47,331 nt of DNA from the IMG/VR virus record IMGVR_UViG_3300049217_000104, positions 1 through 47,331 of that record; one strand, 5' to 3'. Shown here one piece after another: positions 1-47,331 of the stretch. Each line of letters opens with the position of its first letter. Positions within the stretch are counted from its first letter, which is position 1. Made by a program: the position numbers and the translations under genes. This stretch comes from a virus. The notes under the pieces were generated by a model that did not search any database, had not been told where the DNA came from, and saw only the letters and a list, made by a program, of their open reading frames with translations.

Positions 1-4
1 GGCG

Positions 5-33
5 GGCGGCGCCGCGGCGCTAGCGGCGCCGCC
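5..33. repeat. GC-rich perfect inverted repeat near the left end
   Basis: Eleven-base arms (5-15 and 23-33, GGCGGCGCCGC and its complement) flank a 7-base spacer. The RNA would form a strong hairpin on either strand. It lies about 100 bases beyond the end of the leftward gene that stops at 136, so it could end that transcript, but there is no T-run on either side. Positions 34-135 hold nothing I recognise. Confidence 0.5.
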
Positions 34-135
34 GCCACGGGTGAACGCGGCGGGAAGCCCGTCGGACCCAGTACCAAAACGCTAGCGCGCAGAGGTAGGC
101 GGCGGAAGAGATCAGTCGGGAAAGCACGGCCTCGT

Positions 136-534
136 CTAGCGGGGACTCTTCATGAAGGTGGATGGCCGGCGCATAAATTGGTCCGCGTCGAACGGCTCTC
201 GCCAGCGTTGAATTGCCAAAAGGAGCGCAAGGCCTCCAGCTATCACGGCGACTGTCGCGATGAGCGCGGTGCGGCTGCCGGGGAGGCGTGGATGGAGCCA
301 GTTTGCGAAGCGTAGCGCAGTGCGGCGGAATTGAAAGCCTCTGAGCTGCCATGTGAGCAGTAGACCGAGGACGAGGATACAAAGCGCCGTGCGGGGCCTG
401 CCCGCATCTAACAAACGGAAGACGGTAGGGTCCTGGCGAACCCAAAGTGATCGCGGCAAATCGGCCCAGACGTAGGCGCTCGCGAGTGCGGTAGCCCAAA
501 GAACGCACCATTGTGTGGGGCTCGGGTGTCTCAT
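136..534 (-). CDS. Small multi-pass membrane protein of unknown function
   Basis: This leftward gene encodes 132 residues with three hydrophobic segments (about residues 8-25, 48-63 and 89-107) separated by Arg-rich stretches, as expected of an inner-membrane protein. No family is recognised. It follows the leftward gene that starts at 809 with a 35-base gap, so the two may share a transcript from the divergent control region at 810-938. The ribosome-binding site is weak. A membrane role such as superinfection exclusion or lysis timing is possible, but nothing in the sequence shows it. Confidence 0.55.
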   Translation of the reverse strand: MRHPSPTQWCVLWATALASAYVWADLPRSLWVRQDPTVFRLLDAGRPRTALCILVLGLLLTWQLRGFQFRRTALRFANWLHPRLPGSRTALIATVAVIAGGLALLLAIQRWREPFDADQFMRRPSTFMKSPR

Positions 535-569
535 GTTATCGAGTGAGGCGACGGAGTGTGGATTCTCAC

Positions 570-809
570 TCAGATCTTTCCTAGCGGGCGGCCTGCTGTT
601 GCGGGCCGCTTTTTCTTCGGCAATTCCTCAGGGCCTAGCTCCACGAACTTCTCATCGCCAGGCTTGGGCGGCTTTCCGTGTTCAGCTCGCCAGCGGGCCC
701 AGCGGCCTAGCGCACGGTGGCGGGCGGCTTCAGCTTTGTCTTGGGGCGTCGCGCTTTTCCAGCGCATATCTGCTAACAACTGACCCACCGAGGGTTTCTT
801 CTTGGCCAT
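570..809 (-). CDS. Small basic protein of unknown function
   Basis: The 79-residue product begins MAKKKPSVGQ and is rich in Lys, Arg and Ala, with an amphipathic middle and a Lys-rich tail (KKKRPATAGR). An in-frame ATG at 839 would add 10 residues, but it lies inside the first 16-base operator, so the start at 809 is preferred. The gene is divergent from the early operon. Its basic character would suit nucleic-acid binding, but no fold is recognised. Confidence 0.55.
   Translation of the reverse strand: MAKKKPSVGQLLADMRWKSATPQDKAEAARHRALGRWARWRAEHGKPPKPGDEKFVELGPEELPKKKRPATAGRPLGKI
583..614 (+). terminator. Candidate rightward intrinsic terminator
   Basis: A GC-rich stem (GCGGCC 588-593 with GGCCGC 604-609, 10-base loop) is followed on the plus strand by five T residues (610-614). 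It faces rightward although both genes here run leftward. It would make sense as the end of the late transcript if the genome is circular or permuted, so that transcription leaving 47331 re-enters at 1. It overlaps the 3' coding end of the leftward gene 570-809, where the T-run encodes Lys codons, so it may be coincidental. Confidence 0.35.
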
Positions 810-823
810 CGCTACCGGCATTG

Positions 824-924
824 TAGCGTGCGGACGCATGGTTAGGCGGCTCGGGAAAGTCCTACTTGTTTATGCGTGCGTACGCATGATTAACTGAGGG
901 CAGTTCATATGCATCCGCACGCAT
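824..924. promoter_or_regulatory. Divergent control region with three 16-base operator-like repeats
   Basis: Three copies of the inverted repeat ATGCGTNNNNACGCAT occur at 824-839 (two left-arm mismatches), 872-887 (both arms perfect) and 909-924 (one left-arm mismatch). They fill the gap between the leftward gene at 809 and the rightward operon at 939. A leftward -10-like TACAAT (complement of 820-825) touches copy 1. Copy 2 overlaps the spacer of a weak rightward promoter (TTGTTT 866-871, ATTAAC 889-894). This is the arrangement expected of a dimeric repressor controlling both directions. The cognate protein is not identified; the leftward double-HTH protein at 10557-11108 is one candidate. 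Confidence 0.6.
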
Positions 925-938
925 AATGAGGGAAATCA

Positions 939-1136
939 ATGACCAACAAAGAGAAGGCAGAGCGTTTGCGCGCGATCCTGCGCGAGAACCAGGAGGGCGG
1001 CGGGCCGGCGCTGTATGCGACGGGAACGCGCGACCAGACGTTGCAGAGGGTCTTCGATGTGCGGGTGCAGGAAGGGACGCTGGAAGGCCTGGTGGGGGGA
1101 ATTTGGTCCGAGATCACGAGCTGGGAGACACGATGA
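939..1136 (+). CDS. First gene of the early operon, unknown function
   Basis: A 65-residue protein with a charged helical N-terminus (MTNKEKAERLRAILRENQ) and a Gly-rich centre. A GAGGG sequence sits 8 bases before the ATG. Its stop overlaps the next start in an ATGA, which indicates translational coupling. It is the first gene downstream of the three-operator region, so it should be expressed early. No family is recognised. Confidence 0.6.
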   Translation: MTNKEKAERLRAILRENQEGGGPALYATGTRDQTLQRVFDVRVQEGTLEGLVGGIWSEITSWETR

Positions 1137-1654
1137 ACGCTACAGGAACGATGAAGTTTCAAGCCAACGTGCCCGTCGAGGTAGCGTTGCAATATCCGGC
1201 TGGCAAGCCAGTGGAGTCGCGGTTTTCGGGGCGCGATGAGGTGATGTTCACGCTGACCAATGGGCAGCGCATGTATCTGGACCCGTTTGTCGCGCGCAAA
1301 ATCGAGGGTCTTGGAATCGGGCGCGGGGAGGCTTTCACGCTGTGCAAAAAGGTGACTGGATCGGGCGCGAAGCGCAACGTCGAGTGGCTGGTCACGCGCG
1401 GGGTTACATCTCCGGATGAGGCGCCGCCGGTCGAGTGGGAGTACGGGCTGGCGCCGGCGCAGGTGAATCCGGCCGCGAGGAATGGGCGCACTGAGAGCAA
1501 GCTCGAATTCGCGATGGTGTCGGCGATCGCGGCGGTGGCGGCCGTCGAGCGTTACGCGGCTGGGGTTGGGTACAGCGTGCGCTTCTCGACCGCGGATCTG
1601 CGGACGGTGGCGTTGTCGGTGTTACTGAGCGCGGAGGAGGGCCTGCGGTCATGA
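1133..1654 (+). CDS. Conserved-looking early phage protein, unknown function
   Basis: The 173-residue product has a beta-rich N-terminal half (residues 5-85, including RMYLDPFVARKIEGLGI and a GRGEAFTLCKK stretch), then a Pro/Ala linker and a helical C-terminus (about residues 120-172). The first half is compatible with a small barrel, and the position in an early operon would suit a DNA-binding protein, but this is conjecture. The ATG at 1133 was chosen because it overlaps the previous stop by 4 bases; earlier in-frame starts would overlap the whole upstream gene. Confidence 0.65.
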   Translation: MNATGTMKFQANVPVEVALQYPAGKPVESRFSGRDEVMFTLTNGQRMYLDPFVARKIEGLGIGRGEAFTLCKKVTGSGAKRNVEWLVTRGVTSPDEAPPVEWEYGLAPAQVNPAARNGRTESKLEFAMVSAIAAVAAVERYAAGVGYSVRFSTADLRTVALSVLLSAEEGLRS

Positions 1655-1806
1655 GCGAAGAAATCCGTTTCGATTACGACAACCAGGCCTGGATCGTCGA
1701 CGGCAAATACGTGCGCTGCGGCCATGCGGAGTCGATGGACTGCGGATGCTTCGGGCGCAGGCACGAAGGCGAGAGTGTGCCGGCCGACGAAGGAGCCCGG
1801 CCATGA
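1651..1806 (+). CDS. Small Cys/His protein
   Basis: A 51-residue protein that starts in an ATGA overlap and ends in another. Residues 23-32 carry a Cys-Gly-His and Cys-Gly-Cys pattern (RCGHAESMDCGC) followed by FGRRHEGE, which looks like a compact metal-binding knuckle. Trp and aromatic residues at the N-terminus (FDYDNQAWIVDGKY) suggest a beta hairpin. It is one of several Cys-rich mini-proteins in this operon. Function unknown. Confidence 0.6.
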   Translation: MSEEIRFDYDNQAWIVDGKYVRCGHAESMDCGCFGRRHEGESVPADEGARP

Positions 1807-1976
1807 GCCAGCACTGGGAGGACCGGACGGAAGAAGACCGGCGGGCGTTTGTGCGGGTGACACGCGGGGTGGATCCACGTCGAGCCAGGAGATCGGAGGG
1901 GGCGGGGAACTGGCTGATCGCGGTGCTGCTGGCGGCGTGGTTTTGGGCGGTGGCGGGAGCGCCGCGGCTATGGTGA
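1803..1976 (+). CDS. Small single-pass membrane protein
   Basis: The 57-residue product has an acidic and basic N-terminal part (residues 1-35, rich in Arg, Glu and Asp) and one hydrophobic helix (about residues 36-52, NWLIAVLLAAWFWAVAG) near the C-terminus. That predicts a C-tail-anchored inner-membrane protein with a cytoplasmic head. It is coupled upstream by an ATGA overlap and overlaps the next frame by 7 bases. No homologue is recognised. Confidence 0.5.
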   Translation: MSQHWEDRTEEDRRAFVRVTRGVDPRRARRSEGAGNWLIAVLLAAWFWAVAGAPRLW

Positions 1977-2437
1977 AACGCTGGCTGATCGCGCAACTGG
2001 ATGCGCAACGGGTTGCGCTGAAACCGGTTGCGTTTTCCACAGGCTCCGGCGCAACCGGTTGCGGAACGCATCATTATCTCCGTAGAAGAATAACAGTACT
2101 AGTAAAGCAGCAGCAGCAGCAGCAGCAGGGAAGGCCCACGGCTGTAGCTGCTGCTGCTGCGCCTGCTGTTCGCCGCAGCGTCGATGATGAGGATCTGGTC
2201 GAAGATCTACTCACGCTGATGACGGCGAATGCCGAACTGAGAGTGAGGCCTGGAATGACCTACTGGACTTGCGAACGGGAAGCCGAAGACCTGTGCGCGG
2301 AATGCGACCGGCCGATCTGCCGCGAGCACGCGATCACGCTCAAGTGGGGAAGACCCGGCGATTTTCTGGAGCTTTTGGTTTGCTCGGAATGCGCGGCGCA
2401 TCCCATAAAAACACCGGACCGGGCGAAACTAACGTGA
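1970..2437 (+). CDS. Zinc-finger-like protein with a poly-Gln segment
   Basis: The full frame gives 155 residues. Residues 47-53 are seven Gln encoded by perfect CAG repeats, followed by an Ala-rich patch. The C-terminal 70 residues form a credible Cys/His domain: Cys at TCER, CAEC, ICREH and CSEC, with a His in the third group, resembling a B-box or ribbon-type zinc finger. The first 80 codons are low-complexity and contain the palindrome cluster, so the true protein may start at the ATG at 2219 (72 residues, finger only). The C-terminal domain is the confident part. Confidence 0.5.
   Translation: MVKRWLIAQLDAQRVALKPVAFSTGSGATGCGTHHYLRRRITVLVKQQQQQQQGRPTAVAAAAAPAVRRSVDDEDLVEDLLTLMTANAELRVRPGMTYWTCEREAEDLCAECDRPICREHAITLKWGRPGDFLELLVCSECAAHPIKTPDRAKLT
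1992..2107. other. Candidate replication origin (palindromic iterons, DnaA-box-like site, AT-rich stretch)
   Basis: The palindrome CGCAACCGGTTGCG is perfect at 2050-2063, and close variants lie at 1992-2005 (12/14), 2004-2017 (13/14) and 2019-2032 (12/14). TTTTCCACA at 2033-2041 fits the DnaA-box consensus TTWTNCACA. A segment at about 2066-2107 is unusually AT-rich for this genome. A further perfect copy of the palindrome lies inside the initiator-like gene at 5181-5194. Iterons plus a DnaA box plus an unwinding element is the textbook origin layout. The same palindrome also resembles LacI-family operators, so a transcriptional role is the main alternative. Confidence 0.4.
2108..2159. repeat. 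CAG/CTG trinucleotide inverted repeat
   Basis: Seven perfect CAG units (2108-2128) are followed 19 bases later by four CTG units (2148-2159). The two runs are complementary and could extrude a 12-base-pair stem. The CAG run is in frame and encodes Gln. It adjoins the AT-rich end of the candidate origin. Confidence 0.7.
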
Positions 2438-2443
2438 TATGAT
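2415..2443 (+). promoter_or_regulatory. Candidate extended -10 promoter for the integrase gene
   Basis: TATGAT (2438-2443) matches the sigma-70 -10 box at five of six positions and is preceded by TG one base upstream (2435-2436), the extended -10 motif. The -35 position 17 bases upstream (CGGACC, 2415-2420) is poor, as is common for extended -10 promoters. It lies 34 bases before the integrase start and overlaps the end of the preceding gene. Confidence 0.4.
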
Positions 2444-2476
2444 CGTTTCGCAAGCGGCCCATTACAGTGAGGCCGA

Positions 2477-3109
2477 ATGGCGGGTCGAGTGATAAAACAA
2501 GCGAAAAAACGGGCAAAAAAGCGGCGAACGGCCCACTCTGAACAGAATGGGCCGCTCAAACGCAAAGCCCTCAAATACTTCACAGAGGCCGAAATACAGG
2601 CCTTTTTTCGCGTTTTGAAAAGCGCGCGCGACAAGGCCATGTTCCGCGTGATTTACCTGAAGGCGCTGCGCGCGTCGGAAGTGGGAATGCTGCGCATGAC
2701 CGACTATCACCAGCGCGAGGGCCGCTTGTACGTGCGTAGGCTTAAGGGCTCGCTGCCAGGGGAATTTCGGCTGCACCGGCAAGAGGCTGCGTTCCTGCGC
2801 GCGTGGGTTCGGGAGCGCGGCAACCAACCGGGCCCGCTGTTCATGTCGCGCAATCACCGCGCGATCTCCCGCCGGCAACTGGATCGCCTAGTGAAGCACT
2901 ACGGCGCCCTCGCCGGCATCCCCTTCGAAAAATGCCACGCGCATTCATTCAAGCACTCGCGCGGCACGCACCTGCTGGCGAAGGAGCGCGACATCACGCT
3001 GGTGCAGGATCAGCTCGGCCACGCCAATATTCAGAACACGATGATCTACGCGCAGGTGGGCAACGCCGCGCGGGAGGATCTGTTCGGGCGCGAGAAGGAC
3101 CGCTGGTGA
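2477..3109 (+). CDS. int: Tyrosine recombinase (phage integrase), short form
   Basis: The 210-residue product has the catalytic domain of tyrosine recombinases: Arg65 (LKALRASEVG), Lys90, box II HSFKHSRGTHL with His156, then LGH (His182) and the nucleophile Tyr191 in NTMIYAQV. The position normally held by the second catalytic Arg (HxxR) is Lys159. The N-terminal 30 residues are Lys/Arg-rich, like an arm-binding extension. The usual SAM-like core-binding domain is missing or much reduced, making the protein shorter than typical integrases. It should cut and rejoin DNA at attachment sites, or resolve genome multimers. No attachment site was identified. A possible own promoter lies just upstream. 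Confidence 0.85.
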   Translation: MAGRVIKQAKKRAKKRRTAHSEQNGPLKRKALKYFTEAEIQAFFRVLKSARDKAMFRVIYLKALRASEVGMLRMTDYHQREGRLYVRRLKGSLPGEFRLHRQEAAFLRAWVRERGNQPGPLFMSRNHRAISRRQLDRLVKHYGALAGIPFEKCHAHSFKHSRGTHLLAKERDITLVQDQLGHANIQNTMIYAQVGNAAREDLFGREKDRW

Positions 3110-3282
3110 TGGCCGGGGCGGTGAAGTGCGCGCGCTGCGGCGAGGAGTTTGAGCCGGCGTGGGACGAGGGTGAGGCGCTGGCCGAAATGCGCGCCACGTT
3201 CGGCGACTTGGCCGTCGATAATCGCGTGCTGGTGTGCGACGACTGCTACGTCGCGCTGGGCTTGGGCCCGCTGCGCAACTGA
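3109..3282 (+). CDS. Small zinc-ribbon-like protein
   Basis: A 57-residue protein whose ATG shares one base with the integrase stop. Two CxxC pairs (CARC at residues 7-10 and CDDC at about 43-46) separated by a helical acidic stretch form a classic zinc-ribbon spacing. Such mini-proteins are common in phage early regions. DNA, RNA or protein binding is possible. Function unknown. Confidence 0.65.
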   Translation: MAGAVKCARCGEEFEPAWDEGEALAEMRATFGDLAVDNRVLVCDDCYVALGLGPLRN

Positions 3283-3359
3283 CGCGACATAATTGGACAG
3301 TTTGAAGGGCCTACCGGGCTGGGCCGGTGGGGACGACTCCTGTGATGGGAGGAGATCGC

Positions 3360-3989
3360 ATGGACCTAGCAGGCAGTTCCGGCGCCGTCGTTCGTGGCGG
3401 CGTGCGGATTCCACGGAGCTCACCGCGGAACTGCCGAACCGATTTTGCAAAGCTACTGAGATACGTCGATCCGGACGCGCAATGCGGGTTTGGATTTGAG
3501 GGGGTGATCCTGCGGCCGGGGTCGCTGGTGACCGACGCCGAGCTGTGGCCTTCCGCTGAATTTCCACGCATTCCTCTGCTGCTTGAGGCAGCTTTGGTGC
3601 CGCGCGACCAAGCGGCCGCGCGGCGGCGTCTGGAGCCGTTGTACGTGTTGTGGCGCTATGACCAGCAGCGTAACGCGTGGAGTGAAATCGGGCGCGCGAA
3701 GTCCGAGAGCTGGCACTGGGCGCTCGAGCTGCGCGGCCTGGCGGTGCGGGCGATGGCCGACTCGCGGGCGTTAATTCGGGTGAGAATAAATCTCACCAAG
3801 GTGCAGCAGCGCATCGCCGCTGCGCTCGACCGCGAGCTTAAAAGCCTGGATTTCGCGGAAACACGCTCGGTGCTGGGAATATTGCACGATCAGCTGGCGT
3901 GGCGTGCGGCGGCGATCGGCAGCCTGGCTCCCGGAAATACGGCGGTTATATCGAGCGCTTTTCCTGGGAATGGCGACGGTTCGGGGTGA
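3360..3989 (+). CDS. Hypothetical early protein
   Basis: With the ATG at 3360 the product has 209 residues. That start is preferred over one 33 bases upstream because GGGAGGAG (3347-3354) sits 5 bases before it. Residues 50-90 (GVILRPGSLVTDAELWPS) are beta/turn-like and residues 90-190 are mostly helical with many Arg and Ala. No motif or family is recognised. It is the last gene before the long leader of the initiator gene, so it may end an operon segment. Confidence 0.55.
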   Translation: MDLAGSSGAVVRGGVRIPRSSPRNCRTDFAKLLRYVDPDAQCGFGFEGVILRPGSLVTDAELWPSAEFPRIPLLLEAALVPRDQAAARRRLEPLYVLWRYDQQRNAWSEIGRAKSESWHWALELRGLAVRAMADSRALIRVRINLTKVQQRIAAALDRELKSLDFAETRSVLGILHDQLAWRAAAIGSLAPGNTAVISSAFPGNGDGSG

Positions 3990-4015
3990 ACTCCCGGCCT
4001 TTTCGAAACGGAGCC

Positions 4016-4045
4016 TTGAATTTCAACCCGTGTTCGGTGTAAGAT
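4016..4045 (+). promoter_or_regulatory. Candidate sigma-70 promoter upstream of the initiator gene
   Basis: TTGAAT (4016-4021) and TAAGAT (4040-4045) are 18 bases apart, each close to the sigma-70 consensus. Transcription would start near 4052, giving a leader of about 190 bases before the first start codon at 4245. The 3990-4330 gap is the longest in the early region and contains this promoter, a hairpin and a short leader frame. Confidence 0.5.
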
Positions 4046-4190
4046 TTTTCCCATGTTCCGCGAGGCCGACAGGCCGATACCTTAGGGTTGCGCTCGAGGC
4101 GCGATCTCAGGTAGGTTTGTATCGGATCGCTTGGCGGCTGGCCGGCTGCTGCGGTTTGTTTTACGAGGATGTGAGCGGGTGGGTTAAGGC

Positions 4191-4243
4191 TTGTCCTTTC
4201 CATCGCCCCGCTCGCTCGCATACCTCGCGATGGGAAAGGACAA
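4191..4243 (+). promoter_or_regulatory. Leader hairpin that hides the ribosome-binding site
   Basis: A 16-base left arm (4191-4206, TTGTCCTTTCCATCGC) pairs with 4227-4243, leaving one bulged G and a 20-base loop. The right arm contains AAAGGA (4235-4240), the probable Shine-Dalgarno of the ATG at 4245. Folding would therefore block translation of the leader frame and of the initiator gene coupled to it. An opening signal (protein, temperature, ligand or antisense RNA) is inferred, not seen. Confidence 0.5.
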
Positions 4244-4244
4244 C

Positions 4245-4334
4245 ATGGCTCACCTCTCAGCACGGCAAAGTGTTCCCGCCACTCTGCTTCCGATAACAGA
4301 TAGCTCGTCAACCTGTCCCGGAAGGCTTTCATGA
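4245..4334 (+). CDS. 29-codon leader peptide coupled to the initiator gene
   Basis: The frame encodes 29 residues (begins MAHLSARQSV, ends CPGRLS). It has AAAGGA four bases before its ATG, and its TGA overlaps the ATG at 4331 of the initiator-like gene. There is no obvious run of one amino acid that would suggest classical attenuation. Its likely role is to bring ribosomes through the hairpin region to the initiator start. It could be a chance frame, but the strong ribosome site and exact ATGA overlap argue against that. Confidence 0.4.
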   Translation: MAHLSARQSVPATLLPITDSSSTCPGRLS

Positions 4335-5473
4335 GCGCGGGCGCGGCGCCAGCAGCACCCCGACGTCAGACGCAACCCTTCGCTCCCGTTCCCCACTCCA
4401 TCATCGAGAACATGGTGCTGCTCACGCATGCGGAACTACAACTGGCGCTGATTGTGCGGCGGCGCACGGAGCAGGTGGAAGTGGCGACGGTGTCGACGCG
4501 GATGTGGGAGGACTGGACCGGGCAATCGGAGCGCACGCGCGACAACGCGATCCGCGGGCTGCGCGAGAAACAGTTACTCGAGGTCGACGGCCGTGGCGAC
4601 GACGCCAGGTTTTCGGTTGACCTGCGCGGCTGGTCGCACTACGTGCGCCACGCGCCGGCGACCAAGGGGCGCACTGCTGGGCGGGCGGAGTCGAAGCCCG
4701 AGCTGGTGCGCAAGCCGATGCACGAAGATTGCCAGGAGCGCGGGTGCGCCGTTTCGAACGGCCGCGCTGTAATGCAAAACGCAGTACACCAGATCGCCAC
4801 GGCTCCCCCGCAGGTTGTTTCCTCCGAGCACCAAGCGGCCGAGGTTGTGACGGCGCCGCCGGTCCCGTCCCCTGCTTCTCACTCAGGGGGCGGCGACCGG
4901 CAGGTGACCCAGGAGCAAGGCGCGGCGGGCTGGTTCCAAACCTTGGCGGCTTTGCGGGCGGCGTTCGCCACCATCGGTATACGCTTTTTGTTCTCCTTAT
5001 TAAGTGTGGTGCTGGCGAGCTTCCCCGACGTGACCGACAGCGAGCTGGCGACGGCGGTGGGCTTCGCATGGCGGGCCAAGAAGCGTTACCAGGAGGGGGA
5101 GGGGCTGTTTTTAAGCACGGTGCCGGATGCACTGCGCGCAATGCGAGAACACGCAAGTTCTTTAGTTGCACCACCCATCGCGCAACCGGTTGCGCAACCG
5201 CCTCCGCTGGAGCCAGAAACGAGCGGGTCGCCCTGGATGCGGGTGCGGCTCCGGCTCAAGGCCGCGATCAGCCCCAGGGCGTACCAGGATTGGGTGGAGC
5301 GGACCGCGTTTGAATCCTTCGACGTGGTGGCGCGGGTGATGCGGGTGCGGGTGCCGGACCAGGTCACAGCGGACTGGCTCACCCAGGAGTACGGCGAGGA
5401 GCTGCTGGCGGCTGCGGTGGCGGAGAAGCTGGGCGCGGTGAAGTTCCTGTACTTGGTGGGTGTCGCTCCATGA
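4331..5473 (+). CDS. Replication initiator-like protein: winged helix plus DnaA domain I-like module
   Basis: The 380-residue product starts with a winged-helix region (about residues 24-100, containing AELQLALIVRRR and WTGQSERTRDNAIRGLREKQ), the type found in phage and plasmid replication proteins. A long Pro/Ala/Gln linker follows. Residues 300-380 resemble DnaA domain I: a helix ending in Trp (AYQDWVERT), a beta stretch (VMRVRVPDQ) and TADWLTQEYGEEL. In DnaA, domain I contacts the DnaB helicase. A DNA-binding head joined to a helicase-recruiting tail would let the phage capture the host replisome, which fits the absence of phage polymerase, primase or helicase genes. A transcription regulator is the alternative. 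Confidence 0.65.
   Translation: MSAGAAPAAPRRQTQPFAPVPHSIIENMVLLTHAELQLALIVRRRTEQVEVATVSTRMWEDWTGQSERTRDNAIRGLREKQLLEVDGRGDDARFSVDLRGWSHYVRHAPATKGRTAGRAESKPELVRKPMHEDCQERGCAVSNGRAVMQNAVHQIATAPPQVVSSEHQAAEVVTAPPVPSPASHSGGGDRQVTQEQGAAGWFQTLAALRAAFATIGIRFLFSLLSVVLASFPDVTDSELATAVGFAWRAKKRYQEGEGLFLSTVPDALRAMREHASSLVAPPIAQPVAQPPPLEPETSGSPWMRVRLRLKAAISPRAYQDWVERTAFESFDVVARVMRVRVPDQVTADWLTQEYGEELLAAAVAEKLGAVKFLYLVGVAP
5181..5194. repeat. Second perfect copy of the 14-base origin palindrome
   Basis: CGCAACCGGTTGCG occurs here exactly as at 2050-2063, followed by a partial repeat (CGCAACCG from 5193). It falls in the linker-coding part of the initiator-like gene, just before the DnaA-like module, where protein sequence is least constrained. 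It may be a second binding site for the same protein. Confidence 0.6.
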
Positions 5474-5772
5474 GCCCCGGTAGCGAGCCCAAAAAAATCA
5501 CCGCGCTGTTCGCCTTCGTGTGCACCGAGGCGGATGGCAGCGAAGGCGTGCCGGCGTTTACCACGACGGACGGTTTGGTGGTGCCGCTGCTAGGCGCGGA
5601 CGAAGCGCGCATCTACAGCCTACGTCCGATGGCGCAGGTGATCTCCGATATCAGCCGCCGGCCGATGCGCATGGTGCGCTTCACCGGCATGGAAGTGATC
5701 GGGGAAGTGAAGCCGTGCGACGACCCTGGCCATACCGCTAGACCGGGAAACGGCCACGGGAGCGGATCATGA
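5470..5772 (+). CDS. Hypothetical early protein, beta-rich
   Basis: A 100-residue protein coupled to the initiator-like gene by an ATGA overlap. Residues 8-75 alternate short beta strands and turns (ALFAFVCTEADGSEG, DGLVVPLLGADEARIY), ending in a polar Gly/His-rich tail. The tight coupling suggests it acts with the initiator, but nothing in its sequence identifies a role. Confidence 0.6.
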   Translation: MSPGSEPKKITALFAFVCTEADGSEGVPAFTTTDGLVVPLLGADEARIYSLRPMAQVISDISRRPMRMVRFTGMEVIGEVKPCDDPGHTARPGNGHGSGS

Positions 5773-5954
5773 CGCCGCGCGAGCCCACGCGGCGAGCCCA
5801 GCAGGTGATCGACGTGCCAGCAGTGCAGACTTCGGTGGGACTCTGTTCGGTGTGCGGCATCGATTGCTGCAACTGTCCGATCTGCGTCCAAGCCAAAGGG
5901 CGCGTGAACATCTGCGGGCCGTGCAGACGTGGGCAGTCTGGAGCGGCGTCATGA
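5769..5954 (+). CDS. Cys-rich mini-protein
   Basis: A 61-residue protein with eight Cys in residues 26-52, including CSVC, CCNC, PICV and CGPC. It probably binds one or two zinc ions, or a metal cluster. It is coupled on both sides by ATGA overlaps. Function unknown. Confidence 0.6.
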   Translation: MTPREPTRRAQQVIDVPAVQTSVGLCSVCGIDCCNCPICVQAKGRVNICGPCRRGQSGAAS

Positions 5955-6142
5955 CCGCGCGGGAGCGGGCGCAGGCATTTGTCGACGGCTTGGAGGGCGA
6001 GGGGATTGTGCATGGCACCGCCCTTGTCGCGCGCATCGAAGCCACCATCGAGGCCGCGCTGCGCGAGCAGGAAGTGCTGCTGCATGAGAAGTGGTTGCAC
6101 CGCGGCGGTGACCGCGACTACGAGACGGAGCACCGCGTATGA
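5951..6142 (+). CDS. Small helical protein
   Basis: A 63-residue, largely helical and acidic protein (ERAQAFVDGLEGEG, ALVARIEATIEAALREQEVL). The ATG lies in an ATGA overlap with the previous gene, and the same holds at its end. No family is recognised. Confidence 0.55.
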   Translation: MTARERAQAFVDGLEGEGIVHGTALVARIEATIEAALREQEVLLHEKWLHRGGDRDYETEHRV

Positions 6143-6405
6143 TGAGCCAGGACACGCTCAACATGGCCCTGGAGATTGGGCTACGCGAGAACGATCCGCG
6201 CGTGTGGCTGCTGCTGGGCGTGGCTTCCGGCCGCTCCACCACGATGCTGTCGAAGGTGCAGCCAACGCGAGAGCTGTTCGAGGAAATGGTGGTGGCCGGC
6301 AAAGCCGGCATGTCCATCGACGACGCGATCGCGCGCATCGACCGCTGGGTGGAGGAGCGCTGGAACGAAGCGCGGGACCATGTGCAAAGGACCACGCGCG
6401 CATGA
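6139..6405 (+). CDS. Small helical protein immediately upstream of groES
   Basis: An 88-residue protein predicted to be mostly helical (NMALEIGLREND, VWLLLGVASGRS, IDDAIARIDRWVEERWNEA). It is translationally coupled to the GroES gene by ATGA (6402-6405), so the two should be made in matched amounts. Unknown function; a partner of the chaperonin system is possible only by context. Confidence 0.6.
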   Translation: MMSQDTLNMALEIGLRENDPRVWLLLGVASGRSTTMLSKVQPTRELFEEMVVAGKAGMSIDDAIARIDRWVEERWNEARDHVQRTTRA

Positions 6406-6791
6406 AAGCCCCCAAGCCGCTCCCGAAACTCGCGCCGCGAAAAGTCGCGCTGCGTCCGCTCGACAATCGGCTGGTGTTGAGGCGCCTGGACGCGGAGGAA
6501 GAAACGGTGGGCGGGATCTACATTCCCGACATCGCGCGCGAGAAGGCGCAGCAGTTCGAAGTGGTGGCTGTGGGGCCTGGGCGTTGGTCAAGCGATCTGG
6601 CTTGGATGCCGGACGGTGAGACCAGCAAGGAAGTGCAGCCGCAGCGCATCCCGGTGGACGTGATCGTGGGCGAGCGCGTGCTGCTGGGCAAGTATTCGGG
6701 GACCGACGTGACGGTGGATGGCATCGAATGCACCATCGTTCGCGAAGAGGAGGTGCTGGCGGTCATCGAGAAACGGAGCCCTGCTGAGTGA
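6402..6791 (+). CDS. groES: GroES-like co-chaperonin (Cpn10)
   Basis: The 129-residue product aligns by eye to the whole Cpn10 fold: RPLDNRLVLRRLD (residues 18-30), a mobile loop with GGIYIPD (37-43) carrying the hydrophobic tripeptide that docks on GroEL, VVAVGPGR (54-61), VIVGERVLLGKYSGTDV (87-103) and EEEVLAVIE (115-123). It is longer than the roughly 97-residue bacterial GroES: there are extra N-terminal residues and the roof-loop region (about 62-85) is expanded. Phage T4 gp31 is the known precedent for a phage co-chaperonin that adapts GroEL to fold its capsid protein. A role in capsid folding is the likely use here. Confidence 0.9.
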   Translation: MKAPKPLPKLAPRKVALRPLDNRLVLRRLDAEEETVGGIYIPDIAREKAQQFEVVAVGPGRWSSDLAWMPDGETSKEVQPQRIPVDVIVGERVLLGKYSGTDVTVDGIECTIVREEEVLAVIEKRSPAE

Positions 6792-6976
6792 AGCATCCGC
6801 GATTGGTGGAGGCCAGGCTGGAGCAATTGCGGGAACGCCGCGCCGCGCTCGATGACATCATCGTGCGGCTGGAGCGGTTGTATCAGAACGAACGCGCGCG
6901 CAACTGGCAGCCGCGCTCACGGATGGAACAGCAGCGGCGCTTCGAGAGCCAGGCGCAGCAGAGTGAGGCAACATGA
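6788..6976 (+). CDS. Small coiled-coil protein
   Basis: A 62-residue protein starting at GTG within a GTGA overlap with groES. Residues 5-40 have a heptad-like pattern (LVEARLEQLRERRAALDDII) predicting a coiled coil, followed by an Arg/Gln-rich tail. Function unknown. Confidence 0.55.
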   Translation: MKHPRLVEARLEQLRERRAALDDIIVRLERLYQNERARNWQPRSRMEQQRRFESQAQQSEAT

Positions 6977-7176
6977 GCGCGCACCCACAGAGCAGGTTAG
7001 GTCCGGACGACGAAGGCAACGTCTGCATGGCAGTGGCGGCGGACCCAGCGCGCGGAGTGGTGCGCGTGACGTTTGAGCATCCGGTGGCATGGATGGCGTT
7101 CGATGCGCGCAGCGCCCGGCTGTTCGCCGATCACCTGCGTGTTTGCGCCGACAAGGTGGACGCCGCGACCAACTGA
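6973..7176 (+). CDS. Hypothetical small protein
   Basis: A 67-residue protein with a beta hairpin (VCMAVAADPARGVVRVTFEH) followed by a helix ending in VCADKVDAA. The pattern of a strand pair plus a helix with a Ser-Ala-Arg turn is often seen in small phage proteins, but I cannot name the family. It is coupled upstream by ATGA. Confidence 0.55.
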   Translation: MSAHPQSRLGPDDEGNVCMAVAADPARGVVRVTFEHPVAWMAFDARSARLFADHLRVCADKVDAATN

Positions 7177-7178
7177 CC

Positions 7179-7517
7179 ATGCTCACTCCCGACGATATCC
7201 GCACGCGGCTGCGCAGCGGGACTCTCATCGTGGTCTCCTGCATGAAGGCGACGGCGCTGCTACGCCTGGGATACCGGCGCGGCTTCCATTGCGCGCAGTG
7301 TGGCGTCGAAGTGCAGATGAGCGAGCGGGCGCAAGATCAGGTGAAAGCCGGCGCGCTGGTGATGTGCAACCCCTGCGGCATCGGACTTGCGGAGTGGGCG
7401 CGCGACGATGGCAGATCGAGCGAAGTGTTCTTGAGTCCGGAGGCGCAAGCGGCAATCTCACGTGGGCACACGGAGATCGATCCGGCGCGGTTCGATGCGC
7501 TGGTGAAGAAGCCCTGA
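7179..7517 (+). CDS. Zinc-ribbon protein
   Basis: A 112-residue protein with CAQC (residues 38-41) and CNPC (about 63-66) separated by a helical segment, which is a zinc-ribbon or treble-clef layout. The C-terminal third is helical and polar. It sits directly before the HNH gene, whose ATG overlaps its stop by one base. Function unknown. Confidence 0.6.
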   Translation: MLTPDDIRTRLRSGTLIVVSCMKATALLRLGYRRGFHCAQCGVEVQMSERAQDQVKAGALVMCNPCGIGLAEWARDDGRSSEVFLSPEAQAAISRGHTEIDPARFDALVKKP

Positions 7518-7945
7518 TGCCGATACGCCCTGAGTTCCGCCAGTTCTACGGGCGCGTGTGGCGCGAGGAGATCAGGCCACGAATTCTGAAGCGGGCGCGC
7601 AACAAGTGCGAACAGTGCGGCGTGCCCAACAACACCGAAGTGCTGCGCGTGCGCGGCTGCTGGCTCGATCAGAAAGTGAGTTGGAAATTCCGCGTGCTCG
7701 AACGCTGGCGCGGCGCCGACGGCAAGCGGCTGAAAGAGGAGCCGGAAGGTCCGCAGCGGCGCGTGCGCATCGTGCTGGGCGTGGCGCATATCAATCACAC
7801 GCCGGGCCAGGACGACGATGACAACCTGCGCGCGTGGTGCCAGTGGTGCCACCTGCATCACGACGCGGTGCATCACAGAGAAACCAGGGCCACGCGCAAA
7901 GACGCCACGCGGCCGTTGCTCGCCCAATTGTCGGAGGCCTCATGA
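7517..7945 (+). CDS. HNH-type endonuclease-like protein
   Basis: The 142-residue product has a CEQC pair (about residues 33-36), then GVAHINHTPGQDDDDNL and WCQWCHLHHDAVHH. This gives the Cys pairs, His-Asn-His and the conserved Asn of the beta-beta-alpha metal finger found in HNH nucleases. The site looks intact. It lies in the early operon, far from the terminase genes that many phage HNH proteins accompany, so a role in DNA processing or host DNA cutting is more likely than packaging. Confidence 0.7.
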   Translation: MPIRPEFRQFYGRVWREEIRPRILKRARNKCEQCGVPNNTEVLRVRGCWLDQKVSWKFRVLERWRGADGKRLKEEPEGPQRRVRIVLGVAHINHTPGQDDDDNLRAWCQWCHLHHDAVHHRETRATRKDATRPLLAQLSEAS

Positions 7946-8559
7946 TCGACGCGCGCTTTGAAGCGCTGCCGCACTGGAACCGGGGCGAGCTGGGGAAGCG
8001 GCGGGCGCATTTCAAAACCTCGTACACGCGGACGCTCGACAAGCTGGAGAAGGAAATCGGCCTGGTGCACGGCCAGCATATCCGCATCGAGGCGGGCTAC
8101 TCGTCGTATCAGATTCGCAATGACGGCTGGCCCAAGGGCGGCGCAAGCCCGTCGCACCCGGGCGTGGTGCTGTACTTCGATACGCCCGATGGCGCGCTGT
8201 GTTTCCCGGCGGGGACCTACGATCGCATGGAGTCGAACCTGCACGCGATCGCGCTGACACTTGAATGCCTGCGCGCCGTCGATCGCTACGGCGTGACCGC
8301 TGGCCATGAACAGTACCGCGGCTTTCTGGCGCTGCCCGCGCCGACGCCACAGGTCACCGTCGAGCAAGCCGGAACAATTCTGGCCGCGCTGTCGGGTGTG
8401 CCGGCGAAAGACATCGTGCGGCACCATGACGCCTATCGCACGGCTTACCGCGATGTGGCGCGGCGGCTGCATCCGGACAGCGGCGCGGACCGCGATGCGT
8501 GGGAGAACTTTCAGAACGCGGCGGTGGTGCTGGAGGAGCATCACAAAAAGCCGGCCTAG
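7942..8559 (+). CDS. J-domain protein (DnaJ-like Hsp70 co-chaperone)
   Basis: The 205-residue product ends in a J domain: helix II (AYRTAYRDVARRL), the invariant HPD motif (residues 177-179) and helix III (WENFQNAAVVLEEH). In Hsp40 proteins HPD stimulates the ATPase of DnaK. The J domain is C-terminal, and residues 1-150 form an unrelated substrate or adaptor region with a beta-rich part (HIRIEAGYSSYQIR, GVVLYFDTPDG) and a helix (NLHAIALTLECLRAVDRYG). It shares an operon with groES, so the phage brings cofactors for both host chaperone machines. It starts in an ATGA overlap with the HNH gene. Confidence 0.75.
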   Translation: MIDARFEALPHWNRGELGKRRAHFKTSYTRTLDKLEKEIGLVHGQHIRIEAGYSSYQIRNDGWPKGGASPSHPGVVLYFDTPDGALCFPAGTYDRMESNLHAIALTLECLRAVDRYGVTAGHEQYRGFLALPAPTPQVTVEQAGTILAALSGVPAKDIVRHHDAYRTAYRDVARRLHPDSGADRDAWENFQNAAVVLEEHHKKPA

Positions 8560-8566
8560 GAAAAGT

Positions 8567-8588
8567 TGCAGCGAACCGCTGCAGGAGG
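8567..8588 (+). promoter_or_regulatory. Short hairpin adjoining a ribosome-binding site
   Basis: TGCAGCG (8567-8573) and CGCTGCA (8577-8583) pair with a 3-base loop. AGGAGG (8583-8588) follows at once, before the ATG at 8597. This 37-base gap interrupts an otherwise overlapping gene chain, so the hairpin may protect or process the mRNA, or tune translation of the downstream segment. Confidence 0.4.
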
Positions 8589-8596
8589 TGCACTGA

Positions 8597-8824
8597 ATGG
8601 CTGCAAGTTCGGCGGTGGGGGAGCGGCGATGCCGCGTGTGCGGCTGTAAGGACGACCGCGCCTGCCTGGGCGGATGTTCGTGGGTCGAGGACGATCTGTG
8701 CTCGACCTGCGAGGAGGCGATTGCGGTCCTTGCGGCGTACATGGACAATGCCCACGACTTCTTCCCCGGCAGGCTCATGAAGGAAGCCAGAACCCGCTAC
8801 AGCGAGGACGCGTTGTGCACGTGA
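8597..8824 (+). CDS. Cys-rich early phage protein
   Basis: A 75-residue protein with CRVCGC (residues 12-17), ACLGGCSWVE and LCSTC. From memory, this zinc-knuckle pattern (CxxCxC, then GGCSWVE, then CxxC) recurs in small proteins of many phages. A good AGGAGG lies 8 bases upstream. The C-terminus is helical. Function unknown, probably nucleic-acid or protein binding. Confidence 0.65.
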   Translation: MAASSAVGERRCRVCGCKDDRACLGGCSWVEDDLCSTCEEAIAVLAAYMDNAHDFFPGRLMKEARTRYSEDALCT

Positions 8825-9156
8825 GCAGGCTGGCGCTGCAACAAGATTTCGAGCGGCTGCAGGCCGCATCCATGCTGATCGAAATGCTCACGCGCCGCGT
8901 GCTGCCGGACGGCCGCGTGCTGGCGCTGCGGGTCCAAATGTTCAACGTGCGGCTGGTAGTCGAAGTGGATATGTACACCGAGGCCGGCTGGTGCTACGAG
9001 AACTTGAAAAGCGCAGCCGCGGCGATGGCGCGCTGGGATCCGGATCGCGACGAAGAACCCAGCGGGTGGATCAAAGACCCGTACAGCGGCCGGCGGCGCG
9101 TGACGATTTTCTGCGGGGAGTGCGGCAAGCCAAACGGCGCGCTCGAGTACCGATGA
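8821..9156 (+). CDS. Hypothetical protein with a C-terminal CxxC
   Basis: The 111-residue product starts at GTG in a GTGA overlap. Residues 5-45 form a helix then beta strands (LALRVQMFNVRLVVEVDMY). The end carries a CGEC pair (about residues 99-102). Single CxxC pairs often need a partner protein or dimer for metal binding. Function unknown. Confidence 0.55.
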   Translation: MSRLALQQDFERLQAASMLIEMLTRRVLPDGRVLALRVQMFNVRLVVEVDMYTEAGWCYENLKSAAAAMARWDPDRDEEPSGWIKDPYSGRRRVTIFCGECGKPNGALEYR

Positions 9157-9494
9157 AAACCGGCGACCACATCACCGTCGAGGGGAAAGCCGGCCGAGTC
9201 ACCGCGCGCGTGCTGGACGTCCGCGCTGCCGACGAAATAGGGGACTTGCCTGTGGATCTGAGCCCTGAGGCCCGCAAGGCCATCGCCGACGAATTTCGCA
9301 ACGTGGCCATTATCGGCTACTACTGCGGCGTCGAGCGCATTCCACTGATGTTCGTCGCGTTCGAAGACGAGCACGGGACATGGTCGGATCTCAACGGCCA
9401 CCAGCTTTCTATTACGCCGGCGAACCCGGCCACACCCACCCAGGAGGAAGAACGATGCCCTGCCCATTCTACGGAAAATACGCGTCCGAATTGA
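9153..9494 (+). CDS. Hypothetical beta-rich protein
   Basis: The 113-residue product opens with GDHITVEGKAGRVTARVLDV, a small-barrel-like pattern, and continues with a helical part and VAIIGYYCGVERIPLMFV. The last 25 residues are polar. Its 3' end overlaps the next gene by 40 bases in another frame, which is longer than usual here, so its C-terminal tail or the next start may be a late addition. Confidence 0.5.
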   Translation: MKTGDHITVEGKAGRVTARVLDVRAADEIGDLPVDLSPEARKAIADEFRNVAIIGYYCGVERIPLMFVAFEDEHGTWSDLNGHQLSITPANPATPTQEEERCPAHSTENTRPN

Positions 9495-9697
9495 TGCGCG
9501 TGCTGGTCGACCAAGGCGGCAACCAGTGCGCCATCGTCACCGACGCCTACTCACCCTGCCAGATGGAGATCGCTGGCGCCGCGCCGGATTTGGAGAGCTG
9601 CGCGTTTGCCGCCACGCGCCCGGTCCGAGTGAGCGAGTTCAAAACCTTCGAGCAGCGCGGGCTCGAACGCCGCCCGCAAGGCAATTACCCGGACTGA
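9455..9697 (+). CDS. Small phage protein with Cys pairs
   Basis: An 80-residue protein with AGGAGGA (9442-9448) before its ATG. It begins MPCPFYGKYASELM and contains QCAIVTDAYSPCQME with spaced Cys that may bind metal. I recall similar short proteins from other phages but cannot name a family. Function unknown. Confidence 0.55.
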   Translation: MPCPFYGKYASELMRVLVDQGGNQCAIVTDAYSPCQMEIAGAAPDLESCAFAATRPVRVSEFKTFEQRGLERRPQGNYPD

Positions 9698-9699
9698 CT

Positions 9700-9909
9700 A
9701 TGGCGACCCAGCGAAAGAAGAAGACCGAGAAGGACGTCAAAATCAGCATCGCCGTGGTGTGCTCTCCGCGTGACGATGAGTTGGCCTTCAAGATCATCCA
9801 GCATATGGCGGAGGCGGCGGCGCGACTGCTGCCGCCCGCGGATGCGCAGAGGCTGCGCGATGAATTCGCGCGGGAATTTCCAGCGGCGCAGAAAGTGGGT
9901 GAAGCGTGA
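9700..9909 (+). CDS. Small charged protein
   Basis: A 69-residue protein with a Lys-rich N-terminus (ATQRKKKTEKD), a beta strand (VKISIAVVCSP) and two amphipathic helices. It is coupled to the next gene by GTGA. Function unknown. Confidence 0.5.
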   Translation: MATQRKKKTEKDVKISIAVVCSPRDDELAFKIIQHMAEAAARLLPPADAQRLRDEFAREFPAAQKVGEA

Positions 9910-10274
9910 AGCCGGCGACCGCGACGGCGCTGGCTCCCATGCTCACCGTTCACGAAATCCGTTCGATGAGTTCGCTGCGCGAGGAGTGCCCGGACCTCGA
10001 CCCGAGTCTCTGCTACGACAGCATGGGCCGCTACCGCATCGAAGGGCGGCGGGGCGGGGAAGTGCTGGTGCAGGTGGCGGCGCTCTCGCTGGGAGTCGCC
10101 AGGCGCAGCTACCGGGAAGCGTATGCGAAGGCCACCGGCAGCGCTCTAGCGCCCAAGGTGCGGCGCAGATCGGAGTCGCGGATACCGGAGTCCTGGGAAG
10201 CGCGGCGGCGCGCCTACCTCATCGAGACGGGGCGGATCGACCAACTGCGGAGCGAGAAGCTGGAACACATCTGA
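9906..10274 (+). CDS. Last gene of the early operon, unknown function
   Basis: A 122-residue protein starting at GTG. Its centre (VAALSLGVARRSYREAYAKA) resembles the second half of a helix-turn-helix and the C-terminal half is strongly basic, so DNA binding is plausible. It ends 22 bases before a strong promoter-like sequence and closes the early block. Confidence 0.5.
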   Translation: MKPATATALAPMLTVHEIRSMSSLREECPDLDPSLCYDSMGRYRIEGRRGGEVLVQVAALSLGVARRSYREAYAKATGSALAPKVRRRSESRIPESWEARRRAYLIETGRIDQLRSEKLEHI

Positions 10275-10296
10275 GCGAAGTAGACGCAGATTTTAG

Positions 10297-10325
10297 TTGA
10301 CTCGCAGGTGGAACCCGCTTATCCT
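10297..10325 (+). promoter_or_regulatory. Strong sigma-70-like promoter
   Basis: TTGACT (10297-10302) and TATCCT (10320-10325) are separated by 17 bases, five and four matches to consensus. The predicted transcription start (about 10332) is only one or two bases before the ATG at 10334, so the transcript would be leaderless. Confidence 0.6.
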
Positions 10326-10333
10326 GTCCCCAC

Positions 10334-10504
10334 ATGGGAACAGCGACGAAGTCCTCCAACAAGAGGCCCGCGAGAGCGGCGAGCACAGCAGCCGCGCCAG
10401 CGACCGCCACGCGTGCGAGAGCAGGGAAGGCCAGTCCGGCTTCCAAAACCACCAAGGGCAAGAAAACCGCAGCGCCCGCCAAATCGCGCAGCGCGCGGGG
10501 CTGA
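10334..10504 (+). CDS. Lys/Ala-rich histone H1-like mini-protein
   Basis: The 56-residue product is composed almost entirely of Lys, Arg, Ala, Ser, Thr, Pro and Gly (for example GKASPASKTTKGKKTAAPAK), resembling bacterial histone H1-like tails. It should be disordered and bind DNA or RNA. There is no Shine-Dalgarno before the ATG, and the promoter at 10297-10325 would start the transcript at or near the ATG. It stands alone between the early operon and the leftward regulator. It may compact or mark phage DNA, or act on host transcription; both are conjecture. Confidence 0.5.
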   Translation: MGTATKSSNKRPARAASTAAAPATATRARAGKASPASKTTKGKKTAAPAKSRSARG

Positions 10505-10556
10505 GCACCTTCCGGGAACGGGCGCGCCGCCCCTACTTCATCCGCCGTTGACGCAC

Positions 10557-11108
10557 TCAGGTACGAGTAGACCTGGGCAGAGTCGTGGCACGGCCAAAGT
10601 CGTCGAGCGACGAACGCTGCACGCGCCAGGTTTTAGGACCGCGCCCCAGCGCCAGCACGTGGCGATCACGCACCAGTTCCTCGATCTGCGCGGGCGGCAA
10701 GCCAGAGTAGTCGGCGGCTTCCTGCACCGTCAACCAAAATTTGGTGATGCGCGGCGGCGTCAACTGATGCAGGGTTTGGACCAGCGCGGCGGCGATCTCC
10801 GATTGCGCGCGGACCGGGGCCATCTGCGCTTCGATGGCGAGGCCCGCAGGCACGGCCAGGGCGCGGGTGCCCGGCTCCTGCCGCATCACCACGTTGGTCT
10901 CACGTTCCCGTTTCACCGTGGCCAGATCCACCGGGTGATAGACGACGCGGTCGGATTTCTCCCCGGCCAGGCGTACCTTGCGGGTGCGGATGCGGCCGGC
11001 TCCGCTCTTGCGTTCCAGTTCACGGATGCTGACACCGAGGAATTTAGCGGCCTCCAGCTTGGGTAGCCAGTTCTCGGTGGTCGGTTTTTCTCTGTGGGGT
11101 GCGGTCAT
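10557..11108 (-). CDS. Leftward DNA-binding protein with two helix-turn-helix domains
   Basis: The 183-residue product has two excisionase/MerR-like winged helix-turn-helix units: residues 13-60 (LPKLEAAKFLGVSIRELERK, then RVVYHPVDL) and residues 124-172 (FWLTVQEAADYSGLPPAQIE, then TWRVQRSSLDDF). A linker joins them, which would let one protein span two half-sites. AGGAGG lies 5 bases before the ATG. It is the only leftward gene between the early and late operons and has its own promoter and operator-like repeat. That makes it the best candidate for a lysogeny repressor, excisionase or late-gene switch. Confidence 0.7.
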   Translation of the reverse strand: MTAPHREKPTTENWLPKLEAAKFLGVSIRELERKSGAGRIRTRKVRLAGEKSDRVVYHPVDLATVKRERETNVVMRQEPGTRALAVPAGLAIEAQMAPVRAQSEIAAALVQTLHQLTPPRITKFWLTVQEAADYSGLPPAQIEELVRDRHVLALGRGPKTWRVQRSSLDDFGRATTLPRSTRT

Positions 11109-11131
11109 GGTTTCCTCCTGGGGTGACGACT

Positions 11132-11184
11132 CTCGACGACAGACGTCGAGCGTTGACTATACCCGCAAAGAGGGGAATTGTCGA
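11132..11184 (-). promoter_or_regulatory. Promoter and operator of the double-HTH gene
   Basis: On the minus strand, TCGACA (complement of 11179-11184) and TATAGT (complement of 11156-11161) are 17 bases apart, five of six matches each. The inverted repeat CTCGACG-N5-CGTCGAG (11132-11150) covers the predicted start point, and a further CTCGAC half-site overlaps the -35 box. Autorepression by the gene product is the natural reading. On the plus strand TTGACT (11153-11158) has no good -10 partner, so the late promoter is not identified. Confidence 0.55.
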
Positions 11185-11229
11185 GACGGATCAGTCCGAG
11201 CGCGCACTCTCTAAGCCGAAGGGAAAGAA

Positions 11230-11709
11230 GTGGCGATGAAGAAGTCTACACGCCAGCGCCCTCCGCGTGCTACGGCCCGGCAGGCAACGACCAAGGAAGC
11301 CCGCAGGACGCGTGTGGCCGCTGCGCTGGTCGAAGGCAAGTCGGTAACCCAGATCGCCCGCCAGGAGCGCGTGTCGCGCTCTACAGCGTCGAAGCAGGCC
11401 AATTCTCCCGAAGTCCAACTGCTCATCACCGCGCTGGTGGAAGCGGAGCGCGTCCAGATCCGTTCGCTGTTCCAGCAGGCGCTCAAAGCCGTCGAGGATT
11501 CCTTCGCCGCCAACCGCACGGCGGTCTACGAAGGCGGCACGGTGGACCTGGGCGCAGACCATTACGCGCGGCTCACCGGCGTCAAGTGCCTCACCCAACT
11601 GCTCACCGCTGGGCGGCAGGCGGTGAAGCCCGAACCGCCCTCCGCCAAAACCTTCACACTCGACCAACTGAAAACCGCCGTGGCGCAAGCCGCTGGGAGG
11701 CTCCAATGA
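11230..11709 (+). CDS. Probable small terminase subunit
   Basis: The product has 159 residues from the GTG at 11230 (AAGGGA 5 bases upstream) or 157 from the ATG at 11236. It has a basic N-terminus, a helix-turn-helix (VEGKSVTQIARQERVSRST, about residues 34-52), then a long helical segment (LVEAERVQIRSLFQQALKAV) suited to ring assembly. Small terminases bind the packaging site with an N-terminal HTH and oligomerise through helices. The position one gene before terL supports the call. A transcription regulator is the alternative. Confidence 0.6.
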   Translation: MAMKKSTRQRPPRATARQATTKEARRTRVAAALVEGKSVTQIARQERVSRSTASKQANSPEVQLLITALVEAERVQIRSLFQQALKAVEDSFAANRTAVYEGGTVDLGADHYARLTGVKCLTQLLTAGRQAVKPEPPSAKTFTLDQLKTAVAQAAGRLQ

Positions 11710-12344
11710 TCCGTCACATGCACGCGGTCGCGGCGAGTCAGCGCGCCGCACACCGCCGCGCGGAGTGGGTGGACTACTGGCAGGCGCTCGAAGTCCGCGA
11801 CGAGCTGGTGCTGGACAATCTCACGATGGTCGAGAAGCTGGCCACCGGCATCCTGTTCCAGGTGCGCGCGGCCGTCGTCGATCGCGGGGAGCTAGTGGCA
11901 GCCGGACGTCTGCGCATGATCGTGCTGGCGGAAAGTTTCGACGGCGAGCGCGGGATCTCTTTCGAGGGATACGCGCGGCAAGCCGTGCGCGGTGCGATGT
12001 GGGAGCTGGTGCGGCGGCGCAACTGGAAAAATTCATCGCACCAGTCGCTCGACTCGGTGAGCGCCAACGGGGAAGACCTGGAGTGTGCGCCGCAGGTGGC
12101 CGACGAACGGCAGACGCCGGAGGAGCTGCTGGAGTCGGCGCGCAAACGCGCCCTCGCCGGCGAGGCCATGTTGGTCCTGAGTGAACGCGAACGCTACGTG
12201 GTGGTGCTCTACTACCGCGATCACGACCTAGGCGCCATCGGCAAGCAACTCAACATCGGGGCCAGCATGGCCAGCCGCGTGCACCGCCAGGCGCTCGCGA
12301 AGATGCGCGAGTATTTCAGGTTGCAAGGGCGGCGGGCGGCATAG
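11706..12344 (+). CDS. Phage-encoded RNA polymerase sigma factor (group 3, FliA/SigB-like)
   Basis: The 212-residue product contains sigma region 2 (residues 62-106: ELVAAGRLRMIVLAESFDG, then RGISFEGYARQAVRGAM and LVRRRNW) and region 4 (residues 158-204: LSERERYVVVLYYRDHDLGA, then IGKQLNIGASMASRVHRQAL). Regions 1 and most of 3 are missing, as in flagellar and stress sigma factors. It would direct host RNA polymerase to phage promoters, most likely the late genes. It is coupled to the small terminase gene by ATGA and sits between the two terminase genes. No repeated promoter motif for it could be found by eye. Confidence 0.85.
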   Translation: MIRHMHAVAASQRAAHRRAEWVDYWQALEVRDELVLDNLTMVEKLATGILFQVRAAVVDRGELVAAGRLRMIVLAESFDGERGISFEGYARQAVRGAMWELVRRRNWKNSSHQSLDSVSANGEDLECAPQVADERQTPEELLESARKRALAGEAMLVLSERERYVVVLYYRDHDLGAIGKQLNIGASMASRVHRQALAKMREYFRLQGRRAA

Positions 12345-12392
12345 GGTGATTTTCAACCGCGCACAACGGCCCGGGGCCTGCGCGCTCTAACC

Positions 12393-14147
12393 GTGCCGAG
12401 CGCGAATCACTCCGTAGAGCGGCTGCTCGAACAGTTCCGCGACCACAAACGCTTCTGCCATGAGTCCCTGAAGATCCGCAACAAGCAGGGGCAGGTGGTG
12501 CCCTTCGATCTTCAGCCAGCGCAGGCGAAGCTGCACGCCGGCATCGCCAAGCAGCGGGCGCAACGCAAGCCCGTGCGCATCATCTACGGCAAGCCGCGCC
12601 GCGTGATGGTGTCAGCCGCGGTGTCGGCCGAGATTTTCCACGAAGCGCCTTTTAACGCGGGGCAATCCGCGCTGGTGGTGGCTCACAATCTCAAAGCGGC
12701 GCGCCAGATCTGGAACTATCACCGCGATTTTCACCGCCTGTATACGGCCTTCGGCGGCGTGATCGCACTGCCGAAGGCGGTCCGCAAGCCGGGGATGCGC
12801 GGCGCGATGGAATACGAAAACGGTTCCACCATCGAGATCGAAACCGCGCGCAATTTGGACGCCGGCCGCGCTTATAACATCCGCCTGCTGCACCTTTCCG
12901 AGTACGCCTACTATCCCAACGCGCGGCGCATCGGCGGAGGCCTCATCAATTCGGTGCCGGAAGATCCCGACACCATGATCATCAAGGAGTCGACGGGCAA
13001 CGGCGTCGGCAACCCCTTCCACCAGGACTGCCTCAGCGCGATGGACCCGGCCTCGGGCAGCGAGTGGCTGTTCCTCTTTTTCGCGTGGTGGGAACACCCC
13101 GAATACGTGCGCCGCTTCCAGACGGTCGAGGAGATGGCGCGCTTCAAACAGAGCCTCACGCGGGAGGAGCGCGAAATCCAAGAGACGTTCCAGCTATCGC
13201 TGGAGCAGGTGGCGTGGCGGCGCTGGGCCATCGTCAACAAGTGCGAGGGTTCGGTCGAGATGTTCCACCAGGAATATCCCGCGACCCCGGAGGAGATGTT
13301 TCTGCACTCCGGACGGCCGCGCTTCGTGCACAAGAACCTGGCGCGGATGCCGCAGATCAAAGACGCGCCGGTGGGCGAGCTGCTGCGGCTTCCCGGTCCG
13401 CGCCGCGCCCTCACCTTCCAACCGTTGGAGCGTGGCCCGCTGGTGATCTACAAACGGCCGCAGGCGAATCGCCTCTATGTCGGCGGTGCCGACGTCGCCG
13501 AGGGCAAGGACGTGGGCGACGGGACCATTGGTGGCTCAGATCCGGACTGGAGCGTTTACAACATGCACGACCGCGACACCGGAGAGCAGGTGGCGAAATT
13601 GCGGGCGCGCATGGAGCCGGATGCCTTCGCTGAATATTCGGTCGCGCTGATCGAGTGGTACAACTGGGCGTTCACCGTGCCCGAATCGAACGGGCCAGGC
13701 CTCGCCTACATCAATTCGCTGCTGCGGTATGGCTTGCCGCCGGCGCTGATCTATCACCGCCGCCCGCGTCCGGACGAGAAGTTCGCGGCGAACACGTCCA
13801 CCGCGCAGCTTTTGGGATGGCTAGAGACGACGGTGACCAGGGTTCAGTTAATCGAGGATCTGAATGCGGCCATCAACAATTTGGGCATCATCATGCACGA
13901 TCCCAACACCGTCGCCGAGCACTACAGCTTCGTGGTGAAGGCCAACGGCCGCGCGGAGCACCAGGCGAATTGCCACGACGACGAAGTGTTTTCCGAGGGG
14001 CTGGTGGTGCAGGGACTCCAACACCCGCCGGTGGATATGCGCATCTCGGCGGTCGGCGCGATCGCGGCGGCGACGCGGCCCGGTGTGAGGCAGTACGGTC
14101 AAAGCCGACAGGAAGAACAGCGAAGAGGACGACTGGTGAAACTCTAA
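12393..14147 (+). CDS. terL: Terminase large subunit (DNA-packaging ATPase and nuclease)
   Basis: The 584-residue product has the two-domain layout of TerL. The ATPase has an atypical Walker A loop (YGKPRRVMVSAA, residues 65-76) and a Walker B-like LLHLSEYAYY (165-174). The RNase H-like nuclease starts near residue 355 with YVGGADVAEGKDVG, followed by the acidic cluster GSDPDW and PESNGPG. Many phages have KxRQxGxST at the first loop; here Gln and Gly are replaced by Arg and Met. The enzyme pumps DNA into the prohead and cuts it. The GTG start has no clear ribosome site. Confidence 0.85.
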   Translation: MPSANHSVERLLEQFRDHKRFCHESLKIRNKQGQVVPFDLQPAQAKLHAGIAKQRAQRKPVRIIYGKPRRVMVSAAVSAEIFHEAPFNAGQSALVVAHNLKAARQIWNYHRDFHRLYTAFGGVIALPKAVRKPGMRGAMEYENGSTIEIETARNLDAGRAYNIRLLHLSEYAYYPNARRIGGGLINSVPEDPDTMIIKESTGNGVGNPFHQDCLSAMDPASGSEWLFLFFAWWEHPEYVRRFQTVEEMARFKQSLTREEREIQETFQLSLEQVAWRRWAIVNKCEGSVEMFHQEYPATPEEMFLHSGRPRFVHKNLARMPQIKDAPVGELLRLPGPRRALTFQPLERGPLVIYKRPQANRLYVGGADVAEGKDVGDGTIGGSDPDWSVYNMHDRDTGEQVAKLRARMEPDAFAEYSVALIEWYNWAFTVPESNGPGLAYINSLLRYGLPPALIYHRRPRPDEKFAANTSTAQLLGWLETTVTRVQLIEDLNAAINNLGIIMHDPNTVAEHYSFVVKANGRAEHQANCHDDEVFSEGLVVQGLQHPPVDMRISAVGAIAAATRPGVRQYGQSRQEEQRRGRLVKL

Positions 14148-14872
14148 TGAGCACCGCGTGGTTTCCGCTGCACGATCACGGCGCCGTCGCGCCTGAGCCC
14201 CCGACGGTCCGCGTGCCGTGGGAACGCTCGCGCCTGGTGCTGGCGTTGGCGCTTCACCAGTGCACCCACTGCCGCGGCTCCGGCGTCTCGGACCCATTTG
14301 TTAAACACCCTAGGCCCTGCCGCTGCGTCTTGCGCCGCATTTTCGTGATCTGCCACAACCGCTACCAGTTGATCGGCAGCGAGCAGATGGCGGAGGGCAC
14401 CAGTTCGCACTTCATGATGACCGGGAACCCGCGCGCCATCGGCAAGCGGCGCGCACGCGGATGGTCACGGCCCAAAGAAGAATTCCGCGCGGACTTCGTG
14501 TGCATCGCGCGGCGTGCGCTGACAGCCGACGAATTTCATTTGTTCGTCGAGCACTTCCTGGAGCTGCGCGCGTGGCCCGTGTGCGCGACCCGCCTCCAGA
14601 TGACGCGGGGGAATTTCTACCACGCGGTGTATCGCGTGCAGGCCAAGGTGGGCGAGGCGTTCGCGGCGACGGAGCCGTTTGCGCTCTTCCCACTCGATGA
14701 GTATTTGGGCGGCACCGGCCACGGCCGGCGGTCGATGGGCGAAGACGTGAACGTGCAGCCGAAGGTGCTGCGCAAGATTTCGGAGCGGCCAAAGATGCGG
14801 TCCTTCGATCCAGGGGTGAAGGAGCTACGGCCGCAGCCGAAGGTGATGGCGATGGGAGCGGCGGCGGCGTAA
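14147..14872 (+). CDS. Zn-binding protein with a sigma region 4-like domain
   Basis: The 241-residue product has an N-terminal Cys cluster (CTHCRGSG and CRCVLRR, about residues 39-61) reminiscent of the DnaJ zinc centre. A later helical domain (residues 125-185: TADEFHLFVEHFLEL, then ATRLQMTRGNFYHAVYRVQA) reads like the HTH of sigma region 4, followed by FALFPLDEYLGG. I recall similar proteins beside phage terminases. It may work with the sigma factor two genes upstream. The ATG shares one base with the terL stop. Confidence 0.55.
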   Translation: MSTAWFPLHDHGAVAPEPPTVRVPWERSRLVLALALHQCTHCRGSGVSDPFVKHPRPCRCVLRRIFVICHNRYQLIGSEQMAEGTSSHFMMTGNPRAIGKRRARGWSRPKEEFRADFVCIARRALTADEFHLFVEHFLELRAWPVCATRLQMTRGNFYHAVYRVQAKVGEAFAATEPFALFPLDEYLGGTGHGRRSMGEDVNVQPKVLRKISERPKMRSFDPGVKELRPQPKVMAMGAAAA

Positions 14873-14893
14873 CGAGGCAGGTGGGAGGCAGCG

Positions 14894-15304
14894 ATGGTGG
14901 AAGCGAAACAGAACCGCGCGGGGCATGTCAATAAAGCCACGGTGGTCGACGAGCTAGGGCGCATCGAAGCGGACCTGGCCAAGGCCTACGCGAAATTGGA
15001 AAAGCAAGTCACGCGAGCCGCTGAGCTGCGCGCGCTGATCCTCAGTTGGTACGACGCCACTCCCGCCAATGAAGCGGCGCTGGCCGAGGGCAAAAAGTTC
15101 GTGGTGCAGGTGACCGCGTGCTTCAACCAGCGCACGCTCGATATCGGCAGGGTGTACCGCAAGCTGGGCTGGAAACGCTTTCTGCTGGTGTGCTCCGTGC
15201 CGCTGGGCAAGGCGCAGGCGGTGCTGGGCCCGCGCGAGATGGCGGCGTGCGTGACCACGGCGCAGACCGGCCCGCGATCGCTGAGTGTGGTGGCCCGCGG
15301 ATGA
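14894..15304 (+). CDS. Hypothetical protein with a coiled-coil N-terminus
   Basis: A 136-residue protein. Residues 15-50 form a likely coiled coil (VDELGRIEADLAKAYAKLEK), and the rest is mixed (KFVVQVTACFNQRTLDIGRV). GGGAGG lies a few bases before the ATG. The context between terminase and portal suggests a packaging or head-assembly accessory, but no family is recognised. Confidence 0.55.
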   Translation: MVEAKQNRAGHVNKATVVDELGRIEADLAKAYAKLEKQVTRAAELRALILSWYDATPANEAALAEGKKFVVQVTACFNQRTLDIGRVYRKLGWKRFLLVCSVPLGKAQAVLGPREMAACVTTAQTGPRSLSVVARG

Positions 15305-15522
15305 TGGACAAGATTCCATGGCGCGCCCTGCGGTCCTCGAACGTCCACAGCGCGAAGCACGATCCGGAAACCAACACGCTCCACGTGAAGTTTCACGACG
15401 GAGCGATCTACGAATACGAAGGCGTGCCGGCGTCGGTGCACCAAGGGCTGATGAACGCGCCCTCGGCCGGCAGCTTCCTGCACCAGCACATCAAGCAATA
15501 CGGGGGGTACAGGATCAATTGA
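15301..15522 (+). CDS. KTSC-domain protein
   Basis: A 73-residue protein that fits the KTSC domain along its full length: SSNVHSAKHDPETNTLHVKF, then GAIYEYEGVPASVHQGLM and SAGSFLHQHIKQYGGY. KTSC domains are small beta-rich modules found alone in phages or fused to RNA-related enzymes; their role is not settled. It is coupled by ATGA to the gene before and by TTGA to the gene after. Confidence 0.75.
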   Translation: MMDKIPWRALRSSNVHSAKHDPETNTLHVKFHDGAIYEYEGVPASVHQGLMNAPSAGSFLHQHIKQYGGYRIN

Positions 15523-15788
15523 AGCCCGCCACGCCAGTCCTGTTACGAGCGCCCGAGTGCGGGCGCACGCGAGTGTTCGCGAAGAATCAGCCGCAGTATC
15601 AGGCGTTGCCGACGCTGGTGGGCGGCGGCGACAAGGGGCGCGTGACGAGCCGCTGGGAGTTGACCTGGCGCGAACGCTGGCACATTTTTCGCCATGGCAA
15701 TCTCTACATCCAGCAGCTCACCTACGGCTTCCCGCTGCAAGCGATCCTGCCGAGCGTTGAGGAACCGAAACCGGGGGACGTGCTGTAA
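15519..15788 (+). CDS. Small conserved-looking phage protein
   Basis: An 89-residue protein probably starting at TTG (15519-15521), which overlaps the preceding stop in a TTGA. The second half (SRWELTWRERWHIFRHGNLY, then QQLTYGFPLQ) resembles a short protein I recall from many phages with the pattern WRLSWRERL and a Leu-rich end. Function unknown. The TTG start is inferred from the overlap rule. Confidence 0.55.
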   Translation: MKPATPVLLRAPECGRTRVFAKNQPQYQALPTLVGGGDKGRVTSRWELTWRERWHIFRHGNLYIQQLTYGFPLQAILPSVEEPKPGDVL

Positions 15789-17959
15789 TGCGCAAAAAAA
15801 AGAAGCTCGAATCCGGCGAATCGCCGCAGCTTGATCTGAGCGAGCAGGAAACCTCGCGCCTGGGCACGCGCGTCCTGCAGGACTACCGTAACGGCCTGGC
15901 CGATCACAACCGGCGCATGGCGCGCTGGGCGGAATACATGGAGCGCTGGGAGGGCACGCCGGACGTTCCCGAAGAAGGGCAAGAGCGCGACAGCAACATG
16001 CCGGTGCCCTATATCCGCTGGAACGTGCTGGCGCAGTGGGCGAAGGAAATGGACTCGCTGTTCGGCGAGGACGCGCAGATCGTGGCCGAGCCCGTGGGCG
16101 CGTCGAACTACAAGCGCGCCAAAAAAGTCGGCCTGTACATGACCTGGCGCGTGTTCAATTCGATGAAGCTGGTCTCGCCGTTTTGCGAGTTCGTGCTGCG
16201 CAAGATCATTTTTGGGCGGTCCTTCGCGTATTCGCCATGGGTGCGAAAGACCTACCAGGTGCGCGGCAAGGAAGTGGTGGACTACGAAGGGCCGGGCTTC
16301 GAGCCGCTGTGGCCGGACGATTTCATCGTGCCCGCCGAGGAACACAAAACCCTCCACGAATTCTCCTGGGTGGTGCGCAAGTATCGCGTCACGCCCGACG
16401 ATCTGCTCGAAGGTGAGAAGGCCGGCCGCTACAGCGATGCGGTGAGCGCGAACTTCGAGCAGATCGTAAATCTGTCGCGGCAGGCCCCGCAGCGCGAAGC
16501 CGAAGGCGACGAAGTGAAGCTCGCCGAGGACGAAGCCAAGGGCGTTGCCATGACCATGCCGCAGTCCGCTGGCGACACCCTGGTGGTGCTGGAGTGGTAC
16601 GGCAAATGGCGGATGCTGCTCAACCCCGACGAGGATGGCGACGAATACGATCTGACCAAGCGAGAGCGAATGCGCTCCGACATCATGGTGCGTTTCCTGC
16701 CCGACGTCGGCAACCTGGTGATCGGCGTGCAGGATTTGGAGGAGCTGTACCCGGACCTCGCGCGGCGGCGCCCGTTCGTCGAGTCGTCGCTGCTGAAAGA
16801 CGGCAGCTATTGGTCGCCTGGCCTGGGCAAAATGCTCATCGACCTCGAAGACGACATCCGCCAGAATCACAACCAGGGCACCACCGCGGGCGAGAACTGC
16901 ACCGGCCCGGTGATCTTCTACCGCCCTGCCACCAGCAGCGTGCTCGACCGCGAAGCGGTGGAGATCAAGCCGAAAACCCTGATCCCGGTGGACAATCCTT
17001 CGACCGACGTGAGAGTCGAGACGCTGCCCACCAGCACGCAGTTCATGGAGATGCGGGAGCAGACGCTCATCGGCTACGGCGAACGATTAACCGGCCTCAC
17101 TGACCCCGCTATGGGGCGCTCCAGCGACCGTCCCAATGCCCCGCGCACGCTGGGCGGGCAGACCCAGCAGCTACAGGAAGGCAGCGTGCGCATCGCGCTC
17201 AACACGCTGGTGCTGCGCGAGGATATGGCGCTGGTGCTTCAGCATTTTTGGCTGCTGGAGTATATGTTCTCGCCGAAACAAACCTTCTTCCGGGTGACGG
17301 AGGATGACGCCGACGGCCTGTTCCCCGTCAACGACGGCGGCTCCATGCTGGAGCGCGAGGACCGCGACGGCCGCTACGATTTCAAGCTGGAATTTGCGAC
17401 GTCGCTTTACTCGCGCGAGATGGACAAACAGCGCACGCTGCAACGGTACGAGCTCGATCTGCAGAACCCGCTGATCGCGCAAAACCCGCGCGCGCTGTGG
17501 GCAGTGACCCGTGACGTGCACGAAGCCTTGGGCGATCCCAACTTCGATGAGCTGGTGCCGGAGCCGCCGGAGGGCGATCTGCCGGTGAACCCGAAGGAGG
17601 AATTTTCGCGGCTGCTGCACGGCGAAGAAATCCACGTGAACCCGATGGATAACGACGAGCTGCACATGCTCCGCCACCGCAAGGATATGGCGGATCTGGA
17701 AGCGGACGCGGAAAAAACCAAGGAGCCGTTGCCCGACACGCACTCGAAGCTGGTCATGCACTACATCCAGCACATCGACCAGATGCAGCACAAAAAAGTA
17801 GTACAGGCTCTCGCGGAAGCCGCCGTGCAAAAGTTGGGGTCGGGCCTCCCTCCTCAGATTGCACAGCGGCTGAGCGGGGGAGCGGCGATCGCGCAGCAGG
17901 CGACAAATACCCAGCCGGGCGTACAGCCGGGGCCCGCGCAGCCAGGGACGGCCCTGTGA
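15788..17959 (+). CDS. Portal protein
   Basis: The 723-residue product sits between terminase and scaffold, where portals lie, and its length is close to the P22 portal (725). Typical portal features are visible: an N-terminal Lys-rich start, RWNVLAQWAKEMDSLFGEDA, a conserved acidic core (GPGFEPLWPDDFIVP), a segment with ERLTGLTDPAMGRSS (about residues 430-445) like the clip/crown turn, and a helical C-terminus ending in Gln/Pro/Gly-rich sequence. Twelve copies would form the DNA channel at the capsid vertex and bind the terminase. The ATG shares one base with the previous TAA. Confidence 0.8.
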   Translation: MRKKKKLESGESPQLDLSEQETSRLGTRVLQDYRNGLADHNRRMARWAEYMERWEGTPDVPEEGQERDSNMPVPYIRWNVLAQWAKEMDSLFGEDAQIVAEPVGASNYKRAKKVGLYMTWRVFNSMKLVSPFCEFVLRKIIFGRSFAYSPWVRKTYQVRGKEVVDYEGPGFEPLWPDDFIVPAEEHKTLHEFSWVVRKYRVTPDDLLEGEKAGRYSDAVSANFEQIVNLSRQAPQREAEGDEVKLAEDEAKGVAMTMPQSAGDTLVVLEWYGKWRMLLNPDEDGDEYDLTKRERMRSDIMVRFLPDVGNLVIGVQDLEELYPDLARRRPFVESSLLKDGSYWSPGLGKMLIDLEDDIRQNHNQGTTAGENCTGPVIFYRPATSSVLDREAVEIKPKTLIPVDNPSTDVRVETLPTSTQFMEMREQTLIGYGERLTGLTDPAMGRSSDRPNAPRTLGGQTQQLQEGSVRIALNTLVLREDMALVLQHFWLLEYMFSPKQTFFRVTEDDADGLFPVNDGGSMLEREDRDGRYDFKLEFATSLYSREMDKQRTLQRYELDLQNPLIAQNPRALWAVTRDVHEALGDPNFDELVPEPPEGDLPVNPKEEFSRLLHGEEIHVNPMDNDELHMLRHRKDMADLEADAEKTKEPLPDTHSKLVMHYIQHIDQMQHKKVVQALAEAAVQKLGSGLPPQIAQRLSGGAAIAQQATNTQPGVQPGPAQPGTAL

Positions 17960-18156
17960 ACCTCCAGGCGATCATAGCGGCTTCGATGATCCTGGGGCGT
18001 GGCAACACGGCGGACCTGAGCACGATGGGCACCCGGCGTGTACGCGCAGCGCGGCGTGCGGAGGCCGGCAATCACAAATGCCGCTGCGGAAAAACCATTT
18101 CGGCGAACAAAGACAAGTGCCTCGCGTGCGCGGAAGGGCGCGTGATCGAATGCTGA
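17956..18156 (+). CDS. Small zinc-ribbon-like protein
   Basis: A 66-residue protein starting at GTG in a GTGA overlap with the portal gene. It has a basic centre and then CRCGKTISANKDKCLAC, a short zinc-ribbon-like Cys spacing. It ends with a 7-base overlap into the next gene. Function unknown. Confidence 0.55.
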   Translation: MNLQAIIAASMILGRGNTADLSTMGTRRVRAARRAEAGNHKCRCGKTISANKDKCLACAEGRVIEC

Positions 18157-18425
18157 AACTCGACCGGCTGGACAGCGACGAGTTGGAGCGTTTCGTCGGC
18201 TCCCTAATTTGGGCGGAATACACGCGCCGCATCGACGAGCGCGTGGCCAGTTACCAACGCACCTGTGAAAGGCGCGAATCTAAAGAGAGCGAAATCCGCC
18301 ACGCACAAGGGGCTCTCGAAGCTCTGCGGTTTGTCGGTACCCTCCCCACGCTGCTGCGGAAGGAAGTCCTTCGGAGCGGCGCTGCCAATCCAGCCACCGG
18401 CCGGACGACGAGGAGAGTCCCATGA
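18150..18425 (+). CDS. Hypothetical helical protein
   Basis: A 91-residue protein, charged and helical (LDRLDSDELERFVGSLIWAE, IDERVASYQRTCERRESKE). Helices with alternating charges suggest a coiled coil. It is coupled to the next gene by ATGA. No family is recognised. Confidence 0.5.
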   Translation: MLKLDRLDSDELERFVGSLIWAEYTRRIDERVASYQRTCERRESKESEIRHAQGALEALRFVGTLPTLLRKEVLRSGAANPATGRTTRRVP

Positions 18426-18676
18426 ACCAACCGGCAGGTATGCCGCCGCTGATCCAAATCGCGGGCCTGGTGTACAACCGCGACCACATCGTGAAAGTCG
18501 ATCTCACCAAGCCCGACGTGGTGGTGATTCACACGACGACGGGCGCAGACCCGTATAGCGGAACAATCGGCGAGCAGGTGCGCCACTTCTTCGCTGGACC
18601 GCCCGCACCCGCAGCCGCGGGGCAGGCTGGTGATAGCAAGCCGCAGAAGCGCACCGGAAGGAGAGCAGCAGCATGA
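18422..18676 (+). CDS. Hypothetical small protein
   Basis: An 84-residue protein with a compact beta part (PLIQIAGLVYNRDHIVKVDL, then DVVVIHTTTGADPY) and a disordered Ala/Pro/Lys/Arg tail. The strand-turn-strand pattern with VVIHT is like small regulators or tail-associated proteins, but no family can be named. ATGA overlaps occur on both sides. Confidence 0.5.
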   Translation: MNQPAGMPPLIQIAGLVYNRDHIVKVDLTKPDVVVIHTTTGADPYSGTIGEQVRHFFAGPPAPAAAGQAGDSKPQKRTGRRAAA

Positions 18677-19029
18677 TGACCGACGACGGGCCGGAAACGG
18701 CCGAGCACGCGCAGCCCGTGCAGGATCTCGACCCAGGGGGCCTCGCGAAAGTAGGCGAAGCGCCGCAGCGGATGGAAAACACTGTGAAGGCAGCACAGTC
18801 GGACCCGCCGCGCGCGACTGTGGGGCGCATCGTTCATTTCGTGATGCCGGACGGCCGCCACAGGCCCGCCATCGTGGTCGAGGAGTTCGGCGGCGGCACG
18901 GTGAACCTGCAAGTGTTCACGGACGGCGCCAACGATGGCCACGGCGAGGGGATGTTGTGGAAGACCTCGGTGGGGCAGGATGACGAGACGACGCGGCCGG
19001 GTTCCTGGCATTGGCCGGAGCGCGGTTGA
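18673..19029 (+). CDS. Phage protein of a widespread uncharacterised type
   Basis: The 118-residue product has a disordered acidic N-terminus, then GRIVHFVMPDGRHRPAIVVE, NLQVFTDGANDG and the ending PGSWHWPE. I recall this arrangement (IVH, RPAIVV, LQVF, DG, WHWPE) from many phages, where it usually stays unannotated. The beta-rich core suggests a small barrel. Function unknown. Confidence 0.6.
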   Translation: MMTDDGPETAEHAQPVQDLDPGGLAKVGEAPQRMENTVKAAQSDPPRATVGRIVHFVMPDGRHRPAIVVEEFGGGTVNLQVFTDGANDGHGEGMLWKTSVGQDDETTRPGSWHWPERG

Positions 19030-19043
19030 AAGAGGAGATGACC

Positions 19044-19493
19044 ATGACGCGAGCCTTGAGAATTGCTGTACTGACGCTTTTGTGGTTTTCCGGCGTGTCG
19101 CTGTACGCGCAGGGTACCAAGCCGAATATCGGCGCGATGCGCGGCCCCGCTGGAGTCGCACCCGTTGCGGTGATCGTGAATCCGGATGGCAGCATTGTGC
19201 TGGCCACGCTCGATTCCGCCACGCTCACTATCGACACTAGCAGCGGCAAGCCGGTGCTGAAGGGAACGCCAGCGCCCACGCTGCCGCCGCGCCAGGTGGA
19301 AGTGGCCACGCTCACGGCCACCGCACCCAGCTACACGCTGAGGCAAACGCCTACGCTGCCGAACGAGTTGGACGTGGCGGTCAACGGGCTGCTGCTGTCG
19401 CCGGGTGACGACTACACTCTCGCCGGCGCGGTGATCACGTGGACCGGGACGGTGCCAGGGCCAGGAGATAAGGTGCGCGCGGCGTACCGGTGA
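19044..19493 (+). CDS. Exported or envelope-associated structural-type protein
   Basis: The 149-residue product starts with a convincing signal peptide (RALRIAVLTLLWFSGVSLYA, cut near AQG), which is unusual in a head-gene cluster. The C-terminal 60 residues (LDVAVNGLLLSPGDDYTLAG, then ITWTGTVPG) match the C-terminus of the collagen-like protein at 25040-25846. The ATG at 19044 is chosen because AGGAG (19033-19037) is 6 bases upstream; an ATG at 19038 is too close. It may be displayed on the cell or added to the virion. Confidence 0.6.
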   Translation: MTRALRIAVLTLLWFSGVSLYAQGTKPNIGAMRGPAGVAPVAVIVNPDGSIVLATLDSATLTIDTSSGKPVLKGTPAPTLPPRQVEVATLTATAPSYTLRQTPTLPNELDVAVNGLLLSPGDDYTLAGAVITWTGTVPGPGDKVRAAYR

Positions 19494-19711
19494 GACAGCG
19501 GCGGCGCGCGGTCGTAAGATTCACGGCCCAACAACTCGCCGAAGCCCTGGACCTCAGGCCCGATTTGGAGGCAGTGGGGATCCGCGTGGTGCGTCCGGAC
19601 GGCTGGACGCCCCACGTGGAGCTGCTGCTGCGCGGCGAAACAATTAGCACCACGCCTGAGGGCGCTGAGCCGCGGCGGTACACGCTGGAGGAATTGCAGC
19701 GTGCCCTCTAG
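19490..19711 (+). CDS. Hypothetical small protein
   Basis: A 73-residue protein starting at GTG (GTGA overlap). It has a basic start (RQRRRAVVRFTAQQLAEAL), a helix and a two-strand hairpin (VELLLRGETISTT). It overlaps the next gene by 11 bases. No family is recognised. Confidence 0.5.
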   Translation: MRQRRRAVVRFTAQQLAEALDLRPDLEAVGIRVVRPDGWTPHVELLLRGETISTTPEGAEPRRYTLEELQRAL

Positions 19712-20105
19712 CCCGATGACGCCCGCGTCGCAGGTGGATCAGGTCACCCTGCAGGACTGGTGCGCGAAGTGGCAGAAGATCCTGCGGCTGCAAGATTGGG
19801 ACGTGAAGATCGACCTCGCGCCCGCTTCGAAGATGGCCGACAAGCAGGGCGACGTGGAATGGGTCAAGAGCCAGAAGACGGCGAAGATCCGCATTCTTGA
19901 ACCCAGCCACTATCCCGCCGATCACACCTATCCGCAGGATTGCGAACAGACCGTGGTGCATGAACTGGTGCACCTGCACTTCGCGCCCGTCGACAGATAC
20001 AACGAGGGCCCGCAGGAGATGCTGCTGGAGCAGGCGGTGGATCTGATCGCCTGGGCGCTGGTGAAGTGCGATCGCAATACAGCCGCGCTGCCGCTGGCCG
20101 CATGA
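19701..20105 (+). CDS. Putative zinc metallopeptidase (HExxH)
   Basis: The 134-residue product carries VVHELVHLHFAP, with HELVH at residues 87-91, the zinc-binding signature of zincins. A downstream Glu-rich helix (MLLEQAVDLIAWALV) could supply a third ligand. The fold resembles small SprT- or IrrE-like enzymes more than a secreted protease. The GTG at 19701 is assumed; an ATG at 19716 is possible. Being next to scaffold and capsid genes it could be a maturation protease, but it lacks features of known head proteases. Confidence 0.6.
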   Translation: MPSSPMTPASQVDQVTLQDWCAKWQKILRLQDWDVKIDLAPASKMADKQGDVEWVKSQKTAKIRILEPSHYPADHTYPQDCEQTVVHELVHLHFAPVDRYNEGPQEMLLEQAVDLIAWALVKCDRNTAALPLAA

Positions 20106-20245
20106 TCGCCGCGCTGATCTGCGTGCTGTTCCATCGCGGCAGTTGGTATCGCGACCAGGTGCCGCACTGCAATTGGCTGAAGGACCAGCGCAGCGATTGG
20201 TGCGGACGGTGCGGCAGATCGTGGAACTGGAGGCCAGCCCCGTGA
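20102..20245 (+). CDS. 47-residue Cys/Trp-rich protein
   Basis: The frame begins in an ATGA overlap with the metallopeptidase gene and its stop overlaps the next GTG. The product starts with a short hydrophobic segment (MIAALICVLFHRGSWY) and ends with WCGRCGRSWNW, a CxxC with many Trp residues. The two perfect couplings support translation. Function unknown. Confidence 0.5.
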   Translation: MIAALICVLFHRGSWYRDQVPHCNWLKDQRSDWCGRCGRSWNWRPAP

Positions 20246-20601
20246 ACGAAACGCCGGAAGCCCCAGCCGTTCTCCGCGTCCAAATTCAGTGCCGCTACTG
20301 CCACAAGTACCGCCCGGCCGAGGAGCTGCTGGGCATCGCGCGCATGTGCCTCTATTGCCGCGAGTGGCACGCCCACGCGCTCGAAGTTTTGAGCGGCGCG
20401 GTGCCCAAGGGTTGCCAGGAGTGCGGCCTCAGCTTTGAGCAGATCAGAGTTTCCACCTTCGATGCCGACGTAAAGATGTACGTCGTCCCGCTCGACGGGA
20501 TTTATCAGGTGCTCTGCCGGCCTTGTTGTGGCGAATTCGTCCGCAAGAGCCGAGACCGCTACCAGGGAACGGCCTTCGCGGAACGCATGAATCTGCGATA
20601 G
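20242..20601 (+). CDS. Multi-zinc-finger phage protein
   Basis: The 119-residue product has four Cys pairs: CRYC and CLYC in the first half, CQEC and CRPC in the second. This suggests two treble-clef-like zinc sites. Similar proteins (with a CQECG core and KMYVVPLDGIYQVLC-like ending) are widespread in phages, sometimes called HNH-related, but no nuclease His residues are visible. Starts at GTG. Confidence 0.6.
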   Translation: MNETPEAPAVLRVQIQCRYCHKYRPAEELLGIARMCLYCREWHAHALEVLSGAVPKGCQECGLSFEQIRVSTFDADVKMYVVPLDGIYQVLCRPCCGEFVRKSRDRYQGTAFAERMNLR

Positions 20602-20631
20602 CTCGCCCGGTTGCTCCAGGGAGTTTTCCAT

Positions 20632-21450
20632 TTGGCCGAAGAGAAGATCGATACCACTGTGTCCGCAGGTGCCGAGGACACGGCTGCCGCAACTGCCGCT
20701 GCTGCTGCTGCTGCTGCACCCACCGACAAAGGCCCCGATGCGAAGGCGCTGGCGGATGAAAACGCCCTACTGAAACGCACCCTCGCCGACAAGGACCGCG
20801 TCATCGGAGAAAAAGACCAGGCGGTGCAGTATTGGCACGGCCAGGCGAAGGGCGCGAAGCAGCCCGCCGACGACAAGCAGCCCCCCGCCGAAGCCGAAGA
20901 CACCACCGATCTGCTGGACCTGATCGGCACCAAAGGCGCGAAGGGCCTGGACGATTACCTGAAAGCCAAGGGGTTCGTCAAAGGCAGCGACGTCGCCGCG
21001 GCCGTCAACACCAAGGCGCAGGAAATTTCGCGCGAAGCGGGCGTGGTGGGGCGCTTCCCGGAGTTGAAAGACCAAAACTCCGAGATGTTCAAAGCCACGG
21101 CGCGGCACTTCGCCGAACTCGAAGCGGAGGGCATCAAGGGCACGCGCGCTACGGAAGTGGCGACGGCGATGGCCTACGCGGAGCTGCTCGAAGCCGGCAA
21201 GATCACACCGCGCGGCAAGAAGGCGGCGGAGCCCAACGCCGGGGGTACTGACGACGACCAGCGTGAGAGTGACCGGCTGCGGCGCGTGCGCGCCCAGGAA
21301 GGCGACAACGGCCGGCGCACCGGCGGTGGTGGCGGCGGCAAAGACGACGAGCTAGACCCCGTGCAGAAGCGCATGGTGGAGGCCTTCGGCATCACCGAAG
21401 AAGCCTACAAAAAACGCGCCAAGGAAGGGGTGCAATTTGCCCGACCGTAA
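20632..21450 (+). CDS. Probable scaffolding protein
   Basis: The 272-residue product (TTG at 20632; an earlier TTG at 20611 is possible) is acidic, rich in Ala, Lys, Asp and Glu, and mostly helical, with a poly-Ala run encoded by GCT repeats, a likely coiled coil (DENALLKRTLADKDRVIGEK) and a disordered Gly-rich segment near residue 235. The C-terminus (MVEAFGITEEAYKKRAKEG) is a helical hook like those that bind coat protein. Composition and position between portal and capsid fit a scaffold that is expelled or degraded during DNA packaging. Confidence 0.65.
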   Translation: MAEEKIDTTVSAGAEDTAAATAAAAAAAAPTDKGPDAKALADENALLKRTLADKDRVIGEKDQAVQYWHGQAKGAKQPADDKQPPAEAEDTTDLLDLIGTKGAKGLDDYLKAKGFVKGSDVAAAVNTKAQEISREAGVVGRFPELKDQNSEMFKATARHFAELEAEGIKGTRATEVATAMAYAELLEAGKITPRGKKAAEPNAGGTDDDQRESDRLRRVRAQEGDNGRRTGGGGGGKDDELDPVQKRMVEAFGITEEAYKKRAKEGVQFARP

Positions 21451-22030
21451 GAGAGCGAAATCGGATCCACTGCACGCGCTGCCAGCCAAGGCCACGCGCA
21501 GCGCGACGGCGAAGCGCGATGCCGCACGCCGCACCCGCGACGAAGGCTACCCGAAAGTGCACGCGCAGGAGCATGAGTACGGCGCCGACGCCTTCGACAA
21601 AGAAGTGCTGGCGCGCGAGGAGATGGAAGATTCGACGGACCCGTTGATGGAAGCCGTCAACCGCGTGCGCGAACCGGGCATGTCCTACAAGTTTTTGACC
21701 GAGCGCTGCTGCACGGAGCTGGGGATGCGCGGCTACGAAAAAGTGGTCGACGCGAAAGGCCTGGAAGTCAAAGTCGGCGAGATGTTCCTCGCCAAAATTC
21801 CGGAGCGCATCGCCAAGCGCCGCCAGGAACGCGCGGTGGCCGAAAGCCAGGAGCGCGTCACGGAGATGCAGGACGACTATTCGAATTCGGTTGAACGGCT
21901 GAAGCGTGACGCCGCCGGTTTAGGGGTGCGCGTGTTGATGCCGGGTGAAAACGCCGCTGCTGGCGGTGCCACCGATCCCGGTTTGCTGGGCGACGTCCGC
22001 GAGAGCGGGATTCAGATTCAGCGCGGCTAG
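21437..22030 (+). CDS. Head-assembly-associated protein
   Basis: The 197-residue product starts at TTG, overlapping the scaffold gene by 14 bases. It has a basic N-terminus (PDRKRAKSDPLHALPAKATR), an acidic middle and a long helical C-terminal region (RIAKRRQERAVAESQERVTE). No family is recognised. Its stop TAG lies in the centre of a perfect 16-base palindrome. It may be a second scaffold or an internal head protein. Confidence 0.5.
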   Translation: MPDRKRAKSDPLHALPAKATRSATAKRDAARRTRDEGYPKVHAQEHEYGADAFDKEVLAREEMEDSTDPLMEAVNRVREPGMSYKFLTERCCTELGMRGYEKVVDAKGLEVKVGEMFLAKIPERIAKRRQERAVAESQERVTEMQDDYSNSVERLKRDAAGLGVRVLMPGENAAAGGATDPGLLGDVRESGIQIQRG

Positions 22031-22036
22031 CCGCGC
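22021..22036. repeat. Palindrome centred on a stop codon
   Basis: GCGCGGCTAGCCGCGC is a perfect 16-base inverted repeat, and the TAG stop at 22028-22030 is at its centre. In RNA it gives a 6-base-pair stem with a CTAG loop just before the decoration-protein gene. No T-run follows, so it is more likely an mRNA-stabilising or attenuating element than a terminator. Confidence 0.55.
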
Positions 22037-22053
22037 GAAGTGAGGAGAAGAAG

Positions 22054-22629
22054 ATGTCCAACGTAAATAACGCCTTCGGCTTCAAGCCGCTCATGGTGGA
22101 CCTGCACGGCGCACCTTGCCGGCTGGCCGAATACGCCAAGGCCGCGGCCGATGCCCACGATATTTTCCAGTGGGATCTGGTGACGCGCGTGGCTACCTCC
22201 GTAGCTTCGCCCACTGGGCCTCCGGCTCTGCCGGTGCGCGGCGTGAAGACCTTCGCGCAGGCAACGCCGGGCACCACGCTGATCCTGGGCGCATCGCTCA
22301 ACTACGGCAAGCTCTCGACGCTGACCTACCACTATGTGGTGGACACGCCGTCGGCGATCTTCGCCGCCATGTTCGGCAACGACCAGCCCACCGCGTTCAC
22401 CATCGCCGTCGACGGCGGCTTGAACGCGAACGTAAAGAACAGCGCGTCGACGGCGCTCAGCCACATCAGCGCCATGTATATCGACGACACCACGGTGCTG
22501 TCCACGGCCACGCTCGACGTGAAGCTGATCAACGGCTATAACGTCCCGCCCAACGCGGAGGGCGCACTGGCCATCGTCGAAGTGATCATCAACAAGCACC
22601 AATTGGCCGGCGGCTCGCTGGGAGTTTAA
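22054..22629 (+). CDS. Probable capsid decoration protein
   Basis: The 191-residue product lies directly before the major capsid gene. It opens with NNAFGFKPLMVDLHGAPCRL and continues as a beta-rich, Ala/Gly/Thr-rich protein with no charged clusters, like small virion proteins that cover or pin capsid subunits. A good GAGGAG precedes the ATG. The family cannot be named with certainty. Confidence 0.6.
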   Translation: MSNVNNAFGFKPLMVDLHGAPCRLAEYAKAAADAHDIFQWDLVTRVATSVASPTGPPALPVRGVKTFAQATPGTTLILGASLNYGKLSTLTYHYVVDTPSAIFAAMFGNDQPTAFTIAVDGGLNANVKNSASTALSHISAMYIDDTTVLSTATLDVKLINGYNVPPNAEGALAIVEVIINKHQLAGGSLGV

Positions 22630-22640
22630 GAGGAGACCCG

Positions 22641-23564
22641 ATGTTCATCCGCACAGTTTTTCCTGATCTCTATTTGCAGAGCATGCTGCCTGCGATCGAC
22701 GAAGTGGTCATGACGAAGTACAGCCGCTTCCCCGACGAATTTCCCGAAGTGTTCCGCATGGAGGGGTCGAAGCGCGGCATCGAGCAGACCACCGAAGTGT
22801 CGGGCCTGGCGCAGTTCGCGGTCATTCCGGAAGGCATGGACACGCGCTACGACGAGCCCATCCCGGCGTTCAACAAGACCTACCAGCACGCGCAGTACGG
22901 GCTGGGCTTCAAGGTCTCGAAGATCGCCATGGACGACGACAAATTTGGCGTCGTGAAAAAGCTGGCGACCGAGCTGGGGCGCAGCGCGAAGGAAACCCGC
23001 GAAGTGGTGGCTGCGGCCGTCATTAACAACGGCTTCAGTTCCTCGTTCCTGGGTCCGGACGGCGTGGCGCTGTTCTCGACCGTTCACCCTCTGGTGGGCG
23101 GCGGGACGCAGACCAACCGCGCGAGTGTGGCCAGCGATCCGAGTGTCACCAGCATCCGGCTGGCGCTGACCGATATGCGCCAGGCCGTCGACCACCGCGG
23201 CAAGAAGCAGCGCATCCCCCCGAAAAAAATGATCGTGCCGGCGGGGTTGGAATTCATCGCGGCCGAGCTGCTGGGCGGGGCCGAGCGCAGCGACACCGCG
23301 AACCGCGCGATCAACGCCTTCAAGCGGCGCAGCGGAATGCCGAGTTTCGATTCCTGGATGGTCTACGACTATTTGACGGACCAGCACGCCTGGATGATCG
23401 AAGCCGACAAGGCCGACACCGAATTGCGGTTTTACGACCGCGAGCCCTTCAACGTGATCCACGACATCGACTTCAACAGCCGCAGCGTGATGACGGCCGG
23501 GTGGATGCGTTTCAGCGTGGGCTTCAACGGCTTCTACGGAATCTACGGCGTCCCCAGCTCCTAA
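22641..23564 (+). CDS. Major capsid protein (HK97-like fold, Mu gpT-like)
   Basis: The 307-residue product has features of HK97-type coat proteins: a long N-terminal helical arm, AFNKTYQHAQYGLGFKVSK (E-loop and spine region), then DGVALFSTVHPLVGGG, a motif seen in Mu-like head subunits, and a C-terminal part with SVMTAGWMRFSVGF. Its location after scaffold and decoration genes supports the call. Hundreds of copies build the icosahedral shell. The TAA stop sits in the loop of an 8-base-pair hairpin. Confidence 0.8.
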   Translation: MFIRTVFPDLYLQSMLPAIDEVVMTKYSRFPDEFPEVFRMEGSKRGIEQTTEVSGLAQFAVIPEGMDTRYDEPIPAFNKTYQHAQYGLGFKVSKIAMDDDKFGVVKKLATELGRSAKETREVVAAAVINNGFSSSFLGPDGVALFSTVHPLVGGGTQTNRASVASDPSVTSIRLALTDMRQAVDHRGKKQRIPPKKMIVPAGLEFIAAELLGGAERSDTANRAINAFKRRSGMPSFDSWMVYDYLTDQHAWMIEADKADTELRFYDREPFNVIHDIDFNSRSVMTAGWMRFSVGFNGFYGIYGVPSS

Positions 23565-23572
23565 GGAGCTGG
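23554..23572 (+). repeat. Hairpin with the capsid stop codon in its loop
   Basis: CCAGCTCC (23554-23561) and GGAGCTGG (23565-23572) are perfect complements, and the 3-base loop is the TAA stop of the capsid gene. There is no T-run after it. It may protect the abundant capsid mRNA from 3' decay or reduce read-through to the genes downstream. Confidence 0.6.
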
Positions 23573-23616
23573 CGGCGGCGCCGGGCGGTTAAGCAGCAGC
23601 AACAGGAGACGGAGCA

Positions 23617-24126
23617 ATGTCACAGCCAGCATCGGGCACGACCATCAGCGGCGGCCTCAACGTTCTCAAGAGCGACGGCACCTACGCTTCGCCTATCGAC
23701 GCCAACGGTGTCGTGCAAGCGGGCTCGCTCGATCCGCAGGCGATCCAATACCTGAAAGTCACGCTCACGGCGGCGCAGGTGAAGGCGCTGCACGCTACGC
23801 CGGTGGTGCTGATCGCAGCGCCAGGCGCGGGCAAAGCCGTGGTGATTTTCGACGTGCAGGCGTGGGTCAATTTCAACACCACCGCTTTCGCGGCGGGTTC
23901 GGCGGTGCAGATTTTACAGAACGCGATCGCGGTGGCCACCACCACGGCGGCGCTGTTCAACAGCGTGTCGGCGCTGCTGCTGCAATTTGCGTTCCCCGGC
24001 ATCGGGACTTCGCAATCAAACGGCGCGGTCAACGCGGCCACCAGCATCACGGCTTCGGGTTCCGAGTTTACGACTGGCGATTCGCCGATCGACATCCACC
24101 TCTGGTATGCGGTGATCACCGCTTAG
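23617..24126 (+). CDS. Virion structural protein, paralogue of 24482-25036
   Basis: A 169-residue protein rich in Ala, Val, Ser and Thr with long beta strands. Its centre (TAAQVKALHATPVVLIAAPG, then AGKAVVIFDV) matches the protein at 24482-25036. The APGAGK stretch looks like an ATP-binding loop but sits in a beta-rich structural protein without other NTPase motifs. It lies after the capsid gene and probably forms a head-surface or neck protein. A perfect palindrome (24109-24122) ends just before its TAG. Confidence 0.6.
   Translation: MSQPASGTTISGGLNVLKSDGTYASPIDANGVVQAGSLDPQAIQYLKVTLTAAQVKALHATPVVLIAAPGAGKAVVIFDVQAWVNFNTTAFAAGSAVQILQNAIAVATTTAALFNSVSALLLQFAFPGIGTSQSNGAVNAATSITASGSEFTTGDSPIDIHLWYAVITA
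24109..24122. repeat. Palindrome just before a stop codon
   Basis: GCGGTGATCACCGC is a perfect 14-base palindrome ending one base before the TAG at 24124-24126. It is the third gene end in a short stretch carrying a hairpin. Confidence 0.5.
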
Positions 24127-24144
24127 AAAAAAGGAGCATCCCCG

Positions 24145-24480
24145 ATGGGCGGCGGACCGGACATTTCACAATCGACGGCGACGATCGCCAACGGAGCGGC
24201 CACCAGCAACGCTATCCAGGCGGGGCAGATGGTGCCGGTGGCGCTGGTGATGCCGGCGGCGTTTACCGGAGCGACGGTTAGCTTCACTGGAACCTTCGAC
24301 GGCACCAACTACTTCCCGATCTGGAGCGCGGGCGCGCTCTACACGGAAACCGTTTCGACGTCGGTGATCGTGGTGCTGACTCCGCTGATGCTGGCGGGGC
24401 TGCTCTGCTTCAAGATCGTTTCGGCTTCGAACGAAGGCGGCGCGCGCACCATCACCGTGCTCTCGCGCAGGGGCGAATAG
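24145..24480 (+). CDS. Virion structural protein
   Basis: A 111-residue, beta-rich protein with few charges (ATVSFTGTFDGTNYFPIW, then VSTSVIVVLTPLMLAGLLCF). The pattern of short strands resembles an immunoglobulin-like or jelly-roll module, as in surface decorations. It lies between the two paralogues 23617-24126 and 24482-25036. No family is recognised. Confidence 0.55.
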   Translation: MGGGPDISQSTATIANGAATSNAIQAGQMVPVALVMPAAFTGATVSFTGTFDGTNYFPIWSAGALYTETVSTSVIVVLTPLMLAGLLCFKIVSASNEGGARTITVLSRRGE

Positions 24481-24481
24481 C

Positions 24482-25036
24482 ATGGGCGTGGTTTGGTCGA
24501 GCAAGCCCGCGGCGGGCGGTGGCGGCAGCGGCGACGTCGTCCACACACGCCAGATTCTTTCGGGCGCGGGACTGCTGGGCGGCGGCGATCTCAGCGCGGA
24601 CCGCACGCTGTCGATCGACCCGGCCTACATCCAATACGCGACGGCGAATCTCAGCAGCGCGCAAATTCTGGCGCTCAACACCACGCCGGTGCAGGTTTTA
24701 GCCGCGCCAGGCGCTGGGAAAATGATCGAGCTCATATCGGTCGCCACTGAGCTGATCTTCGGAACCGTGGCCTACTCGACCAACGGGGGATTCCGCTTTT
24801 ACTACGGCAACACCTCCGGTGCGAGAGCCAACTGGTCGCAAGCCCTAGTGGATACCGTGCTCACCCAAACGGCGTCGTCGATTGGCATCACCCTCGGGTG
24901 CACTTTTGCGAATTTGGTGGAGACGCCGGCGCGGTTGTTGAACCAAGCGATCATCTTCACGTACACGGCCAACCCCACCCTTGGCGACGGCACAGCAATT
25001 TTCAAAATCGCCTACCGGGTCCACAGCGGGTTCTAA
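24482..25036 (+). CDS. Virion structural protein, paralogue of 23617-24126
   Basis: A 184-residue protein. Residues 1-50 are a Gly-rich head (GGGGSGDVVHTRQILSGAG, GGGDLSADRTLSID) common in fibre-like phage proteins. Residues 58-80 (LSSAQILALNTTPVQVLAAP, then GAGKMIELI) are shared with 23617-24126. The rest is beta-rich. Its TAA stop lies in a small inverted repeat (GGGTTCTAACCC, 25028-25039). Probably a head fibre or neck component. Confidence 0.6.
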   Translation: MGVVWSSKPAAGGGGSGDVVHTRQILSGAGLLGGGDLSADRTLSIDPAYIQYATANLSSAQILALNTTPVQVLAAPGAGKMIELISVATELIFGTVAYSTNGGFRFYYGNTSGARANWSQALVDTVLTQTASSIGITLGCTFANLVETPARLLNQAIIFTYTANPTLGDGTAIFKIAYRVHSGF

Positions 25037-25039
25037 CCC

Positions 25040-25846
25040 ATGCGGCGCACACTCACAGGCGCGGCGGCGGCGGCCCTGCTGGGCGCGGTGCTGTTCTTTA
25101 GCTCGCTGCTGGGCCAGGGCGTGCTGCTGCCACCAGGCTCGCTGCCGCCCAGCCCGCAATCCTACCTCGCGCCGGGCACTGCCTTCTCGATCAACCGCAC
25201 GGCGGTGATCAACAACGTGGGACGCATCGACGGCGCGCCAGGCTCCGCCGCGGACTGCGTGCGCGTCGATGGATCGAGCACGCCCTGCGGCAGCGGCAAT
25301 GGCACCGGACCCACCGGTCCCGCCGGACCAACGGGCGCGACCGGCCCTACGGGAGCCACTGGCCCGGCCGGCGCGGATGGTGCCACGGGCGCGACCGGCC
25401 CACAGGGCATGACGGGAGCCACCGGCCCGCAAGGCGTCGTCGGACCCGCCGGACCATCGGGCGGCGACGGCGGCGCAACTGGCCCTGCTGGCCCAACGGG
25501 AGCCACCGGTGCAACGGGCGCTGCCGGTCCCACGGGAGCCACCGGAGCCACGGGTGCAACGGGCGCTGCGGGCGCCACCGGCGCGACGGGAGCCACCGGC
25601 CCGGCCGGTCCAGGCGGCACCACGTTGAACTTCTCTTTCAATGAAACGCCGACAGCGGTGGATACCCTCGACTACACGCTGGCGCACACGCCGAACCCCA
25701 CGTCCAGCCTGATGCTGTTCGTCAACGGGCTCCTCATGCGCCCCGTGGTCGACTACACGCTGAGCACGCGGACAGTGACTTTCGTGAGCGGCTATTCGGG
25801 CCTGCTGGCCACCGCGCAGACCATGGTGGCGTTCTACCAATACTGA
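25040..25846 (+). CDS. Collagen-like fibre protein with a signal peptide
   Basis: The 268-residue product starts with a signal-peptide or anchor sequence ([20 protein letters not shown]). Residues about 86-192 are Gly-X-Y triplets dominated by GAT, GPT and GPA, which form a collagen-like triple helix in known phage fibres. The C-terminal 70 residues ([19 protein letters not shown]) form a knob domain also present in the protein at 19044-19493. A trimeric fibre on head or tail is likely. The N-terminal signal is odd for a virion protein, and may instead place the protein in the host envelope. Confidence 0.75.
25298..25617 (+). repeat. Gly-X-Y coding repeat tract
   Basis: About 35 imperfect 9- to 18-base units (for example GGAGCCACCGGC variants) encode the collagen-like segment. 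Such tracts expand and shrink by slippage or recombination and are a probable site of length variation between related phages. Confidence 0.75.
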
Positions 25847-25853
25847 AAACCGC

Positions 25854-26729
25854 ATGTACACCTGGGGCCAAATTCGATTGCTGCTGCAACAGACCGCCGG
25901 AGCCATGAGCCCGGATCTGATCGATGGTTTCGTCAACACGCGCTACGTGGACATTCTCGACCACTACCCGTGGAAGGGCCTCGAAGTGGAAGCGGTGCTC
26001 GAAAGCGTGGCGGCTTACACCACGGGCACGGTGAGCGTGACGCAGGGCGCGAACACCGTGGTGGGCGTCGGCACCACCTTCAGCGGCGCGATGACGGGTC
26101 AGAAATTTCAACTCGCCGGCGACGTCGCGATCTACACGGCCACCTTCGTCGACACCGGAGATCTCACGCTCGATCGCAACTACGAAGGCCTCAGCGCGAC
26201 GGGCGCGGGCTTCACCATTTTCCAGGACGAATACGAATTACCACCCGCCACCAAAACAGTGCTGTCGGTGAGCAATCCCGTCACCGGGAAACCCCTTGAC
26301 GATTGGACCAAGGGCCAGATCGTCGCGGCGCTGTGGCTGCCGGTGTGCCCCGGAACTCCGGAGGCATATGCGATCTCGGCCGACACCGACGAGGATGACC
26401 CGCCGGTGTATCACACGTTGCAACTGACGCCGCCGCCGTCACTCGCGCAAGGCTTCCCCCTGCGCTACCAGAAAGCCTCGGCGGGCTTCAATGGGACCAA
26501 CACCGCGGCGGGACCGCTGCCGTGGGTTTCCGACCAGACTCTCTTGAACGGCTGCCGCGCCGACATTCGGATGCAGCAGGGCAAGCTCACCGACGCCGAA
26601 GGCTACGAGGCGAAATTCAAACAAGGCTTGGTCGAGATGGTGCGCCTCGATGGCGCGCGCCGTGGGCAGAGCACGCTGCAAACTCCGAAGGCATGGAGCT
26701 CCTACCGGCTGCGGCGGGTGCTGCGGTGA
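25854..26729 (+). CDS. Probable head-tail connector/adaptor protein
   Basis: The 291-residue product starts with a helical region (MYTWGQIRLLLQQTAGAMSP, then YVDILDHYPWKGLEVEAVLE) as in phage adaptor proteins. A beta-rich insert follows (TGTVSVTQGANTVVGVGTTF, LAGDVAIYTATFVD), and a helical tail (GYEAKFKQGLVEMVRLDGAR). That order, an adaptor helix bundle with a beta insertion, is typical of gp4- or gp6-like connectors attached below the portal. It is followed by two further connector-like genes. Confidence 0.55.
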   Translation: MYTWGQIRLLLQQTAGAMSPDLIDGFVNTRYVDILDHYPWKGLEVEAVLESVAAYTTGTVSVTQGANTVVGVGTTFSGAMTGQKFQLAGDVAIYTATFVDTGDLTLDRNYEGLSATGAGFTIFQDEYELPPATKTVLSVSNPVTGKPLDDWTKGQIVAALWLPVCPGTPEAYAISADTDEDDPPVYHTLQLTPPPSLAQGFPLRYQKASAGFNGTNTAAGPLPWVSDQTLLNGCRADIRMQQGKLTDAEGYEAKFKQGLVEMVRLDGARRGQSTLQTPKAWSSYRLRRVLR

Positions 26730-27439
26730 CGGCTGCCGACATGGCCGCACGCTGCCAGCAGCGGCTCGATGAAGATCCCGCGATCGTGACGCCGGCGTTC
26801 TATCCATTTTCCGAAGTGCTGTCCGCGCTCAACCGCGCGCAGCGCATGATGGTGCTGCTCACCCTCTACCTCGAAGCGACCGCGCCGATGGTGCTGGCCT
26901 CCAGCGCGTTTTATCACATGCGCTCGTACTTCCCGGATTGGATGCTGCCGCTGCGCGTGACTCTCAACACTGGCTTTCGAGTGCGGCCGGCCAGGCTCGC
27001 TGAACTGGATGCGGTGGACGCAGGCTGGCAAGTGAGTGCGGGCGCACCCGCGCGCTATGCGGCGCTGGGCTTCGATTTTCTGGCGGTTTATCAGCAGTCG
27101 GCCGGGGCCACGCTTAACATGACCTACGCGCGATCGCCGGACGCGATGGTTTCGGGCACTGACACGCCGGAGATCCCGGAAGACTACCACCCGGCGCTGA
27201 TCGATTTCGCGATCCCCTGGCTGCGCGTGAAAGAAGGCGCGCAGGAATTTCAAAAAGCGCAGCCGTACCTGAAGCGGTTCCTCAGCGAAGCCGACCGGCT
27301 GGGCCAATACGTGAGGGCTCGCAACCTTGCGGCGCGCTACGACAATTTGCCATTCGAGCTGCGCAGGCTCGACCGTTCGCGGTTCAGAGGGATACGCCCG
27401 GATCTGCCGTCGACGAAAGGGACCATGACCGATGCCTAA
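26726..27439 (+). CDS. Probable connector/neck protein
   Basis: The 237-residue product starts at GTG overlapping the previous stop (GTGA). It has a helical first half (FSEVLSALNRAQRMMVLLTL) and a beta part (FRVRPARLAELDAVDAGWQV), ending in a basic tail. The stop overlaps the next gene by 8 bases. Size, order and helix-rich start fit a head-completion or neck protein. Confidence 0.5.
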   Translation: MTAADMAARCQQRLDEDPAIVTPAFYPFSEVLSALNRAQRMMVLLTLYLEATAPMVLASSAFYHMRSYFPDWMLPLRVTLNTGFRVRPARLAELDAVDAGWQVSAGAPARYAALGFDFLAVYQQSAGATLNMTYARSPDAMVSGTDTPEIPEDYHPALIDFAIPWLRVKEGAQEFQKAQPYLKRFLSEADRLGQYVRARNLAARYDNLPFELRRLDRSRFRGIRPDLPSTKGTMTDA

Positions 27440-28811
27440 CAACCTTGCTATCACGCCCGGCGTGGGCGCACTCGTCACCACCGACCAGATCACCTCCGAC
27501 AGTTCGCACGCGCAGGTGGTGAAGATCGCGGAGTCGGCGGCGGGCTCGCGCAATTACATTCCGTCGACGGTGGCCAACGGCCTGACGGTGGACGTCACGC
27601 GGATCCAGACGGCGGTGATCGTCAACAACCCCACCGCCAGCGATTTGAAGGTGGACGCTTCCGGCGCGACCGTGCCCATCTCGGCCGCCTCGGCGCTGCC
27701 GGTGAGCGCGGCGGCAGGCGCACCCATCGCGGTGCGGCTGTCTACGGGTTCGGCTTTCATCGATACCGTTCCGGTCTCGATCGCAGCGACGGTGACCGTC
27801 GCCGGCACGGTGGCAATCTCCGGCACGCCGGCGGTGGCGCAGTCGGGCACCTGGAATATCGCGACCGTCACCACCATCACCAACGCGGTTACCGTGACGG
27901 GCACTGTGGCCCTGAGCGGCACTTCGCCGGTGTCGGGCACGGTCACCGCGAACCAGGGCACCGCAGCGGCCGTGGGAAGCGCCTGGGTCACCAAGATCAC
28001 CGATGGCACGAACTCGGTGGGCGTGACCAACGTGAGCGGGGCTTTCGCTCTGAAGGTGGACGTAATTCAACAGGTGGGCGGGGGCGTGTCGCAAGCGGAC
28101 CAGTCCACCTTTACCAACGGCACCACGTTCCTCGATCCTATCGGCGGCGTCTTTAACGACTCGATCACGGCAGTGGGATCCGGCAAAGCGGGAGCGGTGC
28201 GCATCACCAGCCAGCGCGCGCAGCACGTGAACCTGCGCGACAATTCCGGCAACGAGCTGGGCATCGGGGCGGCGCCGCTGCGCATCGATCCCACCGGCGG
28301 CACGATCCAGCCGGTGAATGGAACCGTCACCGTGAACCAGGGCGCGACGGCCTGGGTCACCAACATCACGCAGATCAACGGCCACACGGCCATCGAAGCG
28401 GCAAATGGAATTCTCAAAGTGGGCGTGTCGGATTCGACCGGCACCGCATTCTCGGCGGCGAACCCGCTGCCGGTGGTATCCGGACCCACGCCCAGCGGAT
28501 TCTGGAAAATCCACGTCACCACCACGGCGGGGCAAACCGCCATCGCGCTGCGCACTCCGGCGGGCGGCAAGACCATGTACGTCGAAGGCATGGCGATTTC
28601 GATTTCGGCGGGCACCGGGCGGCTGGCGATCTTCGACAATACCGACACCGAAGCCAACGCCCTGTGGAGCGTGCTGACGGTGTGGGCGTTCTTGAACCAG
28701 GTGGTCACGCCGTCGCGGCCGATTCCGCTCGCGGCCGTCAACAACGTGCTGCGCTACACCACCACCACCGCCGTCGTGGCGGACATCACCGTTTGGGGCT
28801 ATGACGCGTAA
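27432..28811 (+). CDS. Large beta-rich virion structural protein
   Basis: The 459-residue product is almost free of charged runs and is built of short Thr/Val/Gly strands with repeated units such as VSGTVTANQGTAA and VNGTVTVNQGATAWVT. Repeats of this sort are typical of phage fibre or spike shafts. The C-terminal 130 residues (MYVEGMAISISAGTGRLAIF and after) form a separate domain. Its stop shares a base with the next ATG. Probable tail-associated or adhesive protein. Confidence 0.6.
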   Translation: MPNNLAITPGVGALVTTDQITSDSSHAQVVKIAESAAGSRNYIPSTVANGLTVDVTRIQTAVIVNNPTASDLKVDASGATVPISAASALPVSAAAGAPIAVRLSTGSAFIDTVPVSIAATVTVAGTVAISGTPAVAQSGTWNIATVTTITNAVTVTGTVALSGTSPVSGTVTANQGTAAAVGSAWVTKITDGTNSVGVTNVSGAFALKVDVIQQVGGGVSQADQSTFTNGTTFLDPIGGVFNDSITAVGSGKAGAVRITSQRAQHVNLRDNSGNELGIGAAPLRIDPTGGTIQPVNGTVTVNQGATAWVTNITQINGHTAIEAANGILKVGVSDSTGTAFSAANPLPVVSGPTPSGFWKIHVTTTAGQTAIALRTPAGGKTMYVEGMAISISAGTGRLAIFDNTDTEANALWSVLTVWAFLNQVVTPSRPIPLAAVNNVLRYTTTTAVVADITVWGYDA

Positions 28812-29476
28812 TGCTGGTGCTGCTGCTCCCACAGGGACCGGCGCTCGCCGGCGTCGACGCGGACCAGGTGATCGCCGAGCTGCTGCCGGCCTTCGGCGCA
28901 TCGAGTCTCAGCGATCTCACCTGGGCGAGCCAGACGGAACTCTATCAATGGGCCGATGAAGCGCTGAAGCGCCTGTCGCACCGCGCGGGCGTGTTCGTCG
29001 AGCGCGACACGACTACCAACGTGACCGCGCCCGATGGATCCTACCCGGTTCCCGCCGCGCACATCGACACCATCCACGTCGCGCTTCTCACTTTCAACCC
29101 AGCGGCGGCGCTCAGCCTGCGCGCGACGACAGTGGAGGAGCTGGCTGCCCTTGATGCGACGTGGCCGCTGACCAGCGGCGCGGTGGAGCGCTTCAGCATG
29201 GACCAGGGGCCGGAAGGCTTCATCACCATCTACCGGCTGCCGCTGGTGAGTGGAAACCTGGCTTGGATCTTTCATAAATTTCCTACCGCGATCCAAGCCG
29301 GCCAGACTGCGATCGCCGCGCCCTCGCCCATCGGCGACTACCTGGCGTACGCCATGTTGGGCGAAGCGCGGCGCAAAGAATCGGAAGCCGCGATGCCCGA
29401 AGTGGCGGACCACTGCGACCAGATGATGGCGCTGATGGAAGAAGTGGTCACCGCGTATTGGGGGCCTGGGCAGTGA
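28811..29476 (+). CDS. Probable connector/adaptor protein
   Basis: The 221-residue product has an N-terminal helical part (SQTELYQWADEALKRLSHRA), a beta-sandwich-like centre (GSYPVPAAHIDTIHVALLTF) and a helical end (AYAMLGEARRKESEAAMPEV), the layout of phage adaptor proteins. I recall similar proteins beside tail-hub genes. It is followed by the 29-codon frame and the large tail hub. Confidence 0.5.
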   Translation: MLVLLLPQGPALAGVDADQVIAELLPAFGASSLSDLTWASQTELYQWADEALKRLSHRAGVFVERDTTTNVTAPDGSYPVPAAHIDTIHVALLTFNPAAALSLRATTVEELAALDATWPLTSGAVERFSMDQGPEGFITIYRLPLVSGNLAWIFHKFPTAIQAGQTAIAAPSPIGDYLAYAMLGEARRKESEAAMPEVADHCDQMMALMEEVVTAYWGPGQ

Positions 29477-29562
29477 CAGCGCGCATTGAAAACACACGGC
29501 GCGCGCCTGGGGCTCTACTACCTCCGGAGCCGCAGCGATTCGTCCTGGAGCGTCCTACGTGA
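29473..29562 (+). CDS. 29-codon linking frame before the tail-hub gene
   Basis: A GTG start lies in a GTGA overlap with the previous gene, and its TGA overlaps the GTG of the tail-hub gene. The peptide (MTARIENTRRAPGALLPPEP plus nine residues) is Arg/Pro-rich and has no recognisable motif. Two exact couplings suggest it is translated, perhaps only to carry ribosomes across an 80-base gap. Confidence 0.35.
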   Translation: MTARIENTRRAPGALLPPEPQRFVLERPT

Positions 29563-32500
29563 GCTACGAGCGCAAATCCCTCCAGCTTTTGGGCGGCGGC
29601 TTGAACCTGCTGAATCCCACCGACCAGCTAGCCGCTGGCGATGCCCTGCAGATGCTCAACTGGCGCGTCGACCAGGGCGGCTTTCTCAAATCGCGGTCCG
29701 CGCCGCACGCCTTCCTCGACTTCTCCGGCGCGAATCCGTACTACACCGCGCACCCCATTCACACCATCGGGCGCTGGGGCGATGTCTACTACATCGGCGT
29801 GTGGGACGCGCTGTTCCGCTCGACCAATCTGACCGCGCCGCTGACCTTCAATTTATTCGCCACGCGCTTTGAAGCGGGCAGCCGCATCGGGCTGGTGCCG
29901 ATGAACGGACGCCTGTGGTGCATGAACCGCGGGCAATCCGGATCGGACGACGGCACCACTTTTGCGCAGTGGGGCATCACGGCGCCCGCGAGCGAGCCGC
30001 ACGTCGCCGCTGGCACTGTCGATCCCACCGGGCCCGGGCCGGGCCAATACGACTACTACGTGACGTTCCTGCTGGCGGACCTCACCGAATCGAATCCGTC
30101 GCCCTTCATCGGGCTTTCACGGATCCAACTGGGCGTGGCGACGGACGTGGTGGTGACCGCGATCGCTGTGTCGGCCGACCCGCGCGTGACGGCCAGAGCG
30201 CTCTACCGGGTGGGCGGCAGTTTGGGGCAAGCCTACCGGGTGACCGTCATCAACGACAATACGACCACCACTTTCACCGACACGCTAGCCGACGCCATTC
30301 TGATCGAAGAAGACATCGTGCTCGAAGTGGATCACGATGCGCCGCCGGCGGCGGCTGGAATCGTGGGGCCGTACTTCAGCCGCATCCTGGCATTTTCGAG
30401 TCTGGCGAATCGCAACCGCCTGTGGTGGACCAAGCCGGATGAGCCCAGCTACTTTCCTGGGTCCGGATCTGGAATAGGCCAGTGGGTCGATGTCGGCGAC
30501 GACGACGAAGATATCGTGTGGGTCACGCTGCACCCGCGCATTGCGGTGATCTACAAACAGCGCTCGATCTGGCGGCTGGTGGGCGATCCCGACACCGGCA
30601 CGCTGGAACAGACCAGCACCGTCGCCGGACTCTCCGGCGCGTCCGCCGTCGTCAACGCGGGCGATGTCGATTACTTTCGCGGTGACGACGGCATTTACGA
30701 ATTCAACCTCAACGCGGCGACCGACGTGAGCCCCAGCGTGAAACCGATTTTCCAGGGCGTCTCGGTGGAGATTGGATTCGGCGTGGCGACGAAGTCCGGC
30801 AGCGGCGACCGCGGGCTTTTCACCGCGCTGGGCTACGCCAACGGGCGGCTGTTCGTTTCCTATACCGACGGCGGCTTCGGTCCCATCGGCAACAACAGCG
30901 CGATGCTGGTGTGGCACCGCGCGACCCAACGCTGGGGCGCGATGCTGCTCAACACCAACAGCGCATCCACCCTCGACCCGGCCTTCAGCGCGTTCCTCTA
31001 CGCTTCCCCGTTCCTGCTGGGCTCGAGTGGGAACTCCGTGGTGCTGATGGATCAGACCGACGCCACGCTCGACTTCGACATCAACCCGCTGGCGCTGGTG
31101 TGGCAGTCGGGTTATATAGATTGCGGCGCGCCGGAAGTGACCAAGGTGCTGCTGGAGCTGGTGCTCGACGTCGAGATGAATCTGCACGGCGGCAGCGACC
31201 AGTTGGCGGTGACCGTCGAATACGACAACGGCAGCCGCGCGGCGGAAGTGGTGGCGGCATCGGTCACCATCAACGGGCGCGGCAAAATTCATATTCCGTT
31301 CGCCGAAGATCCGGACCTCCCCGGACGGCGCGTGGTGAATTTCTCGGTGAAGATCGGCGGCGCGGCCACCAGCCCGGTCACGCTGCATTCGCTTTTCGTT
31401 TACTACTACCTCGAAGCGCGGCCGGCGCTGGTGGTGGCGTCGACGCCGCTGTACTTGGGCGCGGGCAAACTGGTGCAGACCAAAGAGCTGCAACTCTCGA
31501 TCGACACGTCCGGAGGCGCGGCCTCGGTTGAATGGTGGAGCGATCTGCCGGGCAACAGCATGGCGGCGCGCGATACGAAAACGATTCCCGTGAGCGCGGG
31601 GCAGCGCAATTTCCAATCGCCTTTCAGCGCGACAGTCGAAGGCCGCATGTTCCTGCTGCGCGTCACCGCGCTCTCCGCGGCCTTCCGTCTCTATGGCGCG
31701 CAGGTGCTGGCGCGGGTGATCGGCGTATTCGTCGAAGCCTATGAAGCGGGCTTGGGGTTCGTGTGGGATTCGATGGAACAGGATTTTTCGAGCGGCCTTA
31801 CCCACATCCCGCGCGGCCTGGGCATCGCGCTCTACATGAACCCCATCAAGCGGGCGCGCGAACTGGAATTCCAAATCGACACGGTGGGCCCCGTGACCGT
31901 GAAGCTGCTGTCGGATCTGCCGGGCAACACGCCGCTCGCCGGCGATGCCATGGAGGTTCGCTACCAGACCACCATCAACACCGGCAACGTGGGCTGGATG
32001 ACGATCAAGCTGCCGCTGCCGCCCAACGTCGAGGGGCGGCTATGGCGGCTCCAGCTTTCGGGCGCATCGCAGTACAAGCTGTATCAGGCCGCGCTCGAAA
32101 TTTTGCCCATCGGCGTTTACGTCGAAGCGTACGAAGCGGCCACCGGGGCGGTGTTCGATTCGCGCGAGATGGATTTCAACACGCCGAAGGCCAAGGAGGC
32201 GCGTGAGATCGAGCTCGACATCGAGACGTCGGGCGCTGTCGTGGTCACGCTCTACAGCGACCTCCCCACTCTCACCATGGCGGTGTGCTTCACCGGCGCG
32301 GCGTCGACCAACGGCCGGCAAAAGATTCCGCTGCCGTTGACCACCGCGTCCGGAGGCTTCCCCGAAGGGCGGCTATTCCGGCTGGTGGTCAGCGGGGCGA
32401 ACGCATTCCGGCTGTATGGCGCGCGCCTGAAGCTGCGGCCGTTCGGAACCTACCTCACCGTCGACGAAGCCACCGGCAACGCGCTGTGGGACTCGACGCA

Positions 32501-33695
32501 GCTAGACCTGGGCAGCCAGAAGGCCAAGCAGTATCGCGCGCTCGAAGTGGAGATGTGGTCGTATGGTCCGGCCACGCTGACTCTCTATCTCGACCTGTTC
32601 GGGAACACGCCGGCGGTGGCCATCACGCTGGCGATCGACACCAGCGTGCAGGGACGGCGCACGGTGCAGGTGCCGCTGCCGCAGCAGCCCAACTATCCTT
32701 ACGCGCGGCTGATGCGCGCCACCATCACTAGCGCCACGGCGTTCAAGCTGTTCGGCGCGCGCGTGAACTATCGCGAAGTGGGAACGCTGGTAGAAGCGTA
32801 TGAAGCGCAGGGCGGCGCGCTGTGGGACTCGACGCCGCTGGACCTGGGCGTGGAGCGCGACAAAGTTTTCGACGAGGTGCGTTTCGAGATGGACGCCGAC
32901 GGCGCCGTGCTGATACGGGTCTACACGGATCTGCCGGGCGAAACTTTGACGCAGCGTTTCAGCGAGACGGTATCGACGGTGGGATTCGGGCGGCGCTGGG
33001 TCACGCTCGAATTGCCGGACGACTGCCAGGGGCGGCTGATCCAGGTAATCGTTTCGTCGACGGCGGGCTTCCGCTTGTTCCAGGGGCAGGCGTCCTTCCG
33101 CACCATCGGACGCTATCTCGCCGTGAACGTGCCCGACGCCTACCGCACCCTCGATCAGGATTTCGGCACCGAGCGCGTGAAGCAGTTTAAGAAGCTCGAA
33201 GTGGACGTGCAGACCGATGGCCCGCTCACCCTCACCCTGTGGACCAACCAATCGGGCGTGATGGCACCGGTGTACACGCAGACCATTAACACCAGCGGCG
33301 AGCGCGTGCCTCTGAAATTCACGATGCCGCCCAACGTGCGCGGCCGTTTGTGCCGGCTGCAGATCGGTGGGCCTTCGAGCGGCAGGCTCTACGAAGCTCG
33401 CGTGTGGACGCGGCCGGTGAACGAACCGCAGGCGCAGTGGACGTGGCAGAATTTCCCGGTCGAAGATTCGGACGCATTGCCGCAGTGGGCCAAGCTGCCG
33501 GTGTCGCCGACGTCGGCGGAATTTAGCTGGGCCGATCTGCCGGTGGAACCGACCACGCCCGAGTGGGGCTTCCTTCCCTTCCCCGTCGCGCCCACCGACG
33601 CGCAGTGGAATTGGGCGAAGTTCTTCGGCATCGACGACACCGCCGACAAGTGGACGCTGATCGACATTCCGGTGGACGTGCAGCAGGGGCCGTGA
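29559..33695 (+). CDS. Giant tail-hub or stopper protein with six internal repeats
   Basis: The 1378-residue product has three parts. Residues 1-600 are beta-strand-rich with repeated aromatic turns (IGRWGDVYYIGVWDALFRS, HPRIAVIYKQRSIWRLVG, DVDYFRGDDGIYEFN), the look of a beta-propeller such as in P22-type tail hubs. Residues about 643-1290 contain six copies of a 107-123 residue module, each with an LxxDLPGN-like centre, GRLxRL, FRLYGAR and VEAYEA-WDS. The last 90 residues are Trp-rich short repeats (QWTWQNFPVE, FSWADLPVEPT). It probably closes the tail and supports fibres. Starts at GTG. Confidence 0.65.
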   Translation: MSYERKSLQLLGGGLNLLNPTDQLAAGDALQMLNWRVDQGGFLKSRSAPHAFLDFSGANPYYTAHPIHTIGRWGDVYYIGVWDALFRSTNLTAPLTFNLFATRFEAGSRIGLVPMNGRLWCMNRGQSGSDDGTTFAQWGITAPASEPHVAAGTVDPTGPGPGQYDYYVTFLLADLTESNPSPFIGLSRIQLGVATDVVVTAIAVSADPRVTARALYRVGGSLGQAYRVTVINDNTTTTFTDTLADAILIEEDIVLEVDHDAPPAAAGIVGPYFSRILAFSSLANRNRLWWTKPDEPSYFPGSGSGIGQWVDVGDDDEDIVWVTLHPRIAVIYKQRSIWRLVGDPDTGTLEQTSTVAGLSGASAVVNAGDVDYFRGDDGIYEFNLNAATDVSPSVKPIFQGVSVEIGFGVATKSGSGDRGLFTALGYANGRLFVSYTDGGFGPIGNNSAMLVWHRATQRWGAMLLNTNSASTLDPAFSAFLYASPFLLGSSGNSVVLMDQTDATLDFDINPLALVWQSGYIDCGAPEVTKVLLELVLDVEMNLHGGSDQLAVTVEYDNGSRAAEVVAASVTINGRGKIHIPFAEDPDLPGRRVVNFSVKIGGAATSPVTLHSLFVYYYLEARPALVVASTPLYLGAGKLVQTKELQLSIDTSGGAASVEWWSDLPGNSMAARDTKTIPVSAGQRNFQSPFSATVEGRMFLLRVTALSAAFRLYGAQVLARVIGVFVEAYEAGLGFVWDSMEQDFSSGLTHIPRGLGIALYMNPIKRARELEFQIDTVGPVTVKLLSDLPGNTPLAGDAMEVRYQTTINTGNVGWMTIKLPLPPNVEGRLWRLQLSGASQYKLYQAALEILPIGVYVEAYEAATGAVFDSREMDFNTPKAKEAREIELDIETSGAVVVTLYSDLPTLTMAVCFTGAASTNGRQKIPLPLTTASGGFPEGRLFRLVVSGANAFRLYGARLKLRPFGTYLTVDEATGNALWDSTQLDLGSQKAKQYRALEVEMWSYGPATLTLYLDLFGNTPAVAITLAIDTSVQGRRTVQVPLPQQPNYPYARLMRATITSATAFKLFGARVNYREVGTLVEAYEAQGGALWDSTPLDLGVERDKVFDEVRFEMDADGAVLIRVYTDLPGETLTQRFSETVSTVGFGRRWVTLELPDDCQGRLIQVIVSSTAGFRLFQGQASFRTIGRYLAVNVPDAYRTLDQDFGTERVKQFKKLEVDVQTDGPLTLTLWTNQSGVMAPVYTQTINTSGERVPLKFTMPPNVRGRLCRLQIGGPSSGRLYEARVWTRPVNEPQAQWTWQNFPVEDSDALPQWAKLPVSPTSAEFSWADLPVEPTTPEWGFLPFPVAPTDAQWNWAKFFGIDDTADKWTLIDIPVDVQQGP
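31486..33420 (+). repeat. Six tandem protein-coding repeats in the tail-hub gene
   Basis: Modules begin near nucleotides 31486, 31854, 32200, 32531, 32871 and 33190. Shared residues include (R)ELEVxxxTxGPVT, LYSDLPGNT, GRLxRLxxSGA, FRLYGARV and VEAYEAxxGAxWDS. The DNA itself has diverged, so this is an old expansion kept by selection on the protein. Confidence 0.75.
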
Positions 33696-33699
33696 TCCC

Positions 33700-34173
33700 A
33701 TGCCGGTAAAGACAGCATCGACGGCGCTAGAGATTCCGGCGACCCTGGCCACGGTGCCGGATCTGCTGCCTGTGCTTAACGACCGCATGCGGCGGATCCA
33801 GAGCGCCTTCGATCAGGGCACCACCGCGGCCGTCGCCAGCGGCGGCTCACCGGGCGAGCTGGTGCTTAGCATCCCCGGAACGCTGGGGATCCGCTCGAAC
33901 GCCGCGCCGCTGGTGTCGTTTCCCGCGCAGGTGACTCCCACCGACATCGTGGCGCTGCTGAAGACGCCGCCTTCGGGCGCGCCGGTGACGGTGCAGTTGA
34001 ACGTGGGTGGCCAGCCTTACGCGGTTCTGTCGATCGCCAGCGGCCAGGTGCAGGCGGGGCCGCAGTCCGCGAGCACACCCATCCCGCCGAATACATTGGT
34101 GACGCTAGATGTGACCAGCGTGGGCACCGCGTTCCCAGGCGCGGACCTATCGGTGATGCTGCGCGGGGTGTAA
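33700..34173 (+). CDS. Virion-associated structural protein
   Basis: The 157-residue product has a helical start (LLPVLNDRMRRIQSAFDQGT) and a beta-rich domain (VTVQLNVGGQPYAVLSIASG, LVTLDVTSVG) like a small jelly-roll or fibre-attachment domain. It follows the tail hub after 4 bases. Its TAA stop lies in the loop of an inverted repeat (34161-34180). Function unknown. Confidence 0.5.
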   Translation: MPVKTASTALEIPATLATVPDLLPVLNDRMRRIQSAFDQGTTAAVASGGSPGELVLSIPGTLGIRSNAAPLVSFPAQVTPTDIVALLKTPPSGAPVTVQLNVGGQPYAVLSIASGQVQAGPQSASTPIPPNTLVTLDVTSVGTAFPGADLSVMLRGV

Positions 34174-34180
34174 GCCGCGC
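34161..34180 (+). repeat. Hairpin with a stop codon in its loop
   Basis: GCGCGG (34161-34166) and CCGCGC (34175-34180) flank an 8-base loop holding the TAA at 34171-34173. A purine-rich AAAGAAAAAGG segment follows, before the next gene. This repeats the pattern of hairpins at structural-gene ends seen at 22021 and 23554. Confidence 0.45.
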
Positions 34181-34208
34181 GCAAAGAAAAAGGAAAACAA
34201 GGAGCACC

Positions 34209-34460
34209 ATGGCACCAACCGGAACGACTTTAGATCAGGCGATTGCGGCGGCAGAAGCCGCCGAATCGAACCTCACCAACGCGGGCACCGCGCAGACGGC
34301 CGCGCAGCAGAAGGCCGACGCGGCGACTGCCAACCTCGCCACCGCCAACCAGGGCGAGACCGACGCCACCACGCAATTCAACGCCGCGATGGACACGCTG
34401 ATCGCAGCCGCCACCGCCGCGAAAGTTCCGGCGGGCCCTACGCAGCAGGCTGCTGGCTAG
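34209..34460 (+). CDS. Ala-rich helical protein
   Basis: An 83-residue protein of which about 40 per cent is Ala, with helix-forming heptads (IAAAEAAESNLTNAGTAQTA, QKADAATANLATA). It probably forms a long alpha-helical or coiled-coil rod. AAGGAG lies 6 bases before the ATG. It sits between tail and lysis genes. Function unknown. Confidence 0.55.
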   Translation: MAPTGTTLDQAIAAAEAAESNLTNAGTAQTAAQQKADAATANLATANQGETDATTQFNAAMDTLIAAATAAKVPAGPTQQAAG

Positions 34461-34478
34461 CGGGACCTACCGCCAGTC

Positions 34479-34868
34479 ATGTGGGTCTACAAGCAGCAGA
34501 CCGGCGAATTTTTACACCCCGGAGGCCTGCGCCTGGCTTTCGGCTTCGCCGGTCAAGGGGCGGGCTTAAATAACCCCGCCCAAGACCACGTGCACGACGT
34601 GGGGCCGCTGCCACGGGGCGAGTATACGATGACCGCGTGGATCGAAAGCGATCCACGCCTGGGCGCGTGCGTCATCGTTCTTGAACAGTCGCTCGCCAAC
34701 ATCATGTTCGGCCGCGACGGTTTCCGGATCCACGGCGCGCGCAGCGTGGAAGGCCACGGGCTTGCCGCCTACCTCACATCGAGCGAGGGCTGCATCTGTT
34801 TAAGCGATTGTGTGGCGCGGCGGGCGATCTGGAATTCCGGCGACCGCGCGCTGCTGGTTGAACCCTGA
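34479..34868 (+). CDS. Probable endolysin, L,D-transpeptidase-like (DUF2778/Tlde1-type)
   Basis: The 129-residue product matches the DUF2778-type pattern: MWVYKQQTGEF at the start, NNP (residues 31-33), GPLPRGEYTM, IHG (84-86) and SEGC (102-105). His85 and Cys105 would be the catalytic pair acting on peptidoglycan cross-links. Tlde1 effectors of this type cut or exchange murein peptide bonds. A holin-like gene follows 10 bases later, so this is the likely cell-wall enzyme of the lysis cassette. There is no signal peptide, so export would need the holin. Confidence 0.7.
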   Translation: MWVYKQQTGEFLHPGGLRLAFGFAGQGAGLNNPAQDHVHDVGPLPRGEYTMTAWIESDPRLGACVIVLEQSLANIMFGRDGFRIHGARSVEGHGLAAYLTSSEGCICLSDCVARRAIWNSGDRALLVEP

Positions 34869-34877
34869 GGAGTGAAA

Positions 34878-35045
34878 ATGATGAGCTGGCTGAAAAATTG
34901 GAAGACTACGCTGAGCGGGCTGCTGGCGGTGGGCGTGGTGGGCTACCAGGCGTATCACAACCCGGCCGTGCTCACGCAGCCGGGGACGCTGGCACAACTA
35001 GCGGCTGGGCTGGGCCTAATTGTCGCCAAGGACGCTGCGAAATAG
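34878..35045 (+). CDS. Small holin-like membrane protein
   Basis: The 55-residue product has two hydrophobic segments (residues 10-27, TTLSGLLAVGVVGYQAYH, and 38-50) with a Lys-rich start (WLKNWKT) and the ending VAKDAAK. GAGGAG sits 5 bases before the first of two in-frame ATGs (34878, 34881), a layout often seen in holin genes that make a holin and a shorter or longer antiholin. Size and position directly after the lysis enzyme support a holin that times lysis. Confidence 0.6.
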   Translation: MMSWLKNWKTTLSGLLAVGVVGYQAYHNPAVLTQPGTLAQLAAGLGLIVAKDAAK

Positions 35046-35382
35046 AGCCGGGGCCGAAGGCGTGAAGCTCCATAGACCCTGCGCCAGCGCCAACCTCAAA
35101 GAGGTAATTGCCACCGGGCATGCTCACGGTGACCGTCGATTCGTTTTCGATATCGACGCTGAACGCGCCTAGGTCGACCAAACGGCGCGGGCCGGGTTCG
35201 ATCACGGCGAACGGAACGTGCGCGACCTCCGGCATCTCGTTGATGATCTGCCACGCATCGCGTGCTGGGAGCGGCTGCCTCCGGAGTCGGGCGAAGAAGT
35301 TTCGAACCTGTTCCCGGATCGGGTCACGGGCTACAGGCGCGGCGGCGAGTAACGCGAGGAAGGCGCGACGGTTGAGATCCAT
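34972..35382 (-). CDS. Leftward Tat-signal protein, possible moron
   Basis: The 136-residue product runs against all surrounding genes. It starts with a twin-arginine signal (DLNRRAFLALLAAAPVA), so it would be exported folded. The mature part has a helical segment and beta strands (ESTVTVSMPGGNYLFEVGAG). GAGAGG precedes its ATG. Its start codon shares base 35382 with the TTG start of the fibre gene, and its end overlaps the holin gene by 74 bases. Isolated reversed genes in late operons are often cargo expressed from the prophage. No promoter of its own was found. Confidence 0.5.
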   Translation of the reverse strand: MDLNRRAFLALLAAAPVARDPIREQVRNFFARLRRQPLPARDAWQIINEMPEVAHVPFAVIEPGPRRLVDLGAFSVDIENESTVTVSMPGGNYLFEVGAGAGSMELHAFGPGSISQRPWRQLGPAQPLVVPASPAA

Positions 35383-38300
35383 TGCCCTCTCAGATTAACA
35401 AGCTCCAGCCGGATCGCACCATCCACCTCCAAGGCTTCGACGCCTTCGGCGCCGCAGCGGCGATGCACAGCGCGAGCCCCACCGGATTTTCGGTGAGCGG
35501 TGTGTTCCGCGATGCGGCCGACTTCGCGGTGCTGATGCTGTGGGACGCGGATTGTTTCTTCGAGCACCCGCGCCTGAAGTACCTGCCCGATTTCGATTTC
35601 AGCGGCATGGTGCTCCAGTTCGACGTATCGTATGCGAAACTTCAGCCGCTCGATTCGCAGAAATTCCCCACCATCGACTGGCCCTATCTGGACGTGGTGC
35701 GCTCGACGGATGGCACCACGGCGCAGATCAACCTGTTCAACAACGCCACCTTCGTAAGCGGCAGCTACAGCGCCGCCAGCGGCGTGTTCCAGATCGTCAG
35801 TCCTGGCGCGGCGGCGTTCGACCGTTTGACGCTGTGGTTTCAAAACATAGCCTTTGACTTCGTCGCCTCCGGAGGCGAGACGGCCGCGGATGTGGCAGCG
35901 GCGCTCGCCGCGCAGATCAACACCTTCGACTGGACCGGCGGCGGCGGCATCAACGCGCTGTCGGCGGTGGCGCTGGGCGCGCAGCTTACCATCACCAACG
36001 CGCGCTACGGCCATGTGAACACCAGCGGCAAAGCCATCACGCTCGCCGCCGGCCAGAACTTCGCGGGGCTTGCCGCCGGCGATCCCATCGTAATCGGCGG
36101 GGTGGCCACCAGCGTCACCGCGATCGGGAGTGCCGCGATCCAGGTGGCCAACGATTTCGGAGTGCAGGCTTCCTTGCCCTATCTCGCGCCGCGCGGCGGC
36201 ACCGATGGAAACATGGTCACGCTGTACGCGCTGGCGAAGAACACGAACCTGACTACTTCTCAAAGCCTGGTGCAGCTTGCGGGTGGATCGAGCGCGGCCA
36301 CGTGGCGCATCACTCTCGATTTCACGGCGCTGGGCATCGACAAACTGCGGCAGGCCTGGCTCACCTTCGCGCCGCGTCTCGCCTTCGCCGCGGCTTACGT
36401 GGCCGAGGAATGGGACGCGGTGTTCACCAATTGGTCAGTAACGGACAGCAACGGCAAGCGACCGCTAAAAGTGGCTGGGCCGGGCAGCGTGCGAATCGAG
36501 GAGACCGATTCGTGGGTGACCCTCACCGGCGCGTCGTGGGCGGCGCCGCCGGGCGAGGGAGGTTTTTACTCGCAGGGTTTCGCGCAGCGCGCCGGAACGC
36601 TGGGCGATTCGGTCACCATCCGCTACACCTGCCAGTTCGTGCATGACCTCTACGTGGGAACCGCGCTCTACAGCGACCGGGGCATGTGGGCGGCAACTCT
36701 CGACGGCGCGACAGCGAACCTCGTCGATACTTACCTGGCCACCACTTCGGAGATCCCGTCGCGGCGGTTGCTGCAGGCGGCGGTACCGGCGGGCACCCAC
36801 ACCGTCACGCTGACCGTGGCGGCGGCGAATGCGGCCTCGACCGGCAACTTCTGCTACTTCGATTTCCTGGAGGCGGCGGTGGTGGCGGACGTTCCCGATC
36901 CCCTGCCGCTGCTCCCCGACAGTTCGCCGGCCATCGACTACGACACCAACCACGGCTTTCAACTCTCGCCCGCGCGGCTGATGAATATTTTCGACAACCT
37001 GGGATTTTCCGGGCCCATCGATGAGTACCTGGGGGTGTTCTGGTGGAACCAGCGCAAGGCGGTGGGCGCGGTGTTCCCGGTGGCCGTGGTCACGCTGCTC
37101 GGCAACTTCGTGGCGGGCGACCAAATCTTCATCGAAGTGGGCACGGCTTTTGTGGGCAAGACAGTGCTGCTCGCAACCGAATCGAACGCGGTGATCGCCG
37201 CGCACCTGGCTTACTTCATCAACGAAACCTTTTCGGGAGTGTGGGCGACGTGGGCGGAGCAGGGCGACGGCGTGGCCACGCTCACCGTCACCGCGCGGTC
37301 CGCAGGCGCGGCGGCTTACAACTTCCCCTTTGCTGCGATCGCAGTGACGGTGGTGGGCTCCGATGGCGTTCTGACGTTCGTGGGCACGCTCGAAGGCGGC
37401 ATCCTGCCGGAGTGGGTCATCGACGACACCGTGAGCCCACCGCTCAACTATGCGGCGCGGCAGTGGCACGCAGACCTGTTCGCCCAAGTGGCCGCGCGCG
37501 GGTGGTCGATCACCAGCGCGGTTTCGATGGAGCTGGTGAACCCGCCCGACGATCCGGACGGCGGGCACGTGTGGACGGCGCGCTTCCGCGATGGCGTGCC
37601 GGTGCTGACGGCCACCGGGTTCGGCGTGCTGAATTCGTCGCAGTGCGTGCCCAACGCGCCCTACTTTCTGGCGTATCAGCAGGCGGTGTTTTTGAACCTG
37701 GCGCAATTGCAGTTAGCCGCGGGCCTCACCCCGGAGCTGCAATTCGGGGAGTACCTGTGGTGGTTTTTCACCGACTACGATCAGGCAACTAATCTTAACG
37801 GGGGGATGGCCTATTACGACCTGGCGACGGCGGCGGCGGCGCTGACGACGCTGGGACGCGCGCTAGGCACCTTCCTCACGCCCAACGACGATCCGGCTGC
37901 CGTCAACGGCGGAGCCGACACGGATTTCCTGGCCGACACGCTGCGCGATCACGTGGCTGCCATCGGCGCGGCGGTCCGCGCCGCCTATCCCACGGCGCTC
38001 TTGGAGCTGCTGTGGCCGTTCGACGTGAACTACCCCGTGCCGATAGGTAGGGAGAAGCTGGGTGGCCGGCTGAACTACCGGGTGAATTTGCCGGAGGAGT
38101 GGCGCACGAAGGCCGGAAGCGGTCTCGACCGCTTCAAAATGGAGGCGCTGGATTTCGGGAGCGGTACCCGCTCGCTCGATCTGGCGCTCTTGGCCATCCG
38201 GCTGCCGGGGTTGATGGGATGGCCACTAGGATCGATTCGCTACCTGTTTCCGCTGTTCAACGGCGGCTGCCCGTTCCTTTACGAACAGCAGCTAGCGCGG

Positions 38301-38402
38301 GAGCAGAAGATCCCGGCGCTGACGCCCTTCGCGATGGATCACGTGTGCCTGTTCGCGTGGGACCTGCGGGCACCGCTCCAGCCCGCAGCCCAATTGCTTT
38401 AG
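35382..38402 (+). CDS. Large tail-fibre or tail-tip protein with a hydrolase-like C-terminus
   Basis: The 1006-residue product (TTG start) opens with a beta-rich N-terminal domain (GFDAFGAAAAMHSASPTGFS, YLPDFDFSGMVLQFDVSYA). A central block contains GFQLSPARLMNIFDNLGFSG and FWWNQRKAVGAVFP. Residues about 680-1000 have alternating helices and strands with aromatic and acidic clusters (SMELVNPPDDPDGGHVW, EYLWWFFTDYDQ, LELLWPFDVNYPV, FAMDHVCLFAWD), like a TIM-barrel glycoside hydrolase. It may bind and trim a host surface sugar. I recall similar proteins from acidobacterial phage-like loci, with limited certainty. Confidence 0.55.
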   Translation: MPSQINKLQPDRTIHLQGFDAFGAAAAMHSASPTGFSVSGVFRDAADFAVLMLWDADCFFEHPRLKYLPDFDFSGMVLQFDVSYAKLQPLDSQKFPTIDWPYLDVVRSTDGTTAQINLFNNATFVSGSYSAASGVFQIVSPGAAAFDRLTLWFQNIAFDFVASGGETAADVAAALAAQINTFDWTGGGGINALSAVALGAQLTITNARYGHVNTSGKAITLAAGQNFAGLAAGDPIVIGGVATSVTAIGSAAIQVANDFGVQASLPYLAPRGGTDGNMVTLYALAKNTNLTTSQSLVQLAGGSSAATWRITLDFTALGIDKLRQAWLTFAPRLAFAAAYVAEEWDAVFTNWSVTDSNGKRPLKVAGPGSVRIEETDSWVTLTGASWAAPPGEGGFYSQGFAQRAGTLGDSVTIRYTCQFVHDLYVGTALYSDRGMWAATLDGATANLVDTYLATTSEIPSRRLLQAAVPAGTHTVTLTVAAANAASTGNFCYFDFLEAAVVADVPDPLPLLPDSSPAIDYDTNHGFQLSPARLMNIFDNLGFSGPIDEYLGVFWWNQRKAVGAVFPVAVVTLLGNFVAGDQIFIEVGTAFVGKTVLLATESNAVIAAHLAYFINETFSGVWATWAEQGDGVATLTVTARSAGAAAYNFPFAAIAVTVVGSDGVLTFVGTLEGGILPEWVIDDTVSPPLNYAARQWHADLFAQVAARGWSITSAVSMELVNPPDDPDGGHVWTARFRDGVPVLTATGFGVLNSSQCVPNAPYFLAYQQAVFLNLAQLQLAAGLTPELQFGEYLWWFFTDYDQATNLNGGMAYYDLATAAAALTTLGRALGTFLTPNDDPAAVNGGADTDFLADTLRDHVAAIGAAVRAAYPTALLELLWPFDVNYPVPIGREKLGGRLNYRVNLPEEWRTKAGSGLDRFKMEALDFGSGTRSLDLALLAIRLPGLMGWPLGSIRYLFPLFNGGCPFLYEQQLAREQKIPALTPFAMDHVCLFAWDLRAPLQPAAQLL

Positions 38403-39091
38403 AAGTCCGCGAGCCGTTCCCGGAGTGGGCCTGGCCCGAAGTGTGGGCCTGGATGGCGGACTTCCGCCACCGCGTCATTGACGACTTCGGCCCGAAAACG
38501 GTGGACGACTTTGTGGAGTACTCGATCCACCAGGCGGAGCGCACGCGGACCTGGGGCGTGTGGCGCGATCGCGAGCTGGGCGGGCTCATCACCTTCGAGA
38601 AACACAACGAAGTGATGGGCGTGAGCCACGTGATTTTCAAACGGACTTTTTGGGGGCAGGCCACCACCGTCACCGCGATGCGGGCGGTGTATGCGCAGAT
38701 ATTCGAGGCCGGGTTTAGGAAGATCGCCAGCGTGGTGTTTGAAGACAACCACGCCATGCGCGACCTGGCACGCAAGGGCGGCGCGCGGCAAGAGGGTTTG
38801 TTTCTCGATCACACGCAGCGCGCGGGCAAGCTGGTGAACATGGTCGCGCTGGGATTGACGAAAGGGGATTTCGATGGCACTGATGACCGGACTGGGCGCG
38901 CTGCTGGGATACTCGGCGAACACGACGGCCGCGCGGACGTCGACCAGCGACACCACCAAGACGCCGACGTACACGCCGGCGCAGCAGGCGGTGCAGAATC
39001 AGGAAGGCAGCCAGCTACAGGCGGATCTCGCAAACCCGGCCGGGTCCCCGCAGTTCGCCAGCGGCGGAGACGCCATCAACCAGAGCTTTAA
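38357..39091 (+). CDS. GNAT-type acetyltransferase with an out-of-frame overlapping tail
   Basis: The recognisable domain spans about 38400-38870: EVREPFPEWAWPEVWAWMAD, WGVWRDRELGGLITFEKHNE, then GFRKIASVVFEDNHAMRDLA, a normal GNAT length of about 160 residues. The frame then runs on for about 70 codons, rich in Arg, Gly and His and without domain features, across the start of the next gene. The stop expected near 38880 is missing in this frame. GTG at 38357 or a non-standard ATT at 38393 could be the start. The substrate is unknown; modification of a phage or host protein is possible. Confidence 0.6.
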   Translation: MGPAGTAPARSPIALEVREPFPEWAWPEVWAWMADFRHRVIDDFGPKTVDDFVEYSIHQAERTRTWGVWRDRELGGLITFEKHNEVMGVSHVIFKRTFWGQATTVTAMRAVYAQIFEAGFRKIASVVFEDNHAMRDLARKGGARQEGLFLDHTQRAGKLVNMVALGLTKGDFDGTDDRTGRAAGILGEHDGRADVDQRHHQDADVHAGAAGGAESGRQPATGGSRKPGRVPAVRQRRRRHQPEL

Positions 39092-39383
39092 CGGCGCCTC
39101 CGATTCACTCACCCAGCAGCTTGCGTCACGCGGCTTTGGAAAATCCGGCGTGGTGGGGAGCGGCCTGCAGAAGATCGGCCTGGCGCGCGCCGGAGCGATG
39201 GGCAGTTTGTATTCGAGCCTGCAATCGAGTTTCATGAACGCGGCGCAGCAGTTCGGATTCGCGAGCCCCGGATCGACCAGCGACACGACCAGCGTGGCGG
39301 CGGGATCGCCGGTAGCGGGTGCGCTGGGCGGCGGACTGACCACGCTGCAGAACCAATTGAACATGGCCGCGTCGGCGGCGTAG
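38874..39383 (+). CDS. Internal virion protein, possibly ejected with DNA
   Basis: The 169-residue product is Ser/Thr/Gln/Ala-rich with helices (GDAINQSFNGASDSLTQQLA, GAMGSLYSSLQSSFMNAAQQ) and a Gly-rich start. Such composition and size match small ejection proteins of podoviruses, and it lies in front of two larger internal proteins. AAAGGGG precedes the ATG. The upstream GNAT frame overlaps it by 218 bases. Confidence 0.55.
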   Translation: MALMTGLGALLGYSANTTAARTSTSDTTKTPTYTPAQQAVQNQEGSQLQADLANPAGSPQFASGGDAINQSFNGASDSLTQQLASRGFGKSGVVGSGLQKIGLARAGAMGSLYSSLQSSFMNAAQQFGFASPGSTSDTTSVAAGSPVAGALGGGLTTLQNQLNMAASAA

Positions 39384-39390
39384 AGGGCCC

Positions 39391-40746
39391 ATGGACTACT
39401 TGCAGCCGTTTTACGATTCGCTCTCGCAGGGCGTACAGGTGGCCCAGCACTTGAACGAGGCCGCGCGGCAAAACGCGGAACTCGAAGAGCAGAAGCGCGC
39501 GCACCTGGCGGACGAAGCCATCGCCGGACGCCACGCCGATATCGCCGAGGCCGCACAGAACGAGCGGACCATGCAGGACCGCCTCACCAACCAGCTTTCA
39601 CTCGCGAGCGCCGGAGCGCAGCCAGTGACCGATGGCACCACGGCGGCGACGATGAACGCGCCCAACCCGGCCGCCACTCCGCTGCCCTCCGGCATGGGCG
39701 ACGACGGCTCGCTTACCACTCAACCGAGTGGTGCGCCGGCGACGGTGTCGCAGCCGACGCGGATCACAACCAGCCCCACCGACAATCTGCTCACCTACAA
39801 CGGCAAGCAGTACCGCGTGCCCGACGCCGACGAAATGGCGAAGAAGGAGCTGGGGCGGCGCGTGGCCCAGGCCTCCGCGCTCGATGACGTGGAGCTGGAC
39901 CGCAAGGGCGTCACGCTGCCCAACGAAATCGGCAGCGCCTTCGGCATCAAACCGGGGCAGAAAGTTTTGCTCGACCACGCGAAGGGACTGGCCGATCTCT
40001 ACGACGCGCTGCACCCCAAACCGGCGAAGGGCGCCGATCCGAACAAGCCACCCGCCTACGAGAGCGCGACTAACGACAGGGGCGACGTCACCCCCATTAC
40101 ATGGAATCCCGACAAGGGAGCGTGGGAACCCGGCCAGGTCATCAAGGGTGTGGGCAAGACCAAGGAGCAGCCCACCGGCGAGCGCGCGAAAACCGCGCAG
40201 GAAAAAATGGCCGAGGCGCAGCAGGCCAAGCACGAAGACTACCAGCAGAAAGAGCAGGACCAGTGGCGCATCGCCTCCGAATATCAGAACGTCGCGCAGG
40301 ACACCAAATCGGAGACCATCATCGATCCGGGCAACAACAAAAATGAGGTTGTGAACAGCCCCGCGCGGCGCGCGTATTTCCAGGGGCAAGCCGACGCCGC
40401 AAAGAAGAAGGCCGTCGAATATCAGCACGCCGCCCAACAGATCCGCCAGCGCCAAGGCTGGGGCGAATTCGCTCCCGGCGCACAGAACGCCGGAGCGTCC
40501 GCCCTCCCATCACCGTCGGCGGGCGCACCGGCCCCGGCCCCAGCGGCGCAGGCTTCCACCCCTGCTGCCGCTGGAGCCGCCCCCAAAGCCGCGGCTCCTC
40601 CCAAGGCCGCGGCCCCCAAAGTCGCCACCATGGACGACGTGAACCGCGCGGTGAAGGCCAGCGGCAAGAGCAAGGCCGACGTGTTGAAGGGCTTCCAGGC
40701 GCAAGGCTGGACCATCGCCAGCCAATCTCCCACCGGGGTGCAATGA
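39391..40746 (+). CDS. Internal virion protein, Ala/Pro-rich
   Basis: The 451-residue product has a coiled-coil N-terminus (VAQHLNEAARQNAELEEQKR), a polar centre (LTYNGKQYRVPDADEMAKK), a long charged helix (EKMAEAQQAKHEDYQQKEQD), an Ala/Pro linker and a small C-terminal helical domain (VNRAVKASGKSKADVLKGFQ). It sits between the ejection-type protein and the polyvalent protein, so it is probably packaged and injected. No enzyme motif is visible. Confidence 0.55.
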   Translation: MDYLQPFYDSLSQGVQVAQHLNEAARQNAELEEQKRAHLADEAIAGRHADIAEAAQNERTMQDRLTNQLSLASAGAQPVTDGTTAATMNAPNPAATPLPSGMGDDGSLTTQPSGAPATVSQPTRITTSPTDNLLTYNGKQYRVPDADEMAKKELGRRVAQASALDDVELDRKGVTLPNEIGSAFGIKPGQKVLLDHAKGLADLYDALHPKPAKGADPNKPPAYESATNDRGDVTPITWNPDKGAWEPGQVIKGVGKTKEQPTGERAKTAQEKMAEAQQAKHEDYQQKEQDQWRIASEYQNVAQDTKSETIIDPGNNKNEVVNSPARRAYFQGQADAAKKKAVEYQHAAQQIRQRQGWGEFAPGAQNAGASALPSPSAGAPAPAPAAQASTPAAAGAAPKAAAPPKAAAPKVATMDDVNRAVKASGKSKADVLKGFQAQGWTIASQSPTGVQ

Positions 40747-40747
40747 G

Positions 40748-43700
40748 TTGGCATCGCCATCCAGTTTCGACGCCGACAGCTTCATGGCCGGCACGCCGGG
40801 CGAGAAACCCGCCGCCGCGCCAGGTGCGTTCGATGCCGACGCCTTCATGGCGAAGCCGAAGTCGATGTCCCAGCAGTTGCCCAGCGGTCCGCAGGCTGCC
40901 GCGACAGCTACCGACAAGGCGAAGTCGATAGTCGCCGCGATCCCGGTGGCCTCCGCGCAGCCACCGCCGCGCCCGGAAATCGGAGCTGCGCCGCCGCCCA
41001 CTCTGCTCCAGCGTTTGGAAGGTGTGCTGATCGGCACGCCCGAAAACGGAGCCACCGCCATCGGCCGCGCGATGGGCTACAACTTCGACGCGCCCACCGA
41101 AAACCGTCCCGCCGAAAACCTGCTGCAGCCGGAAGCCACGCTGCCCACAGAGAAGGGTGACAACGCGCTGGTGGGCGGCACGCGCGGCGCTCTCAAGGTG
41201 GTCGGTCAACTGACCAACGCGCCCAACATGCTCATGCTCGCCGGATCGGGCGGCATCGGAATGCTGGGTAAGGTGAGCACGCTGCTGCCGCGCGCGGTGT
41301 CGGCCGGCTTCAGCGTCCAAATGCTGCGGGATGCCTACAACCAGATTCCGGAAGTGAAGCACGCCTGGGACTCCGGCGATCCGGCGGCGGTGGCCGAAGC
41401 CATCACCAAGCTAGCGGCATCGGCCATCATGGGCGGCGCGGCCGGAGTGCACGCGGTCCATGGCGGCGCGCCGGTTGTCACGGATTCCCGTACTGAAATA
41501 AATACGCCGGAAGCGAAAACCGAAGCGACGGCGCCGGAGGCGAAGGAGGCCGCGGCCCCCACAGCGGCGGGTGGCTTCGACGCCAACGCGTTCATGGCTG
41601 CTGAGGGGCAGCAGCGTCCCACGTCCACTGCCGCAACTCCCGAACGTGGCCGCACGGCTGCATCCGCAGATGCGTTACCCCAAGCTGCCGCTCCCGGTGC
41701 GTCTCAACCATCTGCACCAGAGATTGGCACTCCGGGCAGCGCGGCGGCGAGTCCGGCGGATACGGCCGCCACCCCTCGATCGGTTGAAACTCCACAACCC
41801 GAAGCTACACCCGCCGAAGAACAGAACGGCTTGTTTGGCGACACCCACGACCTCACGACGCCGAGGGTCGGACGCGAGAAGTCGCCGGAGGCGGGCACGG
41901 TGGCGGAGATCCCCACCGGGGATATCCATGTCGATGCGCCGCGCTTCCAGTTCAAATCGAACGTGGGGGCGGGCGGCGCTGGCGAAGAATTCCGGGGCGT
42001 GACGAAGTTCGACCCCGAGAAGTCCGGCATCATTAGCGTCTGGCGCGATCCGGAGGACGGCAAGGTTTACGTGGTAAACGGGCACCACCGCGTCGAGATG
42101 GCGCAGCGGTTGGGCGCGCCGTCACTGACAGCCAGGTTCCTCGACGCCGGCGATGCGCAGGAGGCCCGCACCAAGGGCGCGCTCATCAACATCGCCGAAG
42201 GGCGCGGCGACTCGCTCGATGCGGCCAAGGTGTTCCGCGATTCCGGCATGGACGAGATGGCGCTCCAGCGCGAGGGCATTTCGCTGGTGGGCGAAAAAGC
42301 CAAAGAGGGAATGGCGCTGGCGAATTTGGATCCACATTTGTTCAGCAAAGTGGTGTCCGGCGATCTGCCGAAGGCGCGCGGCGCGGTGATCGGTGAAGGC
42401 CTGAAGAACCCCGTCGACCAACGCCAGCTTTACGATCTGCTGCAGGCCAGCGAGAAGAACGGCAAGCGCGTGACCAACGAGCAGGTGGGCGAAATGATCC
42501 GCCTGGCCAAAGGCGAAACCGACCAGCACACCGAAACCCAGGAGAACCTGTTCGGCAGCGAAGAAGCCACGCGCAGCCTGATTAAGGAAAAGGCCGAGGT
42601 ATCGGAATACGTGCAGCGCCGCATGGCGCAGGAGAAACGGCTCTTTCAGGCGGTGGGCAGCGAGACCGCGGCATCACGGCTGGGCGAGACCGGCAACGTG
42701 ATCAAGGCGGGTGCCAACGCCGAAGTCGCCGAGCGCACCGGGCAGGCCCATGCGCTCTACCAAAAACTTTCGACCATGAGCGGCCCGGTGTCCGACGCGT
42801 TGAACGCGGCGGCAGGGAAGATCGCAAAGGGGGATAATTCAAATGGTGTCAAAGAATCCGCCTACGGACAGATCAAGTCCACGCTCCTCGAACAGGCCGC
42901 TCGCCTCACAGGCGAAAGCCGCGCACCTGGTGAGCGATCTGAAGGAAATGGCGGCGGCGGGGCAGCTCAAACCAACGGCGCTGAAAATCGACCCGCAGGT
43001 TCCACCAGCCCAGCCGGCCAAGTAGGGAAACTCCCGCGCGAGTTGGCGGGAGCCGCGCCGCGCTATGCAGTCGGAGCGCACCAATTCCAGGTCTCTTTCG
43101 AGAGCGATGTGGATAAGGCCGCGTATATCGCGGCGCAGAAGGTGCGCTCCAAGCGCGACGCCAGCTACCTCAAATTTGCGATGGACCAAACCGGCCTGTC
43201 GGAATCGCACGTGCGGGCCGAAGGCCACCGCCTGAAAAGCAGCTTGGGCAGCATGGCGCGCGCGGCCATCGACGGCGGCGACACCAGCGAGCCGCTGCAC
43301 ATGGAGAAGCGAATCCCGCTCAAGGGTGAGCGCGCGATCGCCGCGCCGCCCGTGGCGAAGCCCGCTATCAGGGAAACCCCTACACCTAAGCCCGACGCAA
43401 CGCCAGCAGTCAAGGAATCCTTGACACCTGCGGCGGCGGAGCCAGCGGCCACGGAAGCCAGGCCGCGCAGCGAGACTCGCAAAGATCCGCTGTTCCAGAT
43501 GGGCGGCAAGGATCTGCAGGACCTCGCCACGAAGGGCGACCAAGGCGCTGCGGCGGAGCTGGCGCGGCGCAAGGCCAACCGCGAGGGCAAGGCGGTGCAG
43601 CCGCCAGCAGAACCCGTGCAAGGGGCGGCGGCGAGTGGCGACACTCGACGTCCGCCGTCGAATGTCGAAGCTGCCCGCGCGGAGCTGCGGACCCGCATCG

Positions 43701-46700
43701 CTGGCAAACTGCGCGACGGCGCCGACAGCCTGCAAAAGCAGATCGACGCCAAGCGCGATCCGGCCATCGGCCACCAGAACCTCACGGCGCGGCGGGCGCG
43801 GATCGCCGAGGGCATGGGCAAGGACGCGGACCGCATCGAAGATTCACAGAAGCGGATGCGGGCGCTCGCCGACTTGAACGAACGCGGTGAAGTGCCGCAG
43901 GTGCTGTCGCGCATCAACAACCGCGCCACGCTCGACGAATTGCGGCCCGGGTTTGAAGGCGCGAAGCCGGAGTACCGCAACCGGGACGCGGAGCGGTTGA
44001 AATCCGCCGGCATCAACGCCGGCAATTTCGACGAAGCCGCGCAGGCGGTGAAAGACCTGGACACAGCAAAGCGCGTCAAATCTCCGGAGCAGTTGAACCG
44101 GGAGCTGGAGCGCGGCCTGGTGGGCAAGAAGATCGAGGGATTCTTCCCCACGCCCAAGCCGGTTGTGGATCGCATGCTCGACGAAGCGCAGGTGAAGCCC
44201 GGCATGAGTGTGCTGGAGCCGAGCGCAGGCAAAGGCGACATCGCCGACGCCGCGCGCGATCGCGGAGCCAAGGTTACGGCCGTTGAAACCCATCCGGATC
44301 TGCGTTCGATTTTGGAAGCCAAGGGGCATGAGCTGGGCGGGCGCGATTTTCTCGAGCACAAAGGCCAGACCTACGACCGCATCGTGATGAATCCGCCGTT
44401 TGAGCGCGGCCAGGATATCGACCACGTGCAGCACGCCTACGATCTGCTGAAACCCGGCGGACGCGTGGTGTCGCTGATGAGCGAGGGTCCGTTTTTCCGC
44501 GACGACGCTAAGAGCCGCCAGTTCCGCGAGTGGCTGGACCAGGTGGGCGGCGACAGTGAAAAGCTGGACTCCGGAAGTTTCAAGGGGAAGGACTCGTTTC
44601 GCCAGACCGGGGTGAACGGGCGCATGGTGACCATTGACCGGCCCAACACGGAGCGCGGCAGTTTTTCGAATAAACGCACCCCGACAAGGGACGACGCCTC
44701 GACTTCGATGTTTGGCGAGAAGGACCAGGCTGCGCAGGCGCAGGAGCAGGCCGACAAGGAACGCCTCGAAGGGGAGCGGCTGACAGCGCAGTTCCGCGCG
44801 CCGGTGACCCGCGAGGAGCAGGTGAAGCGGCTGAAGCCCGACAAGACCGAGCGGCAAAGCGATATGTTCGGCGATCCGGATTCGGAAGCCAACGCGGGAC
44901 CGCGCCAGGGTGGATTGTTCGGCGACGAGCGCGGGAGTTTTTCGGGGAAGCAAAGTCCGCCGCCGCCCAAGGGCGGCTTTGAATCCTACGTGCGCAACGC
45001 CTTCGGTGAGATGAAGGATCTCAAAGACAAGCGCGATCTGGCGCAGGCGGAGCTGGAGCGGACCAAGGCCACGCCGGGCGATCAGGAGTTTGGGCGCCGC
45101 GTGATCGAATCGTTCACCGGGGAGCGGGACCTGTGGGCGGCGCGCGTCAACCAGGCGGTGGAGAAGCTGCGCCGGATCGTACCCAAAGCCGCCGACCAGG
45201 AAGGCTTGGCGCTGCTGCGCGAGTACCGGGGCAGGGAGGACGAGCTGGCGGACTGGCTCTCTGACCGCCCGCCGCTGCGCCTGGACATGAACGCGGGCGA
45301 CCATGCCGCGGCGATGCGGAACATCGAACGGATGCGGCCGGCCATTGAGAGCGCGCTCCATCCCACTCCCGCCATGCGCGCGGCGGACCAGGTGCTCACG
45401 AAGATCGCCAACCAGACCTTGCGCGAAGGCCAGCGCCTCGGTTTCCTCGAGAGCCGCTGGACGCCGGAGCAATACACGCCGCACATCCTGCACCCGAAGG
45501 GCGAAGGCCAAGTGCCCACGCCCGTCGGCGATCGCCTGGGGCGCGCGCTAGGCGGCAAGATCGGCAAGCATTTCGCGTTCGCCGAAACCCGCGACTATCC
45601 CACCTTGCTCGACGCGGTGGCGGACAACGTGAAGCCCAAGACCCTCAACGCGCTCGATGCCTTCACCATCCACGGCGATAGTTTTGCGACGGCGCGCGCC
45701 ACGCACCTGCTGGTGAACCAGATCAAGGACACCGGCGTCGGCATGGTCGAAGGCAACCGTGCGAAACGGCCGCGCGGCTGGGTGGAGCTGGCCCCGCACT
45801 CGCCGGAGTTCCGCACTCCGCAGCAGTTCTTGAGTCCGGAGGGCGAGCCCACGGCCGTCGAAGTGCCGTTGGTGGTGCCGAAGTATATCAGCGATGCGCT
45901 GCGTCCCATCACCGATCCCGAATACCTGGGAACGCTGGCCGGCTTCCGCAAGCTGCGCGTGTTTCAGGCGTACACCAAATCGGTGCAGCTTGGCCTCTCG
46001 ATGTTCCACGCCACCACGGAGAATTACATGGCGGCGGCGAACATGGGGGTGCGCGGCTGGGCCAAGGGCCTGATGGCAGATCGCACCAGTCCGGATTTTT
46101 TGAATGAGGAGCGCGATCTGATCGCCCACGGCGGCACGTCGCCGGTGCAGGGCCAGACCGTCGAAGCCTACAAGCATTTCGAGCCCGGTTCGATTCCGAC
46201 GTGGAGCGACATCTGGCGCAAGGCGCCAGGGGCGCGGGAGATGGACCGCATCGCCACCGGCCTCACCGATTTCACCTTCGGCAAGCTGCAACGCCAGTTC
46301 AAGGTGACCGACTACGCGATGCACAAAGCCGCGTGGATCGGCGACCATCCGCACGCGACCCCGGAGGACCGCACCGCGGCGATGCAGTCGATCGCCAAGG
46401 AAGTGAACGCCACCTATGGCGGGCTGCATTGGGAGAATCTGCGGGTCAACCGTTCGAGCGTTGAAGTGGCGCGGGCGCTGATGCTGGCACCCGACTGGAC
46501 CTTCTCGAATGTGTTCAACGTGAAATACGCGCTGGAGCGGGGAACGCCGGCGGGCAAGATGGCGCGCGCGTTCTGGACCCGCAACCTGGTGGGCGGCATG
46601 GCGGCGACACAGGTGGCGAGCCTGATGTGGGGCGGCAAGCCCTCGCCGAATCCGACTCAGGTGTACATGGGGAAGGATCGGGACGGCAAGGATGTTTACC

Positions 46701-47152
46701 AAAACCTGTTCTTCAAGGGCGCATCGGGCGACGTCATCAACCTGGTGCACAACGTGAGCGATTTCGGCGCGCTGCAGGGCCTGGCGCGGACCATCGCTGG
46801 CAAGGCAGCGCCGCTGGTGCGCGCCGGTGCCCAACTCTACGGCAACCGCGACTACCTGGGCCACGAAATCGTGCAGCGCGGCATGAACCCGGTGGCGGCG
46901 ACTGGGAGAGCTGCGTTCGAGACGGCGAAGGCGCTGGCACCCGTTCCGGTTTCGGTGCAGAACATCTACGACATGCTGGTGGGCCCCAAGGGCCAGCAGA
47001 AAGCCACGCACTACAGCGTGCCCGAAGTCGCGTCGACGATTTTTGCCGGCAACCCGCCGCGCCATATTCCGCCGCCCAACGGGATCGTGCACCCCAAGCT
47101 ATCGCTGATCGACCAACTGCGCACAGGACGCGTCTATAAAGGCGAGCGGTGA
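40748..47152 (+). CDS. Giant polyvalent protein: ParB-like and adenine-methyltransferase domains with a long structural C-terminus
   Basis: The 2134-residue product (TTG start) shows, in order: two FDAxxFMA motifs at residues 7-14 and 28-35; a hydrophobic helical segment (about 135-210); a third FDAxxFMA near 277; a ParB-like nuclease domain (about 385-560, with VVNGHHRVEMAQRLG near 440); linkers; an N6-adenine methyltransferase (about 1120-1300, with VLEPSAGKGDI at 1155 and NPPF at 1215-1218); and a roughly 700-residue helical C-terminus. Polyvalent proteins of phages and conjugative elements package such protective domains and inject them. Methylation would shield incoming DNA from restriction. 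It is the last complete gene. Confidence 0.8.
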   Translation: MASPSSFDADSFMAGTPGEKPAAAPGAFDADAFMAKPKSMSQQLPSGPQAAATATDKAKSIVAAIPVASAQPPPRPEIGAAPPPTLLQRLEGVLIGTPENGATAIGRAMGYNFDAPTENRPAENLLQPEATLPTEKGDNALVGGTRGALKVVGQLTNAPNMLMLAGSGGIGMLGKVSTLLPRAVSAGFSVQMLRDAYNQIPEVKHAWDSGDPAAVAEAITKLAASAIMGGAAGVHAVHGGAPVVTDSRTEINTPEAKTEATAPEAKEAAAPTAAGGFDANAFMAAEGQQRPTSTAATPERGRTAASADALPQAAAPGASQPSAPEIGTPGSAAASPADTAATPRSVETPQPEATPAEEQNGLFGDTHDLTTPRVGREKSPEAGTVAEIPTGDIHVDAPRFQFKSNVGAGGAGEEFRGVTKFDPEKSGIISVWRDPEDGKVYVVNGHHRVEMAQRLGAPSLTARFLDAGDAQEARTKGALINIAEGRGDSLDAAKVFRDSGMDEMALQREGISLVGEKAKEGMALANLDPHLFSKVVSGDLPKARGAVIGEGLKNPVDQRQLYDLLQASEKNGKRVTNEQVGEMIRLAKGETDQHTETQENLFGSEEATRSLIKEKAEVSEYVQRRMAQEKRLFQAVGSETAASRLGETGNVIKAGANAEVAERTGQAHALYQKLSTMSGPVSDALNAAAGKIAKGDNSNGVKESAYGQIKSTLLEQAARLTGESRAPGERSEGNGGGGAAQTNGAENRPAGSTSPAGQVGKLPRELAGAAPRYAVGAHQFQVSFESDVDKAAYIAAQKVRSKRDASYLKFAMDQTGLSESHVRAEGHRLKSSLGSMARAAIDGGDTSEPLHMEKRIPLKGERAIAAPPVAKPAIRETPTPKPDATPAVKESLTPAAAEPAATEARPRSETRKDPLFQMGGKDLQDLATKGDQGAAAELARRKANREGKAVQPPAEPVQGAAASGDTRRPPSNVEAARAELRTRIAGKLRDGADSLQKQIDAKRDPAIGHQNLTARRARIAEGMGKDADRIEDSQKRMRALADLNERGEVPQVLSRINNRATLDELRPGFEGAKPEYRNRDAERLKSAGINAGNFDEAAQAVKDLDTAKRVKSPEQLNRELERGLVGKKIEGFFPTPKPVVDRMLDEAQVKPGMSVLEPSAGKGDIADAARDRGAKVTAVETHPDLRSILEAKGHELGGRDFLEHKGQTYDRIVMNPPFERGQDIDHVQHAYDLLKPGGRVVSLMSEGPFFRDDAKSRQFREWLDQVGGDSEKLDSGSFKGKDSFRQTGVNGRMVTIDRPNTERGSFSNKRTPTRDDASTSMFGEKDQAAQAQEQADKERLEGERLTAQFRAPVTREEQVKRLKPDKTERQSDMFGDPDSEANAGPRQGGLFGDERGSFSGKQSPPPPKGGFESYVRNAFGEMKDLKDKRDLAQAELERTKATPGDQEFGRRVIESFTGERDLWAARVNQAVEKLRRIVPKAADQEGLALLREYRGREDELADWLSDRPPLRLDMNAGDHAAAMRNIERMRPAIESALHPTPAMRAADQVLTKIANQTLREGQRLGFLESRWTPEQYTPHILHPKGEGQVPTPVGDRLGRALGGKIGKHFAFAETRDYPTLLDAVADNVKPKTLNALDAFTIHGDSFATARATHLLVNQIKDTGVGMVEGNRAKRPRGWVELAPHSPEFRTPQQFLSPEGEPTAVEVPLVVPKYISDALRPITDPEYLGTLAGFRKLRVFQAYTKSVQLGLSMFHATTENYMAAANMGVRGWAKGLMADRTSPDFLNEERDLIAHGGTSPVQGQTVEAYKHFEPGSIPTWSDIWRKAPGAREMDRIATGLTDFTFGKLQRQFKVTDYAMHKAAWIGDHPHATPEDRTAAMQSIAKEVNATYGGLHWENLRVNRSSVEVARALMLAPDWTFSNVFNVKYALERGTPAGKMARAFWTRNLVGGMAATQVASLMWGGKPSPNPTQVYMGKDRDGKDVYQNLFFKGASGDVINLVHNVSDFGALQGLARTIAGKAAPLVRAGAQLYGNRDYLGHEIVQRGMNPVAATGRAAFETAKALAPVPVSVQNIYDMLVGPKGQQKATHYSVPEVASTIFAGNPPRHIPPPNGIVHPKLSLIDQLRTGRVYKGER

Positions 47153-47331
47153 GGGCAATGGAGTGGATCGCCGCCGGCGCGTTGCTGCTGTCGGTGGTGG
47201 GCGCGATCTCGGGCGTGGCGAACTACATCATGCTGCAAGCGATCAAGCTGGCGATCTCGAATCTAAAAGTGGCCGACGGCGAAAAGCAGCGCCAGGCGCG
47301 GGAGAGCATCGAGCTGTGGGTGGAGACTAAC
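47149..47331 (+). CDS. Membrane-anchored protein cut by the window end
   Basis: This partial gene starts at GTG 47149 (GTGA overlap) or ATG 47158. The first 30 residues from the ATG (MEWIAAGALLLSVVGAISGV and on) are one membrane segment, followed by a charged helix (ADGEKQRQARESIELWV). That is the shape of a small phage membrane protein with a cytoplasmic or periplasmic coil, such as a holin or spanin component. The stop is not in the window. Confidence 0.55.
   Translation, partial: MRAMEWIAAGALLLSVVGAISGVANYIMLQAIKLAISNLKVADGEKQRQARESIELWVETN

Follow-up and report, generated by a model that had tools for sequence, protein, structure and literature searches.

The 47,331-nucleotide window that we analyzed, a phage known as a metagenome record only (IMG/VR), encodes a giant protein of 2134 aa that we interpret, with moderate confidence, as a virion-delivered, modular counter-restriction polyvalent protein that may also attach to the host's replication clamp. 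We favor this reading because the protein combines intact methyltransferase motifs with a predicted ParB/Noc fold and an enriched clamp-binding-like motif, because its gene has a late-gene context and its group swaps cargo, and because there are virion-annotated relatives (H66 gp60 and SSIP-1 gp43) and the precedent of P1 DarB. In the mechanism we propose, particle assembly or exit would be the task of the constant C-terminus and perhaps also of the doubled tag at the N-terminus, and the middle of the protein would be exchangeable cargo, here a ParB/Noc-like DNA- and nucleotide-binding module plus a DNA adenine methyltransferase. Once the giant has been ejected, its ParB-like module and several QxxLF motifs would keep it on DNA and perhaps also on the beta sliding clamp of the host, and modification by the methyltransferase would protect phage DNA, whether incoming or newly copied, from cleavage by host restriction enzymes.

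The 6.4-kb polyvalent gene named in the initial annotation proved to be a real, uninterrupted open reading frame (ORF; 40748..47152; this and all other features given with coordinates lie on the plus strand), running from a TTG start at 40748 to a TGA stop at 47152. Its start falls 1 base past the stop of a 451-aa neighbor with no family match (39391..40746). Homologs cover most of the length of the protein, and single-protein searches returned no close full-length relatives. The gene sits among late virion genes: capsid, portal-like, and tail-sheath-like genes lie upstream in a late/virion cluster that is collinear in relatives; these include a major capsid protein (22641..23564; PF25209 / Mu gpT type) and a 1006-aa non-contractile tail sheath-like protein (35382..38402; PF23845). 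The phage is podovirus-like and probably temperate, the latter suggested by an integrase-like gene in the record. No DNA polymerase or clamp gene was found among the phage genes scanned, which makes it likely that the phage relies on the replication proteins of its host.

Polyvalent proteins are a known class of phage proteins (Iyer et al. 2017, PMC5512222), and the assignment of the giant to this class was borne out by the unlike biochemistries, methyltransferase and ParB/Noc-like module, that share its one ORF. Like the proteins described by Iyer et al., it is a giant late-gene product in which unrelated domains are joined, a ParB-like domain and an adenine methyltransferase included; unlike them, it carries two recurrent short motifs, a clamp-like pentapeptide and a duplicated N-terminal tag. 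In a term search, their paper yielded no mention of clamp, DnaN, linear motif, or N-terminal repeat. Judged from sequence, the repeated clamp-like motifs and the doubled start tag look like unreported common features of a known kind of protein.

On the sequence evidence, the giant belongs to a group of proteins in which the C-terminus stays constant and the cargo is swapped. Eight IMG/VR relatives keep the C-terminal "chassis" of ~730 aa (aa about 1405-2134; 44960..47149) at 50-76% identity to that of the giant, and the parts upstream of it are exchanged among them (ddrB-ParB, Zeta kinase, His-phosphatase [His_Phos], and PBECR RNase [PBECR1]). The methyltransferase is found in the 2134-aa giant but in none of the eight chassis relatives, and the group can therefore do without it. 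In two related phages, the C-terminus is conserved at least as well as the portal and better than the terminase. Used alone as a query, it retrieved no phage in INPHARED and no bacterial genome. The giant has no PLxRFG motif and no profile match to the LPD38 C-terminal domain (PF18857), which was likewise unmatched in every control. The AlphaFold2 model of the C-terminus (9 sequences) was poor, with a pLDDT of 54. The initial annotation had described a long, virion-type C-terminus: this part is indeed long and conserved across one group of phages, but "virion type" reflects gene context and not kinship with a proven virion protein; no homology was detected to the C-terminus of H66 gp60, a protein verified by mass spectrometry. 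The layout may offer a route to new counter-defense domains, by collecting proteins with the same C-terminus and inspecting what precedes it.

At its start, the giant carries a doubled tag of the form FDADxFMA, comprising FDADSFMA (aa 7-14; 40766..40789), which is complete only with the TTG start, and FDADAFMA (aa 28-35; 40829..40852). The self-match has a p of 0.005, which is the lowest value attainable with 200 shuffles. A third copy, FDANAFMA (aa 277-284; 41576..41599), lies upstream of the ParB module, and the third copy in two relatives (L085 and L098) likewise lies ahead of their own ParB module. Duplicated, lineage-specific tags occur at the protein start in about 37% of family giants. 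In other proteins of the same stretches, only a small number of weak matches turned up, in short ORFs or on the other strand, and the duplicated tag is essentially confined to the giant protein. It is a concrete candidate for how giants get loaded into particles.

We found the NPPF methyltransferase to be intact, as first described. This N6-adenine-type domain (aa 1118-1302; 44099..44653) has all three motifs, FFPTP (aa 1132-1136; 44141-44155), PSAGKGD (aa 1158-1164; 44219-44239), and NPPF (aa 1215-1218; 44390-44401), and matches both Pfam Methyltransf_23 (E=1.1e-7) and the PHROG "DNA methyltransferase" family (E=4e-82). The region ahead of it (aa 981-1089; 43688..44014) accompanies the methyltransferase in L005, L008, L010, L076, and others, and parts of an uncharacterized domain (aa 736-903; 42953..43456) are common to L085, L095, and P-SCSP1g. 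M.EcoGIX, a plasmid methyltransferase specific for single strands (PMC7736820), was dropped as a substrate model, as its motif is DPPY and not NPPF.

The domain is of the EcoKI/TaqI type with TP and NPP(Y/F), as in DarB-like methylase-helicases. P1 DarB resides in the phage head and protects DNA in cis, and Iyer et al. link a SWI2/SNF2 partner to its action (PMC5512222). The giant resembles DarB in that the latter is a virion-carried adenine methyltransferase of the TP...NPP(F/Y) type and a proposed protector of injected DNA, but it lacks the C-terminal SWI2/SNF2 motor: the SWI2/SNF2 ATPase (PF00176) had no match in the phage record, compared with matches in 14 of 14 control genomes, and a Pfam scan of the giant found no helicase. 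A BLAST comparison of the giant with DarB was marginal (E about 1). Related methyltransferases (47-58% identity) occur in giants annotated as virion proteins, namely, Pseudomonas phage H66 gp60 (by mass spectrometry) and Salisaeta phage SSIP-1 gp43 (as a structural virion protein). SSIP-1 gp43 shares a ParB-like region as well, although its domain order differs.

A nuclease-like ParB domain had also been proposed. Our analysis confidently predicts the ParB-like fold, but the resemblance is to nucleotide-binding, helix-turn-helix (HTH)-bearing ParB/Noc proteins and not to a nuclease as such. Pfam did not recognize the region (about aa 383-734), with no ParB_N match, and yet its AlphaFold2 model, built from 43 sequences, reached a pLDDT of 86.5 and comprises an N-domain, an HTH, and a helical tail (aa 383-734; 41894..42949). 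Its best matches among solved structures were ParB, Noc, and KorB (Foldseek E 2.9e-6; VIA Z about 10 for the N-domain), whose N-domain plus HTH fold it shares, although here the module sits within a phage giant. The G-x-x-R motif and N-domain fold of the ParB/Srx superfamily are present; in the 43-sequence set, the N-G-H-x-R-type motif, read here as NGHHR (aa 444-448; 42077-42091), is invariant, as are N481 and D491 downstream. We rejected a PHROG 21 "portal" label over this region, since what it matches is the far end (positions 1011-1329 of 1362) of an apparent fusion profile. Like P1 DdrB, the giant is a phage polyvalent protein with a ParB-superfamily module, which in DdrB is followed by a QxxMF motif (AQGDMF). 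The giant's ParB is nevertheless of another type: neither it nor the module's relatives matched the ddrB-ParB profile (PF18763), which L091, with the same C-terminus, matched at E 1.9e-28, and profile-profile comparison detected no homology between the two ParB types.

Three other accounts of the giant can be weighed against this evidence. It might never be injected, acting instead as a late protein inside the cell, where it would methylate progeny DNA ahead of packaging and remain when the cell lyses. An intact methyltransferase would serve equally well late in infection, and the gene position is late; however, we consider this unlikely, given that relatives with the methyltransferase carry virion-protein annotations and that a free enzyme hardly explains fusion to so long a C-terminus, conserved as it is relative to portal and terminase. 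It also seems improbable that the giant is mainly an internal or ejection structural protein with an essential C-terminus (a channel or core) and cargo that is largely passenger. The fully replaceable cargo beside a C-terminus retained across the group would fit, as would the finding that P-SCSP1g encodes its ParB-type giant within its late virion cluster, but the cargo domains retain catalytic or nucleotide-binding motifs and so are apparently under selection. The top structural matches, HTH included, and the probably temperate lifestyle would both suit a module that organizes or segregates phage DNA in a partition- or occlusion-like manner, with no part in conflict. We regard this as very unlikely, since the late-gene location and the fusion to a methyltransferase here, and to His_Phos or PBECR1 in relatives, are unlike partition operons. 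Speaking against the counter-restriction reading, which we still prefer, are the missing SWI2/SNF2 partner, the C-terminus not detectably related to that of H66 gp60, its poor model, and the lack of the methyltransferase in the chassis relatives.

The bacterial beta-sliding-clamp binding pentapeptide, Q-x-[SDNG]-[LM]-F, occurs four times in the giant, compared with 0.1 expected, as QNGLF (aa 359-363; 41822..41836), QENLF, followed by G, inside the ParB module (aa 598-602; 42539..42553), QSDMF (aa 1370-1374; 44855..44869), and QGGLF (aa 1387-1391; 44906..44920). Across 107 family giants we counted 88 versus 8.3 expected (control, 13 versus 6.5; reversed, 8 versus 8.6), with 51 versus 6.9 outside the ParB module, and an independent ddrB-ParB set gave 28 versus 1.9. 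P1 DdrB has it too. We tentatively suggest that polyvalent proteins from P1 DdrB to the 2134-aa giant use one to four clamp-binding peptides to attach to the replication clamp of the host upon entry or shortly afterwards, which would put ParB/Noc-like and methyltransferase cargo on replicating DNA (or block host replication), and that the doubled tag at the N-terminus is a mark by which these proteins are loaded into the particle. As to how injected giants find their targets, a clamp-binding peptide common to P1 DdrB would make a simple E. coli bench test.

It is also conceivable, if not our first choice, that these motifs dock some other partner, such as a virion protein. The preferences at positions 1 (Q), 3 (S/D/G/N/T), 4 (L/M), and 5 (F) agree with the published bacterial clamp consensus, QL(S/D)LF / QLxLF (PMC9690074, PMC4549789), and the motif is carried by two ParB types without detectable kinship, which argues for the clamp. 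The giant's copies match only the looser consensus, with L at position 2 in 0 of 4. Pointing to another partner, position 6 shows a strong preference for G (59 versus 0.5) that lies outside the clamp consensus, and the Q of the ParB-module copy is kept in just 28 of 43 sequences. In that copy the next G is invariant and the model places the motif in a beta-hairpin, which together with the variable Q suggests that it has a structural role there too.

The 6.4-kb gene called in the initial annotation held up as an unbroken open reading frame (40748-47152, plus strand) encoding a giant protein of 2134 aa. A single base separates the preceding gene's stop from its TTG start, which we favor because it places the first copy of a short N-terminal repeat, or tag, at residue 7, in line with relatives, in which it begins near residues 2-9. 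Starting at the next in-frame ATG instead would truncate that copy. The NPPF methyltransferase likewise proved intact: TP, SAM-binding, and NPPF motifs are all present, with scores of E=1.1e-7 (Pfam) and 4e-82 (a PHROG named DNA methyltransferase). From motif class only, N6-methyladenine in DNA follows as the predicted product. The domain is common to the window protein, gp60 of Pseudomonas phage H66, and gp43 of Salisaeta phage SSIP-1 at 47-58%; according to their annotations, mass spectrometry verified gp60 in the virion, and gp43 is structural. The methyltransferase domain also lies within a 6457-codon open frame in another stretch (L078, 1280-20650).

Judged by gene content, the phage in this 47,331-base IMG/VR virus record is probably temperate and podovirus-like. 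It encodes integrase-like (2477-3109), HNH (7073-7945), terminase-like (12393-14147), and head-tail adaptor/portal-like (15788-17959) proteins, a Mu gpT-type capsid (22641-23564), a 1006-aa non-contractile tail sheath-like protein, and tail fiber-like proteins. A 270-aa ORF (5979-6791) is GroES-like in its C-terminal region (phrog_3188). The search for tRNAs in the window found none, and neither a DNA polymerase nor a sliding clamp was among the scanned genes, which included part of the small ORFs. The protein at 4331-5473 carries a C-terminal DnaA N-domain (PF11638, E 1.8e-7) and could possibly recruit host replication machinery. A 388-aa sigma-factor-like protein (11178-12344), a putative phage sigma factor, carries both sigma70 region 2 and region 4 within the C-terminal half.

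Using the ~730 C-terminal aa of the giant protein as query, we recovered eight IMG/VR relatives (L091-L098), with C-termini 76% (L091) or about 50-55% (L092-L098) identical to the window's. Two whole records that we compared with the window were collinear phages, with identities of 76 and 55% for the C-terminus, 44 and 55% for the portal, 45 and 36% for the terminase, and 56 and 76% for the capsid; in these two records, the C-terminus matches or exceeds the portal in conservation and surpasses the terminase. The cargo N-terminal of it is ddrB-ParB plus Zeta in L091, His_Phos plus ddrB-ParB in L092, His_Phos plus window-type ParB in L093, Zeta in L094, ddrB-ParB in L095, window-type ParB (with a weak PBECR1) in L096, PBECR1 in L097, and ddrB-ParB plus a PBECR1 under its cut-off in L098, while a methyltransferase was found in none of the eight. 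The C-terminus of this group is constant, and its cargo is exchangeable. Zeta-toxin-type kinase domains sit inside these giant virion-group proteins at aa 1746-1823 of L085 (the same contig as L091) and aa 899-981 of L094, and Histidine phosphatase (branch 1) occurs as cargo at aa 420-563 of L086 (the same contig as L092) and aa 371-507 of L093.

The ParB-like module had no match in a Pfam search. Its AlphaFold2 model, built from 43 related sequences, is confident (pLDDT 86.5), and the best solved Foldseek matches, which span about 220 columns with the HTH included, were Noc, ParB, and KorB. In VIA, the N-domain reached a Z of about 10 (2.5 Å across 95 residues versus 7bm8), and Noc 7nfu_B gave a Z of 9.3 (4.2 Å across 192 residues). 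N-G-H-x-R, N481, and D491 are invariant in window-type ParB; we read the N481/D491 region as the putative counterpart of ParB's second nucleotide motif. CTP switching is associated with ParB/Noc. The fold thus upholds the earlier label of ParB-like, but among solved structures its nearest neighbors bind DNA in a nucleotide-dependent manner, and a nuclease function is one of several possibilities.

The giant protein also contains QNGLF, QENLF, QSDMF, and QGGLF, three of the four in linker-like sequence. Across 107 non-redundant giants of this family, the window protein included, the clamp-like pattern Q-x-[SDNG]-[LM]-F occurred 88 times versus 8.3 in local shuffles, although homologous copies remaining after redundancy removal were counted as independent, so independent gains are fewer than 88. 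Other ORFs from the same loci gave 13 versus 6.5, and the reversed pattern gave 8 versus 8.6. Preference was position-specific, with Q at position 1 (88 versus 7.2), G/S/D/T/N at position 3, L/M at position 4, F at position 5 (88 versus 8.5), and additionally G at position 6 (59 versus 0.5). With the 300 aa following the ParB motif left out, the count was 51 versus 6.9, and under stricter masking position-1 Q still stood at 47 versus 7.5. A second set, 28 ddrB-ParB proteins absent from the first, gave 28 versus 1.9. P1 DdrB carries AQGDMF, aligning with relatives' AQ..MF at an overall identity of about 25%; profile comparison found no similarity between window-type ParB and ddrB-ParB.

Given this enrichment and the bacterial clamp-binding consensus QL(S/D)LF / QLxLF (PMC9690074; PMC4549789), we tentatively propose that the motifs may dock on the host clamp. 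Two caveats bear on this reading: at the motif site within the window-type ParB module, glycine is invariant and glutamine occurs in only 28 of 43 sequences, and the AlphaFold2 model places a beta-hairpin there. Clamps go unmentioned in the polyvalent-protein paper (Iyer 2017), and our literature search, with most subscription journals outside its reach, returned no paper joining clamps with polyvalent proteins.

In the mechanism that we consider most likely, the giant protein would be packaged, ejected alongside the DNA, kept on it by the ParB/Noc-like module, perhaps tethered to the host clamp by QxxLF peptides, and would methylate phage DNA, countering restriction. We are highly confident that it belongs to the polyvalent class and consider delivery in the virion likely, while anti-restriction methylation stands at roughly even odds and clamp docking is less likely than not. 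P1 DarB offers a precedent for the anti-restriction outcome. Because DarB's motor domain was not found in the window, clamp docking could stand in for translocation.

The tag begins the window protein as FDADSFMA and FDADAFMA, with a third copy at aa 277. N-terminal self-matches occurred in 18 of 52 non-redundant giants (p<=0.01) and in 26 of 68 (p<=0.0133) in a second sample, drawn mostly from other loci with a few same-group contigs, versus 8 of 204 internal windows (p<=0.017). Copies are alike inside one protein, yet tags are unrelated between some proteins with 76-78% identical C-termini (LTPDSFM in L092 versus PDTLPADF in L093; LNPDTFM in L094 versus GWDVV in L098). Among the other proteins in the stretches examined, only weak, chance-like matches to the tag appeared. 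We would guess that it is a signal for loading or docking. Many giants (L025, L036, L037, L058, and others) instead share an N-terminal segment resembling NPxYxDMxDxQLVTALHxKYYSDIPxxxFxxKIG.
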